Below, one piece after another: positions 1 through 64,000 of a stretch of DNA of 64,000 bases (its first letter is position 1; every line of letters begins with the position of its first letter). Below the pieces are notes generated by a model. That model ran no database searches. It saw nothing but the letters and a program-made list of their open reading frames with translations, and was not told the origin of the DNA. The stretch spans positions 62,001-126,000 of the forward strand of contig JAWUZG010001132.1 in assembly GCA_036785705.1 (NCBI GenBank). The letters are read 5' to 3'. Made by a program: the position numbers and the translations under genes. The stretch is from Acanthornis magna. Its lineage: Eukaryota > Chordata > Aves > Passeriformes > Acanthizidae.

Positions 1-499
1 CAAGGATGGAATTCCTGTTGTGTGGGGTCTCTGATGTGCTGGGTGACCTCACAACGTTTCTGGCCAGAATGTCAGCTGAGGGCCAAGCAGGCTGCTGCAG
101 TGGCAGTGACCTCACAGCCATCACCACTGCAGTCATGTCCCCTGGGCCTGGCTCTCCCCTTTCCTCTGTCCCTGTCTTGTCTCTGCTGGGATGAGCGGTT
201 TTGTGATGAACGTTTTGTCCCCAAGGTGCTGAGGCCAATCATTTGTCAATCAGGCTCATGTCACAGCAGTGGCCTCATCTTCAACATCACAGGCTGGCAA
301 TAAAATGTCATTGTAAGATCTTGCTCCACTTGGCTTTCTGCCCCTCAAGAGCTTTGCCTTCAAGGGCAGAAACATCTTTTCTTTGCAGGAAACTGGAATT
401 CCAGACCCTTGGAGTGTGTGCCATGGATCCCAGAGGGGCATTCCTGAGGCTCCCAGGGTGCTGGTTCTGCTGTGCCTCCCAAGGGAGCTGTGCAGGGCG
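1..499. other. unassigned single-copy-like DNA
   Basis: No gene or known element is recognisable on either strand. A plus-strand AATAAA lies near 300. Open frames here are short and lack any domain. The adjoining 500-785 stretch is a minisatellite. Confidence 0.4.
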
Positions 500-785
500 A
501 GGTGACAAGGTCCAGCAGCTGTGTTGGTTCTGCAGTGTCACAATGGTCCATTGGTTCCATCAGTTTCCATACTGTCAACAATGGAGTCCTTGGTTCCTCT
601 GTGTCACAATGGCCGCTTGGGGACATGAGGCTTCACAGTGTCACCATGGTCTCCTTGGTTCCATGAGGCGCCACAGAGTCACAATGGTCCCCCTTCACCT
701 CTGAGTCCCTGCAGTGTCACAATGGTCTCCATGGTTCCATGTGGCCCCAAAGTGTCACAATCATCTCTGGGATTCCATTGGGAAC
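500..785 (+). repeat. 38-bp-class minisatellite, array 1
   Basis: Degenerate tandem units of about 36-39 bp read roughly as a CACAATGG block, then TTGGTTCCATGAGG, then a Cys/Pro-codon-like CCCC block and AGTGT. The same family recurs at 33,840-34,150, 43,940-44,710 and 61,715-62,350. No coding potential is supported. Confidence 0.75.
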
Positions 786-2394
786 ACAAAAGCTTTGCAG
801 AAACATTGAGCAACACCTGCTTAACACACCTGGGCACATCTGTTTGCATTCAAAAGAGGGGTTAAAGGTGACAATGGCACCATCAACTTCCATCTGCAAC
901 AGAGATCAAGGGAGAGGACAGGGACAGAGAATTCTGCTTCAAGACTCAGACAATTCTGCTTACAGAGATCATTTCTGGTCACACTGTCCCTTGCAGGAAG
1001 GTGACATCATTTGAGGCAGCCTGTACTGAGCATGTGGCTCCTGAGTGGGGTTTGTTGTTTAGGAAACCTGCTCAGGCTTTTCCATTCTTTCCTCACAAAC
1101 AGGAAAGCTTCTGCTGGGCCTGTGTGGAGGCAGAGCCCTGAGGAGAGCAGGTGGCACATGGAGCACTGGGCTGGGACACGCAGCTGCAGAGCTCAGGGGA
1201 CAAGTTTGTGATGCAGGGAACAGTGATGGCAGTGCCAGCTGGGCCATGTCAGCCATGGTGAGGTTGGGGCTGAGGAGCAGCTTGTCCCAACAGGGTCAGC
1301 CTGCAAGGGGCTCCTTCTTCTGCATGCCCACACCTCCTAAGGAGACATTCAGCATCAAGATCACTTGGGAATGCTTCTATCACCTCTTCTCCAAACTGAA
1401 AAATAAAAAAAAAATTTCCTTGATTGAAAAAAAAAAGCCATGGGGTGCACTTTGAAATCTTCCTCCTTACCAGAACTCCAAACTGACTCCAATGAGCTGT
1501 ACAAGGCCTGAACACTTGAAGACAATTGAAGGAAGAGAAAGAGCTCCTGAGGGCTTTCTGTATTTTGATGAGCCCCACGGTGGATATGGGGCTGAGTTCA
1601 TGACCCTCAGGGACAGAGAGAAGGTTACAGAAGCTGCTCAAGGAGGCAGAAGCAAAACTCCAAGTGCCTTGGGGCATCACTGGGCCCCACTGAGGGCAGG
1701 GACTGCCAAAGCCTCCGCAGGGACTGGTGAGAGCAGATCCTTGGGATGTGCCAGGATTGCAGGGAGCCAAAGGCTGTGAGCAGGGAACTGGGATGCTGAG
1801 AGAAGCCGGGCTTGGTTGGAGGAAGCAGAAAGGCCAAGGGCTGAGCCCAGGCCTGGGACAGCAGGGCCTGTCCCTCACGGGTGGCTCGGGGCTGTTTGTG
1901 GGGCAGTGGATGTGAGGGGGAGGAAGGACAAATGTCCTAAAACTGCAACCCCTGCCAGCCTGCTCAGGGAGGGCCGACGGAGAAGCAAAGTGCACACCCT
2001 CAGAGGGAAGTTCCTTGGCTGGGGCCTCCAGAGGCAGTGCCAGAGCCCAGGGGACAAAGCCCTGGGTGCCTGTGGCCCTGCCAGCCCTGCCCAGCCCTTG
2101 GCCATCTCTCCTGCAGCCTGTGCCACCCTGTCCGTGCTGCTCCTGTGCCCTGGCTGGCTGCACACGCCCATCTTGCTGTGCCCCCAGCATTTCTCAGCCC
2201 TCCAGCATTGCTGTACCCTCCCTGCTGTCCCTGCACCCAGCGCTGCCGGTTCCTGGCACACAGAGCCATGGCATCAGCCAGTCTCATGCTGGGAGACCTC
2301 GTGCACCAAAATTCTACCCTTAGAGGGACTTTTCTTTTTCCTCACCTCCACTCTGAACCTCTGGAGCTGCACTTTGGGGAGTTTTCCTTCTCTT
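786..2394. other. non-coding flank with two internally duplicated blocks
   Basis: No gene is supported. The 1,230-1,465 stretch, read on the minus strand, matches the plus strand of about 33,440-33,760 (shared GAAGAGGTGAT and TCTCCTAAGGAGGT words). The 1,800-2,250 stretch resembles 40,590-41,000 in the same direction. The 313-aa minus-strand open frame at 1,249-2,190 has no domain and spans these duplicated pieces, so I treat it as chance. Confidence 0.4.
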
Positions 2395-4730
2395 TCCACT
2401 ACAGAGAGCAGCTGTGTCTCTTGCTCTTTACAAACAGAGAAGGGCTGGTGGGAGATGTGGTGCTCAGAGGCCATTGGGGGCACAGTGACCATGAAATAAT
2501 TGAGTTTTCAATATTCAGTGAAACAAGGAGGAGCATCAAAAAAACCTCTCCACTGGACTTCCAGAAGGCAGCCTGTTCAGGATGCTGATTTGGAGAGTAC
2601 CGCATCAGGTACTGACTTTTCTAAGGGAAACAGCCTTTAAAAAGAAAGGGGTCCAGGAAGGATGGACATACTTCAAGAAAGAAATTGTGAAGGCACAGGA
2701 GCAGGCTGTCCCTGTGTGCTGAAAGATCAGCTGGTGAGGAAAACGACTGGCCTGGAAGGGCAGGGAGCTTTTTCAGGAATTCATGGGAAAAAAGAGGGTA
2801 CATCACCTTTGGAAAGAGGGGCAGGCTGCACGGGAAATATCTAAGGATGTTGTTAGATCATGCAGAAAGAAAATTCGAGATGTAAAAGCCCAATTAGAAC
2901 TTAATCTGGCCACTTTTGTGAAGGAAAAAAAGCCTTTTTTATAAAGACTTCATTGGCAAAAGGACGGGCAAGAACAGCCTTCATTTTTTATTTGATGCAG
3001 GGGAGAATATAGTAACTAAAGATGAAGAAAAGGCTGAGGTACTCAACACCTTCTTTGCCTCAGCTTTCACCATTCAAACAGGTCATCCTCAGGACAAGTG
3101 GCCTCCTGAGCTGGGGGATGGGGACAGGGAGCAGAATGGGTCCCCTGTAATCCAGGAGGAAGCATTTGGTGACCTGCTGAGCCACTGAGATGCTCACAGG
3201 TCTGTGGGATCAGATGGGATTCATCCCAGGGGGATGAGGGTGATGGTGGAAGAGTTCACGCAGCCACTCTCCATCACTGATCATCACTCCTGGCTCACCA
3301 GGGAGGTCCCAGAGGACTGGAGGTGTCAATGTGAGCCCATCCACAAGAAGGGCAGGAAGGAGGATCTGGGCAACTCCAGGCCTGTCAGCCTGACCTCAGT
3401 GCCCCGAAAGGTTATGGAACAGATCACCTTGAGTGCCATCACATGGCACCTCCAGGGTGGCTGAGGGATCAGGCCCAGCCAGCGTGGATTTAGGAGGGGC
3501 AGGTCCTGCCTGACCAACCTGATGTCCTTTTGTGACCAGGTGAGCTACCTGTGGATGCAGGGAAGGCTGTTCATGTGTCTGCCTGGACTGCAATAAGGCC
3601 TTTGACACCATCTCCCACAGCATCCTCCTGGAAAAGCCGCAGCCCATGGCTTGGACAGGTTCCCTCTTCTCTGGGTTAAGAAGTGGCTGGAGGCTGGGTC
3701 CAGAGAGTGGTGGGGATGGTGCCGCACCCAGGGTGTGTCCAGTCTCTGGTGGTGTCTCCCAGGGATCAGTGTTGGGCGCAGTCCTGTTTAATTTCATTTC
3801 TGATGATCTGGGAGAGGGGATTGAGTCTTCCATTAACAAATTTGCAAATGACACCAAGCTGGGTGTGAGTGTGGATCTGCTGGAGGGTAGGAGGGCTCTG
3901 CAGAGGGACCTGGACAGGCTGGATCCAGGGCCCAACCCAACAATGTGAGGTTTAACAAGACCAAGTGCCGGGTCCTGCACTTTGGCCACAACAAGCCCTG
4001 CAACACTGCAGGCTGGGGACAGAGTGGCTGGACAGCAGCCAGGCAAAAAGGGACCTGGGGGACTGATTGATGGCACGCTGGACATGAGCCAGCACTGTGC
4101 CCTCATGGCCAAGAAGGCCAATGGCATCTGGTCTGGATCAGGAATGGTGTGGCCAGCAGGAGCAGGGCAGTGATTCTTCCCCTGCACTCGGCACGGGTGA
4201 GGCTGCACCTCGAGTGCTGTGCCCAGTTCTGGGCCCCCCAGTTTAGGAAGGATGTTGAGATGCTGGGACATGTCCAGAGGAGGGCAACAAGGCTGGGGAA
4301 AGGCCTGGAGCACAATTCCTATGAAAAGCATCTGAGGGAGCTGGGGGTGTTTAGCCTGGAGAAAAGGAAGCTCAGGGGAGACCTTATCACTCTCTAGGAC
4401 CACCTGAAAGGAGCTTGTAGACACTTGGGAGTCGCTCTCTTCTCCCAGGCCACCACTGACAGAACGAGAGGACACAGTCTTAAGCTGAGCCAGGGGAAGT
4501 TTAGGTTACACATCAGGACAGAATTCTTCACTGAAGGAGTGATTGGGCACTGGAATTGTCTGCTCAGGGAGGTGGTGGAGTCACCGTCTCTGGAGGTGTT
4601 TAAAAAAGACTGAATGTGGCACTGAGTGCCATGGTTTAGTTGATGAGGAGGTGGCAGGGCATGGGTTGGACTTGATGATCTCAAACGTCTTTTCCAACCT
4701 TATTCATTCTGTGATTCTGTGATTCTGTGA
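2395..4730 (+). mobile_element. CR1 LINE, 5'-truncated, inactive
   Basis: CR1 is the main non-LTR retrotransposon of birds; its ORF2 carries an endonuclease and a reverse transcriptase. Here the end of the endonuclease (GLVGDVV, then HSDHEIIEF near 2,440-2,500) is followed by broken reverse-transcriptase blocks: HKKGRKEDLGNSRPVSLTS near 3,340, [12 protein letters not shown] near 3,600, [17 protein letters not shown] near 3,760, and FANDTKLG near 3,840. The last is the catalytic FADD box with the first Asp changed to Asn. Frames are interrupted repeatedly. The 3' end is the usual CR1 tail: GATGATCTCAAACGTC, then ATTCTGTG repeated about three times to 4,730. The 5' part is missing, as is normal for CR1 insertions. 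Confidence 0.93.
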
Positions 4731-4820
4731 GTGGGATCCCCCAGCTGGATCCCATTATCCTGAGTGGGATTTCCCAGCTGGATCCCATTATCCCAGCCAG
4801 GATTCCCCAAGAACTCTCCC

Positions 4821-4828
4821 ATAAAAGG
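4821..4828 (+). promoter_or_regulatory. TATA-like box of the ZP3-like gene
   Basis: ATAAAAGG lies 47 bp upstream of the chosen ATG at 4,875. That spacing would give a transcript start near 4,850 and a very short 5' UTR, as in known zona pellucida genes. No other core element is certain. Confidence 0.45.
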
Positions 4829-4874
4829 CTCCCGAGCCTCCCCTTTTCCCTGCACTGCTTTTCCTGGAGCTGGG

Positions 4875-7800
4875 ATGGGGTCTGGGAGCTGCTTTGGGGT
4901 CATGTTGCTCTGCTGGGTGCTGGCCATGGCCACATCCTCCAATCCCTGGGGTTTTCCCCTGCAGAATTCCAGGATATGGCGGGTGCGGGGAGACTCCTCC
5001 CAGAGCCGTGTCCCCGGCGCTGCACAGCCCTGGGCGCGGGTGGATCTGTCGCAGCTGCGGGAGCTGTCCCCACGCCCCACGGTGGCCGTGCGGTGCCAGG
5101 AGGGGCAGCTGGCAGTCACCGTGTGCAGGGACCTCTTTGGCACAGGGCGCCCAGTGCGGGCAGCGGAGCTGAGCCTGGGCACAGCCTCGTGCCCGCCCCT
5201 GGCCCCGAACCCCACCCAGGCCTTTGTCACCTTCGTGGCCGCACTGCACGAGTGTGGCAGCACCCTGCAGGTGAGGGCACCTGGGCCACCGTGGCCATGG
5301 TTTGGTGGCCCTTGGGGTGCAGGTTTGGGTCCCCCTGGGGGAAGCAGTGGGCAAGGCTTTGTCCCCTAAGGTTGACTTGGTGAAAGTCCTGGCAGGTTTG
5401 TGGTGAGGAGTGGTGTGTCCAGGGCTGGATTTTAGGATATGGGTATCCCCGTCCAGCCTGGGATGAGGGGCAGACTCAGCACTGTGTTTTGGGACTGGAT
5501 GCAGGAATTGATGGGATAACAGGTGTTATCCCATCAATGGGATGGGGTTCTGTGCCCAATTCCTGGAGGTTCTCGGGTCCCCCTCAAGCTGACACCTCGT
5601 TGGGATGCCACTAAAAGCTCTGTGGTGTCCTACAGGATTGGGAAGGTGGCCTTGGTGGCCGCTGTGTCCTGTCATGGTCCCTGAGGCTGCTGAGTACATT
5701 TTCTTGTATTTTGCCCTCTCTCAAATCCTTCCTGCAGGTGACCCCGGACACGCTGATCTACAGAACCACCCTGTCCTACAAACCCACCCCTTCCCGCAAC
5801 CCCCTGATCGTGCGGGCCACCCCTGCCAAGGTCCCCATCGAGTGTCACTACCCCAGGTGAGTGGCTGGCGCTGTCCCCGTGCTGCCCTGGTGCGAGGGGA
5901 CGCTGTCATCCCTGGCAATTCCCATCGCTTCCCTTTAGGAGGAGCAACGTGAGCAGCGGCGCCGTGCGCCCCACATGGGCCCCGTTCCGCTCCACGCTGG
6001 CAGCACAGGAGCGGCTCCGGTTCTCCCTGCGCCTCATGGACAGTGGGTGCGGCCCCGGTGGCCTCGGGTCCTCGCTCTCGGTGGCATCCTGGGAACCCAA
6101 ACGGAGCTCGAATCCACCCCATGGGGATTGCCGCACGTTTAAGAGGTGCCCCGTTCCCGGGAAGTGCCCAGAGTGACCCCATCCCCTGGGATCCACATTC
6201 CAGACACCTGGAGCAGGGACAGGCTCTCCAATGCCTTCCAGCTCGGGGACAGCCTCCGCTTCCAGGCTGATGTCACCTCGGAGGGCCACGTGCCCCTGCG
6301 GCTCTTCGTGGATCGGTGCGTGGCCACCCCAAGCCCCGACAGGAACGCATCCCCACCTTCATCGACCTGGGCGGGTAAGGCCGGGCTCGGGGCTGGTGGG
6401 ACAGTCCCGAAGGGTTCCTGTGGCTGATCCCAAGGGGTTCCTGTGGCCAGTCCCGAAGGATTAATTCCCGTGGCCAGCCCCGAAGGGTTCCTGCAATCCC
6501 GAAAGATTAATTCCCGTAGCAAATCCCACCTTCCTGGCCTTTCTCCAGGTGCCTGGTGGACGGCAGGGCAGAGGACAGCGGCTCAGCCTTCGTGGCCCCG
6601 CGGCCCCGGCCGGAGTCGCTGCGGTTCCGGGTGGGCACCTTCAAATTCGCGGGACACGCCGGGAATACGGTGAGCACTTGTTCCCACCCCTCCTCCTCCT
6701 CCTTTCCCGGTTTCTCCGCGGCAAAAAAGCCTCCCAAAGTCTCCAAGATGAATGACTTGTCCTGGAATTGCCCTGGCAGCTCTACATCAGCTGCCACCTG
6801 CGGTGTCCCCGCCGGCCGCAGCCCCGAATCCCGGGAATAAAGCCTGTTCCTTCGGCAGCGCCAGCGGCCTGGGAGTGTCCCTGTGCCGGGGAGGGGCCCC
6901 GCCCGCGGCAGGGCGGTCACAGGTGACTCTGTTGCAGGTGGGCTCCTCTGGAGGGCACGGGGGACATCTGCAGCTGCTGTGACAGTGGCAGCTGTCCCTC
7001 TCCCGGAGGAGATTCCCGGGAAGCCGCGCTCCGGACGCAGGGCCAGGCAGGCGCGTCAGGAGGGACGGCCCCGCCGAGCCAGGTGTGTCCCCGAGGTGTC
7101 CCCAGGGATGGCACCCTCGGGCTGGGGGGGCCGAGGGGTGGGGATGGCTTTGGGGGAAGGACCATCCCAGCTCCTTCGCGGTGTCCGGAGGGAAGGGCTT
7201 TGGAAAGGAAAGAGGGGGATTTTGGTGGGATAGCGGGAAAAAATTCTGTGTGGGTGGGGAGATCCTGGCACCGCTGTCCCTCCCCGGGAGTGTCCCGGGC
7301 CAGGCTGGAGCCACCTGGGACAGTGGGAGGTGTCCCTGCCCGTGGCATGGGATGGGCTTTGAGGGCCCTTCCATCCCAGACCATTCCTGTATCCTGTTCC
7401 AAGTGACTGTGGCCTTGCATTTAAAACCCCTGGAATTCTGCTCTTCCGGTGCCCATCTGTCTGTAATTCCCCAAATCCGGCCCGAGTGGGAATTCCCTCC
7501 CCTGGGAACTCATTCCCATCGTTTTCCACATGGGCCCTCAGGGCCGACCGAGGCCGATGTCTCCGTGGGACCCCTGCTCATCCTGGACCCAGCTCAAGGA
7601 ACACAGAACCTCTCTGGAAGTCTGGGATCAGCTGGGAACACCCCTCAGGGTAGCGGTTTTTGTAGTTTTGTCTTTGGTTTTGGTTTTTTGGGTTTTTTTT
7701 GGTCGGGGTTTTTCGGGGGGGTTTTTTTGTGTGTGTGTGGTTTTTTTGTTTTTTGTTTTTTTTTTTTCCTTTGGTGGGGTTTTTTTTTTTTGGTTTTTTG

Positions 7801-8225
7801 TTTCTTTGTTTTTGGGGGGGGTTTTGTGGGTATTTTGTGGGGGGGTTTTTTGGCAGGGGGGAGTGGGTTTGTTTGTGGGGATTTTATTTGTGGGGTTGCA
7901 TCCCCAGGCTTCACCCAGGTGTTGATCCTGCCTTGAATTCCCTGTGATTTCCCCATGGGACTTTTTGGAACAACCCCCCAGAGCCACTCCGGGGGCTGCT
8001 TCCCAAAGATTCCCAAGGATGGGATGGAAGGTGGGAAGCCAATCAGGGAGTGCTGAGCGGGTTTTGTCCCTTCCAGGTGCTGCTGGAGGAATTCCCGCAG
8101 GGATCCAGGGGCTCCTGCTGGTGGTGGCCACTCTGCTGAGCCTGACAGCGCTGGGAATGCTCCTGGGAATGTGCTGGGAAAGGCTCTGCCCTCCAGGAAT
8201 GTCCCCGTGCTTCCGATCCCAATAA
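4875..8225 (+). CDS. zona pellucida sperm-binding protein 3-like (ZP3 family), frame-broken
   Basis: ZP3 is a secreted, then membrane-released, component of the egg coat that polymerises through its ZP domain. Exons I can place: 4,875-5,270 (signal peptide from [20 protein letters not shown] start [19 protein letters not shown]), 5,738-5,856 ([11 protein letters not shown]), 5,939-6,042 ([15 protein letters not shown]), 6,204-6,374 ([26 protein letters not shown]), 6,549-6,669 ([23 protein letters not shown]), 6,780 to about 6,860 (LYISCHL, NKACSF), 6,938 to about 7,083 ([14 protein letters not shown], then a dibasic RRVRR furin-type site in another frame) and 8,077-8,225 (hydrophobic [19 protein letters not shown]). 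Splice sites of the first five exons are canonical. One base is missing near 6,351-6,354, near 6,802 and near 6,998, so no single frame runs through. This is either a decayed copy or an assembly with small indel errors. The donor after 6,860 is uncertain. Family assignment is secure; which avian ZP3 paralogue is not. Confidence 0.85.
5271..5737 (+). other. intron 1 of the ZP3-like gene
   Basis: GTGAGG donor follows CTGCAG at 5,270 and a pyrimidine tract with CCTGCAG precedes 5,738. Phase is 0. Nothing else is seen in it. Confidence 0.7.
7660..7885 (+). repeat. T/G-only low-complexity tract in the last ZP3-like intron
   Basis: About 220 bases almost free of A and C, with runs of 7-13 T alternating with runs of 4-8 G. 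It lies in the final intron (about 7,084-8,076). Open frames through it encode only Phe, Gly, Val and Trp and are artefacts of composition. Confidence 0.85.
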
Positions 8226-8226
8226 A
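8221..8226 (+). promoter_or_regulatory. poly(A) signal overlapping the stop codon
   Basis: AATAAA contains the TAA stop of the ZP3-like reading frame (8,223-8,225). Zona pellucida genes are known for extremely short 3' UTRs, so this supports both the frame of the last exon and the gene assignment. Confidence 0.75.
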
Positions 8227-8239
8227 GAGCAGCATTTCT

Positions 8240-9990
8240 GTCATCTCCCGGGGTCCTCTGTAGGATGGGGAGGGGACACAGGCAGCCTTGGGATGGGAAT
8301 CCATCCTCTGGGACAGAGGTGGGATTGGGGATGTGGAGCTGTGGCCACCTGGAAGCGATTCCCAAACCCCCCAGCCCTTGGATTTGGGAGGCACAGGTGG
8401 ATTCTCCAAAGGTGGCATCCTTGGGAAGGGATCCTAAACAAGGGGTGGCTCCAGTTTTAGGGAATTATGGATGTTTTGGGGTTCTGAACAGTTTCCTGAT
8501 TGCAGAATTCCCAGTTTCCCTTCCTTGTCCAGCGGGATGCAGGAATGAGGCTCTGCCACCCCTCGGAGGACACGAGGGCTGCTGGAATTCTGGATTTTTT
8601 GTTGGGTTTAGGGCCAAGTTTGGCTTCTCTGCAGGGAGAAACTGGGAACAACCTCAGTGTTGGGGATGGGGAAGGGCCGGAGGTGCTTCTGTGTGACAGG
8701 GGCTGAGTGGGAATGAATTCCATTGTTTCTATGGAGTGTGGGAGCTCTGGGATGAGTGCAGCAATGGGATGGGAGCCTTCCAGGGACGATCCCAAGCCAT
8801 GGGATCCCATTCCAGGGCTGCCTCCCCTCTGTCCCTGAGCTCTAAGTGACCTTTTCTGCATCCCAGGAGAATCCATGGATCTGGTGCTTCCCAGGGCCTT
8901 TCCTGAGCCCAGGAAAAGGCTCCTAGTCCGGGATGAGGAATGAAAAGGACCAAAGTTGGCTTGGGGTTGGATCCTTTCCTTTTGCCTTCTCCAACCAGCT
9001 CCCGTTCCAGCTGTTCCTGAAATTTTGTGGCTGGAATTCCCTGGCCAATGGGAATTGAGTGCTGCTGTCTCCCCCTGATATTCCCAAAAAACCTGGGAGT
9101 GGCTCTGACTCTGGATGAGTCTTTTTCAGTTTGGGAGGGTGTGGGGAGGAGGGCCCACTTCCTGGCTGGGATGGACATTCCAGGGATGCTTTTCCTGTTC
9201 CTCTTCTCCAGGAATTTCAGCAGCTGGGGTGGAAAAATCCAGTGGGAAAGTTGGGCAGCCCTGGAAGTTTTTTTTTGGGAGACGGAATTGTCCCAGCATA
9301 TTTTAGGCCACAAGCTCCTTCGTCAGCAGTGTTCAGCTCTGCTCCATGCCCTGTCCCATCCCAGCCAATGGCACAGGGCAGGGCAGGGTCTTCTCATTCC
9401 ATGGCCAAGGGGAGCTCTAAGTCCTGGGATCTCCATCCCATTCTTCATCCCATCCCTTCACAGCCTCCCACTGCCCCATCCCCTCAGGGTCTCCCCCAGC
9501 CTGGCCAACCTGCCCGGCAGCGGCACAGCCCTGCTGGAGCTCCAGAGGAGCCGCACCAAGAGGCACCTCGGAGCCCTCGGCAATCCAGCCGGCGACACAC
9601 GGGCAGGACACAGATGGCACTTCCCTGCTGGCACAGGGCTTGTGGCCATCTCCAGGCACCAGTCTCCCAGGGATCCCTGCAGCTCCGGCCTCTGCCCACT
9701 CACTCTGGCGGAAGCGTTAAGGCTGCAGCAGAACCACCAAAGGCCAAGATGCTTCTGGCCACTTTCCTTCCACACTGCATGCCCGGGCAACCTGCTGAGC
9801 ACAAGCACCCTTTTCCCCCTCTTCCCCTATGCCCTGCAGATACTGGGCACCGAAACAAAAATCCTGAGAGTCTGTGTATTAGAACAGAGTCTATATTTAC
9901 ATAATAAAAAGAAAAGAAAATGCTTAAAGAATAGAAGAGTTCCCCGCAGGCTCAGGTGGCCCCAGCAGACAGAGCAGACAGATCAGCTCT
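8240..9990. other. intergenic DNA downstream of the ZP3-like gene
   Basis: Rich in the words GGAATTCC and GGGAATT, a composition continuing from the ZP3-like introns. A plus-strand AATAAAAAG near 9,902 could end a transcript, but no exon upstream of it is recognisable. The long open frame at 9,027-10,154 has no domain. Confidence 0.35.
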
Positions 9991-10019
9991 CTTCCTGCTG
10001 CGGCCCCAAGCCCAGCTTG

Positions 10020-10320
10020 GAGCTAAACAAAGGGCACTGGCTCAGGGTCATCCCCTGGCGGGGGCTGCGCACCCCCTCTGCCCCCTCCCCAAATTCCCTC
10101 CCGGGGGCAGCAGGAGCTGGGTCAGGAGCCCTGTGGGGAGGGAAAATGGGGTGACACTGGCATGGGGGGTCACACACGCTCTGGGGACACAGATGACCCC
10201 TGGGGACCCCCCCTGACCTTCTCCCACAGCACCAGGTGGAGGAAACCCAACACAGAGCCCTCAAACCCCTGGCAGCAACTTGGGGGCAGGGCCTGGTGGC
10301 AGCTTTGGGGGTCTGGGGGT
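10020..10320 (-). pseudogene. MHC class II beta-like 3' exons, relic 1
   Basis: On the minus strand a degenerate transmembrane exon (about 10,300-10,215) is followed by CCCTCCCCACAG acceptor and GGCTCCTGA (10,130-10,122), which would encode Gly-Leu-Leu and a stop, then a 3'-UTR-like stretch. The better preserved copies at 32,470 (plus) and 53,590 (minus) read KMLLGFGGSMLGFILLGLQ, the class II beta transmembrane pattern. No beta-2 (Ig) exon is present. The next class II beta piece, at 10,628, lies on the opposite strand. Confidence 0.5.
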
Positions 10321-10627
10321 TCGGTACTGCCCTGAAACTCTTACCCAGCCGCACAACCAACACCAGACCTCTCAAACCATCTCACAGCTTCACTTAGGAT
10401 GCCTCAAATTCAGTCTGTGATGCATAAATGGCCCCAAGAGCCACCAAAACCCCTTTTCCATCTCCCCCAAAACCTACCCAATATCTCTACAGGCCACACA
10501 GCCCAGTCTGAACCCCAAAACTTTATCACAGACCACACCAAGCCTCATCCCAGCACTACAAATGTCCCCAAGAACCACAAAAGGCCCTCCCAAACCCCAC
10601 AGGATCCCCAAAACCCCTCCCAGCCCC

Positions 10628-10850
10628 CCATGGCACTGACCAGGAGAGGTTGGTGGACAGCAACATCCACAGCTGGGAACAGCTCAGGCACTTGAGTAAT
10701 GATTGGGGCACTTGGAGGGGCACACCCCAAATGGGGAGACCCAGGCCAGGGACTGGGACAGACAACCAGAATTCCTGGAGAACAGATGGGCTCAGGTGGA
10801 CATGTTCTGCTGGCACAACTATGAGATCATGGCCCAATCTGCCTGGCCTG
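10628..10850 (+). pseudogene. MHC class II beta-1 domain exon, relic 1
   Basis: Class II B exon 2 encodes the peptide-binding beta-1 domain. Plus-strand pieces QERLVDSNIHSWEQLRHL near 10,630 and QPEFLENRWAQVDMFCWHNY near 10,765 follow the conserved beta-1 order (beta-strand, helix with PEFLE, Cys, HNY). They lie in different frames, so at least one indel breaks the exon, and no functional splice sites are evident. Related relics occur at 31,960-32,170 (minus) and 53,935-54,130 (plus), each close to a zinc-finger gene. Confidence 0.7.
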
Positions 10851-10984
10851 GGCAGCCCCTGAACACCCAAATCCCTCCATATATTACCCTGAACCCCAAA
10901 TTCACTACCAAATCCCAGGAAAATGGTGCAGCATTAGATCTCTTTGTTTAATTTCTTTATTTTTACCCCAATTTTGGTTGTTTT

Positions 10985-11050
10985 GACAGGATGAAGAAGG
11001 AAATTATTTAGGTTTGAAAAGAACTCCAAGACCATCCAGCGTTGCTCTAT
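10985..11050 (-). repeat. CR1-tail-like motif in the ZNF-1 3' flank
   Basis: The minus strand reads TGGATGGTCTTGGAG followed by TTTCAAACCTAAAT, the usual CR1 3'-end sequence. The same motif sits in the 3' flank of ZNF-2 (near 31,755) and ZNF-4 (near 54,330), so it predates the duplications. Confidence 0.5.
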
Positions 11051-11175
11051 GCCACCAGAATAACTGGACAAAGAAGTGAGATTTTTTAGGGTGTAGCGTT
11101 AATAAGTCAACTCTACCAAAGGAATTTTTGCTGTCAATCTGAGGATGTGGAAGCCACCAGCCAGGTGTCCTCCCA

Positions 11176-11295
11176 GTGTTGGTCACAGGAGTGTGGGTCA
11201 CCAGGGCTCTGCCCAATGTGGGTCGTCTGACGGGTGATGAAGTTGGAGCAGCGCAGAAAGATCTTCTCACATTCAGAGCACTCGCAGGGCTTCCC
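11176..11295 (-). pseudogene. untranslated extra zinc finger beyond the ZNF-1 stop
   Basis: Directly after the TAA of ZNF-1 the frame continues as GKPCECSECEKIFLRCSNF, a C2H2 finger with its linker, but the first His is Arg. An equivalent finger follows the stop of ZNF-2, ZNF-3 and ZNF-4. Confidence 0.7.
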
Positions 11296-12258
11296 TTAGC
11301 AGTGCCTCCGCTGGTGTCGGGTCAAGTGAGAGCTCCTGGAGAAGCTCTTCCCACACTCGGGACACTCATAGGGCCTCTCCCCAGTGTGAATGCGCCGGTG
11401 CGTGATGAGGGTGGAGTTGTGCTTGAAGCCCTTCCTGTAGTCAGGGTAGCAGAAGGGCCTCTCCTCTGTGTGAATCCGCTGATGCACGAGGAGTTCTGAG
11501 CTGGTTGGAAACCTCTTCCCACACTCAGAACACTCAGAGGGCCTGTCCCCAGTGTGGATCCTCTGGTGGCAGATCAGGTTGGAGCTCTGGCTGAAGCTCA
11601 TCCCGCATTCCCAACACTCGTAGGGCCTCTCCCCTGTGTGGATCCTCTGATGGTGGATCAGGCTGGAGCTCTGGCTGAAGCTCTTCCCACATTCCCCACA
11701 CTCGTAGGGCCTCTCCCCGGTGTGGATCATCTGGTGGCGGATCAGGTTGGATCTCTTGTTGAAGCCGTTCCCACATTCCCCACACTTGTAGGGCTTCTCC
11801 CCATCATGGAGCTGCTCAGGGACCACCAGGGCTGAGCTCTGGCTGAAGCTCCGGATGCCTTCCCAGCACAGGGTGGGTCTCTCCTCCTCAGGGCGCCCTG
11901 GGCTGGGTTTGCAGCCCCTCCTTGTGCGGCATCTCTGGGGCTTTTCCTCCCTCTTAAACTCCTGTGTCATGGAGCCACTCAAAACGGTCTCTTCCACCAG
12001 GTTCTGTCCCAAGGCTTTGCCCTCCCTGGTCTCCATCTGCAGTTCATTGCCTGGGGAGGAAGGACAAGGAGAGGATTTGGGATTTGCCTCCGTGCCAAAG
12101 GGAAGGGGAAGGACATTCCCCCAGTCTGTCCCTGCAGGACAGCAACAGCTGCGAGGTTGTCCTGCAGCCGGGGGCAATGCTGGGCTACGAGATGGAGGAG
12201 AAGAGAGGGGGAATGGGGCAGTGACTTCCTCCTCACCTGCCTGGGGGTCCTGGGACAT
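11296..12258 (-). CDS. C2H2 zinc-finger protein, ZNF-1 (degenerating)
   Basis: Predicted nuclear DNA-binding protein of the KRAB-less bird zinc-finger family. Two coding exons: 12,258-12,237 and 12,050-11,296, with donor CAGGCAG|GTGAGG and acceptor CCTCCCCAG. The usual start (ATGGAGGAGG in the paralogues) reads ATTGAGG here because of an extra T near 12,290, so translation would begin at the later Met (MSQDPQA), giving 258 aa. The linker region ([12 protein letters not shown] to RPTLCWEG) is open. Six fingers follow. The fifth ([10 protein letters not shown]) has lost its normal Cys pair, while the others keep CX2C and HX3H with TGERP-type linkers. TAA at 11,298-11,296 ends the frame in the linker before a further finger. 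It could be a weakly functional gene or an early pseudogene. Confidence 0.8.
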
Positions 12259-12399
12259 CTTTCTCTTCCTCACAGCCTCCTCCTCAATCCAGTCAAGCTT
12301 TGGGAATGGGAAATCCTGGTTTGGGGTAAAAAGAAGGTGTGAGTGCCTTGGGTTGGGGGCTCCTCCTGCCCAAGTCCAGCTCTAGAAGTCACCGGGTGT

Positions 12400-12910
12400 T
12401 TTGTGTCTATAAAATCCTCCAAAAATCAAGAGTGACCCCAAAAAAGCCTCCCAGGAGTTCCCTCTTTCCAGTCTCCTGTCTTTGGGGTGCTGGGGTTCCC
12501 CCTTCTCAAAGCTGCTGGGGCTCCCGTGGGTCCTGGGGATCCCCCTTCTCCGGGCTCCTGCTTAGGGATGCCGTGGGGTTTCGGTGGTCCCAGGGGTCCC
12601 TTCTTCCCTCATGGTGCTTTGACTCCCAGGGCTCCCAGGGTCCCCCTCTTCAGGCTCCCCCCCACTCCAGGCACTCGGGGCTTCCCCCTCTCTCCACCGC
12701 ACCTTTCAGCGTCACAGTGTCCTGGCCCTGCCTCATCTCCAGGCTCCCCCACCCCTCCAGGCTGCCGGGGGTCCCCCAGCTCTGCTATCGCCCCTCTCTG
12801 CTCTCTCCACTCCGGGAGTCCTGCGTTCCACCCCCACAGCTCTCCTGGGGATCCCCAAAACTGATGTCCTGTCCCACCAATACAGGGCAATTCCCACATG
12901 GATCCCCCCC
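12400..12910 (-). repeat. degenerate 36-bp-class repeat in the ZNF-1 5' flank
   Basis: On the minus strand, units built around GACCCCTGGGA and GGAGAGGGGA repeat imperfectly. Matching flanks precede ZNF-2 (29,940-30,410), ZNF-3 (46,830-47,270) and ZNF-4 (56,570-56,060 minus). It belongs to the shared duplicated unit and is non-coding. Confidence 0.6.
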
Positions 12911-13118
12911 CGATATTCCCCCAAAGTGCATTTAAGGCTCCGATTTGGAGTCCTGAAAGATCCAAACATCCCCTCCAGCCCAGAAAATCCTCACCATGGA
13001 CATGCAAAGATATCTGGGGCTCAGTTCCAGAATCTGTGAGTTCCAAACACTTCTCCAGAAAAAAATCCCTCCTGGAGACCCCTGATAGATGTGGGACAAT
13101 CTCCCCCTCCCCGGTCAC

Positions 13119-13330
13119 CTGTGGAATGTGGTGGGGACAATGATCCCAGAGCCAGGGGTGCTGCAGACACAGTGGGTGGTGAAACCTCATGGCTCTCCTG
13201 CTCCTCCTTTTCCTGCTCCTTTTCCTGCTCCTTCTCTCTCCCTGCTATTCTTCCCACTCCTCCTCCCCTCTTCCCCCCAGACTCCCTTCCCCACCCTCCT
13301 CTGCCCCACGGCTGCTGTAGCACAGGCTGC
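13119..13330 (-). promoter_or_regulatory. purine-rich 5' exon candidate of ZNF-1
   Basis: A GGA/GAA-rich stretch on the minus strand ends in CCACAG|GTGACCGGGGAGG, a good splice donor at 13,118. The same purine-rich block plus donor recurs at 22,845-22,613 (minus), 39,060-39,288 (plus), 44,870-45,107 (plus), 58,920-58,680 (minus) and 61,560-61,281 (minus). Its place upstream of the zinc-finger coding exons suggests a 5' non-coding exon; that role is inference. Confidence 0.4.
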
Positions 13331-13787
13331 TGGGATGGGGGAACCCCCCGATCAGCCCCAGGGATGGACAGGGGGCTTCAGGACCCCCCAGTGCAGATCC
13401 ACCTCCACCAGAGCCCCAGGAATTGCCCTGGGGATCAAGTGCTGGGGGACAGGGCCGGACCCCCATGGAACCGCCCTTCTTCCATCCCAACCCCACCTTT
13501 CCCTCCCCTCTCCTCCCCTTTCCCATCCTTCTCCCAATCCACACACCCCTCCCAATTCAATTTCGGTGTCCCATCCCCCTCCCGCTCTCTTTGGGGGTCC
13601 CAGACCCCTCTTTTCCCCTGCTCTTCTGTCCCTTTCACCAATGTCCCCTCAATCCCCAACCCCCCTCTCCCATGATTGGTTTTGGGGCTTCCAGGCCCCT
13701 CCTGCTCACTTTGGGGGTCCCAATCCCCATTTCCCTCCATTTGGGGTCCCAGCCCCCGCCCCCCTTCTCACTGTGCCCCCCGCTCAC

Positions 13788-13859
13788 CCCGCGGCCGGGG
13801 GGCACTCCCAGCACCACCAGTGCCACCAGGATGGCCCCAGCTGCCCCCACACGGCCCAT
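13788..13859 (-). CDS. orphan MHC class II B exon 1 (signal peptide), copy A
   Basis: The minus strand encodes MGRVGAAGAILVALVVLGVP then PAAG in 24 codons, ending at a canonical GTGAGC donor. This matches the avian class II B leader exon. No class II exon 2-4 follows on this strand. Instead the purine-rich exon (13,330) and ZNF-1 (12,258) come next, all on the minus strand. ERV-1 begins 336 bp upstream. The near-identical copy B is at 40,149. The leader could be spliced to a zinc-finger transcript or be a promoter remnant. Confidence 0.7.
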
Positions 13860-14191
13860 GCCCAGCGCCGGGCAGGTGCCCACAGCCCCAAAGCAGCCGC
13901 GCTCTGCCCTGGGGGGGGTCCCCAAAGCGGCCCCGCCCCGCGCGGCACTGCGAGCACCAGGCCGGAGCAGTGCGGAGCGCGGGCGAGAGGCATCAGCCGT
14001 GCCCGGGCAGGGCCGGGCCCCGCGGGACAGCTCCCCCCGCACTCGGCCCCAACGGGACAGCGCCCAGCGGGGGGGCCTGGCCTGCCCGCCCCACACCTCC
14101 CCCTCCCCAAATTCCGCTCCCGGCGCCGCTGGAGCCGAGGGGGGCGCAGGTGGGCTCCAGAGGTGCCGGAGACACGTGTCCCCCGCTGCCA
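13860..14191 (-). promoter_or_regulatory. GC-rich 5' flank of class II B exon 1, copy A
   Basis: About 330 bp of CpG-rich DNA, nearly identical to 39,819-40,148 in inverted orientation. I looked for a clear class II S-X-Y box set and do not see one. It is cut off by the ERV-1 insertion. Confidence 0.4.
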
Positions 14192-14195
14192 GTGC
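14192..14195 (+). repeat. 5' target-site duplication of ERV-1
   Basis: GTGC precedes the LTR and is repeated at 22,109-22,112. The ERV-free copy at 39,815-39,818 carries a single GCAC (same bases, other strand). Confidence 0.88.
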
Positions 14196-14762
14196 TGATT
14201 TAGGGGTAGACAGTGATTTATTAGGGGCTGCTCACTAACAACAATGTCTATAGCTTGCTTGACATGTTCTGCGCTTACCAAACAGAAAGAAAGGATGTAG
14301 GGAGGATATTGACCCATTGTTAAGGAGACCAGGCATCCTGGTTTTGGACCCCCAAACCAGCCCATGCCAGCTATAGCACTTGGACTCAGGCCAGGGACCC
14401 AGGGAGCATGCATAGAGAAGCAAGGTGAAGAGTTCAATGTGAGGAAGACTCCTTACTTCATCAGAGAAAGACTCTTTACTTCATCCAAGACCCCCACCCA
14501 TGACCACCAGGCAGCACTGCGCAGGTGCAAGTGTATTTAAATGAACTTCGGACTCATTATAATATGAAGCGGGAATAGATAATGAATATGTATAGGGGCA
14601 TTGTGTAGCTTCGTGCATATGTAACCTGTAACTCAATATAAACCAAGCAAAGCACCACAGACGGCGCGCACGAAATTTAGGGAGCGATCCCTCATGCCTC
14701 CCAGTGCTGGAATAAACATACCTACTTTACAACTTTTGTTGTGGAGTCCTATCCACACCTCA
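14196..14762 (+). repeat. 5' LTR of ERV-1
   Basis: Starts TGATTTAGGGG and ends CCTCA. AATAAA lies at 14,711-14,716, and an A/T-rich TATA-like CAATATAAAC near 14,633. It is identical in length to the 3' LTR. A divergent relative forms a solo LTR near 49,770-50,160. Confidence 0.95.
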
Positions 14763-14765
14763 TTT

Positions 14766-14783
14766 TGGCACCCCAGATGGACG
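14766..14783 (+). other. primer-binding site of ERV-1
   Basis: TGGCACCCCAGATGGACG begins 3 bases after the LTR, where a tRNA primer would anneal. I cannot assign the tRNA with confidence. Confidence 0.5.
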
Positions 14784-15379
14784 GAGTCTGCCTGACTGCA
14801 GGGTCGACTGAGGGGCGAACGTCCAAGGCGCGCCCCGGGATTTTCCTGGTGGAACTCCGCTCCTCGGCCGCCCACTGCGGGGGTAGACAACGACCATCTA
14901 CTAGAGTGGACAAACAGTATGTTTGGGAAGCCACGTGGCCAGGGCTGCTGGTAAGTCACGCAGAGACGTCTGGCACACAATGTAGTCCCTGATTTGGTTA
15001 AAATGCTTGCAAGCAGGCGCACGGCAGAAGTGGGGGGGAGACTGTCTGTGGTTTGCAGTGCTCTCAGCAGCTGTGCAGGGGAAGCTGGCCAGGGGAGGGG
15101 TGGTTTGCTGACCGACCTCAAAGTAAATCAAGTGCTGTTATCACCGGTGTTTGTGTGAGTGTGTTCATGGTGGAATGTGCGTTTGTCTTGGAATTTATAT
15201 TGTAATTTGTTAAGGTTGTAGTTGCAATAAGTGTGTGCAGGGTTGCGATTAAGTGCTTGCTGTGTATGGTATAAGGTGTTGTGATAAAGAGCTGTGTGTT
15301 TGAATTAGGTTGTAAGTTGGTTTGATTTAGTTTTGTCACCGTGGCTAGTCGGAGGGCACTCTCCCTCCGCCAGTGGTTA

Positions 15380-16283
15380 TACCAGAGGAGCACAGCTCCC
15401 GCACCTCTGACCGTGTGTGGGTGTAGGATTGCATTCACGCCGTGGCACAGTTGGTGGGCTTTGACTCCGTGTTGGTCTTGTGGAGTTAGGGATTGTGTGT
15501 GGACTAGAACATCGGGTCCCAGAGAGCTGGATAGTGTTAGAAGGGGATTGGGAAGACACCGTTAAACTTTGTGAGAGTAAAAAGAGCAAGAAGGCTAAGC
15601 ACAGGGAAAGGGCTATAGACAGAGCATACAGAGTGGTTAATTCACTATACAGGAGACGTGGATTGGGTGACACAATATCTAAGTGAACTTTAAGTTATAT
15701 ATTAAAGAGAGGGAAAAAAAAAGAAATATAAAATTTTTAACAGAATGGCAAGGATATGAATGTTTAGTTGTAGTTAGAAGCAGGAATTATTGTGTTATTG
15801 GTATTTTTAGGAATTCGTTGGGCAACCAGGATTGTGAATATAGTGGGTGCACAGCGTGCATGTTTGTGTAGTCCTTGGGAAGTTAAAAGACAGTTGAAGA
15901 GTGCCAGAGAAGGTTTGTGTGGAAGCAGGATAAGAGACAGAGAAGGAAATAAACAAGATGGGAACCGGGCAGAGGAAGGAAATTTCTAAAGCAAGCCCTC
16001 TTGGCTGCATTTTAGGAGAGTATTTAGTAACCGAGAAGAGGGTTACAAACAAGGGATGAGGAAATTAGTAGTGATGGTGGGGAAGGAAGAAAAGGGAAAA
16101 CGTGGGCAAGGACCGCCCAGGCAGGCACCGCCCAGACAGGGCCCACCCTGGTTAGGTAAAGATCAATGTGCAAATTGTAAGAAATTTGGTCATTGGAAAA
16201 ATCAATGCCCAGAAAGGAGACAAGATAACTGGCAAGGAAGAAGAAACCAGGAAGGGGTGGCTGCACATGTGAAAGAAGACTGA
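15380..16283 (+). pseudogene. ERV-1 gag remnant with nucleocapsid zinc knuckle
   Basis: Gag would form the capsid. Only the nucleocapsid is clear: a basic, Pro/Gln-rich stretch followed by a CX2CX4HX4C knuckle (CANCKKFGHWKNQC) at 16,167-16,208. Upstream frames are short and interrupted. No capsid major-homology region is recognisable, so most of matrix and capsid seems deleted or decayed. Confidence 0.7.
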
Positions 16284-16289
16284 AGAAGA

Positions 16290-19200
16290 CCGGGGTACTC
16301 CACCCTAGCGGATCCACTGGTTATAATAAAGCTAGGGGAAAAAGAAAAAGAAGTGGAGTTTTTGGTAGACATGGGGGCAACATATTCAGTTTTGAATAAA
16401 GCCTTAATGCCAGTGGGAGATGATTACATTATGGTAAAAGGGGCAACTGGCCAATCTGAAAAAGCATATTTTTGTAAACCTTTAAAGTATAAACTTGGAA
16501 AGCAATGGGGTATTCATAAGTTTCTCTACATGCCTAAATCTCCAAAAGCCCTTTTGGGCAGAGACTTATTGGAACACTTACAAGCAACCATTATGTTTAA
16601 AGATGGGGAAATTACTCTGGAGGTAAATGATCAACAGTATGTAGAAATTTTAAGTTTAATGTTAACAACCATAGAAGCTGAGGAGGAAATTAGTGAAGAA
16701 ATTAGGAATCAAGTATTCCCTGGAGGATGGGCAACAAATGTACCTGCGAGAGCCAAGAATGCACTTCCAATACAGATCAGGCTCAAGGAAGGGAAACAAC
16801 CAGTTAGGGTTAAACAATACCCACTTAAAAAGGAGGACAAGGAGGGAATTAGCCCAGTGATTGAAAACTTCTTGCAGCTAGGACTACTGAGAGAGTGCAA
16901 ATCTGACTTTAACACCCCCATTTTACCAATCCGCAAGCCTGATGGATCATATTGGGTGGTACAGGACTTACGAGCAGTTAATAAGGTAACTGAGGATCTC
17001 CACCCTGTGGTGTCAAACCCCTACACTTTATTAACTGAGTTAACACCTGAACTAACCTAGTTTACTGTCTCAGATTTGAAAGACGCCTTCTTTTGCCTCC
17101 CTGTCCAAAAAGCCAGCCAGAAAATATTTGCATTCCAATGGGAAAACCCCAAAAGTGGACGCAAAACTCAACTCACTTGGACGGTGTTACCTCAAAGATT
17201 CAAGAATAGCCTCACACTATTCGGAGACCAACTTGCAAAGGATTTGGAGTCTTGGAAAGCCCCACCTGGAGAAGGGCACCAGCTTTGGGACTCCCAGATG
17301 TGAGTAAACCATTCTTTCTGTTTTCTCATGAGAAGCAGGGGATCGCCTTGGGAATACTAGCACAGGACCTGGGCCCGTACCGACAGGCAGTTGCTTATTT
17401 TTCTAAGCAACTAGACAGAGCAGCCAAAGGGTGGCCCGGATGCCTCAGAGCCATCGCAGCAGTGGTTCTGAACATCCAAGAGGCATGCAAATTCACCATG
17501 GGCCAGAAAATGACTGTGCTAGTGTCCCACACAGTATCTGCAGTGATGGAAGTGAAAGGCAGACACTGGCTCTCCCCACAGAGGTTCCTGAGATACCAAG
17601 CCCTCATGGTGGAGCAGGACGACGTGGAGATAGTGGCAACTAATATTGTCAACCCAGCTTCTTTCCTCAGCGGAAACACAGGAGAGCAGGTACACCATGA
17701 CCGCCTGGAGACTATTGAGGCCCCATACTCCAGTCATCCGGATCTGAAGGATACCCCTTTGGACAATGCACAAACCTGGTTTACTGATGGAAGCAGCTAC
17801 GTCATCAGTGGAAAGCGACATGCAGGGTATGCAGTTACCACTTGGAGGAGGTAATAGAATCCAGACCACTCCCAACAAATACCTCTGCACAGAAGGCCGA
17901 AATAAGTGCTCTAACCTGTGCTTTGGAAATGGCAAAAGGAAAGAAGGTAAACATTTATACTGACTCAAAGTATGCATTTGGAGTTGTACATGCACACGGG
18001 GCCATATGGAAGGAAAGGGGACTGTTGAACTCACAAGGAAAGAACATTAAACATGCACAAGAAATAGTACGGCTGTTGGAAGCAGTCCAGCTGCCTGAGA
18101 AGGTAGCAATCATGCACATGAAGGCACACCAGAAAGTGAGCTCAGAATTGGAAGAAGGAAACAAATTGGCAGACAGAGAGGCAAAAGAAACAGCAAAAGG
18201 TGAGGTGACAACTGAAGGGGCTCTAATCTCAGATGGCCAAATTTCCCTAGAAGGTAAGCCAACCTAGAACAAAGAGGATAGAAAACTAATTGAGGATCAG
18301 GATGGGTTATACAATAAAGAGGGTTGGGCTATCACTGCACAAGGGAGGTTGGTCATTCCCTCTCATTTACTTTGGGCACTAGTAACAGAGGAGCACCAAA
18401 AGACACATTAGGGAGTAGATGCCCTACATAAATATCTAACTGAAAAGATTATTGCCAGGAATCTATATGCTACCATCACACAGGTAACTTGTCAGTGTGA
18501 CCTTTGCCTCCACACTAACCCTAAAAACACCCCCAAACCAAAATTGGGCCAAATTAGGAAGGGAAATGGGCCTGGACAGCTGTGGCAAATTGATTTTTCA
18601 GAACTTCCAAGAAAAGGGGGGGAATTGATATTTGTTGGTATTAACAGACACCTTTTCAGGATGGCCAGAAGCTTTCCCCACCAGAACTGCCAAGGCTCGG
18701 CAAGTAACAAAGGGATTGTTGCAGGAGATAATACCATGCTTCGGAGTCCCAGCCACAATATCCTCAGACAGAGGACCACACTTCATTTCAAAGGTGGTAC
18801 AACAAATTAGCTGACATTAGGGCATAAATTGGGAGCTTCACACCTTGTACCACCCACAATCAAGCGGTCAGGTAAAGAAAATGATCAAACAGCAAATTGT
18901 AAGGTTAGGGCAAGAAGCCAATTCAGCCTGGCCCCAGTCTCTTCCACTTGCATTATTACGAATTCGGACTAAACCCAGAACTAAAGAAAAGTTAAGTCCA
19001 TTTGAAATGCTTTATGGGAGACCATATGGAGTACAGAAAGGGTTATCCACCCAAATTGGGGAGGAAACACTGACTACCTATATGGTGGCCCTGAGCAAAC
19101 AGCTTAGGAGAATTGAAAAGCATGTGGCTGGAACTCAAAGTCGAGGTCTAGACAGTCCAGTGCATAATATCCAACCTGGGGATTATACATATATTAAAGT

Positions 19201-19357
19201 CTCTTACAGAGAAAACTTTGGAGCCACAGTAGGAAGGACCATTTCAGGTGCTCCTTACCACTTTCACTGCAGTCAAGATCAAGGAACAGAATGCCTGGAT
19301 TCATCACACTCGGGTGAAAAAGGCTCCAGAAGCCCCTTGGAAAGTGACCCCTGGTGA
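16290..19357 (+). pseudogene. ERV-1 pro-pol remnant (protease, RT, RNase H, integrase)
   Basis: Protease: the flap and core are readable, but the active-site triad reads Asp-Met-Gly (LVDMGAT near 16,365) instead of Asp-Thr/Ser-Gly. Reverse transcriptase: fingers/palm blocks end with TAG at 17,058-17,060 and resume, then a deletion near 17,255-17,280 removes the palm segment that should carry the YXDD catalytic box. Connection and RNase H blocks follow (TWFTDGSS near 17,776; IYTDSKYAFG near 17,957) with a frame change at about 17,850. Integrase core (FSGWPEAF, then SSDRGPHF) and C-terminal part (NIQPGD) run to 19,357 with several stops. The enzyme cannot be made from this copy. Confidence 0.9.
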
Positions 19358-19390
19358 TGATGAACTGAAATTAAAACTCAGCAGAGTAAA

Positions 19391-21504
19391 ATGAAGATGG
19401 TTTGGTGGTGGGGAGTATTAATTCTGAAAGTGAGCACTTGGGAAGTTGCCTATGGACAAGGCCAGAGCAATACTGAATGGCCTTGGTCTCAGGGTTTTGT
19501 CCGGATTACTGGATCCATGGGAAAACATTCTGACACAAAGAGTTTAAATCTATTAACTGTGGTTATGCATGGAAATCAAGTGTATGCAAGGCAAGAATGG
19601 AAAAAACCAAAAGATGTGGCAACTTCAGGGGACTGTAGGGGAAGAAATCAAAATAGGATGTCGAATGATAAATGGAACTACTCATAAAAAAGCAATTCAA
19701 ATTAGTGTCTCTCCTACAGATAAGTATGAAGAGATTTGCATGTACTCAAATGAATTCGATTACTGGAATAATTTTACATTAGTTCAGACTGTCCAAGTGG
19801 TCTGTCTGTGGGCCCATGACACTAATGGGCTTTCATTCAAATTCAAAATAGATGCCATAGCCAAGCCTGTCACAACCTATGCCACCACCCAAGCCCAAAC
19901 CCAAACCACAACACATAAACTTGAGCCCAAAATTGATGAAATTGGTCCCTATGTAGTAAGAAATACAGGCCAACAACAATTGTTGTTTAACCCAGAGTGG
20001 TCCCTCAAACGTGTTGAATTATTGATGCAAGCTAATATCTCTGAAATTCAGCCAGCCTGTTCTCCCCTCCTAAAGACATCCTTCGAGGGCTGGGCAACAT
20101 GGTTACAGAAACAAGAGCCCTTCAGGGGCAGAATGAAGAGGGATTTAACTGGGATGCTAGGAACAGGATTAGGAGTCTTAAATGGGATTGACTCAGAAAT
20201 ATTAATGAATAAATTGACTACTGCAACACGCGATTTGACGAAACTGAGACAACCCCTGCAATCTTCTCTTTTAGCTTTAGGAAACGGCCAGTGGCAAGTT
20301 TCAAAAGTACTGCCAGATTTTGCAAAAGCCAACAACCAGGACCACAAATTGATAATAGCCGCGCTTGGTATGGTCCAGGGTAAGGTGTCCCTAGCCCTTA
20401 GCTGCGTCCAAGCACAACTATGGATGCAATCAGCAGCCTCCTTAATTATAAGAGAAGGAAATTAAGGTGTTTTCCTATTGAAATTCGAAAGGCTGTTTGG
20501 GATAACGCCACTAAGTTAGAAAAGAAGCTCCAATCTTGGTGGACCTTAGTGAACTTCACTTATGACCCAATTACTAATATGGCTACAGCTTTTGTGCTTA
20601 CCATACATAATGCCACAATTTATGTAATCCAACCCATTACTGCTTTAGGATTAAATCATGATGGGGCAGTACTTTACCTCTCTGAACATAGGGCATGGGC
20701 TCGGATGGTCCATAAGAAATGGCAGACCGTAAATTTGGAATCCTGTGTTACATGAGAACAACAAGGGTTTATTTGAGAGAGCAATACAATAGATGCCAAA
20801 GATATTTGTCTGGATGCCGAGCAAGGTATTTGCCACTTTGAAGTTTATCCAGACAATAGTCAAAGGACAGTACTTGTATATATTGGCCAAGGTTGTGTGT
20901 GTTTAAGAACTGTTTGTGTTTCCACAAAAGTAGATAATGAGAATGTAACCCTAAATGTTAAGAATTATTCTAATTTCTGCATTTGTAACTTTGTAAAAAT
21001 TACCGGATGTGACTTTTCCTATTTGGCACCAGTTGTGTCCCATCAATTGACACAGTCTAATTACACAATGTATCACAAATTATCACCCACACCTATTGGG
21101 ATGAACCTCACCTTGGTGAAACAATTAGTGAAGCATCAGGACTCAATTGAAATCCTGAAGGAAGTTCACAAAAATGGGAAGAAAACTTTAATAACCATTC
21201 ACCATGATACCGAGGAAATAAGTAGAATCCTACAAAGAATGAGACAAGATGCAGATCATCACTGGTGGGATGTGCTTTTTGGATGGTCACCCACTGCAAC
21301 TGGTATTTAAAATACGTTATGTCACCCCATAGCTGTTTTACTAATCTTGGTAGGTATCAGCCTTGTATTATCTACTATATTACTTGTTTGGAATTACAGA
21401 ATGCTGAAGAGGTTATCCATTTTAACCACTTTATCTAATGTACATGGAAAAGTATTAAGGGATGCCCACCATAAAAGATTACTGGAACAAGAATCTACTT
21501 ATTA
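19391..21504 (+). pseudogene. ERV-1 envelope gene remnant
   Basis: A frame starting near 19,391 carries a hydrophobic leader. After a frame change near 19,600 it reads a surface subunit with N-glycosylation motifs, a furin-type RMKR at 20,130-20,141, and a Gly/Leu-rich fusion-peptide-like stretch just after it. It is then broken by TAA at 20,463, TGA at 20,753 and further stops, and TAA at 21,308. A strongly hydrophobic membrane anchor lies near 21,322-21,395, followed by a short basic tail ending at 21,504. The protein cannot be made intact. Confidence 0.75.
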
Positions 21505-21528
21505 GTAAAAGAATTTACTAACTTTATA

Positions 21529-21541
21529 GAAAAGGGGGGAT
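21529..21541 (+). other. polypurine tract of ERV-1
   Basis: An A-run and six G immediately precede the 3' LTR start TGATTTAGG. This is the plus-strand primer position of retroviruses. Confidence 0.85.
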
Positions 21542-22108
21542 TGATTTAGGGGTAGATAGTGATTTATTAGGGGCTGCTCACTAACAACAATGTATATAGC
21601 TTGCTTGACATGTTCTGCGCTTACCAAACAGAAAGAAAGGATGCAGGGAGGATATTGACCCATTGTTAAGGAGACCAGGCATCCTGGTTTTGGACCCCCA
21701 AACCAGCCCATGCCAGCTATAGTGCTTGGACTCAGGCCAGGGACCCAGGGAGCATGCATAGAGAAGCAAGGTGAAGAGTTCAATGTGAGGAAGACTCCTT
21801 ACTTCATCAGAGAAAGACTCTTTACTTCATCCAAGACCCCCACCCATGACCACCAGGCAGCACTGCGCAGGTGCAAGTGTATTTAAATGAACTTCGGACT
21901 CATTATAATACGAAGTGGGAATAGATAATGAATATGTATAGGGGCATTGTGTAGCTTCGTGCATATGTAACCTGTAACTCAATATAAACCAAGCAAAGCA
22001 CCACAGACGGCGCGCACGAAATTTAGGGAGCGATCCCTCATGCCTCCCAGTGCTGCAATAAACACACCTACTTTAGAACTTTTGTTGTGGACTCCTATCC
22101 GCGCCTCA
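21542..22108 (+). repeat. 3' LTR of ERV-1
   Basis: 567 bp, 13 single-base differences from the 5' LTR, no indels. Ends CCTCA and is followed by the target duplication GTGC at 22,109-22,112. Confidence 0.95.
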
Positions 22109-22612
22109 GTGCCACCCCACGAAGGATTAGGGGTACCCCAAAACTCCCTCACAGGTGGCCGATACCCCACAAGCCCCGAAGGAATGGGGTCCCCCCGCCT
22201 TCATCACCCCCAACCTTCGACTGCCTCATCCCAGGCCCCAGCCCACCCATCCCCCTCCCCCACACTTCATCCCACACCCCAATCCACATCCCACCCTGCC
22301 CGCGCCCCATCCCACCCCATCCCACTTCTCCCGGCAGCCGCCACCGGGAGCCCCCAAAAACCCGCGTGCCGGCGACTCCCCAATATCCGCCCAGGGCATT
22401 TGCGACTCACATTTGGAGTCCTGCAACATCCAAACATCCGCCCCGCCCCCCCCCCCCCCGCAATAAAACCAAACAAAGCCTCCCAAGATCCACCGAAGGT
22501 ATTTGGGGCTCGGTTCTGGAGTCCTACAAGGTCCAAAAATCCGCCCCCCCTCCCAAAAAGAACCCCACGCACCGCCCAAGATCTTTGGGCCGAGCTCCCC
22601 CTGCCCGGTCAC

Positions 22613-22845
22613 CTGCGGGATGCGGGGGGCGATGCTCCCGGGGCTGAGGGCTGCGGACAAAGAGAGCGATGCACGCACGTGGCAGCTCCTTTTCCTGCTT
22701 CTCTTTCTGCTCCACCCCCTTGATGCCTCGTCTTCCTCCCGTCCCTCCTTTTCCATCTGTCCTCCCCACCCGCCCTTCCTCTTCCGTGACTCTCCTCCGC
22801 CTCTCCTGCTCCTCCTCCTCCTGTTCTTTGGCATTCCCATCCCGG
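22613..22845 (-). promoter_or_regulatory. purine-rich 5' exon candidate, block A
   Basis: The minus strand is rich in AGGAGG and AAAGAGAAGC and ends CCCGCAG|GTGACCGGGCAGG (donor at 22,612). An open frame with many Arg/Lys/Glu crosses it, but that follows from composition. A poly-C run (about 15 C) interrupts the intron side near 22,445-22,460. Confidence 0.4.
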
Positions 22846-23039
22846 CTGTGTCTGACATCACCCCTGGGGCCATCCCGTGCTGGGGAAAGCTGCAGGGCTG
22901 CAGGGGCAGCCGGGAATTTTGTTTTCCAATTCTCTGGGGTGAAAAGGAAGCGCTGTGAAATCCGTCAGGAAAGGAGAAGTGGCAAGTGATGGAAATGGAC
23001 ACCACTTTGGACTCCGTTTATCCCTCTGGGTTGCAAAAG

Positions 23040-24389
23040 CTGACAGACCCCGAGCGCCGGCGGACACCCGTCCCCGCCGTCACGTCCCAAGGGATCAGAG
23101 GTGCGGCTGGTGGGGCTGGAAGCTCCGTCCAGCAGCTCCGCTCCCGCCCCCCAAAGCTCGGGCTGGAGGGTGGGGTGTGGGACACAGCCCCGTGCTGGGG
23201 GCAGAGCTGCTGCTGGAGCCATCGCTGTGTCCAGGGCATCCTTTGTGGGCTTCGTGCAGCTCCAAGCTCCCGAGGGCTCCCCGAGGCTTTCTGGGGCTGT
23301 TCCTCCTCCCCAAATCTGTTGGGTTTAATGCCCGAGTGCGGCACCCCGTGCCCTGTGGCAGCAGCCGGTGCCGGGCCACAGCCCCGGGAGCCGAGCTAAT
23401 GCCCGGCCGTGCCCAGGAGGGACTGAGGGGAGGGGACTTCAGAAGGCTCCCCCGCGCCCCTCGCTGCACACGAAAAGGTATTTTAGTGCATGGGAGCGAT
23501 TATCCGGGGTTTCTGGGCTCTGTGGGGCCGCGGCGGCGGCAGCGGGACCGGCGGGGCCCGGCCCGTGGGGGCGGCCGGGGTTGGAAAGTGCGCGGCGGCC
23601 CCAGCGCGGTGCGTGAGGGCTGAGCGGAGCTGGGTGGGAACACCCCGCTCGTCTCCGCCGCTCCAAGCCGCTTCCCCGGCTCCGGCTGTCGCAGCCGCTC
23701 AGCCTCGGCGCGGTCCCGCGGGGTCGCTGCTCGTCGCGACACTGGAGGGGTCGATCCGAGCCGCGCCCCGCCCGTCCCTCGCTGCGGCTCTTTCGGTGAC
23801 ACGGAGCGGCCGAAACCCCCGGTGCTGCCCCGACGGTCCCTCGGTACAGCTTTTTTAGTCGCAGGCAGCGGCCACTGCCGGTGCTGTTCTTTCATAATTT
23901 TTTATTTGAATCTCTATATTTTATCCTATTCGCACCTCCTATCCCACGCCCCTCCGCTGCGGCTCTTTCACCGCCGCCGCTCGTCGCCGCTCTCTCGGTG
24001 CAGCTCTTCACTGACACGGCCCGGCCGAGACGCCACTCGGTGCGGCTCTTTGATTGGATTTTCTTCTTTTCTCTGTCTTTTCTGTCGTTCGCACCTCGCC
24101 CGTCCCGCGGAGCGACTCCTTCAGGGAGCCGGGGCGGCACAAAGGCCTCGGGGCGGCTCCAAAGGGCACCGCCCGCGGCCGCTCCCCGAGGCCTCCCCGC
24201 TGCTCGCGGGGATCGGACACCGCCGGCGGCCCCGGCCCCTTCTTGTTCTTCTTGCTCCTGCCGGGATTCAGCCCCCGCCGCCGCCCGGCTCCTTCTGCCG
24301 GCCCTGCCCAGCACGAAGCGGCGCTGCCGCTGACGGGGCCGGAGCGCGGCTGCGACACGACTGCCCCGCGCCTCGGGACCGGGCCGAGG
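23040..24389. promoter_or_regulatory. GC-rich CpG-dense core of block A
   Basis: About 1.3 kb with very high CpG density, GGGGCGGGGC-type boxes and a short A/T-rich island (near 23,890-23,935) inside. The element TGCGGCTCTTTC repeats several times near 23,780, 23,958 and 24,040. Long open frames on both strands result from the composition. It lies upstream of the purine-rich exon on the minus strand, so a CpG-island promoter is plausible. No transcript is proven. Confidence 0.45.
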
Positions 24390-24404
24390 AGTGACCGCAC
24401 GGGT

Positions 24405-24630
24405 GGGGAGAGACCCCCGCTGGACAGGGCAGGGACTGAGCCCATGGGAGGGACCCCCGGCTGGACAAGGCAGGGACTGAGCCCATGGGAGGGACCCCCC
24501 GCTGGACAGGGCAGGGACTGAGCCCATGGGAGGGACCCCCCGCTGGACAGGGCAGGGACTGAGCCCATGGGAGGGACCCCCGCTGGACAGGGCAGGGATT
24601 GACCCCATGGGAGGGATCCCACGCCGGAGC
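24405..24630 (+). repeat. 38-40-bp tandem repeat
   Basis: Five to six nearly perfect copies of a unit containing GCTGGACAGGGCAGGGACTG and GAGCCCATGGGAGGGACCC. It begins just outside block A and is absent at the edge of block B. Confidence 0.9.
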
Positions 24631-25760
24631 AGGGGAAGAATTCCTGCCCCTGAGGGGAAGCAGCGGCAGGAACTGACCGTGACTCCCCCATCCCTTCTCC
24701 CTGCACCGCCGGGCAGAGCACGGACGGAGCCGGGGATAAAGTGAAGTCCGGGAAGGAGACAGAGATCGGGAGAAGGTGTTTTTTTCCAGGATTTATTTTA
24801 CTCCTCTCTCTCCTGTTCTGATTTGGTGAGTCCCAACTCCCATTCATTTCCCCACGTCGGGGCTGTTGTGCCCGTGATGGCGATCTCTGAGTGACCTCTC
24901 CCTGCCCTTATCCCGACTCACGAGGACTCGGATTTGTTTCAATTCCGTGGAATTAACGGAGATTTGGGGCAGCTGGAGCAAAGCAGCTGAAACCACAGGG
25001 GCTTGAGAGGGACTAAAGCAGGGCAGGAGTTGAGGCTGCCCCGAGGAAACTCTTCCAACACGAACCTTCGTGGGGTCTTTCTACAGGAATTTTGATGAAT
25101 GTTTACATTCATCGTTACAAATCAGAGTGAAAAGTGGAGCTGAGCTTTCAGCTTGAAGGAATCCAACGTGTGCTCTGGGACCTCTGCAATCTCAAGTTGT
25201 TACTTGGATACTTTAGTTTCGGAAATATTCAGCCCCTCAGCAGCAATGTCTCTCTCATCTCACCGTTTTCTAGCTCAGACCCAGCTCGGAAATCGGACAA
25301 GAATCTCCAAGTCCCATCAGAGCAAGCTGCGCCGTTTCTTTTTTTCATAGTAATGTTATGCTATTCATTGTATATTCTATATTAATTTTATTTCCGTTTT
25401 TATAATTTTGTTTTCCAAATTTATTTTTTTTTAAATTTTTTTATTCCATCGTGGTTTTGCTCTACTTCCGCCACACATAACCTTTTTTGACCGCCCGGAG
25501 GTTCGTGGTGAGTTGCTGTCTCACCGGTTCTCCCCTGGAAACCAATGAAATTAATCAAAAGAATGATGAATTTTGGAACTCTTTCCGCTGCTGTTTGCAG
25601 AAGGTCCCCGGAGGAGACGGGGCCGGGAGGGGGTCCCGGTGCCGGGGGCAGTCAGCGGTCGCTGGGTGGATCCCGGTGGCGCAGGTTGGGAGACACGAAA
25701 GTGACCGAGGGAGCGCGGGGGGCGGGGGAAGAGGGGGTGCAAGGGATTATCGGTGCAGGA
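24631..25760. other. unassigned DNA between two minisatellites
   Basis: No exon is recognisable. 25,330-25,470 is A/T-rich with long T runs. A G-rich stretch starts at 25,600. Open frames are short. Confidence 0.35.
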
Positions 25761-26312
25761 TAAGGGGGCTCAGGGGGGTCTCAGTGCCGGGGATGGAGGT
25801 GCAGGGGTTCCCCGTGCATGGAGTGGGGGGTTCACACCTGGATATGGGGGTGCAAGGAGGTCCCAAGGCTGGGAATGGGGGGTCAAATGGTCCCATTGCC
25901 GGGGGGCACGGGGGGTTCCCCTACCCGGAAAGGGAGTTTCAGGGGGTCCCGGGACCCAGAAATGATGGATTTCCTGGGACAGGGTTCAGGAACGTCCCTT
26001 TCCCGGGAATGGGGGTTCAGGGAAGTCCCAGTGCCCGAAAATGGAGGTTCAGAGAGGTCCTGATGCCCAAGAATGGGATTCAGGGAAGTCCTCGAGCCAG
26101 ACAAGAGAGAACAGCATGTCCCGGTGCTGGGTAGGGGGATTCAGGGGGTCACAGGACACCGCAGTGGTAGTTCTGGGGTATTCGGGGAGGTCCCAGGACC
26201 AGACGGGGGGAACACAGGGGTTCGGGTGCTGGGGAAGGGGATGCAGGGGGGTCACAGTACTCAGGAGTGGGGGTGGAGGGTGTTCTAGTACCCAGAAATG
26301 GAAGTGTCAGGA
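25761..26312 (+). repeat. degenerate 33-37-bp minisatellite
   Basis: Units read roughly GGGAATGGGGGTTCAGGGA then GGTCCCAGTGCC, drifting in both length and sequence. The 215-aa open frame through it is a by-product of the repeat. Confidence 0.7.
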
Positions 26313-26315
26313 AAA

Positions 26316-27118
26316 TTAATCCACAGACTCCAGCGGTTTATGTCCAAAAAGGAGACAGAGGAATCCCATAGCTTTATTCGAATAAAGGGAGAGGTCATGG
26401 GCATTTCCCATGAGGTCTCTCAAATTGCTAGAGGACGCAGCCTCTTTTTATCCTAATTTCCCAGCCACAGATTCCCTTTTTCTTTCTCCATTGGCTGAGG
26501 TACTTGAGAGGTACAGACTTTCCGAATCGCCTAATACAGACCCCCTTCTAATGTACATCCCCCCCCACCCCCCTTGTTTTTTCTTTGTGTCTCTGTTCTT
26601 TTTCTCTAAGTCCAGGGATTTAGCACGGCCTTGCGTGAGTAACAGTCTGTGTCAATTACTGGAATTCCTATGGAATTTATGCTTCCTCCCATTGCTTCTT
26701 TCACCTATCAGTATCTGGCCTTATCTACCAGCAGGCCTCACAGTTTGTTTGTAAAGACATCTCCCTCTTATTCCTTACAACCCCTCCTTATCTTAACAGT
26801 AATTGTCTTTACAAACCTTAGTTATCATTAACTTAATTTTCTTTTCCTGGGTCTTTTTATTTTTCTTTCTTTTTCTACAATTATTTCCAGTGACATGATT
26901 TTCTGTCCTTTTGTAGCCATTTCTGGATCCGTAGGCATGGCTACTGCCTGCATCCCTTGATCACATGCTGAATGAGCTGCGCTAAGCAAGGTATCATGCA
27001 TGGTAAACAGATGAGAATTGCTGTAGCACATAACAGGAAAAAGAGCTGTAGCTGTCTGGTTGGTTATTATTTTTTCCTAGGACTAAAAAAAATTTAAAAA
27101 ACCAAACTAAAACAAAAA
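26316..27118 (-). repeat. 3' LTR of a second retrovirus (ERV-2)
   Basis: Lies just beyond the polypurine tract (minus strand AGAGGGGGAAGT, near 27,120-27,135). The AATAAA on the minus strand is near 26,375. The part at 26,541-26,765 is repeated in the fragment at 48,865-49,760. Outer ends are approximate. Confidence 0.65.
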
Positions 27119-27200
27119 CTACTTCCCCCTCTAGCCTAAACTTAACTGACAATATAAAAGTAAGATTATTAAGAAAAACATTCCAGTCTAACTACCTAAT

Positions 27201-29518
27201 CTAATTCTCACGTTGTCTTCCGCACTGTCTGTGGTGAATGAAGGCATAGAAATGGCTTAACATAAAGAAAACAAAGACAGCAAGGATTGGCCTCCCAGTG
27301 ACTGGAGATCGGAGGGGAGGGATGCCCACACAGACTATTTCAGCAGACAGTCTGTGGGTAGGCACACGAGGCTTCCTCCAATGTCGACGCACTGGCTGCT
27401 GCTCCAGTCCACTCCTGTGGAGTGTCAGTCCTGGCTTCCCATCCTTCTCCTCCAGCTGAGATGTCCAAATCTCCAGGGTTTTAGAGGCCTTGACCCGAGT
27501 GTGATGGGTCCACCTGTGGTCAGCTGTCCTGACGGCTGTTTCTGTGGTCAGGAACACCTGGAATGGTCCAGGCCACTTCACCACCAATGGTGCTCCTTTC
27601 CATGCGTTAAATAGGACCCAATCTCCCGGCTGGATGTTGTGAACAGTAAAGTCCAAAGGCAGGGTCTGTGCCAGCCGAGGTTCCTGTTGAAGAGATTTCA
27701 CAAGAGACAGTATCCAGGCCACATGTTGTTTTAAATACACATCACTTATTTGCACACACCCCGTCCCCCCCACTAGGCCGAGAATTACAAGGGCAAGGAA
27801 TTCCAAACATCATTTCAAAGGGAGATAATTGAATATCTCCTCTGGGTCTGGCCCTTATTCTAGCCAAAGCCAATGGTAAAAGCCATACCCATGGCATCTT
27901 AGTTTCCATCACCAGCTTCAAAAGGCGTTTATTTCTCCATTCATTCTTTCTACCCGACCTGAACTCTGGGGGTTTCAGGGGGTATGGAGGTTCCATTTTA
28001 TTCCTAAAGCAGCCATAACTCCTTGAAGGATGGTTCCTGTGAAATGAGTACCCCTATCTGAGTCTATTGCTTCCACAATCCCTTATCTTGGAATTATTTG
28101 TTCCAAAAATACCTTAATAACTGATCCTGTAGTTGCTGAAACATTTGGGAATGCTTCTGGCCACTCTGTTAGCTGACATACTATTACCAGAAGATATTTA
28201 AACCTTGCCACTCGGGGCATTTTAGTAAAATCTTCCAGACATCTTTGGAAGGGATGCACAGACCAAGGCCTCCCGCCCCTGGCAGTTTTATTTGTAACCT
28301 TGTTATTAGTTTTAGCACAAATCGAACAACCCTCAATAGCTTGTTTTGCCAGATCAAAAAGACCCACAGTAGCACGCATTTTGAGGAAGGCTTCTGCCAA
28401 TCCTCGAGAACCCCAATGACTCCCTTCATGGAGTTGTTTCAATATTGTAAGGCCAGAACATTTGGTATCCATTGTTTACCATTCTTTGTAAACCAATTAT
28501 CCTCTCTTTCCTCTGTCCCACTCTTTTTAATTATCTCTAGCTCCTCTGGTGGAAAAGACAGTTTCTCTGGCAGTGGTGGGGCTACTGGGAGCAAAGAGAG
28601 GATCTTAGAGGTTTCTGGCAGCAGTGCAGCTTTCCGAGTCTCTTCAGCCAGTTGATTACCTATTGTTTCTTCTGAGCACCCTGCCTGGTGTCCCCTAACA
28701 TGTATTATTGCCACACCTTTTGGCAAATTCATTGCCTCCAATAGGCGAGAAATTAAGCTCTCATGAGTTAACGTTTTTCCCCTGCAGGTTAACAAACCTA
28801 ATTTCCCAAATGCATATATCACCCCATATGCATATTTAGAATCAGTAAATATATTCTCTATCCTGCCCCGTTACAGTTTGCAGGCTCTCACAAGCACATA
28901 CATCTCTGCTGTTTGAGCTGATCATGTGGGCGGCAATCTCCCCCTTCTTTTAATTCTCTTCTATTAATGCAAATTGTTTCTCTTCTACTACCTTTGAAGA
29001 GCCACCAACAAACACATTCTCTCCCCTGGGCCAGGGAGTGTCCCACAAATCTTCCCTAGCCCAGCTCTGGAGATCTATCACCTGAAGGCAGTCATGAGTT
29101 TCTCCCCAGTCCCACTCTCCAGGGCCGCCCAAACAGGAGGTGGGGTCAAATCTTCCTCGTTTCTCAATTCCAAATTCTCCCGTTCCACCAAACAAAATAC
29201 ACACTGTAATAACCGAGCGCTGGTCATCCACTTAGAGGCTCTTTCAGTTAACAAAGCTTCCACTTGGTGTCAAACTTTAACAATTAGATATTTTCCTATT
29301 GTCAGCCCTCGGGCCCCAGTTACTATCAAGGCCATGGCTGTACAACCTTGCAGACAATGCAGCCAGCCTCTGGCTACATTCTGAGACATTCTGAGAAAAT
29401 GAGTAGCCTCTGGCCACTGGATCTAGCAACTTAGAAAAATAAGCAACAGGCCGTTGTGCTCCCCAAAGCATGGGGGAACAACACTTTTCTTGAAAGCTGC
29501 TTGCAAAATCCAAAGCAG
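27201..29518 (-). pseudogene. ERV-2 pol remnant (RT connection, RNase H, integrase)
   Basis: Minus strand, 5' to 3': RT connection block with QRPVAYFSKLLDPVA (29,513-29,277); RNase H with FVGGSS and IIHVRGHQAG, the first catalytic Asp region altered (29,231-28,439); integrase zinc-binding and core with CSICAKTNNK and LTEWPEAFPN (28,472-28,083); and C-terminal part with NIQPGDWVLF and GPFQVFLTTETAVRT (27,996-27,201). Several frame changes separate the blocks. No env lies between the integrase end and the polypurine tract, and everything 5' of the connection domain is missing. Confidence 0.9.
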
Positions 29519-29903
29519 TGTCTTAAGTTACATGGAAGGTGTAACCTAAAGTATGTATTCTATTACCATCTCCATAAGCTGTTAAAAATGGGTGGAGCAA
29601 TGTTCTTTATGTCAGCATGACTCAGACCTGATAACACCATCGGGGCTATCTCTGCTAATGAGCCATCAAGGTCTCCGGGAGTGACTCATAGGATTACATC
29701 CGCACATTGTGAGATGCCCCGCCCAGAGGGGAGGAACTGAACATTCCTACCTGCACATAAGAGAGAGACTGGAACACTGGACTACCTTTTCCACTGGATC
29801 CCCAGAGTAGAAGAGCTGAAGAGCCACCACTGGACCTCCAGAGACCAACGAGACCTTTCCACAAGATCACCACTTCAACAAGACCACATCCATCACTCCA
29901 ACA
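29519..29903. repeat. LTR-like element between ERV-2 and the ZNF-2 unit
   Basis: Starts TGTCTTAAG, ends CCAACA, is single-copy in the window and non-coding. Paralogous flank of the ZNF-3 unit resumes at once (GGCCACGT at 29,904; same word at 46,799). No target duplication is seen, so the identity as a solo LTR is an inference from its ends and position. Confidence 0.5.
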
Positions 29904-29939
29904 GGCCACGTTGGGAGCACACAGGACCAGTAGGGGTTG

Positions 29940-30410
29940 GGGGACATCAGTTTTGGGGACGCCTGGGAGAGCCGTGGCGGGGGAGAATGGAGAGGGGCGA
30001 TAGCGGGGCTGGGGGACCCCTGGCAGGCTGGAAGGGGGACCCGTGGGACCCTGAAATGGGGACCCAGAGAGGGGGACCCCTCAGGAGCCTCGGCTGCCTG
30101 GAGAGAGACAGGGGAGAGGGGATCCCTGGGACTCCCAAAACCCTCAGCTTCCCTAAGCGGGACCCAAGATAGAGAAGACCCCCAGAACCTCGAAGTGGGG
30201 AACTTGGAGAGCAGGACCCCTGGGATTCCCGGGACCCTCTGCATTCTGGGGAGGGTAGTGACACTTGAGAGGGGGGACTTCCAGTGCACGCGGGACCCCA
30301 ACAACCCAGAGAGGGGGGAGCCCCAGAACCCCAAAGTGGAGAGACCAGAGAGGGGGAACCTATGGGAGAGTTATACTGGGGCTGAATCTTGGTGGTCTGG
30401 AGGTTTTTAG
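29940..30410 (+). repeat. degenerate 36-bp-class repeat in the ZNF-2 5' flank
   Basis: Same family and order of units as upstream of ZNF-3 (46,830-47,270), e.g. AGAGACAGGGGAGAGGGGAT in both. Non-coding. Confidence 0.65.
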
Positions 30411-30529
30411 GCACCCCAGATGCCTAGTGATTCCTAAAGATGGAATTGGACAGGGCGACTTTCAAATTCAATGTAGTCACCCCTCATTTTCCCCCAAACC
30501 AGGATTTCCTGTTTCCAAACCTTGGCTGG

Positions 30530-31439
30530 ATGGAGGAGGAGGCTGCGACGAAGAGAAAGATGGCCCAGGACCCCCAGGCAGGTGAGGAGGAAGTCACTGC
30601 CCGTTTCCCTCTGACTTCTCCTCCATCTCACAGCCCAGCATCACCCCCGGCTGCAGGACAACCCCACTGCTGACGCCGTCCTGCCAGCGATGGATTGGGG
30701 GATGTCCTTCCCCTTCCCTCTGGCACAGAGGCAAATTCCAAATCCTCTCCTTGTCCTTCCTCTTCCAGGCACTGAGTTCGGGTTGGATGTCAGGGAGGAC
30801 AAATCCACACATCAGAACCTCATGGAAGAGGCCATTTTGAGAAGCTCCATGGTGCGGGAATCCAATGGGGAGGAAAAGCCACGGGGATCCCACACAAGGA
30901 AGAGCTCCAAACCCATCCAAGGGAGCAACAAGGAGGAAAGACCCACCCTGTGCTGAGAAGGTGACCAGAGTTTCAGCCAGAGCTCAGGCCAGGTGGTCCA
31001 AGAGCAGCTTCACGATGGGAAGAAGCCCTACAGGTGTGGGGAATGTGGGAAGAGCTTCAGCTGGAGCTCCAACCTGATCCGCCACCAGGTGATCCACACA
31101 GGGAAAAGGCCCTATGAGTGTTCCGAGTGTGGGAAGAGCTTCAGACAGAGATCCAACCTGATTGTCCACCAGCGGATCCACACTGGGGAGAGGCCCTATG
31201 AGTGTCCCAAGTGTGGGAAGAGGTTTCAGACCTCCTCCAATCTGCTCCTCCATGAGCGGATTCACACACAGGAGAGGCCCTTCCGCTGCCCTGACTGCAG
31301 GAAGGGCTTCAAGCACAACTCCCACCTCATCAGGCACCGGCACATCCACACTGGGGAGAGGCCCTACAAGTGTCCTGAGTGTGGAAAGAGCTTCTCCAGG
31401 AGCTCTCACTTGAGCCGACACCAACGGAGGCACCGATAA
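30530..31439 (+). pseudogene. C2H2 zinc-finger gene ZNF-2, nonsense-broken
   Basis: Exon 1 at 30,530-30,581 (MEEEAATKRKMAQDPQA) has a normal GTGAGG donor; exon 2 starts at 30,769 after CTCTTCCAG. The linker region is open until TGA at 30,954-30,956, where the paralogues have CGA or CAG (TLCREG or TLCQEG), a CpG-type change. Beyond it the frame stays open to TAA at 31,437-31,439 with five good fingers: [50 protein letters not shown]. It has four fewer fingers than ZNF-3 and ZNF-4. No in-frame ATG lies between the stop and the first finger, so a finger-only product would need an unusual start. Confidence 0.88.
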
Positions 31440-31551
31440 GGGAAGCCCTGTGAGTGTCCTGAGTGCAGGAAGAGCTTCGTGTGCTGCTCCAACTTCATTC
31501 CCCATCAGAGGAGCCACGTTGGGAAGAGCCTTGGTGGCCCACATTCCCTGT
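31440..31551 (+). pseudogene. untranslated extra zinc finger beyond the ZNF-2 stop
   Basis: After TAA the frame reads [19 protein letters not shown] and ends with HQRSHVGKS, a complete C2H2 pattern. It is kept in the same place after ZNF-1, ZNF-3 and ZNF-4. Confidence 0.75.
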
Positions 31552-31959
31552 GACCAGCAGTGGGAAGACACCGGGCAGGTGGTCTCCACATCCTTCTGGA
31601 TCTCTGTAGGCACCTGGATGAACACAGGGGCAGGAACATCCATGGGGGCTCTGACTGAAATCGGAAATTCATTGGGAAGAGAGGACTTGTAGACTTTACA
31701 CTCACAAAAATCTCACCTGCTGTGTCCAGTTGTTTCGTCTGGTGGCATCAAGCAGTGCTGGATGATCTTGGAGATCTTTTCTAGCCTAAATAATTTCCTT
31801 CTTCATTCTGTCAAAACAACCAAAGTAGAGGTTCAAATATAGAAATTAAACAAAGGGTATTAAAGCCACACAATTTTACTCAGATTTGAGAGTGATTTTG
31901 CAGTTGGTTCACACGGTTATTTGGGAAGGTTTGGGTGTTGTGGGGCCACTGACCCGAGC

Positions 31960-32170
31960 AGAAGGACCACGATCTGATAGCTGTGTCGGCAGAACAGGGT
32001 TCAGATGAGTCTGCCTGTTTCCCAGGAATTCCAGTTGTTTGTCCCAGTCCCCGGCCTGGGTCTCCCCATTTGGGCTGTGCCCCCCAAAGTTCCCAAATTG
32101 CTGCTGAAGTGCCCAAGCTGCTCCTGGCTGTGGATGTTCCAGTCCACCAACCTCTCCTGGTCAGTGCCAT
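31960..32170 (-). pseudogene. MHC class II beta-1 domain exon, relic 2
   Basis: The minus strand repeats the pattern of the relic at 10,628: QERLVDWNIHSQEQLGHF, then a frame-shifted PEFLE-type helix region and a Cys-Arg-His-Ser-Tyr end. Frame breaks make it non-functional. Confidence 0.6.
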
Positions 32171-32469
32171 GGGGGGCTGTGTGGGGCTTTTGTGGCTCTT
32201 GGGGGCATTTGTGGTGCTAGGAGGGGGTTTGGGGGCTTCGGGGGGCTCTGTGAGGGAGGTTTGGGGTCCTGGTCAGGTTGTGTGGTTAGGAGAGAACTTG
32301 GGTTTGTGAAGGGGGAGATGAGAAGGGGATTTGGTGTCTCTTGGGCCCATTTGTATTGCAGGGAGTGGTTGGGGGGGTCCTGGGGAGAGCTGTAGGGTGG
32401 TTTGAGGGGCCTGGGAATGACTGTGGGGCTGGCAGGGCATTTTAGAGTGGTCCTTTTTCCCCCAGAACC

Positions 32470-32760
32470 CGAAAGCTGCCACCAGGCCCCGCCCCCCAAG
32501 ATGTTGCTGGGCTTTGGGGGCTCCATGTTGTGGTTTGTCCTCCTGGCGCTGCAGGAGAAGTTGAAGGGGGGTCCCAGGGGTCGTGTGTGTCCCCCCCAGA
32601 GTGTGTGTGACCCCCCCCTCCCGGTGTCACCCCCTTTTCCCTCCCCACAGGGCTCCTGACCCAGCTCCTGCTCCCCCTGGGAGGGAATTTGGGGAGGGGG
32701 CAGAGGGGGTGTGCATCCACCGCTGGGGGATGACCCTGAGCCAGTGCCCTTTGTTTAGCT
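32470..32760 (+). pseudogene. MHC class II beta-like transmembrane and terminal exons, relic 2
   Basis: The plus strand reads KMLLGFGGSMLWFVLLALQ near 32,501-32,560, a class II beta transmembrane pattern. An intron-like stretch with CCCTCCCCACAG follows, then GGCTCCTGA at 32,651 (Gly-Leu-Leu-stop). It faces away from the beta-1 relic at 31,960-32,170, which is on the minus strand. No Ig-domain exon lies between them. Confidence 0.5.
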
Positions 32761-32929
32761 CCAACCTGCGTGGATCAAAGCCCAGGCTCTGCTCAGCACC
32801 TGAGCTGCTGCACAGAGCCTTTGCCTCCCTGCACTCCTGGCCTCAAGGATCTGCTGGAATGAGTCCCAGGGGAGCCTTTGGCAGCAATGGCCCTGGGGGG
32901 CTCCTTCATGCTCCCAGGGACTGCAGGTT

Positions 32930-33330
32930 TTTCAAAGGCCTTTGGCTTTTGCTTTCCCTTGGACTCTCTGAGAGCTTTGTGCAATCCTAGCCTCCAATTA
33001 TCTCCTCTAACGAGTCCCTTGAGATTCTTAGTCAGTAACAGTGCTCAGTTGGGCTCATTGATGCTTCAAGGTGCTCTAGGTTTATTAAAGTACTTTTTTT
33101 GATTTGGAGTCTCTGGGAGGTTTGTGCAACCATGGCCTCCAATTCTCCTCCAAGGAGTCCATGAGGAGCCTGTGTTGGGGATGGACCTCAGTGGAACCCA
33201 TTAAAGCTTCAAGACACTTTGGGTTTTTCTTCTGCCTTGGACTCCTGGAAGGGTTTGTGCCATCTCCTCTCAGGCCCTGAGGTTCAAGGGCTCAGCACCA
33301 AATGCACGTTGGGGCTCATTAGGATCAAGC
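32930..33330 (+). repeat. degenerate ~120-bp tandem repeat
   Basis: Three diverged units share the words GGACTCTCTGAGAG or GGAGTCTCTGGGAG, TTTGTGCAA and CCTCCAATT. It has no coding content. Confidence 0.45.
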
Positions 33331-33439
33331 AAGTCCAGACAAACTGTGGCTCGGCCTTGATTTCCCTCTGGTCTAGTACAGTTCATTAAGAAGTTTTTTT
33401 CCTATAATTAGGGAGAAATATTTCAAAGAGCTTCTAAGA

Positions 33440-33760
33440 AATCCACATCCTATTTTAAAGGGTTTGTTTTTCTCTTTAGAGAAGAGGTGATGGCAGCATT
33501 CTGTGATTGATATAAATCCAGGCTGTCTCCTAAGGAGGTCTGGCTTGGTCAGAGAAGCTGTGCCTTCAGGCCTGACCCAGTGTGGACAACCTTGCGACAC
33601 ATTCCCAACCCTGTCCTGTCTCTCCTCACTCACGTGGGACCTGCTTTGCTTTGCTGGGACCATGCTGGCTGCACTCAGCCAAAGAGGGCTTTTCTTCTTT
33701 TTTTTAGCAATCTAAAACTCCTAAATTTCCCCATTGAAAACAGACACCCTCCTCAAATGT
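33440..33760 (+). repeat. block duplicated at 1,230-1,465 (inverted)
   Basis: Shares GAAGAGGTGAT, AGCATTC and GTCTCCTAAGGAGGT with the minus strand of 1,230-1,465. It marks the continuation of the ZNF-1/ZNF-2 duplication beyond the class II relics. It is non-coding as far as I can see. Confidence 0.5.
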
Positions 33761-33839
33761 GAGCCAAACCCAAGCTGTCACCAAGGAGGTTCCCCCTCCC
33801 CAAGGCAGAGCCCTGCAAGGAATGGTTTAGACCTTTGGA

Positions 33840-34150
33840 CTCCTTGGTTCCACCAGGCCCTGCAGTGTCACAATGGCCCCTTGGTTCCATGAGGTTTCAT
33901 AGTGTCTCAGTGGATATTTGGTTCCATATGTGGAGCCCCAGAGTGTCACATTGGCCCCTTGGTTCCATGAGGTTTCATAGTGTCTCAATGGATATTTGGT
34001 TCCATATGTGGAGCCCCAGAATGTCACATGGGCCCCTTGGTTCCATGGGGCCCCAGTGTCGCAATGGTCTCTTGGTTTCTTTCGGCCCCTCAGTGTCACA
34101 GGGCTTTCCTTGCTTCCATGTGCCCCAAAGTGTCTCAGTGGTCTCCTTTT
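33840..34150 (+). repeat. 38-bp-class minisatellite, array 2
   Basis: About eight units around CCTTGGTTCCATGAGG and AGTGTCACAATGG. Four central units form two near-identical pairs (period about 77 bp), showing a recent duplication of dimers. Confidence 0.85.
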
Positions 34151-34248
34151 TCCTGTGGCAAGCAGCAGCAAACCCCCCTGCCATGGCCAAATGCCTGGGA
34201 AGAAGGAGCAAGGGGGGACATTTGGAGTGATGCCTTTTGTCTTTCCAG

Positions 34249-34400
34249 GTCACAGTGACGTGCGGTGGGGCCCTGCTGTCCCAGAAATGGCTGAACACCG
34301 CCTGCCCATGGGAGGAGGTAAAAGACAACAACCTCTGTCCATGGAACTACAGCAGCAGAGAGGTCAGGCACAAGGCTGCGTTTCAAAGACTGTCACCAGC
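34249..34400 (+). other. possible trypsin-type serine protease exon fragment
   Basis: After TCTTTCCAG the plus strand reads VTCGGALLSQKWLNTACPWE. This resembles the CGG-x-LL-x-x-x-W start of the chymotrypsin-fold exon that carries the catalytic His, but the AAHC motif is altered to TACP and no other protease exon is found. It could be chance. Confidence 0.2.
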
Positions 34401-34639
34401 ACAGGAAACATCCATGTAAGACATTTTCCTGAAAGCTGACATTTCAGGGCATCCTTTTCTACAGAGATGGAGCACCAAACAGCAAGTGAAAGAGTTTCAG
34501 CTTGAGAAAGTTGTGCCCTGAGAACAGCTGGAATCTTTTCAGCAGTGTGTGCTGTTCCATCCCTTGCTCAGGGCAAGGATGTTGGATCTTTCAGCAGGCT
34601 CTGCTCTCCTGGGGAGTTTCTCTTCACAGGCAGGCTCTA

Positions 34640-35400
34640 AAAGCAGAATAAAACAGCAGTGTAAGGCACAGCACAAAGGAAGCACCGGGCTGCTCACTTG
34701 AAAAATTGCCCTTGCAGTGCCAATCCAGGAGTGCTCCTATTATGATCACATAATTAAGGTTCTTCAAAATACCTCTGCCCAAATTAAGGCTCAAACAAGA
34801 CCATATGCCAGTCAATAGTATGGGTTTTATATGATAATAAATATGAGAGAGAGAGAAGAAAAGAGAAAGGGAGAAGCAGGAGAATAGGTGGGACAGAAAG
34901 ACAGTGACAAAGAAAGAATAAAAGAATATCGCCATCTGTGGATCCCAATGATGTTGTGTTGATCCTCTCCAGCTTGGTCTTCCTGGTGGTGATGATCCCC
35001 CCAAAAGCACAGAATCCCATGGGTTAATACACACTCAGACCAGGTGGCAATGTCCAGGCATGTCCCCCTGAGGGAAGGGACAGTCCCTTGCAGAAGACTC
35101 TGCTTGCATCACGTGCAGTCCTGTGGTACAAGGCCGAGCACTTTGGGGAGTCTGTGATGGATTATGACACCCCCTCAGCTGCCTCTCACGTGAATGTCCC
35201 ATGGATGTGGCCTGTGGGCTTGGGGGTTCCACAGCTGGGCCAGTTTGTGTAACGGAGGATGAGTGTTTATTGTCTCTCAGCAGAGGTTATGCCACTGCAC
35301 CAAAACCTCCTCCCCCACCCCCGGGTGGGGGACGTGTGTGTAAACCTGGCTTTGTTAGCTGTGCTCTCCCCCACCCCAAACTCAGCCGGGGATGATTCTC
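34640..35400. other. unassigned, LTR-like DNA with a GA-rich tract
   Basis: 34,840-34,930 is dominated by GAGA and GAAA. The surrounding A/T-rich sequence differs from the GC-rich unit on each side, as LTR insertions do, but I could not find paired ends. No gene is seen. Confidence 0.3.
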
Positions 35401-36242
35401 AGTGCAGCTGGTGGCTTTGGCCTTTTTGAATGCATTCTCTTCCTTCAGCTTGAGATGACTGAACAATAGGTTTCCCTTTATCTGATCTCAGCAGTTTGAC
35501 TTTCAGTCCAAAGTCCCAGTCAGGTATCTTCAAGAGAGGCTTCTTTGGTTGTAGTTTCTTTATACAGTTTTTTGTTATGATTGATATAAATGAGTTTGCA
35601 AGCTGAAATTTTAGCACCATAATATTGACCATTTATTAGTAGAGCAAAGGCAAAAACAGCGCTGGGCGCTTACCAGTTTTGCCAGAGGCGCAATCCATTC
35701 ATTTTACTGTGAGCTTAAGCACTTTCTTTAACTGTTACATATTCATTAAGCCGAGAAGGTAATTTACTCTTCACTCCCCCCCTCCGATCCCTGCCCCCTT
35801 CTGCCAGCGCTGCGCCTGTCTTGGAGTTTTGGACTCCCTGGATTGCCTCAGAACTGATGGCCGAAATCCTCCCGTCTATGTTTCCTCAATTCCAACTTAA
35901 TTTGTAGTTCACAATTCCTTTTGGGAGGTGTGAGTCAAAACAACAGACTTCCTGGGATGCCTATGGTTATCTTCTTTGTTTCTTTAAGATGTCTGGGTCC
36001 CCGGCTCTGTGGTTTATCAACTTAAAAGACATTTATTACCATATATTTATTACAATGTTTTCTAACATATTGTAACTATTTCGAAGTTACAATTTACCCT
36101 AACCTTGTTTCTACTTAATTATATTTTTATCTTAACATTATTTTTTTTACCGGTCCATTATCACTTGTAAATGTTAAATTCATATCTGCGAAAGCCAGCA
36201 TTTATCATTCACTCATTTATCACAGTTCCTACCGCTGCTTCC
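35401..36242 (-). repeat. candidate LTR or other insertion, A/T-rich
   Basis: A/T-rich, with AATAAA on the minus strand near 35,632 beside an LTR-like GGCAAAAACAGCGCTGGGCG stretch. It ends where block B begins at 36,243. Class and ends are uncertain; no coding region is present. Confidence 0.35.
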
Positions 36243-38208
36243 CCTCGGCCCGGTCCCGAGGCGCGGGGCAGTCGTGTCGCAGCCGCGCTCCGGCCCCGTC
36301 AGCGGCAGCGCCGCTCCGTGCCGGGCAGGGCCGGCAGAAGGAGCCGGGCGGCGGCGGGGGCTGAATCCCGGCAGGAGCAAGAAGAACAAGAAGGGGCCGG
36401 GGCCGCCGGCGGTGTCCGATCCCCGCGAGCAGCGGGGAGGCCTCGGGGAGCGGCCGCGGGCGGGGCCCTTTGGAGCCACCCCGAGGGCTTTGTGCCGCCC
36501 CGGGTGCCTGAAGGAGTCGCTCCGCGGGACGGGCGAGGTGCGAACGACAGAAAAGACAGAGAAAAGAAGAAAATCCAATCAAAGAGCCACACCGAGGGGC
36601 GTCTCGGCCGGGCCGTGTCAGTGAAGAGCTGCACCGAGAGAGCGGCGACGAGCGGCGGCGGTGAAAGAGCCGCAGCGGAGGGGCGTGGGATGGGAGGTGC
36701 AAATAGAATAAAATATAGAGATTCAAATAAAAAATTATGAAAGAACAGCACCGGCAGTGGCCGCTGCCTGCGACTGAAACCGCTGCACCGAGGGACCGTC
36801 GGGGCGGCACCGGGGGTTTTCGGGTCCTCCGTGTCACCGAAAGAGCCGCAGGGAGGGACGGGCGGGGCGCGGCTCGGATCGACCCCTCCAGTGTCGCGAC
36901 GAGCGGCGACCCCGCGGGACCGCGCCGGGGCCGAGCGGCGGCGGCAGTCGGAGCCGGGGAAGCGGCTTGGAGCGGCGGAGACGAGCGGGGTGCTCCCACC
37001 CAGCCCCGCTCAGCCCTCGGGCACCGGGGGGGTTCCGGGGGTTGTTCCCACCCAGCTCCGCTCAGCCCTCACGCACCGCGCTGGGGCCGCCGCGCACTTT
37101 TCAGCCCCGGCCGCCCCCACGGGCCGGGCCCCGCCAGTCCCGCCTCCGCCGCCGTGGCCCCACGGAGCCCAGAAACCCCAGGAAAGCGCTCCCATGCACT
37201 GAAAAACCTTTTCAGCGCAGCGAGGTCTGCGTGGGGTGCCTTATGAACTCCCCTCCCCTCAGTCCCTCCTGGGCACGGCCGGGCATTAGTTCGGCTCCCG
37301 GGGCTGTGGCCCGGCCCCGGCTGCTGCCGCAGGGCACGGGGTGCCGCACTCGGGCATTAAACCCAACAGCTTTGGCGAGGAGGGACAGCCCCAGAAAGCC
37401 TCGGGGAGCCCTCGGCAGCTTGGAGCTGCACGAGGGCCAGAAAGGATGCCCTGGACACAGCGATGGCCCCAGCAGCAGCTCTGCCTCCCCAGCACGGGGC
37501 TGTGTCCCAGACCCCACGGTCCAGCCCGAGGTTTGGGGGGTGGGAGCGGAGCTGCTGGACGGAGCTTCCAGCCCCGCCAGCCAGAGCTCGGATCCCTTGG
37601 GACGTGAAGTCGGTGACTGGTGTCTGCCGGCGCTCGGGGTCTGTCAGCTTTTGCAATCCACAGGGATAAACTGAGTCCAAAGTGGTGTTGATTTCCATCA
37701 ATTGCCATTTCTCCTTTCTTGTCCCTGACGGATTTCACAGCGTTTCCTTTCTCCCCAGAGATTTGGAAAACTAAATTCCCGGCTGCCCCTGCATCCCTGC
37801 AGCTTCCACAGCTCCAGCCTCCTCTCTCCTCTCCCGTTTCCTCTTCTCCAGTCTGTCCCTCTTGTCCCTGCCGGCTCGGAGGAAGGAGATTCACCCCCGG
37901 CACCCCCTGCCTCCTCCTTCTGTCCCGTTTGGCGGACTTGGTGCCTCTGGAGCTGCCTGCCCGCGCAGCCGGACCCGCCCTGCGGCCGCTTAGCCATGGA
38001 GTGCAGGGAATGAATGGCAGGGATTAATGGGCTGGGCTGGCCCTCGCCGGGTGCCCGGTGCCACCAGAGCCGCTCTGTCACTCTCCTCACAGGTGCAGGA
38101 CACAGAACACAGCTGGAAAGGCTCATGGGCTGGGCTAAGGGCAGGGAGATGTCACTCACTGTTCACTGTCAGGGGCACAACAGACCCGAGTTGAGGAATT
38201 TAATGGAA

Positions 38209-38214
38209 TTTATT
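38209..38214 (-). promoter_or_regulatory. poly(A) signal, minus strand
   Basis: AATAAA on the minus strand, about 260 bp downstream of the candidate coiled-coil terminal exon at 38,641-38,471. Confidence 0.35.
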
Positions 38215-38470
38215 TCCAAGTAAATCATAGTAGGAGAAAAAGAACAAAAAGAAACACTAAAAAATCACCTTCCCCAGCGCTCCGTCCTTCCCAGGCTCTC
38301 TGCCTCCACCTGCAGTCTCTCCCCTCCCCTCTGCATGGGAAATTTGTCCCAACCACGAACTTTGCTTTTGCCTCATCCCGGCATCTCTTCCCGGAGAGGA
38401 AGAACTTTCTCCAGCAGAGATTCAGAGAGTGAGAGCCTTGAGGCTCAGGGTGTTTCTCCTGCAGCTCCTT

Positions 38471-38641
38471 CTAGGTCTCCTCTTCCCGTGCTGGGTCTCC
38501 TGCACCACAGAACTCTGCCAGCTGCAGCTTTGCAAACGGCAGCTCAAGGTCTGCATGTTCCTGAACAGTTTGCTCGAGATCCCTGGTGGCTGCCTCCAAT
38601 CCGTTCTTCTTGTCTTCCCCCTTTGCACGGAACCAATGGAT
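38471..38641 (-). CDS. candidate terminal exon with a coiled coil, block-B-specific
   Basis: Minus strand: acceptor GGGGCCATCAG, then 56 codons to TAG at 38,473-38,471. The frame starts IHWFRAKGEDKKNG and continues with a heptad-like LEAATRDLEQTVQEHADL. It lies in the 1.2-kb piece present only in block B and is followed by a poly(A) signal. No upstream exon is identified, and I do not recognise the family. A chance open frame is possible. Confidence 0.3.
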   Translation of the reverse strand: MHWFRAKGEDKKNGLEAATRDLEQTVQEHADLELPFAKLQLAEFCGAGDPAREEET

Positions 38642-39059
38642 CTGATGGCCCCTGGGCAGGGCCTGGCACAGAAGGTGGAACCTGGGTCCTGCTGCAGCAG
38701 CGCTGGGGGAGCTCCAGGACTCGCTCTGGCCGCTGGGGCAGCCACAACACAGCCCGTTCCCAGGGAGGAGCCCAGGGCTCCGTGGGGCTCTGCAGGACCT
38801 TGTCCCTGGGGCTCGTCTGGATCAGCCCGGGCAGCTCCGTTGCAGTTGGCTTCGTTTGTGTCCCTGCTTCCCCTGGCACAGCACCTGCCCAGCGCCGAGG
38901 GGACAGCAGTGGGAGCGGGGCAGTTTGGGGTGAGGTTCAGTGTGTGTGCCCGGGATAAATCTCAAATCCTTCCCTAAGGAGCAGCGAGGGCTGACAGAGC
39001 ACAGGATGCTGCTGCTGCTGAGCACGGGATGGCCCCGGGGGTGATGTCAGACAAAGCTG

Positions 39060-39288
39060 GGATGGGAGTGCCAAAGAACAGGAGGAGGAGGAGAAGGCGG
39101 AGGAGCAGTTTAGGAGGGACACAGGAGGAAGAGGAAGTGCGGGAGGCGGAGGGAGAAGGAGCGGGAAGAAGAAGAGGGATAGAGGAGCAGAAAGAGAAGC
39201 AGCAAAAGGAGCTACCACGTGCGTACATCGCACTCTGTGTCCGCAACCCTCGGCCCCGGGAGCATCGCCCCCCCGGGGCATCCCGCAG
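39060..39288 (+). promoter_or_regulatory. purine-rich 5' exon candidate, block B
   Basis: GGAGGAGGAGAAGG-type sequence ends CCCGCAG|GTGACGGGGC (donor at 39,289). It is the counterpart of 22,845-22,613. It lies upstream of class II B exon 1 copy B on the same strand. Confidence 0.4.
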
Positions 39289-39561
39289 GTGACGGGGCAG
39301 GGGGAGCTCGCCCCAAATATCTTGGGCGGTGCGTGGGGTTGTTTTTGGGAGGGGGGAATTTTGGACCCTGTAGGACTCCAGCACCGAGTCCCAAATGTCT
39401 TTGTTGGTTGCTGGGAGGGATTTTTTTTCGGGGGGGAGGGCGCGGATGTTTGGATCTTGAAGGACTCCAAGAGAGAGTCGTAAATGCCCCTTGGGGGAAT
39501 ATTGGGGTGTCCCCTAGACGGGAGTTTTTTGGGGGGTCCCGATGGTGGCTGCCAGGAAAAA

Positions 39562-39620
39562 TGGGATGGGATGGGATGGGATGGGATGGGATGGGATGGG
39601 ATGGGATGGGATGGGATGGA
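39562..39620 (+). repeat. (ATGGG)n pentanucleotide microsatellite
   Basis: About eleven perfect copies. The corresponding place in block A (near 22,310) has only two to three imperfect copies, so it expanded after duplication. Confidence 0.93.
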
Positions 39621-40148
39621 GCTCGGGAAGGGTGGGATGTGGATTGGGGTGTGGGATGAAGTCTGGGGGAGGGGGATGGGTGGGATGGGGCCTGGGATGA
39701 GGCAGCTGAAGGGTCGGGGTGATGAGGCCGGGTGGAACACCACTCCTTAGGCTCTTCCGGGGTATCCGCCACCTCTGGGGGAGTTTTGGGGTTCCCCTAA
39801 TCCTTCCGGGGGTGGCACTGGCAGCGGGGGACACGTGGCTCCAGCACCTCGGGCCCCACCTGCGCTCCCCACGCCCCCAGCACCCCCGGGAGCGGAATTT
39901 GGGAAGGGGGAGGTGTGGGGCGGGCAGGCCGGGCCCCCCCGCTGGGCGCTGTCCCGTTGGGGCCGAGTGCGGGGGGAGCTGTCCCGCGGGGCCCGGCCCT
40001 GCCCGGGCACGGCTGATGCCGCCCGCCCGCGCTCCGCACTGCTCCGGCCTGGTGCTCGCAGTGCCGCGCGGGGCGGGGCCGCTTTGGGGACCCCCCCAGG
40101 GCAGAGCGCGGCTGCTTTGGGGCTGTGGGCACCAGCTCGGCGCTGGGC

Positions 40149-40217
40149 ATGGGCCGTGTGGGGGCAGCTGGGGCCGTCCTGGTGGCACTGGTGGTGCTGG
40201 GGTCCTCCCGGCCGCAG
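40149..40217 (+). CDS. orphan MHC class II B exon 1 (signal peptide), copy B
   Basis: Reads MGRVGAAGAVLVALVVLGSS, the same leader as copy A with a changed end. The canonical donor of copy A is lost: an inserted stretch with GGCAAGGAGCTCTGGGA replaces it, leaving CCGCAG|GCAAGG, which could act only as a rare GC-type donor. No class II exon 2-4 follows before the olfactory-receptor fragment. Probably a non-functional leader. Confidence 0.65.
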
Positions 40218-40419
40218 GCAAGGAGCTCTGGGATGAGCGGGAAGGGAGGGAGAGGGCTGGTGGGAGAAAGGAGAAGGGGGGGAAATGTGAGTGGAACCCC
40301 CCCAAACCATGCCAAACCAAACCATCGCAAACCAAACCACCCCAAACCAAGAGAGGTGGGACTGGGAACTGGGGGGACGATGGGAGAGTAGGAGAGAGTA
40401 GGAAAAGTGGACAGTGGGG

Positions 40420-41670
40420 ACCCCCAAAGGGAGTGGGAGGGGGCTGAGACCCACCCGATGCAGGGCAAGCGGGTCAACCTTGGCACAGCCACCTGGAACT
40501 GTTCATTCCAAAGGTCATTTTTCAACTGGGAATAAAAAACAGAGGGCCATCATATTGCAAATGTAGAATGAGGGAGATAAGCAAGCAAATCTGGGCTCAT
40601 TGGAGGCAGCAGAAAGGCCAAGGCCTGAGCCCCAGCCCCGAGGAAGGCACATCCTGTCCCTCCTGCCTTGCTCAGGGCTCTGCTGGGCCACTGGGATGTG
40701 GGGAGGATGCTGAGGGCAGGACAAGGGGGTGACAGTGCCAGGGCTGGGGCTGTGCCAGGAGGCCCCAGGGCCTCAGGACAAGGTGTCTCCTCACAGCCCT
40801 TGGTGCCATGGACGCTGCTGTGGCCCAGGGCACCAAGACTTGGCTTCTCCTGGGCACTGCCAGCCTGGCCAGGTCCCTTGGCCATGTCCAGCACAGCTTG
40901 TGCTGCGCTGTCCCACAGCTGCTGCTGTGTCCCTGCAGGCTGCACACTCCCATCTGGCTGCCCCCCTGGCTCTGCCCTGCCATTGCCAGGCCTGCCCTGA
41001 CCTCTGCCCACCCTCACCTGCTTCACTTCTGACAATTAGCAATTGCCTGTTCCTGTGCCCTTAGGGAGTGGTGCTTCAAGAGTGACCCCAGCACTTTCTT
41101 AAGAGTTTTCCCAGGGGCTGGTACCCCTGGTAGTTCCCTGAGCTGCTGCATCTGCTCTCCTCATGCCCAGGGTTGAAGGTTTGGTGGTTCTTTCCCTCCT
41201 GTCAACAGAGACTTTCAACTCAGCTGCTCCATGGTTGTTGTGCCCAAGGCAGTCACCAATGTTCGCTTCCCTCATGAGACCAAATTAATCCAATTAATTC
41301 ATTTGCCCACACCCTGTGGCTGTTTCGCATGCACCTTGTCTGTAGGAAAGGAGTCCTTCTCAGCGCCTCCACCATCCATGTCAAAAAGGCTTCCACATCA
41401 CCCCCCTGGGCTCTCCTGGGTTGCTTTGTGCCCAGCCCTGCTGCCCTCCCAGCACACTGTGGGGTGGCAATCCCTGTGTTCTTGAGGACCTGTGAGCATG
41501 AGGCTTCCTCCAAGGAAAGGCTCTGTGCACACCAGCCTTGCCTTTGCTCAGAGCTCCTGTCCAGCTCGTCACCCTCCTCTCTGCCTTCCTGAGGAGTCGC
41601 TGCCATCCCTGGCTGCCCTCGCAGCACCCGAGGTGTCTCACCAGGGCCCTGCAGTGGCTGTGGGGGAGCC
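40420..41670. other. intergenic DNA with a block shared with 1,800-2,250
   Basis: 40,590-41,000 resembles 1,800-2,250 (GCAGAAAGGCCAAGG and CTGTGTCCCTGCAGGCTGCACAC-like words). No exon is supported. Confidence 0.35.
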
Positions 41671-41679
41671 CATTTGTGC

Positions 41680-41967
41680 CTGCCCAGCACGTGCCTCCCT
41701 CCCATGGCCGTGATGTCTGTGTTTGTCAACACTGCTGTGTTTGCTGATCTGAAGCCCTCGTGCATCTCCTCCCTATCCCTGGATCTGCTGGTGGCACTTC
41801 TGCACTCAGTGGTGCCTCCAGCACTGAACCCCCTCCTCTACAGCCTGAGGAACCGGGACCTCAAGGAGGCCATTAGAAAACCGATTTCAGTATCATTAGC
41901 TCTATTGTTATTTGTGTTTATTAGTTCCCTAGGTGAATATTTAGATTCCTGTGACTACCAAGGATGA
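41680..41967 (+). pseudogene. olfactory receptor fragment, C-terminal end
   Basis: Olfactory receptors are seven-helix GPCRs. The plus strand encodes the last two helices: MAVMSVFVNTAVFADLKPS, then SLDLLVALLHSVVPPALNPL and LYSLRNRDLKEAIRK. PPALNPLLYSLRN is the TM7 signature and the KPS-type loop fits the bird-expanded family 14. Nothing recognisable of TM1-TM5 lies upstream. The frame ends at 41,967 with a tail longer and unlike the family. Confidence 0.8.
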
Positions 41968-42479
41968 ATCAGCTCTGTCCCACGTGGAGCCTTCAGAGTG
42001 TGTCTGACAGGGCCCAGAGCTGCTGGTCTCAGAGCATCTTGGCAATAAAGTGGGATCTCCCCAGGGCACTGACTGAAGCTTTGACTCTTTATCCAAGCTC
42101 ATGTCAATTTTAGCCAAGAGAATTTCCCCCCAAAAGGCTCTGTAGCTCCATGGATTGTGCAGAGGGAAAGTGCTGACATCAGCAGCTGCTAAAGGCCAAG
42201 AGTTTGATTTGAATAAAGCCACTGTTGTGTGGTGACAGTGGAGATGGTGACAGGTGACTGAGGTCCATAACCAGGACTGTTCCACGTGGCACAGGGCACA
42301 GAATGTGCTCCAGGAGAAGAATCTGGAGCTGCCTGGACAAGGCAGAGTATCTACAGGCCTGTGTGTGCTTGGGCTGGGCAGTGACTGGAGCCCCAGCAAG
42401 GCACAGATCAGCCAAGGTGGAGACCCCCAGAGGGAAAGAACTAAATGCAGCACCTGCAAGGAAACCCAGAGGGAGACAG

Positions 42480-43108
42480 CTGAGCATAGCCAGAGCAGCT
42501 GCAACAGGGAAAGGGACCTTGGCAGCCACCACACAGCTGCAGATCCCCCCACAGCCCCAGGGACAACACAAGTGGCCCCATCCTGTTCCTTCTGCAGCTG
42601 CTCTGCTGTGCTGGTCACAAGTGCTGCGGGTGTCTCCTGCAGCACAGAGCCACGGGCACACACACACGGGCTCTGTCCAGGCTGGGACATGGAGACAGCA
42701 GGGCCTGGGCACAGCAGAGATGTCACTGCCATGGGGAGCCCCCGGCTGCTGCTGCTGCTGGGGACTCTTGGGCAGCCCCTGCGGGTGGGGTGGAATTTTC
42801 CCAACACTCACCTGAGCAAAGGACAGCACAGCGTTCCCGTGGGAGCAGGGTGAGGCCCCCAGGGCAGTCACTGGGCACTGCTGCAGGTGGGCTTCAGTCC
42901 CATCGCAGTGGAACGAGTCCGTCCAGACAGGTCTGGTTTCCCTCCCAAAATTCGGGAATGGGCCTGGCAAACCAACACTTGAGGTGGCCACAGAGAACGT
43001 GGGTGTCTGAGAGGCCCCATCGGGAGGCACAGAGGGTTCCCGATGTCCCCAGCACCTGGAACTGCACTCTCCCCTCACACACGGTGCTGCCGTTCACCAG
43101 CCTGAACC
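42480..43108 (-). pseudogene. SRCR-domain gene relic 1 (scavenger receptor type)
   Basis: SRCR domains (about 100 aa, disulfide-rich) occur in CD163/WC1/DMBT1-type receptors. The exon at 43,108-42,812 starts RLVNGSTVCEGRVQFQVLG and runs to HVLCGHLKCWF. It then shifts frame by one base before FGRETRPVWTDSFHCDGTEA and CPVTALGASPCSHGN. A GTGAGT donor follows. Further along the minus strand an open stretch ends in a hydrophobic LLQLLWLCSAVSLWVSLQ (near 42,500), perhaps a membrane segment. The frameshift is identical in relic 2. Confidence 0.75.
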
Positions 43109-43299
43109 CTGTTTCCTCAAGGACAGGGAAAGGTGACAGTGAGGGGAGGCAGCTCCTGCCCCGTCAGCGTCTGGAGGAGAGGCTGCAGGGATACAGTGCT
43201 GACAGTGCCATCAGCCCTTCTGTCCCCATGCTCCGCTCAGCCCCCCATGCCTGTGCCTGTCCCTGCCACGCTCTAGTCGTGGAACCGCCCAGCAACTCC

Positions 43300-43640
43300 T
43301 CAGGTGTGCAGTGCCATCGGCGCTCCGGCTCGGCCGCCCCGCCCTTCGCCCCCCGACCCCACTCGGGCCCCACACTGAGCCCGCCCGCTGTCGGGCCCCT
43401 CGCGCGGCACCGCCCCCTCCCGCCCCGCCCCTCCCAGCCACCTCCGGATTGGGCAATGGCCCGCTGGCCCCGCCCCCTTTGGCAGCCGCCGCTCCGCATT
43501 GCTGAGAGGGACCCGGGATGGCGACAATCGGGAGGGTCCCTTGGGGCTCTGGGGGCACGGGAGGGACTGGCGAGGGCGGGCGAGAGGGCGCCAGAGGAGG
43601 GGCGAGATATTCAGGTGGGGATTGACAGTGGGATCCCCCA
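43300..43640. promoter_or_regulatory. CpG-rich stretch beside SRCR relic 1
   Basis: GC boxes and an ATTGG/CCAAT element (near 43,448) in CpG-dense DNA. It is mirrored at 62,690-63,000. It may be an old promoter; no transcript start can be fixed. Confidence 0.4.
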
Positions 43641-43939
43641 AAAAGCCACCCAAATTGTGCCAGCCACCTCCCAAAGCCGGCCCAACTTCACCCCCTTCAT
43701 GGCTTCCAAGTGCCCCGAAACTTGTGCATGGGTGTGGGGGGAAGGGGGGAAGCAGCAGGACCCCTCCTCATGTCTCAACAGCTCTGTCCCCAGCTGGGAG
43801 GAGGAGCAGGGTCAGGGGTCTGGGTGTCCCCACAAATTTCCCCCATACCCATGACACAGCCAGACACTTCGGAGGCTGCTTCAGGCCTTATTGCCTACCT
43901 GCATCCCAGTACAGAGCACAAAATCCACCTGCAGGCCAC

Positions 43940-44710
43940 ACTGATTCCGTAGGGTCACAGTGGTCCCTTGCTTCCATAAGGTTCCGTCAGGTCACAGTGG
44001 AACCCTGTTGCCATATTGTTCCATAGCCTCCCAATGCTCTCCTGGGTTCCTTGAGACCCTGCTGTGACACATTGGAGCCTTGCTTCCCTGAGTTTCCATG
44101 ACACAACTATGGTTTCCCGTGTTCCCTGAGGCCCTGCTTTGTCACAGTAGAGCCTTGGTTCCCTAAGATTCCACAGCTTCACAATGGTCTCCTCTGTTCC
44201 ATGAGGACACACTGTGTCACACTGGAACCTTGCTTCCATCAAGTCCCATAACCTCACGATGCTTTTGGCTTCCATAAGCCCCAGATGTGTCACTTTAGCA
44301 TTTTACTTCCATGAGATTCCACAGCATCAATGAAGTCTCCTGTGTTTCTTGAGGCCCCACAGTGGCACACTGCAGCCTCAGTTCCATGAGTTTCCATCAC
44401 CTCACAAAAGCTCCTGGGTTCCATGAGGCCCTGCTGTGACAAAATGGATCCTTGGTTCTGTGAGGCTCCAAAACATCACTATGGTCTCTTGCTTCCCTAA
44501 GGCTCCTCTGTGGCACATTTGAGCCTTGGTTCCATTGGGTTCCAGAACTTCACAATAGTCTCCTGCACTCCAGGAGTAGCCGCTGTTTGCCATTTCAGCC
44601 TCACTTTCATGAGGTTCCATAACCTGCTCGTGGTCTCCTGGGCCCAGGAGGCCCCACTGTGTCACATGAGAGCCTTGGGGCCAAGAGATTCCATGGCCTC
44701 CAAATGCTCT
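43940..44710 (-). repeat. 38-bp-class minisatellite, array 3 (75-bp dimers)
   Basis: Alternating A and B units of about 37 and 38 bp (GTCACAGTAGAGCCTTGG type, then TTCACAATGGTCTCCT type) form a roughly 75-bp higher-order period repeated about ten times. It mirrors 61,715-62,350. Confidence 0.88.
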
Positions 44711-44869
44711 GCAGCCCCCAGTTTTCCCTGTTTCCCTCTCCTTTTCCCCGGGCTGGCTTCCCCCCTGCCCCCAGCACTGGGCTGGGAGCAGCCGAGAGCC
44801 CCGTGCTGCCCATCCCGACCTGTCCCGGCTTCATTCCCGTTCCTCTGGCGGCCTGCAAGGGCTTTGGGG

Positions 44870-45107
44870 AACAGTGGAGGAGGAGGAGGAGGAGGGAGGA
44901 AGGAGCAGCCTAGGAAGCGATGGAAGGAGGAGGAGTGGGAGAAGGGATTGGGGGAAGGAGGAGAAGGAGGTGGGAGTAGGGCAGAGAGGAGGAGTAGAAG
45001 ACTGCCTGAGCGGGAGGAGCGGAAGGAAACCAGAGGACAAAGGAGAGTCAGAAAGGAACCATGCAGTCCGGGTCCCCCTGAATTCGCAGCCCCCCCTTAA
45101 CCCGCAG
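44870..45107 (+). promoter_or_regulatory. purine-rich 5' exon candidate of ZNF-3
   Basis: GGAGGAGGAGGAGG-type block ending CCCGCAG|GTGAGCGGGG (donor 45,108). The coding exons of ZNF-3 begin 2.3 kb downstream on the same strand. A Glu/Arg-rich open frame crosses it and is probably compositional. Confidence 0.45.
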
Positions 45108-45599
45108 GTGAGCGGGGAGGGGGAGCTTGCCCCAAATATCCAGCGGAGTCCCTGGGTTTGTGGTTTTTGGGGGGGCGATGTTTGGAGCTTGCAGGACTCC
45201 AAAGCCGAGCAGCAAATGCCCCACGGGAGGACAACGGGGGTTCCCAGGAGGTGTTTTTGGGGGGTCCCGGTGGCGGTGCTGGCAGAGCCCTGATGGGGGC
45301 GGGGGGATGCGGGTCTCTCCGGGGTGGGGGTTGGGCTCTGCCCGGGCCCGGCCCTCCAAGCTCTGCCTGGGGTCACATGCGGACCGGCGGGCAAGGGCGG
45401 GACAGCAGTTTTGGGGACCCCTGGGAGAGGAGACCCCCAGAAGTGCAGAGCGGGGACCTCATGAGGGGGAATCCCTGGGATTTCCGGGACCCCTGGTGGG
45501 GGGGGTCTGGGGGCTGGAGGTGCGGGATGGCCGGAAAGGGGTTCAGGGCTGCCAGGTCCCCCAAGTGGCTGCTCCCAGTATGAACCCTGTCACTGCCAG

Positions 45600-46690
45600 T
45601 CATTCCCTATTGTGATGCAGTTTGCTCCCAGCACGGTCCCAGTTCCTGCCAGCACATTCCCAGTCTCTCCCAGTATGGTCCCAGTCACCACCTGCATGGT
45701 CTCAGGCACTCCTAGTATATCCCAGTTGCCCTGAACATTCTCCTAGTCATTCCCAAGTACTCCCAGTTCCCTCAGCATGGTTCAGTTGCCCCCAGAATTA
45801 TCCCAGTCACTGCCAGTAGATCCCAGTTGTCAGCAGCATGCACCCTGTCATTCCCAGTTGCTCCCAGTGTATCCTCAGCTTGCTCCCAGCATGGGCCTTG
45901 TAGCTCTCAGTATGCCCCAGTCAGGGTCCATTGACACCCACTATAATCCCAGTATGATCCCAGTTCCTCCCAGTATGACGCCAGTGGTTCCCTGTCTCTC
46001 CCAGTATATCCCAGTTGCCCCCAGCATGCTCCCAGTCATTCCTACTTCTTCCCAGTTTTATTTCACCATGATTCCAGTTGTCCCCAGCCACTCGCAGTCA
46101 ATGTCTGTTATATTCCCTTCTCCCTCAGTGTGATCCCAGTGTCCCCCAGCATGGGCCCAGCTGCTCCCACTGTGATCCCAGTATGATCCCAATTGCCCCC
46201 AGCATAGTTCCAGTTGTTTCCAGTTCCTCACAGTATGATCCCAATTGCCCCCAGTGTCCCCTAGTATAGTCCCAGTCCTTCTCAGCAGGGACGCAGTCAT
46301 GCCCAGTTTCCCCCAGTGTGGTCCCAGCTGTTCCCAGAGTGGTTCCAGTCCCCCCTGTATGGTTACAGACACTCCCAGTATATCCCAGTTGCCCTCAGTA
46401 TGCTCATAGTCATTCCCAGGCACTGCCAGTTGCCCCAGTAAGGTTCTACTTCCCACAGAATGATCCCAGTCTTTCCCAGTTACTCCCAGTTGGCTCCAGC
46501 ATGATTCCATTTTCAGTCAGTTGCCCAAAGTGTGGTCCCAGTTTGTCCCAGTATGATCCCAGTTGCCCCAGCTGTGGTCTCAGTCCCCCTCAGCATGGTT
46601 CCAGTAGCTTCCAGTTTATCTCAGTTGCTCCCAGTGTGTCCACAGTTTCCTCCCAACATGGGCCCAGTAACCCCCAGTCAGGTTATGCAA
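45600..46690 (-). repeat. ACTGGGA-type minisatellite, array 1
   Basis: About 1.1 kb of degenerate units of 10-11 bp and their 21-bp dimers. On the plus strand the core is CCCAGTATGATCCCAGTTG; on the minus strand it is ACTGGGATCATACTGGGAG. Open frames through it in several frames are repeat artefacts. Confidence 0.92.
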
Positions 46691-46829
46691 ATGCCCCTTG
46701 GGGGGACATTGGGGGGTCCTGGTTGCAGTGCTGGCAGAGTCTTGACAGCGGGGCAGGGCGATTTGCATTTCCCCCCGTGGTGGGGCTTGGGCTCTGCCCA
46801 CGGCCACGTGGGGAGTGCACAGGACAGGT

Positions 46830-47270
46830 GATGGATGGGGGACATTGGTTTTGGGGACCCCCGGGAGCACCGTGGGAGGGGAGAATGGAGAGGGGCAATA
46901 GTGGAGCTGGGGGACCCTGTCATCCTGAAGAGGGGACCCCTGGGATCCATAAATGGGGACCCACAGAGGGGGACCCACAGGAGCCCTGGTGGCCTGCAGA
47001 GAGAGACAGGGGAGAGGGGATACCTGTGACCCCCAAAACCCCCGGCTTCCCTAAGTGGGACCTCGTGAAAGGAGACCCCGATAGCCATAAACTGGGGAAC
47101 TTGGAGAGGGGAGACCCCTGGGATTCCTGGGATCCCCAGCAGTCTGGGGAGGGTGGGGAAATTGGAGAGGGGGGACCCCAGTACACATGGGACCCCCAAC
47201 AACCCAGACAGGGGGAACCCCAGGCACCCGAAAGTGGAGAGACCAGAGAGGGGGAACTGCTGGGAGGGAT
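46830..47270 (+). repeat. degenerate 36-bp-class repeat in the ZNF-3 5' flank
   Basis: Same unit family as 29,940-30,410 and, inverted, 56,060-56,570. Non-coding. Confidence 0.6.
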
Positions 47271-47426
47271 TTTTGGTGCTGAATCGTGGTGTTCTAGAGG
47301 TTTTTATGAGCCCCAGATGCCCCATGACTTCTAAAGATGGAATTGGACAAGGCGACCTTCAAACCCAAAGTAGTCACTCCTTGTTTTCCCCCAAGCCAGG
47401 ATTTCCCATTCCAAAACCTTGGCTGG

Positions 47427-48676
47427 ATGGAGGAGAAGGAGGCTGTGAGGAAGAGGAAGATGCCCCAGGACCCCCAGGCAGGTGAGGAGGAAGTCACTGT
47501 CCCTTTCCCCCTCTCTTCTCCTCCATCTCGTAGCCCAGCGTTGCCCCCGGCTGCAGGACAACCCCACTGCTGACGCCGTTCTGCCGGGGACGGACTGGGG
47601 GGATGTCCTTCCCCTTCCCTCTGGCACGGAGGCAAATCCCAAATCCTCTCCTTGTCCTTCCTCCCCCAGGCAATGAGCTGTGGATGGAGATTAGGGAGGA
47701 AAATTCCCCCCCACAGAACCTCATGGAAGAGGCCATTTTGAGCAGCTCCACAGCGCAGGAATCCAATGGGGAGGAAAAGTCGCGGAAGTCTTGCATGAGG
47801 AGGGGCTCCAAACCCAGCCCAGGGTGCTCCGAGGAGGAAAGACCCAACTTGTGCCGAGAAGGTGACCAGTGCTTCAGCCAGAGCTCACAGCTGGTGGTCC
47901 ATGAGCAGCTTCATGATAGGGAGAAGTCCTTCAGGTGTGGGGAATGTGGGAAGAACTTCAGGTGGAGGAATAACCTCATCTACCACCAGATGATCCACAG
48001 TGGGGAGAGGCCCTACAAGTGTCCTGTGTGTGAGAAGAGATTCAGCCATAGGTCCCACCTGATTGTCCATCATAGGATCCACACTGGGGAGAAGCCCTAT
48101 GAGTGTGGGGAATGTGGGAAGAGTTTCAGCCAGAGCTCCAGCCTGATTGTCCACAAGAGGATCCACACTGGGGAGAGGCCCTATGAGTGTGGGGAGTGTG
48201 GGAAGAGCTTCAGAGACAAGGATCACCTTATCATCCACCAGAGGATCCACACAGGAGAGAGGCCCTATGACTGTGGGGAATGTGGGAAGAGCTTCAGCAC
48301 GAGCTCCAGCCTGATTGTCCACAAGAGGATCCACACTGGGGAGAGGCCCTATGAGTGTGGACAATGTGGGAAGAGCTTCAGCCAGAGCTCCAGCCTGATT
48401 GTCCACCAGCGGAGCCACACTGGAGAGAGGCCCTTTGAGTGTCCCAAGTGTGGGAAGAGGTTTCAGACCAGGTCCCATCTCCTCCTCCATGAGCGGATCC
48501 ACACAGAGGAGAAGCCCTTCCGCTGCCCCGACTGTGGGAAGGGCTTCAAGCACAAATCCCACCTCATCGGGCACCGGCGCATCCACACCGGGGAGAGGCC
48601 CTACGAGTGTCCCGAGTGTGGGATGAGCTTCACCCATGGCTCTAGCTTGATACGACACCAACGGAGGCACCGATAA
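47427..48676 (+). CDS. C2H2 zinc-finger protein, ZNF-3 (intact, nine fingers)
   Basis: Predicted nuclear sequence-specific DNA-binding protein. Exon 1 is 47,427-47,481 ([18 protein letters not shown], donor GCAG|GTGAGG). Exon 2 is 47,670-48,676 after CTCCCCCAG. Together they give 353 codons plus TAA with no break. Residues about 19-105 form an acidic/basic linker (NPHQ-like [20 protein letters not shown], then [15 protein letters not shown]). Nine tandem C2H2 fingers fill the rest, from [10 protein letters not shown] to [10 protein letters not shown], joined by TGERP/TGEKP linkers. No KRAB or SCAN domain is present. An in-frame ATG at 47,337 (MELDKATFKPKVV) also opens this frame, but a pyrimidine-AG acceptor just before GATTTCCC (47,400) suggests that part is intronic. 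The gene lies in the left arm of the inverted repeat and pairs with ZNF-4. Confidence 0.92.
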
Positions 48677-48790
48677 GGGAAGCCCTGTGAGTGCCCCGAG
48701 TGCAGGAAGAGCTTTGTGCGCTGCTCCAACTTCATCACCCATCAGAGGAGCCACGTTGGGAAGAGCCTTTGTGGCCCACATTCCCTGTGA
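48677..48790 (+). pseudogene. untranslated extra zinc finger beyond the ZNF-3 stop
   Basis: After CGA TAA the frame gives [19 protein letters not shown] and HQRSHVGKS, a full C2H2 finger outside the coding region. Confidence 0.75.
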
Positions 48791-48864
48791 CCAGCAGTGG
48801 GAAGACACCTGGCAGGTGGTCTCCACATCCTTCTGGATCTCTGTAGGGACCTGGATGAACACAG

Positions 48865-48901
48865 GCCCCCTTCTAGTGTACGTGCCTCCCTTCTTTCTTT
48901 C

Positions 48902-48968
<67 letters not shown>

Positions 48969-49760
48969 CTCTTTCTCTCTTTCTCTCTTTCTCTCTTTCT
49001 CTCTTTCTCTCTTTCTTTCTCTCTTTCTCTCTTTCTTTCTTTCTTTCTTTCTCTCTTTCTCTCTTTCTCTCTTTCTCTCTTTCTCTCTTTCTCTCTTTCT
49101 CTCTTTCTTTCTTTTTCTCTTTCTTTCTTTCTTTCTTTCTCTCTTTCTTTCTCTCTTTCTCTCTTTCTTTCTCTCTTTCTTTCTTCTCTTTCTTTCTTCT
49201 CTTTCTTCTCTTTCTCTCTTTCTCTCTTTCCCTCCCTCCCTTCCTTCCTCCCTCCCTTCCTTCCTTCCTTCCTTCCTTCCTTCCTTCCTTCCTTCCTTCC
49301 TTCCTTCCTTCCTTCCTTCCTTCCTTCCTTCCTTCCTTCCTTCCTTCCTTCCTTCCTTCCTTCCTCCTTTCCTTTCCTTTCCTTTCCTTTCCTTTCCTTT
49401 CCTTTCCTTTCCTTTCCTTTCCTTTCCTTTCCTTTCCTTTCCTTTCCTTTCCTTTCCTTTCCTTTCCTTTCCTTTCCTTTCCTTTCCTTTCCTTTCCTTT
49501 CCTTTCCTTTCCTTTCCTTTCCTTTCCTTTCCTTTCCTTTCCTTTCCCTGTTCTTTTCCTCTAAGTCCTGGGATTTAGCACGGCCTTGCGTGAGTAACAG
49601 TCTGTGTCAATTAATGGAATTCATATGGAATTTATGCTTCCTCCCATTGCTTCTTTCAGTTCAGCTTCTTTCAGCTTCTGTCAGTATCTGGCCTTATCTA
49701 GCAGCAGGCCCCACAGTTTGTGTATAGAGACATCTCCATCTCCGTTCATAATTAAGCTTT
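48865..49760 (-). mobile_element. ERV-2-type LTR fragment split by a microsatellite
   Basis: CCCCCTTCTAGTGTACGTG at 48,867 and the sequence 49,550-49,735 match 26,541-26,570 and 26,585-26,760 of the ERV-2 LTR (shared TTTAGCACGGCCTTGCGTG). The interior is the pyrimidine microsatellite. It replaces the class II debris seen downstream of the other zinc-finger genes. Confidence 0.85.
48889..49549 (+). repeat. compound (TTTC)n-(CCTT)n-(CCTTT)n microsatellite
   Basis: About 660 bp purely of C and T: tetranucleotide TTTC with TTTCTC variants to about 49,227, CCTT to about 49,366, then CCTTT to 49,548. The minus strand is all purine, able to form triplex DNA. The 346-aa open frame through it (Phe/Leu/Ser/Pro only) is not a gene. 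Confidence 0.97.
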
Positions 49761-49769
49761 TAAACAAGA

Positions 49770-50160
49770 TATACTAACAATAGGAATAGCTAACAGACTA
49801 ACCACAAGAAGAGCTGAACCAGCACACATCAACAGTGTGGAGAGAGAGGTGAAAAGTGCACTAATGAGGAAGACTTGGGGCCTTCATCCCGAAGACCCCT
49901 GCCCAGGACCACCAGAAGGCACTGCACAAGCGCAAGTAGGAGTGAACTTAGGTAAATAATTTCTTGGAACTAAGCATAGTAACTCCACCTAATGTTGCAT
50001 ATGTATGACCTTATAATGAATATGTATACCTTTGTGTAGTAAAAGCTGAGCAAGGAAACACTTGGTGTGCGTGTTTGGAGGAAAGATCCCCTGTGGATCC
50101 AGTGCTGAACAAACAAATACCTGCTTTAGAGACCTTTTTCTGTAGAGTGTTATTGTCACC
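49770..50160 (+). repeat. solo LTR, divergent relative of the ERV-1 LTR
   Basis: Shares order and words with the ERV-1 LTR: GAGGAAGACT, GACCACCAG then GCACTGC and GCGCAAG, TAATGAATATGTATA, and TGTGTAG. Its end (TGTAGAGTGTTATTGTCACC) corresponds to the ERV-1 LTR end. Boundaries are approximate. Confidence 0.7.
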
Positions 50161-50165
50161 CTCTT

Positions 50166-50675
50166 TGGTGGGATTCATCTAGAGGGACTCATGGCACTGG
50201 GATGCGACTGAAGCCCACCCGGAGCAGTGCCCGGTGACTGCCCTGGGGGCCTCACCCTGTTCCCACAGGAACGCTGCTGCTGTCCTTTGCTCAGGTGAGT
50301 GTTGGGCAAACCCCAGCCCAGCCACAGTGGTGCCCAACTGCCCCCAGCAGCAGCAGCAGCAGCCGGGGGATCCCCAGTGCCCCCTGGGGTGCTGACATCT
50401 CTGCTGTCTCCAGGCCCTGCTGTCTCCATGTCCCTGCGGCTGGTGGGCAGCAGGAGCTGGTGCGACGGGCACGAGGAGATCCTGCAGGGCCGGATGTGGG
50501 GCAGAGTCCTGGAGGAGCAGTGGGATGTGCAGGGGCCAGCATTGTGTGCTGGCAGCTGCGGGGTGGCAAGGCAGAGACAGCCGACACCCCCCGAAAGCTC
50601 AGCGGGGTCGGGACCCGTGGGCTGTGAGGGGTCTGCTGGGCAGGGCACGAGGCCCACCTGGCCCTCTGCAGTGTT
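50166..50675 (+). pseudogene. SRCR-domain gene relic 3
   Basis: The 3' part of one SRCR exon (to 50,294: TEAHPEQCPVTALGASPCSH, then a GTGAGT donor) is followed after TCTCCAG at 50,413 by a second SRCR domain start: SLRLVGSRSWCDGHEEILQG and WGRVLEEQWDVQ. The frame shifts near 50,535, continues as IVCWQLRGGKAE, hits a stop, and is cut at 50,676 by an LTR-like insertion. Confidence 0.75.
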
Positions 50676-51165
50676 GTAAATCCACTGCTGGTGCGAGTCG
50701 CAATGCCGTGCTTCCCAGGTTCAGTCCACCTAGCCTCCCGGTGGAGCGTCGAACCTGCGAGGGCTGGGCTTCGCACACGACTCCAGGAGACAAAGAACAC
50801 GGGAGGAGACCGGTGCCAAAGATCCGTTTTATTAACAGGTCCAACGGGACAACTGAACTGGTCTCTTTGGCAGACCGATCTGCCCGCACCGGGTTTGTGC
50901 AGGACATTTTACCCGACGGACACACCCAATCAGAGGGAAGGAATGGGGCGGAGTTGGGGTCTCGGAACCAACCGAATACAACCGAGGGTGGGAGTAATTC
51001 AAACGAACCAGTCAGGGGGGTAACTGCCACGAAGTTTCTGGACGAAGGGGCGGGGCCATCCTTGCCATCACGCCCCAGTCCCGCCCAATAGGGGTGGAGA
51101 GAACCCAGATCCCCCCCAGGCCGGCCCTTTGGGGCGGTGCTTACACCCCTGATTCCGACTCTCCC
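50676..51165 (-). repeat. LTR-like insertion in SRCR relic 3
   Basis: Starts TGTTGTAAATCC exactly where the SRCR frame is interrupted (CCTCTGCAG before it). It carries a minus-strand AATAAAACGG near 50,827 and is unlike its GC-rich surroundings. The 3' end, close to a run of C near 51,165, is uncertain, and no target duplication is established. Confidence 0.45.
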
Positions 51166-51357
51166 CCCCCCCCCAGGGAGGCCAAGCTGTCTCTGGAGAG
51201 GATCGGACCCAGGTTTTGTCCCTCCACACTGCAACACCTCCCTGCCCGAGCAGCACCGTCTGCAGAGCTCGTGGAGGGCGATGGAGTGACATGTTGGGGT
51301 GAGCAGCAGTGCAGGGCACCCCAGGTGACAGGCTAGGTGGCCCTGACAGCCACCGTG

Positions 51358-52088
51358 GGTGGTCCTGCCCCAGGGAAAGGGCAGGTTCAGTGCTGGAGGC
51401 ACCACTGAGAGCAGAAGTGCCACCAGCAGATCCAGGGATGGGGAGGAGATGCAGGAGGGCTTCAGATGGGCAAACACAGCAGTGCTGACAAACAGGGACA
51501 CCATGGCCACGTGAGGGAGGCATGTGGAAAAGGCTTTGTGCCAGTCCTGCTCTGAGGGGACTCTCAGCACAGCCCTGAAGATCTGCACATAGGAGAAAAC
51601 AATGACACAAAACACTCAGAGCCTAAACAGGCACTAACCATGATAAGCCAAACTTCCCAGAGCTAATGTGAGTGTGAGCAGGAGAGCTTCAGGATCTGGG
51701 GGATTTCACAGAAGAACTGGCCCAGGCATTGCCCTGGCACAGGGGCAGGGAAAATGGATTGTCTGTGTGCAGCAGAGCAGTGAGAAAGCCACTGGCCCAG
51801 GCAGCTGCTGCCATGTGGGAACAAGCTCTGCTGCCCAGGAGGGTCCCGTGGTGCAGGGCTTTGCAGATGGACACAGAGTGGTCATAGGACATGACTGTGG
51901 GGAGAAAACACTCTGCACATGATAAGCAAAGAAAGAAAAACAGCTGAGCAGCACATTCTGCATAGGAGATGGCCCTGGTGTCCCAGAGGGAATTGTGCAT
52001 GGCTTTGGGGACAGTGGTGCAGATGGAGCCCAGGTCGAGCAGAGAGAGGCTGAGGAGGAAGAAGAACATGGGGCTGTTGTTCCAAACG
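51358..52088 (-). pseudogene. olfactory receptor pseudogene (family-14-like)
   Basis: Minus strand: NNSPMFFFLLSLSLLDLGS (TM2) starts at about 52,085, followed by CAAQLFFFLCLSCAECFLP (TM3) and MSYDHSVSICKALHHGT, where the usual DRY-like motif is Asp-His-Ser. A one-base frameshift near 51,735 precedes QFFCEIPQILKLSCSHSH and a TAG. The C-terminal half reads AFSTCLPHVAMVSLFVSTAV and SLDLLVALLLSVVPPALN, then loses homology at 51,370 before the NPLIYSLRN part. TM1 is missing upstream of 52,088. Confidence 0.85.
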
Positions 52089-52089
52089 A

Positions 52090-52550
52090 GTGTTTGAGAT
52101 GATTTAAAGAATCACCAGCAAGGCGGGGTAGGTAAAAACCAGACTTTCTGTAAAGTGATGGCACAACAGAGTTCATTGGCACAGTTCACTCTACTCCTGA
52201 CTAGATGGTTAAGGGACTGAGGAAAAAAAGCAACAAACAGACTCCAGTCAATCAATCCAAACCAAGATAAATCAAGATCTGTGTATGTGTATGTGTGTGT
52301 GTGTGACAAAAGGATAGAAAAGGGTAAAAGTGGAATACGGCCCAAAGGCTTAACAGTACTTGACAACAATTGCTAACAATTTAGCAAAGGAGCCACACTT
52401 AAGAGCATTTAACTTAACAGAACTTTAATTAAACTTACTAACAGGCCTAACTTACTTAGATACCCAAAGGACTTAAACACCTAAGAGAGCAGCACTTTTC
52501 CTGTATTTGCCATAAGCAGATATGAAAGCACACAGACAGACAGAGTCAGT
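52090..52550. other. A/T-rich insertion, LTR-like, with a short (GT)n
   Basis: It follows the broken olfactory-receptor start directly. Composition changes sharply to A/T-rich. A TGTGTATGTGTATGTGTGTG tract lies near 52,280. No coding region or paired ends are seen, so the class is unknown. Confidence 0.35.
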
Positions 52551-53290
52551 GCCAAGGACCTGTCAGAAATTCCCCTCAAGGGCAGGGAAATGCTCACTCC
52601 CGATGCTTTTGCATCTCCCCAGAGGGCGAAGGGTTGAGCCTCGAAGAGTGGAGGATTGGCCCTGGGTCCCTCGTTGTTCAGGGATGCCCCGAGTGCAGCA
52701 AACGGGAGAGTTCCCAGCTCGGAGAGGCCCCACTCAGAGGGAGGAGCTGCTCCAGGAGAGCTCCAAGGAGCTAATTTTGGATTGCTGTTTATAGGGCCTC
52801 AAGAGATGGGCTTTAGTCACAGCCATGGTTCATCCTGGCGGCACTTGGGATCAACAGCTTTCTTTGACACTGTGAGAACAGCGATGTTGTGCCATTGAGG
52901 GAAGAAAAACAGTTCCCAAGGCTGTTCCTAAAGAAAGCAGGAGCTCGTTGGACAGAAGCAGTGCCTGGGAGCAGACAGTGATTGTGATCAGCTGCACAGG
53001 AGCTGAGCCCAGGGGCTGTTGGTCAGGGCTGAGGCCTAAGGAGAATTTCTCAGATCACAGGGCACCTGGAAAGGTGTGGGAGGGGATAATTCACACCCTC
53101 AGTGTGGTCCCAGTTCCTCCCAGTGTTTCCATGTCCGTGCTCCAAGTGCTGCTCCCAGCCCTGAGCCGTGGGGATGGCAATGTCCCGCTCCCTTTGCGGG
53201 GCAGTGTCACACCTGAGCCAGGTGTGCAGGGCAGGACCTTGCCCTGAGCCCAAGCCCTGTCCCACCTGCAGGAGCTGCTTCCCATCGCCT
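52551..53290. other. unassigned spacer DNA
   Basis: No exon, repeat family or RNA gene is recognisable. Similarity to the other units begins only near 53,290. Confidence 0.35.
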
Positions 53291-53294
53291 CTTC

Positions 53295-53595
53295 CTCCCA
53301 TGGCCCCAAGCCCAGCTTGGAGCTAAACAAAGGGCGCTGGCTTGGGGTCATCCCCCAGCAGGGGCTGCGCACCCCCTCTGCCCCCTCCCCAAATTCCCTC
53401 CTGGGGGAGCAGGAGCTGGGTCAGGAGCCCTGTGGGGAGGGAAAAGGGGGTGACACCGGGATGGGGGGTCACACACACCCTGGGGGTACACACACGATCC
53501 CTGGAACCCCTTCACCTTCTCCTGCAGCCCCAGGAGGATGAACCCCAACATGGAGCCCCCAAACCCCAGCAGCATCTTGGGGGCAGGGTCTGGTG
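53295..53595 (-). pseudogene. MHC class II beta-like transmembrane and terminal exons, relic 3
   Basis: The minus strand reads KMLLGFGGSMLGFILLGLQ from about 53,575, the best preserved of the three transmembrane relics. GGCTCCTGA (Gly-Leu-Leu-stop) follows at 53,429-53,421 behind a CCCTCCCCACAG acceptor. A 3'-UTR-like stretch follows. The beta-1 relic at 53,935 faces the other way. Confidence 0.55.
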
Positions 53596-53934
53596 GCAGC
53601 TTGGGGGTCTGGGTGGGTCACGACCACTCTAAAATGTCCTCCCAGCCCCACAGTCACTCCCAGACCCTCAAACCACCCCACAGCTCCCCCCAGGACACCT
53701 TCAGCCACTCCCTGCAATAGAAATGGGCCCAAGAGCCACCAAATCCCCTTCTCATCTCCCCCTACAAACACCCAAGGTCTCTCCAAGCCACACAGCCCTG
53801 CCAGGACCCTAAACCTCCCTCACAGAGCCCCCAAACTCCCTCTCAGCACCACAAATGCCCCCAAGAGCCACAAAAGCTCTTCCGAGCCTCCCCTGGATCC
53901 CCCAAACCCCCTGCCACCCCCCATGGCACTGACC

Positions 53935-54130
53935 AGGAGAGGTTGGTGGACAGGAACATCCACAGCCGGGAGCAGCTCGGGCACTTCAGCAGTGATTTGG
54001 GCACTTGGAGGGGCACACCCCAAATGGGCAGAACCAGGCCAGGGACTGGGACAGACAACAGGAATTCCTGGAAAACAGACGGGCTCATATGAATCCCCTG
54101 TTCTGCCAGCACAGCTATGAGATCGTGGCC
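53935..54130 (+). pseudogene. MHC class II beta-1 domain exon, relic 3
   Basis: The plus strand reads QERLVDRNIHSREQLGHFS, then in another frame QQEFLENRRAHMNPLFCQHS. It has the same layout as 10,628-10,850. A frame break and lost Cys context make it non-functional. Confidence 0.65.
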
Positions 54131-54544
54131 CCATCTGCCTGGGTCAGTGGCCCCACAACACCCAAACCTTCCCAGATAATCCCATGAACCAACCACAAAT
54201 TGACCCTCAAACCTGAGTAAAACGGTGTGGCTTTAGATCCCTTTGTTTAATTTCTTTATTTGAACCTCAATTTTAGTTGTTTTGACAGAATGAAGAAGGA
54301 AAATATTTAGGTTAGAAAAGACCTCCAAGATCATCCAGCACTGCTTGATGCCACCAGAAGAAACAATTGGACAGAGCAGGAAAGATTTTTGTGAGTGTAA
54401 AATCCACAAATGTGCTCTTCCCAATGAATTTCTGATTTCAGCCAGAGTCCCCATGGATGTTCCTGCCCCTGTGTTCATCCAGGTGCCTACGGAGATCCAG
54501 AAGGATGTGGAGACCACCTGCCAGGTGTCTTCCCAGTGTGGGTC

Positions 54545-54656
54545 ACAGGGAATGTGGGTCACCAGGGCTCTTCCCAACGTGGCTCCTCTGATGGGGGATG
54601 AAGTTGGAGCAGTCCGCAAAGCTCTTCCTGCACTCAGGGCACTCACAGGGCTTCCC
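54545..54656 (-). pseudogene. untranslated extra zinc finger beyond the ZNF-4 stop
   Basis: After TAG the minus strand reads [19 protein letters not shown] and HQRSHVGKS. It is the equivalent of the post-stop finger in the other three copies. Confidence 0.75.
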
Positions 54657-55897
54657 CTATTGGTGCCTCTGTTGGTGTCGGATGAAGTGAGAGCTCTGGG
54701 TGAAGCTCTTCCCACACTCGGGACACTCATAGGGCCTCTCCCCGGTGTGGATGCGTCGGTGCCTGATGAGGTTGCAGTTCTGCTTGAAGCCCTTCCCACA
54801 GTCAGGGCAGCGGAAGGGCCTCTCCTCTGTGTGAATCCGCTCATGGAGGAGGAGATTGGAGCTGCTCTGAAACCTCTTCCCACACTTGGGACACTCATAG
54901 GACCTCTCCCCAGTGTGGATCCGCTGGTGGGCAATCAGGTTGGAGCTCTGGCTGAAGCTCTTCCCACACTCCTCACACTCATAGGGCCTCTCCCTAGTGT
55001 GGATCCTCTGGTGGCACCTGAGGTTTTTCCTCCATCTGAAGCTCTTCCCACACTGCCCACACTGATAGGGCTTCTCCCCGGTGTGGATCTGCTGGTGGAG
55101 AACCAGGCTGGAGCTCACGGTGTAGCTCTTCCCACACTCACCACACTCATAGGGTCTTTCCCCGGTGTGGATGCGCTGGTGTACAATCAGGCCCTTCATC
55201 CTGCTGAAGCTCTTCCCACACTTGGGACACTTGTAGGGCCTCTCCCCAGTGTGGATCCTAAGATGGACAATCAGGTCAGAGCTGTCTCTGAAGCTCTTCT
55301 CACACTCCCCACACTTGTAGGGCCGTTCCCCGGTGTGGATCATCTGGTGGCAGATGAGGTTCTTCCTCCACCTGAACCTCTTCCCACATTCCCCACATCT
55401 GAAGGGCTTCTCCCCATTGTGAAGCTGCTCATGGACCTCCAGCTCTGAGCCCTGGCTGAAGCTCTGGTCACCTTCCTGGCACAGGGTGGGTCTTTCCTGC
55501 TCAGAGCACCCTGGGCTGGGTTTGGAGCTCATCCTCGTGTGAGGCCTCTGGGGCTTTTCCTCCCCATTGGATTCCTGCACTGTGGAGCTGCTCAAAATGC
55601 CCTCTTCCTTCAGGTTCTCCAGGAAGGATTTGTTCTCCTTCGTTGCAATCCTCTGCTTGGCTTCTGGGGGGAGAAGGACAAGGAGAGGATTTGGGATTTG
55701 CCTCCATGCTGGAGGGAAGGGGAAGGACATCCCCCAATCCGTCCCTGGCAGCACGGTTTCGGCAGCGGGGTTGTCCTGCAACCGGGGGCGATGCTGGGCT
55801 GGGAGACCGAGGAGAGGGGGAAAGGGGCAGTGACTTTCTCCTCACCTGCCTGGGGGTCCTGGGGCATCTTCCTCTTCCTCACAGCCTCCTCCTCCAT
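54657..55897 (-). CDS. C2H2 zinc-finger protein, ZNF-4 (intact, nine fingers)
   Basis: Predicted nuclear DNA-binding protein. Exon 1 is 55,897-55,846 ([17 protein letters not shown], donor GCAG|GTGAGG). Exon 2 is 55,663-54,657 after a CTCCCCCCAG acceptor. The joined frame has 352 codons plus TAG. After a linker ([20 protein letters not shown], then [20 protein letters not shown]) come nine C2H2 fingers from [10 protein letters not shown] to [10 protein letters not shown], all with two Cys and two His. Helix residues differ from ZNF-3 in most central fingers (for example [24 protein letters not shown]), so the two proteins should prefer different DNA. The stop codon is TAG where the other copies have TAA, at the same linker position. 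It lies in the right arm, inverted relative to ZNF-3. Confidence 0.92.
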
Positions 55898-56059
55898 CCA
55901 GCCAAGGATTGGGAATGGGAAATTCTGGATAGGGGGAAAACAAGGGGTGACTACACTGGGTTTGAAGGTTGCCCTGTGCAATTCCACCTCTAGAAGTCAC
56001 CGGGCATCTGGGGCCCATGTAAACCTCCAGAACACCAGGATTCAGCCCCAAAAAACACT

Positions 56060-56570
56060 CTCAGCAGTTCCGCCTCTCTGGTCTCTCCACTTTGGGGTTT
56101 TGGGGCTCCCTGCTGTCCAGGCTGCTGGAGGTCCCAGCTCTCCAGCACCTGCAATTGCGGATCCCCCCTCTGAAGTGTCTGCACACTCCCCAGACTGCCA
56201 GGGGTCCCAGGAATCCCAGGGGTGCCCCATCTCTGGGTTCCACAGTTCAGGGTTCTGGGGGTCTCCTCTCCCTGGGTCCCAGTTAGGGAAGCTGGGCCTT
56301 TTGGGGGTTCCAGGGATCCCCTCTCCCGTGTGTCTCTCTCCAGACTGCCGGGGCTCCTGGGGTCCCCCGCTGAGGATCGCTGTTGGGGGAACACAGGGGT
56401 CCCCCCTGTCCAGGCTGCTGGTGGTCCCCCAGCTCTACTATTGCCCCTCTCCATTCTCCCCTCCCATGGCTCTACCGGGGGTCCCCAAAACCAATGTCTC
56501 CGATTCCCCACTGGTCCCAGGTGCTGTCCCCCGTGGCCCCAGGCAGACCCGAACCCCCACCATGGAGGGG
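56060..56570 (-). repeat. degenerate 36-bp-class repeat in the ZNF-4 5' flank
   Basis: Inverted counterpart of 46,830-47,270. Non-coding. Confidence 0.6.
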
Positions 56571-56689
56571 GGACCAGCATCCCCCTGCTTCCTGCCATGG
56601 CTCTGCTGGCACTGCCACCGGGGCCCCTCAAAAACACCTCCCAGAGACCCCTCAGTGTCTCCCCGAGGTGTATTTGAATAACCTGACTG

Positions 56690-58200
56690 GGGGTTACTGG
56701 GCCCATGTTGGGAGGAAACTCTGGACACATTGGGAGCAACTGGAATCAACTGGAAGCTACTGGAACCATGCTGAGGGGGACTGAGACCACAGCTGGGGAC
56801 ATAGGGATCATACTGGGACAAACTGGGACCACACTTTGGGCAACGGACTGAAACCAGGATCATGCTGGAAGCAACTGGGAGTAACTGGGAAAGATCATTC
56901 TGAAGGGAACTAGAACCTTACTGGGGCAACTGGGAGTGCCTGGGAACGACTATGAGTATGCTGAGGGACACTGGGATATACTGGCAGTGTCTCTGTAACC
57001 ATACCGGGCTGATTGGAACAACTCTGGGAACATTTGGGACCACTCTGGGGGCAATTGGGAACAAGTGAGAGTGTCTGAGGCCACCTTGGGCATGACTGGG
57101 ACCCTGCTGAGAGGGACTGGGACTATACTAGGGGCCACCGGGAGCAAGTGGGATCATACTGTGAGGAACTGGGAAGAACTGGAACTATGCTGGGGGTAAC
57201 ACCAATCATACTGGGAACACAAGCAAGCCACTGGCCCCATGCTGGGGGACACTGGGATCACACTGAAGGTGACTGGAATCATCCTGGGATTGACTGACAG
57301 TGGCTGTGGGCAACTGGAATCAGGCTGAAAGCAACTGGTAGGAAGTGGGAATGACTGGGAGCATCCTGGGGGCAACTGGGATATACTGGGAGAGACAGGG
57401 AGTCACGGGGATCATACTGGAGGCTACTGGGCTCATGCTGGCATTGACAGGGAGCAACTGGGATCACATTGGGGGCCACTGGTATCATACTGGGAGGGAT
57501 TGGGATCATATCGGGATTATAGTGGATGTCAATGGACCCTGACTGGGGCTTAATGGGAGCTACTAGCCCCATGCTGGGACCCAACTGGGGATATACTGGG
57601 AGCAACTGGGAATGACAGGGTGCATGCTGCTGACAACTGGGATCTAGTGGCAGTGACTGGGATAATCCTGGGGGCAACTGAACCATGCTGAGGGAACTGG
57701 GAGTGCCTGGGAATGACTGCGAGAGTGTTCAGAGCAACTGGGATATACTGGGAGTGCCTGAGACCATGCAGGTGGTGACTGGGACCATACAGGGAGCAAC
57801 TGGGAATGTGCTGGCAGGAACTGGGACTGCACTCGGGGCAAGTGAGGGCAAGTGGGAGTGACTGGGGCCCCGCTGGGAGAGACGGGCATCATACTGGGCT
57901 CATCCTGGGATCGTACTGGGAGTGACTGCGACTATGCTAGGGGCAACTGGGAGAACTGGGAACACACTGGACAAAAGAGGGAGGAACTGGGAGCAACTGG
58001 GACCATGCTGGGGAAAAATTGCATCATAATAGGGAATGACTGAGAGTGACTGGGTTCATACTGGGAGCAGCAGGGATCCCACAGTGAGTGAGGGGAAGTG
58101 ACCAGGGTCATATTGGGAGTGACTGGGGTCATACTGGGAGTGACGAGGAAACTGGAACCACACGGGGTGGGGGGGGCAACTGGGCTCATACGGGGAGCAG
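56690..58200 (+). repeat. ACTGGGA-type minisatellite, array 2
   Basis: About 1.5 kb of 10-11-bp and 21-bp degenerate units (ACTGGGATCATACTGGGAG). The part 57,550-57,850 is the reverse complement of 45,620-45,960 and nearly equals 60,335-60,640. Confidence 0.93.
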
Positions 58201-58679
58201 CCACTTCCGGGACCCGGCAGCCCTGAACCCCTTTCTCACCATCCTGCCCCTCCAGCCCCCAGACCTCCTGCCGGGGGTCCCGGCAATCAAAGGGATTCCC
58301 CCTAAGGGGACCCCGCTCCGCAGTTCTGGGGGTCTCCTCTCCCTGGGGTCCCGCTTAGGAAATTTGAGGCTCCCGGGGGTCCCAAAAAACAGTGTCCCCC
58401 CCACCCCCGCTGGTCCCCACGTGGTCCCGGGCAGAGCTTGGAGGGCCCGGCCCGGGCAGAGCCCAACCCCACCGCAGGGGGACCCGCATCCCCCTGCCCC
58501 CATCGAGGCTCTGCTGCCACTGCCACCAGGACCCCCCAAAAACACCTCCCGGGGAACCCCGATGTCCCTCCAAAGGGCATCGGCTTTGGAGTCCCCAAAG
58601 TTCCAAACATTCTCCACTAAAAAACCCCAAACCCAGGGACCCCCTGGATATTTGGGGCGAGCTCCCCCTCCCCGCTCAC

Positions 58680-58920
58680 CTGCGGGATGGGGCGGCGATA
58701 GTCCGGGGGCACTGTGAACCAGAGCGCATAGCTCCAGACTGCTTTTCCCCCTTTGTCCCTCCTGTTCCTCCCGCTCCTCCCCCTCTGGCTCTCCTCCTTC
58801 CACTCCTCCTCTTCCATCCCTTCTCCTCCTTCTCTGCCCTACTCCCACCTTCTCCTCCTTTCCCCAGTCGCCTCTCCAGCTGCTCCTACTTTTTTCACTT
58901 CTCGTGCTCCTCCTTCCTCC
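58680..58920 (-). promoter_or_regulatory. purine-rich 5' exon candidate of ZNF-4, proximal copy
   Basis: Minus strand GGAGGAGAAGG-type block ending CCCGCAG|GTGAGCGGGG (donor at 58,679). It is 2.8 kb upstream of the ZNF-4 coding start. Confidence 0.45.
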
Positions 58921-59264
58921 CTCCCTTCTCCCTCCTCCTCTCCCCCTCCTCCATCCCTCCTCCTCCGCCGCTGCCGTTCCCCAAGCCCTCGCAGCCCGCG
59001 GGTGGAGCGGGGATGGAGCCGAGACAGGTCGGGATGGGCAGCGCGGGGCTCTCGGCTGCTCCCACCACAGCGCTCAGGCAGGGGGGAAGCTGGTCCGGGG
59101 AAAAGGAGAGGGAAACAGGGAAAATTGGGGGCTGCAGATCCCAAGTGGGCCTTGGTGGGGAGCCTGGGTGGGCACTTGCAGCCCCTGGAGCTCCTCTGGG
59201 GAGCCTGGAGATCAGGGAGGGGGGAACGCAGAGAGGGGTGGGGGATCCCAGGAGTGGCAGCACA

Positions 59265-60915
59265 GGGAGTGACTGGTTTGTCCTGGGGTAACTGGAACCT
59301 TACTGGATCAACTGGGAGTGACTGGGCAGTACTAGGAGTATGCTGAGGGCAACTGGGATATACTGGGCATATCTGTAAGCATACTGGGCTGACTGGAACC
59401 ACACTGGGAACAACCAGGACCATGCTGGGCAGAACTGGGACCACACTGGGAGGAACTGGACATGAGCGGGAGTGGCTGTGTCTACACTGAGGGCAGTTGA
59501 GGGCAATTGACTGGGACCATGCTGGGAGGGACTGGGATCATACGCAGAGTGACTGGAACTATACTAGGAGCAACTGGATTCAAGTGGCATCACACTGGAA
59601 GGAACAGGGAACAACTGGAACTATGTTGGAAGCAACTGGGATCCTGCTGGGATCAGAGTGGGAGCTGCTGGGCCCATGCTGGGGGAGACTGGGATCATAC
59701 TGGATCATACTGGCAACAACTGGGACTGCACTGAGGGTGACTGGGAGTGGCTGTGAGCAACTGGGATCAGGCCTGAAACAACTGAGGGCAACTGGAAGTG
59801 ACTGGGAACATGCTGGGAGCAACTGGGATATACTGGGAGAGACTGAAACCATAGTGGGGTAAATGGGAGCAACTGGAACCACAGTTGGATGATAATGGGA
59901 GCAGCTGTGCCCATGCTGGGATCATACTGGGATCCTACTGGAAATGACTGGGATCATAGTGGGACTTACTGGAATAGTACTGGGAGTATCTGAGAATGAC
60001 TGGGATCATACTGGAATCAGACTGGGAGTGACTGGAAAGGTGTTGGCTGTAACTGGAACCATACTGAAGGTGACTGGGAGCAATGGAGACCACACTGGGA
60101 GCAAATGGGAGCATATTTGGAGTAACTGCGAGTGACTGGATTCATACTGGGAGCAACTGGGCCCACCCTGGGAGTCACTCTTGGAATGACTGGGCTCATA
60201 CTGGAGGTGACTGTAACCATACTGTGGGTGACTGGCTGCAACTGGGATCACTTTGGGGCCCACTGGCATCATACTGGGAGGGACTGGGATCATACTGGGA
60301 TTATAGTGGGTGTCAGTGGACCCTGGCTAGGGCTTAATGGGAGCTACTAGGCCCATGCTGGGAGCCAGCTGGGGATACACTGGGAGCAACTGGGAATGAC
60401 AGGGTGCATGCTGCTGACAACTGGGGTCTAGTGGCAGTGACTGGGATAATCCTGGGGGCAACGGAACCATGCTGAGGGAACTGGGAGTGCCTGGGAATGA
60501 CTACGAGAATGTTCAGAGCAACTGGGATATACTGGGAGTGCCTGAGACCATGCAGATGGGGACTGGGACCATACTGGGAGCAGCCAGGAATGTGCTGGTG
60601 GGAACTGGGGCCATGCTGGGGGCAACTAGGGGAAATGGGAGTGACTGGGGCCCTGCTGGGAGAGACGGGCATCATACTGGACTCATCCTGGGATCGTACT
60701 GGGAGTGACTGTAACTATGCTAGGGGCAACTGGGAGAACTGGCAACACACTGGGTAAAAGAGGGAGGAACTGGGAGCAACTGGGACGGTGCTGGGGGCTA
60801 ATTGCATCATAATAGGGCATGACTGGGAGTGACTGTGTTCATACTGGGAGCGACTGTGTTCATACTGGGAGCAACAGGGAACCTACAGGGAGTGAGGGGA
60901 AGTGACCAGGGTCAT
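59265..60915 (+). repeat. ACTGGGA-type minisatellite, array 3
   Basis: About 1.65 kb of the same units as array 2. The stretch 60,335-60,640 is a direct near-copy of 57,555-57,860. Confidence 0.93.
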
Positions 60916-61280
60916 ACTGGGGGTCTCCCCTCTCTGGGGTCCCGCTTAGCGAAGCTGGGGCTCCCGGGGGTCCCAAAACTGGTGTCACCCCCTCCCCTGC
61001 CAGTCTCCACGTGGCCCCGGGCAGAGCTTGGAGGGCCCGGCCCAGGCAGAGCCCAACCCCCACCACGGGGGGACCCACATCCCCCCGCCCCCATCGGGGC
61101 TCTGCCCGCACCGCCACCGGGACCCCCGAAAAACACCTTCCGGGGACCCTCCCATGTCCCCCCAAGGGGCATTTCCGGCTCGACTTTGAAGACCTGCAAA
61201 CTCCAAACATCCTCCACGAAAAAACCACAAACCCAGGAACCCTCCCGGATATTTGGGGCGAGCTCCCCCTCCCCGCTCAC

Positions 61281-61560
61281 CTGCGGGATGGGGTGGTGAG
61301 GGTCCACGGAGGGGCTGTGAATTCAGAGAGACCCAGACCACACAGCTTCGGCCTGCTTCTCCTTTGTCCCTCCTGTTCCTCCCGCTCCTCCAGCTCTGTC
61401 TCTCCTCCTCCCGCTCCTCCTCTTCCATCCCTTCTCCTCCTCCTCCTCCTTCTCCGCCCTAATCCCACCTCCTTCTCCTCCTTCCCCAATCCCTTCTCCC
61501 GCTCCTCCTTCCTCCCTCCTTCTGTTCCATCCCTCCTCCTCCTCCACTGTTCCCCATAGC
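61281..61560 (-). promoter_or_regulatory. purine-rich 5' exon candidate of ZNF-4, distal copy
   Basis: Same block and donor (CCCGCAG|GTGAGCGGGG, donor at 61,280) as 58,680-58,920, produced by the tandem duplication in the right arm. Confidence 0.45.
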
Positions 61561-61714
61561 CTTTGCAGGCCACGGGAGGAGCTGGGATGGAGCCGGGACA
61601 GGTCGGGATGGGCAGCGTGGGGCTCTTGGCTGCTCCCAGCCCAGCGCTGGGGGCAGGGGGGAAGCCGGCCCAGGGAAAAGGAGAGGGAAACAGGGAAAAT
61701 TGGGGGCTGCAGAG

Positions 61715-62350
61715 CGTTTTGAGGCCATGGAATCTCTTGGCCCCAAGGCTCTCATGTGACACAGTGGGGCCTCCCTGGGCCCAGGCGACCACGAGGAGGT
61801 TATGGAACCTCATGAAAGTGAGGCTGAAATGGGAAACAGCGGCTACTCCTAGAGTGCAGGAGACTGCTGTGAGGTTCTGGAACCCAATGGACCTCAGGTT
61901 CTAATGTGGCACAGAGGAGCCTTACGGAAGCAGGAGACCATAGTGAGGTTTTAGAATCTCACAGAACCAAGGATCCATTTTGTCACAGCAGGGCTACATG
62001 GAACCAAAATGCTAAAGTGACACATCAGGGGCTTATGGAAGCCAAAAGCATCGTGAGGTTATGGGACTTGATGGAACCAAAGCTCCAGTGTAACACAGTG
62101 TGTCCTCCTGGAATAGAGGAGACCATTGTGAAGCTGTGGAATCTTATGGAACCAAGGCTCTACTGTGACAAAGCACGGTCTCATGGAACACGGGAGACCA
62201 TAGTTGGGTCATGGTAAGTCAGGGAAGCAAAGCTCCAGTGTGTCACAGCAGGGCCTCACGGAACCCAGGAGAGCCTTGGGAGGCTATGGAACAATGTGGC
62301 ACCAGGGTTCCACTGAACCTCAAGGAAGCAAGGGACCATTGTGATGCTAC
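61715..62350 (+). repeat. 38-bp-class minisatellite, array 4 (75-bp dimers)
   Basis: Inverted counterpart of 43,940-44,710, with the same alternation of two unit types. The array is somewhat shorter. Confidence 0.88.
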
Positions 62351-62689
62351 AGAATCACCATGGGCTGCAGGTGGATTTTGTGCTCCGTCCTGGGATGCAG
62401 GTGAACAATAAGGCCTGGGGCAGCCTCCCAAGTGCCCGGCTGTGCCATGGGTGTGGGGGAAATTTGGAGGGACCCCCTACACCCCTGACCCTGCTCCTAT
62501 TGCAAGCTGGGCACAGAGCTGTTGGGACACGGGGAGGGGTCCTGCTGCTTCCCCCATCCCCCCACACCTGTGCACATGTTTTGGGGCACTTGGAAGCCAT
62601 GCTGGGAGTGAAGTTGGGCCGGCTTGGGGAGGGGGTGGGACAACTTGGGCGGCTTTTTTGGGTGTCCCGGTGTTGCCCCCTGCCCCAAA

Positions 62690-63000
62690 TCTCGCCCGCC
62701 CTCGCCAGTCCCTCCCGTGCCCCCCAAAGCCCCAAGGGACCCTCCCGATTGTTGCCGTCCCGGGTCCCCCTCAGCGCTGTGGAGTGGCGGCTGCCAAAGG
62801 GGATGGGGCCAGCAGGCCATTGGCCAATCCGGAGGTGGCTGGGAGGGGCGGGGCGGGAGGGGGCAGTGCCGCGCGAGCGGCCCGAGAGCAGGGCGGGCTC
62901 GGTGTGGGGCCCGAGCGGGGGCGGGGGGCGAAGGGAGGGGCGGCCGAGCCGGAGCGCCGATGGCACTGCACACCTGAGGAGTCGCTGGGGCGGTTCCACG
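62690..63000. promoter_or_regulatory. CpG-rich stretch beside SRCR relic 2
   Basis: Mirror of 43,300-43,640, with CCAATCCGG at about 62,823 and GGGGCGGGGCGGG boxes. It precedes the SRCR exon on the plus strand by about 170 bp. Confidence 0.4.
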
Positions 63001-63168
63001 ACTAGAGCGTGGCAGGGACAGGCACAGGCGTGGGGGCTGAGCAGGGCGTGGGGACAGAAGGGCTGATGGCACTGTGTGCACTGTGTCCCTGTGGCCTCTC
63101 CTCCAGACGCTGACGGGGCAGGAGCTCCCACCCCTAACTGTCACCTTTCCCTGTCCTTGAGGAAACAG

Positions 63169-63835
63169 GGTTCAGGCTGGTGAACGGCAGCAGCGTGTGT
63201 GAGGGGAGAGTGCAGCTCCGGGTGCTGGGGACACGGGGAGCCCTCTGTGCCTCCCAATGGGGCCTCTCGGACACCCACGTTCTCTGTGGCCACCTCAAGT
63301 GCTGGTTTGGTAGGTCCATTCCTGAATTTTGGGAGGGAAACCAGACCTGTCTGGAGGGACTCGATCCACTGCCATGGGACTGAAGCCCATGCGGAGCAGT
63401 GCCCGGTGACTGCCCTGGGGGCCTCACCCTGCTCCCATGGGAACATTGCTGCTGTCCTTTGCTCAGGTGAGTGTTGGGAAAATTCCACCCCACCCACAGG
63501 GGCTGCCCAAGAGCCCCCAGCAGCAGCAGCCGGGGACTCCCCAGGGCAGTGAGATCTCTGCTCTGCCCAGGCCCCGCTGTCTCCGTGTCCCAGCCTGGAC
63601 AGAGCCTGTGTGTGTGTGCCCGTGGCTCTGTGCTGCAGGAGACACCCACAGCACTTGTAACCTGTACAGGAGAGCAGCTGCAGAGGGAACAGGATGGGGC
63701 CACTTGTGTTGTCCCTGGGGCTGTGGGGGAATCTGCAAGTGTGTGGTGGCTGCCAAGGTCCCTTTCCCTGTTGCAGCTGCTCTTGCTATGCTCAGCTGTG
63801 TCCATCTGGCTTTCCTTGCAGATGCTGGCATTTAG
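63169..63835 (+). pseudogene. SRCR-domain gene relic 2
   Basis: The exon 63,169-63,466 (acceptor GAGGAAACAG, donor GTGAGT) reads RLVNGSSVCEGRVQLRVLG to HVLCGHLKCWF, then shifts frame before FGRETRPVWRDSIHCHGTEA and CPVTALGASPCSHGN. Downstream, an open stretch ends in a hydrophobic LLQLLLLCSAVSIWLSLQ near 63,770-63,825, like relic 1. It is inverted relative to relic 1, and the gene would continue beyond the window. Confidence 0.75.
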
Positions 63836-64000
63836 CGCTTTCCCTCTGGGGGTCTCCACCTTGGCTGATCTGTGCCTTCATGGGGCTCCAGTCATTGCCC
63901 AGCCCAGGCACACACAGGCCTGCAGATATTCTGCCTTGTCCAGGCAGCTCCAGATTCTTCTCCTGGAGCACATTCTGTGCCCTGTGCCACGTGGAACAGT

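What the first reader, a model, noticed from the sequence alone, without database searches (positions are those of the whole stretch)
14192..22112. Dated ERV insertion with its empty site preserved in the same window
ERV-1 is flanked by GTGC. The inverted duplicate at 39,790-39,840 has the same flanks (CCGCTGCCAG before; CACCCC and AAGGATTAGGGG after, other strand) with a single GTGC and no insertion. The insertion therefore came after the A/B duplication, or only one copy received it. LTR divergence (13 of 567 by my count) gives a minimum age order between events.
Basis: seen in the sequence. Interest (0 to 1): 0.8.

Follow-up and report, generated by a model that had tools for sequence, protein, structure and literature searches.

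The report
Songbird retrovirus with paralogous empty site
A broken retrovirus copy, in what looks like songbird DNA, sits in one of two mirrored copies of a stretch of the genome while the other copy still shows the uninterrupted site, so the virus most likely arrived after the duplication; this is an ordinary kind of event.

Summary
A 7,913-bp provirus (14196-22108) has two 567-bp TG...CA LTRs differing at 13 of 567 sites, flanked by GTGC on both sides. Joining the flanks with one GTGC gives a sequence that aligns without a gap at the junction to the inverted paralogue: one 621-column block, 91.8% identical, crosses the site (junction shown). Arm B keeps a single GTGC at 39815-39818. Within 100 bp of the site the arms differ at 29 of 199 columns against 13 of 567 between the LTRs (Fisher p 2e-9; whole arms 226 of 2660, p 1.5e-8), so the insertion came after the arms split. 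Caveat: arm divergence is very uneven (p 2e-14) and its least diverged block (27 of 749) cannot be told from the LTR value (p 0.20). The element is a defective gammaretrovirus-like ERV of a family widespread in birds; the closest named relatives are from New Caledonian crow. Published bird rates give roughly 3-6 My (1.6-9.7 My with sampling error). Comparing paralogous copies is an established approach with a close songbird precedent (PMC2946954). Real, correctly read, ordinary; low interest.

The parts
14192..14195 (+). left copy of target site duplication GTGC
   Evidence: read directly
14196..14762 (+). 5' LTR, 567 bp, TG...CA
   Evidence: LTR alignment, ends checked
14766..14783 (+). probable primer-binding site, TGG starting three bases after the LTR
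   Evidence: sequence after the LTR; likeness to an arginine (CCU) tRNA is recalled, from no call
15990..16280 (+). gag remnant with zinc knuckle
   Evidence: Pfam PF00098, E 1.1e-4, above its cut-off; no capsid domain in the 8 of 10 gag-region pieces submitted
16284..17057 (+). protease and start of reverse transcriptase, ended by a stop within RT
   Evidence: Pfam PF00077, E 3e-11; 82% identical over 95% to a Corvus moneduloides protein; homology runs on past the stop to 17285
17061..18264 (+). rest of RT (shortened, frame changes), connection and RNase H
   Evidence: PF00078 (E 1.7e-5, below its cut-off), PF17917, PF00075; tblastn frames; RNase H against solved structures
18412..19379 (+). 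integrase pieces in two frames
   Evidence: recognised by eye in the translations, recalled motifs; no Pfam hit, no solved-structure hit for 18821-19354; 19191-19379 matches part of P0024, a swallow protein listed with PF18697
19415..20920 (+). env gene in three segments that alternate between two frames (broken); a further open piece runs to 21307
   Evidence: tblastn with relatives P0010-P0012, family search, translation
21542..22108 (+). 3' LTR, preceded by a purine-rich tract
22109..22112 (+). right copy of target site duplication GTGC
   Evidence: read directly
13791..14195 (+). arm A, left of insertion; weak homology continues to about 13568
   Evidence: 94.3% to 40215-39815 minus strand; extension
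22109..24389 (+). arm A, right of insertion
   Evidence: blastn blocks of 79.7-95.9% to 39820-36243 minus strand
36243..40215 (-). arm B, inverted paralogue carrying the empty site
39815..39818 (-). empty site in arm B: single GTGC
   Evidence: read directly, alignment

Best explanation
A stretch of what appears to be songbird DNA was duplicated in inverted orientation. Later a gammaretrovirus-like element integrated into arm A, duplicating the 4 bp GTGC; arm B was never hit and keeps the pre-integration sequence. Gag is mostly missing, RT is interrupted and shortened, integrase and env are split between frames. Shown: LTR pair, 4-bp duplication, paralogous empty site, divergence order at the site, broken frames. 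Inferred: the age of about 3-6 My, the songbird host, and that the copy can no longer make its own proteins. Whether some genes were already broken at integration is not known.
For: LTR pair 13/567 apart; GTGC on both sides and once in B; alignment through the junction, 621-column block at 91.8% with no gap at the junction; arms around the site 29/199 apart against LTR 13/567 (p 2e-9), whole arms 226/2660 (p 1.5e-8); the same with transversions only (4/567 against 112/2660, p 4.7e-6) and without CpG transitions (9/567 against 188/2660, p 3.4e-8); protease and RNase H; bird env and pol relatives.
Against: Arm divergence is uneven (27/749 to 87/557; chi-square p 2e-14), so exchange between arms or constraint has acted; the block 23641-24389 does not differ from the LTRs (p 0.20) and the left 401 columns differ modestly (p 0.02). 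Arms are much richer in G+C (0.65-0.78) than the provirus (0.44), so their mutation rates may differ. The rest of the genome could not be searched for third copies or other alleles (7 genome-search runs unanswered: 8, 9, 20, 43, 53, 64, 66).
Confidence: 0.93

Rival explanations
1. The provirus was present or segregating before the duplication, and B's empty site was put back later by gene conversion from an empty allele or a third paralogue.
For: Arm divergence is a mosaic: 9 differences in 297 columns at 13791-14090, then 28 in 198 in the next two 100-column bins, which span the site. Exchange among copies is plausible in a region with several internal duplications.
Confidence: 0.05
2. The window is misassembled or merges haplotypes, so that the A/B pair or the placement of the provirus is an assembly product.
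For: A duplicated, repeat-rich region is hard to assemble, and no reads were at hand (general knowledge).
Against: Arms differ at 226 of 2660 columns and by seven gaps of 5 bp or more, including one of 1,210 bp, which is high for alleles; the junctions carry a proper target duplication and LTR ends.
Confidence: 0.02

Closest known systems
Avian class I (gammaretrovirus-like) endogenous retroviruses
   Same: LTRs TG...CA, 4-bp target duplication, MLV-type protease, RT and RNase H; protease-RT piece 82% and env piece 75% identical to New Caledonian crow proteins. Beta- and gammaretrovirus-like ERVs are the most abundant in birds and more numerous in the three oscine songbirds of PMC4272516 (passages read).
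   Different: This copy is defective and gag-poor. Bird genomes could not be searched, so whether this very locus is on record is unknown; the LTR had no match in phage records and one pol piece none in viral contigs.
Zebra finch duplicated endogenous hepadnavirus pair eZHBVl / eZHBVl*, with a 618-bp solo LTR drawn in eZHBVl* (PMC2946954, passages read)
   Same: An LTR element in one of two segmental copies, and use of the distance between duplicates with bird neutral rates for timing.
   Different: There a solo LTR of another family with a 6-bp duplication; that the other copy is empty is implied by the figure legend, not stated in the passages. Here a two-LTR provirus with a 4-bp duplication.
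Polymorphic LTR-element insertions in crows (PMC7341801, passages read)
   Same: Recent LTR-element activity in songbirds, with one insertion dated from its LTR.
   Different: The empty state there is an allele in the population, not a paralogue; the element is ERVK.

Membership tests
Gammaretrovirus-like (class I) ERV | paired LTRs with TG...CA ends | tested here: met
   567-bp LTRs, 13 differences, no gaps
Gammaretrovirus-like (class I) ERV | 4-bp target site duplication (recalled as usual for the group) | tested here: met
   GTGC twice around the provirus, once in the empty site
Gammaretrovirus-like (class I) ERV | pol most similar to the MLV group | tested here: met
   RNase H piece: the nine best of 81 matched sequences (60 shown), E 4e-36 to 5e-25, are named p80 RT/RNase H, XMRV or RNase H; the next, an HIV-1 construct, has 4.5e-10. 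That the p80 and RNase H chains are of MLV/XMRV is partly recalled.
Gammaretrovirus-like (class I) ERV | gammaretroviral capsid (Gag_p30) domain | tested here: not met
   no match in the 8 of 10 gag-region pieces submitted; the region is short, so this copy seems to have lost most of gag. This lowers the claim for gag only; pol carries the classification.
Gammaretrovirus-like (class I) ERV | env of a known gammaretroviral family | tested here: inconclusive
   env pieces hit no retroviral Pfam family; one piece has 63 relatives at E <= 1e-3 of 637 candidates, and those with an organism name are birds
Gammaretrovirus-like (class I) ERV | integrase | tested here: inconclusive
   integrase-like pieces recognised by eye, but no Pfam hit and no solved-structure hit for one piece; part of P0024 matches 19191-19379
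Gammaretrovirus-like (class I) ERV | primer-binding site complementary to a host tRNA | not testable with these tools
   TGG-initial site present; no host tRNA set at hand
Paralogous empty site | second copy with matching flanks, one target sequence and no LTR remnant | tested here: met

The most novel reading that the evidence does not exclude
The two arms exchange sequence by conversion in tracts away from the site (1-3% apart in places), while the block holding the provirus has not been homogenised, so that the 8-kb insertion now helps to keep that block distinct in the two arms.
Probability: 0.1. Interest if true: 0.3.

Novelty: new member of a known kind. Interest (0 to 1): 0.12.

Why it matters
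It is a clean worked example: one window holds the filled site, the empty site and the duplication between them, so the order of two events follows without a second genome. It adds no new principle; it could serve as a calibration point for comparing duplication age with ERV age in this bird lineage.

Tried and rejected
A 6-bp duplication (CAGTGC) was rejected because the right-hand CA is the LTR end. The thought that integrase was missing (no Pfam hit) was set aside after reading the translations; this rests on recalled motifs, and a solved-structure search with one piece found nothing. A coding explanation for the least diverged block 23641-24389 was looked for: no Pfam match in the four overlapping arm-A ORFs submitted (23624-24391, 23800-24330, 23895-24797, 24011-24907) or the one in arm B (36232-37068), and differences spread over codon phases 10, 7, 10; not supported. 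The idea that the insertion stopped conversion and so caused the local divergence does not fit by itself, since divergence since insertion should then be near 2.3%, not 14.6%. The LTR had no match in phage records; a pol piece had none confirmed in viral contigs; no Rfam family was found in the window. Of 7 paper searches, three found no paper with all terms. Only passages of four papers were read (PMC5006616, PMC4272516, PMC7341801, PMC4988538) and passages of PMC2946954 twice.

Full report
Observation. The provirus spans 14196-22108 (7,913 bp). Its LTRs are 14196-14762 and 21542-22108, each 567 bp, begin TG, end CA and differ at 13 positions without gaps: 9 transitions (4 of them in CpG context) and 4 transversions; K2P 0.0233. 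GTGC lies on both sides.

Empty site. The minus strand near 39.8 kb reads through CCGCTGCCA-GTGC-CACCCC with one GTGC, at 39818-39815. Flanks of A joined with one GTGC align to B in one block of 621 columns at 91.8% across the junction. In the 300-base alignment the junction has no gap; the nearest are single-base gaps about 40 bases to the left and 75 to the right. LTR-LTR recombination would leave a solo LTR, so B's state is most simply the never-hit state (established knowledge of ERV loss).

The duplication. Arm A (13791-14195 and 22109-24389) matches arm B (40215-36243, minus strand) in blocks of 79.7-95.9% identity. Of 2660 aligned columns 226 differ (K2P 0.090). By block: 21/401 left of the site, 23/188 right of it, then 87/557, 61/754 and 27/749 further right; the differences between blocks are far beyond chance (chi-square 70, 4 d.f., p 2e-14). 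B holds 1,210 bp that A lacks (39017-37808), and A holds a minisatellite of 41-bp period near the right end (24406-24634). Weak homology goes on to the left to about 13568/40450; to the right, apart from about 24 bases beyond the minisatellite, none was found.

Order of events. Within 100 bp of the site the arms differ at 29 of 199 columns against 13 of 567 for the LTRs (p 2e-9); within 50, 150 and 200 bp the counts are 10/99, 34/299 and 38/399, each more diverged than the LTRs (p 7e-4 or less); whole arms p 1.5e-8. Transversions only give p 4.7e-6, and leaving out CpG transitions p 3.4e-8. Against this, the block 23641-24389 (27/749) does not differ from the LTRs (p 0.20), the left 401 columns differ modestly (p 0.02), and the 199 columns at 13891-14090 have only 3 differences. 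Conversion between the arms or constraint could explain the low blocks; either makes the duplication look younger there, not older near the site.

Age. Bird neutral rates of 2e-9 to 3.9e-9 per site per year are quoted in PMC2946954 (passages read). They give 3.0-5.8 My for the LTRs (1.6-9.7 My over the 95% interval of 13/567) and 11.6-22.6 My for the arm mean. These are rough: arms have 0.65-0.78 G+C against 0.44 in the provirus, rates in this lineage are not known, and conversion would bias both.

The element. Protease (PF00077), RT connection, RNase H, part of the RT palm (PF00078, below its cut-off) and a zinc knuckle were found. The RNase H piece best matches p80/XMRV-type chains. No capsid domain was found in the 8 of 10 gag-region pieces submitted. 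RT holds a stop and, at one frame change, lacks about 130 residues relative to one relative (P0131) but about 33 relative to another (P0119); integrase-like pieces lie in two frames, and env in three segments that alternate between two frames. Integrase was recognised by eye; Pfam and the solved structures gave no match for it. The best named relatives are from Corvus moneduloides: 82% over 95% of the protease-RT piece (447 proteins at E <= 1e-3 among 922 candidates, best 120 listed) and 75% over 87% of the env piece (63 of 637 candidates). The host is therefore most likely a songbird; no record of the window itself was reached.

Context. Four ORFs hold C2H2 zinc-finger arrays and one an olfactory-receptor match; another holds an SRCR match. 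In chicken, olfactory-receptor and SRCR genes lie together on chromosome 16 and segregate with MHC-Y, and three zinc-finger genes are listed among the MHC-B genes (PMC4988538, passages read; that the table is of MHC-B is my reading of its section). That this window is the corresponding songbird region is a guess.

Precedent. In zebra finch a duplicated endogenous hepadnavirus fragment carries a solo LTR in the copy eZHBVl*, and the distance between the copies was used for timing (PMC2946954). The approach here is thus not new.

Verdict. The finding is real and correctly read; it is an ordinary ERV insertion with a convenient control beside it.

Noticed in passing
35246-36222 (minus strand): Probable solo LTR of 977 bp in arm B, TG...CA with AACTG on both sides (36223-36227, 35241-35245), lying right where detectable A/B homology ends. 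AACTG occurs 5 times in 35200-36260, so the match alone is weak. Whether the LTR has to do with the breakpoint is open.
   Followed up: partly
about 26400-29200 (minus strand): A second, truncated gammaretrovirus-like fragment: PF18697 (MLV integrase C-terminal domain) at 27204-27809, E 7e-6 but below its curated cut-off; sequence read. Limits are approximate and its age was not tested.
   Followed up: partly
37808-39017: 1,210 bp in arm B that arm A lacks; by eye no target duplication, so insertion in B and deletion in A are both possible.
   Followed up: partly
24406-24634: G+C-rich minisatellite of period 41, 5.6 copies; chicken chromosome 16 has a 41-nucleotide G+C-rich repeat, PO41 (PMC4988538). 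The sequences were not compared.
   Followed up: no
42276-45427 and 60961-64000: Another inverted duplication, 83-90% identical, with an SRCR match at 42182-43093.
   Followed up: no
15000-15499: Strongly G/T-rich leader/gag region of the provirus (GC skew 0.36, AT skew -0.25).
   Followed up: no
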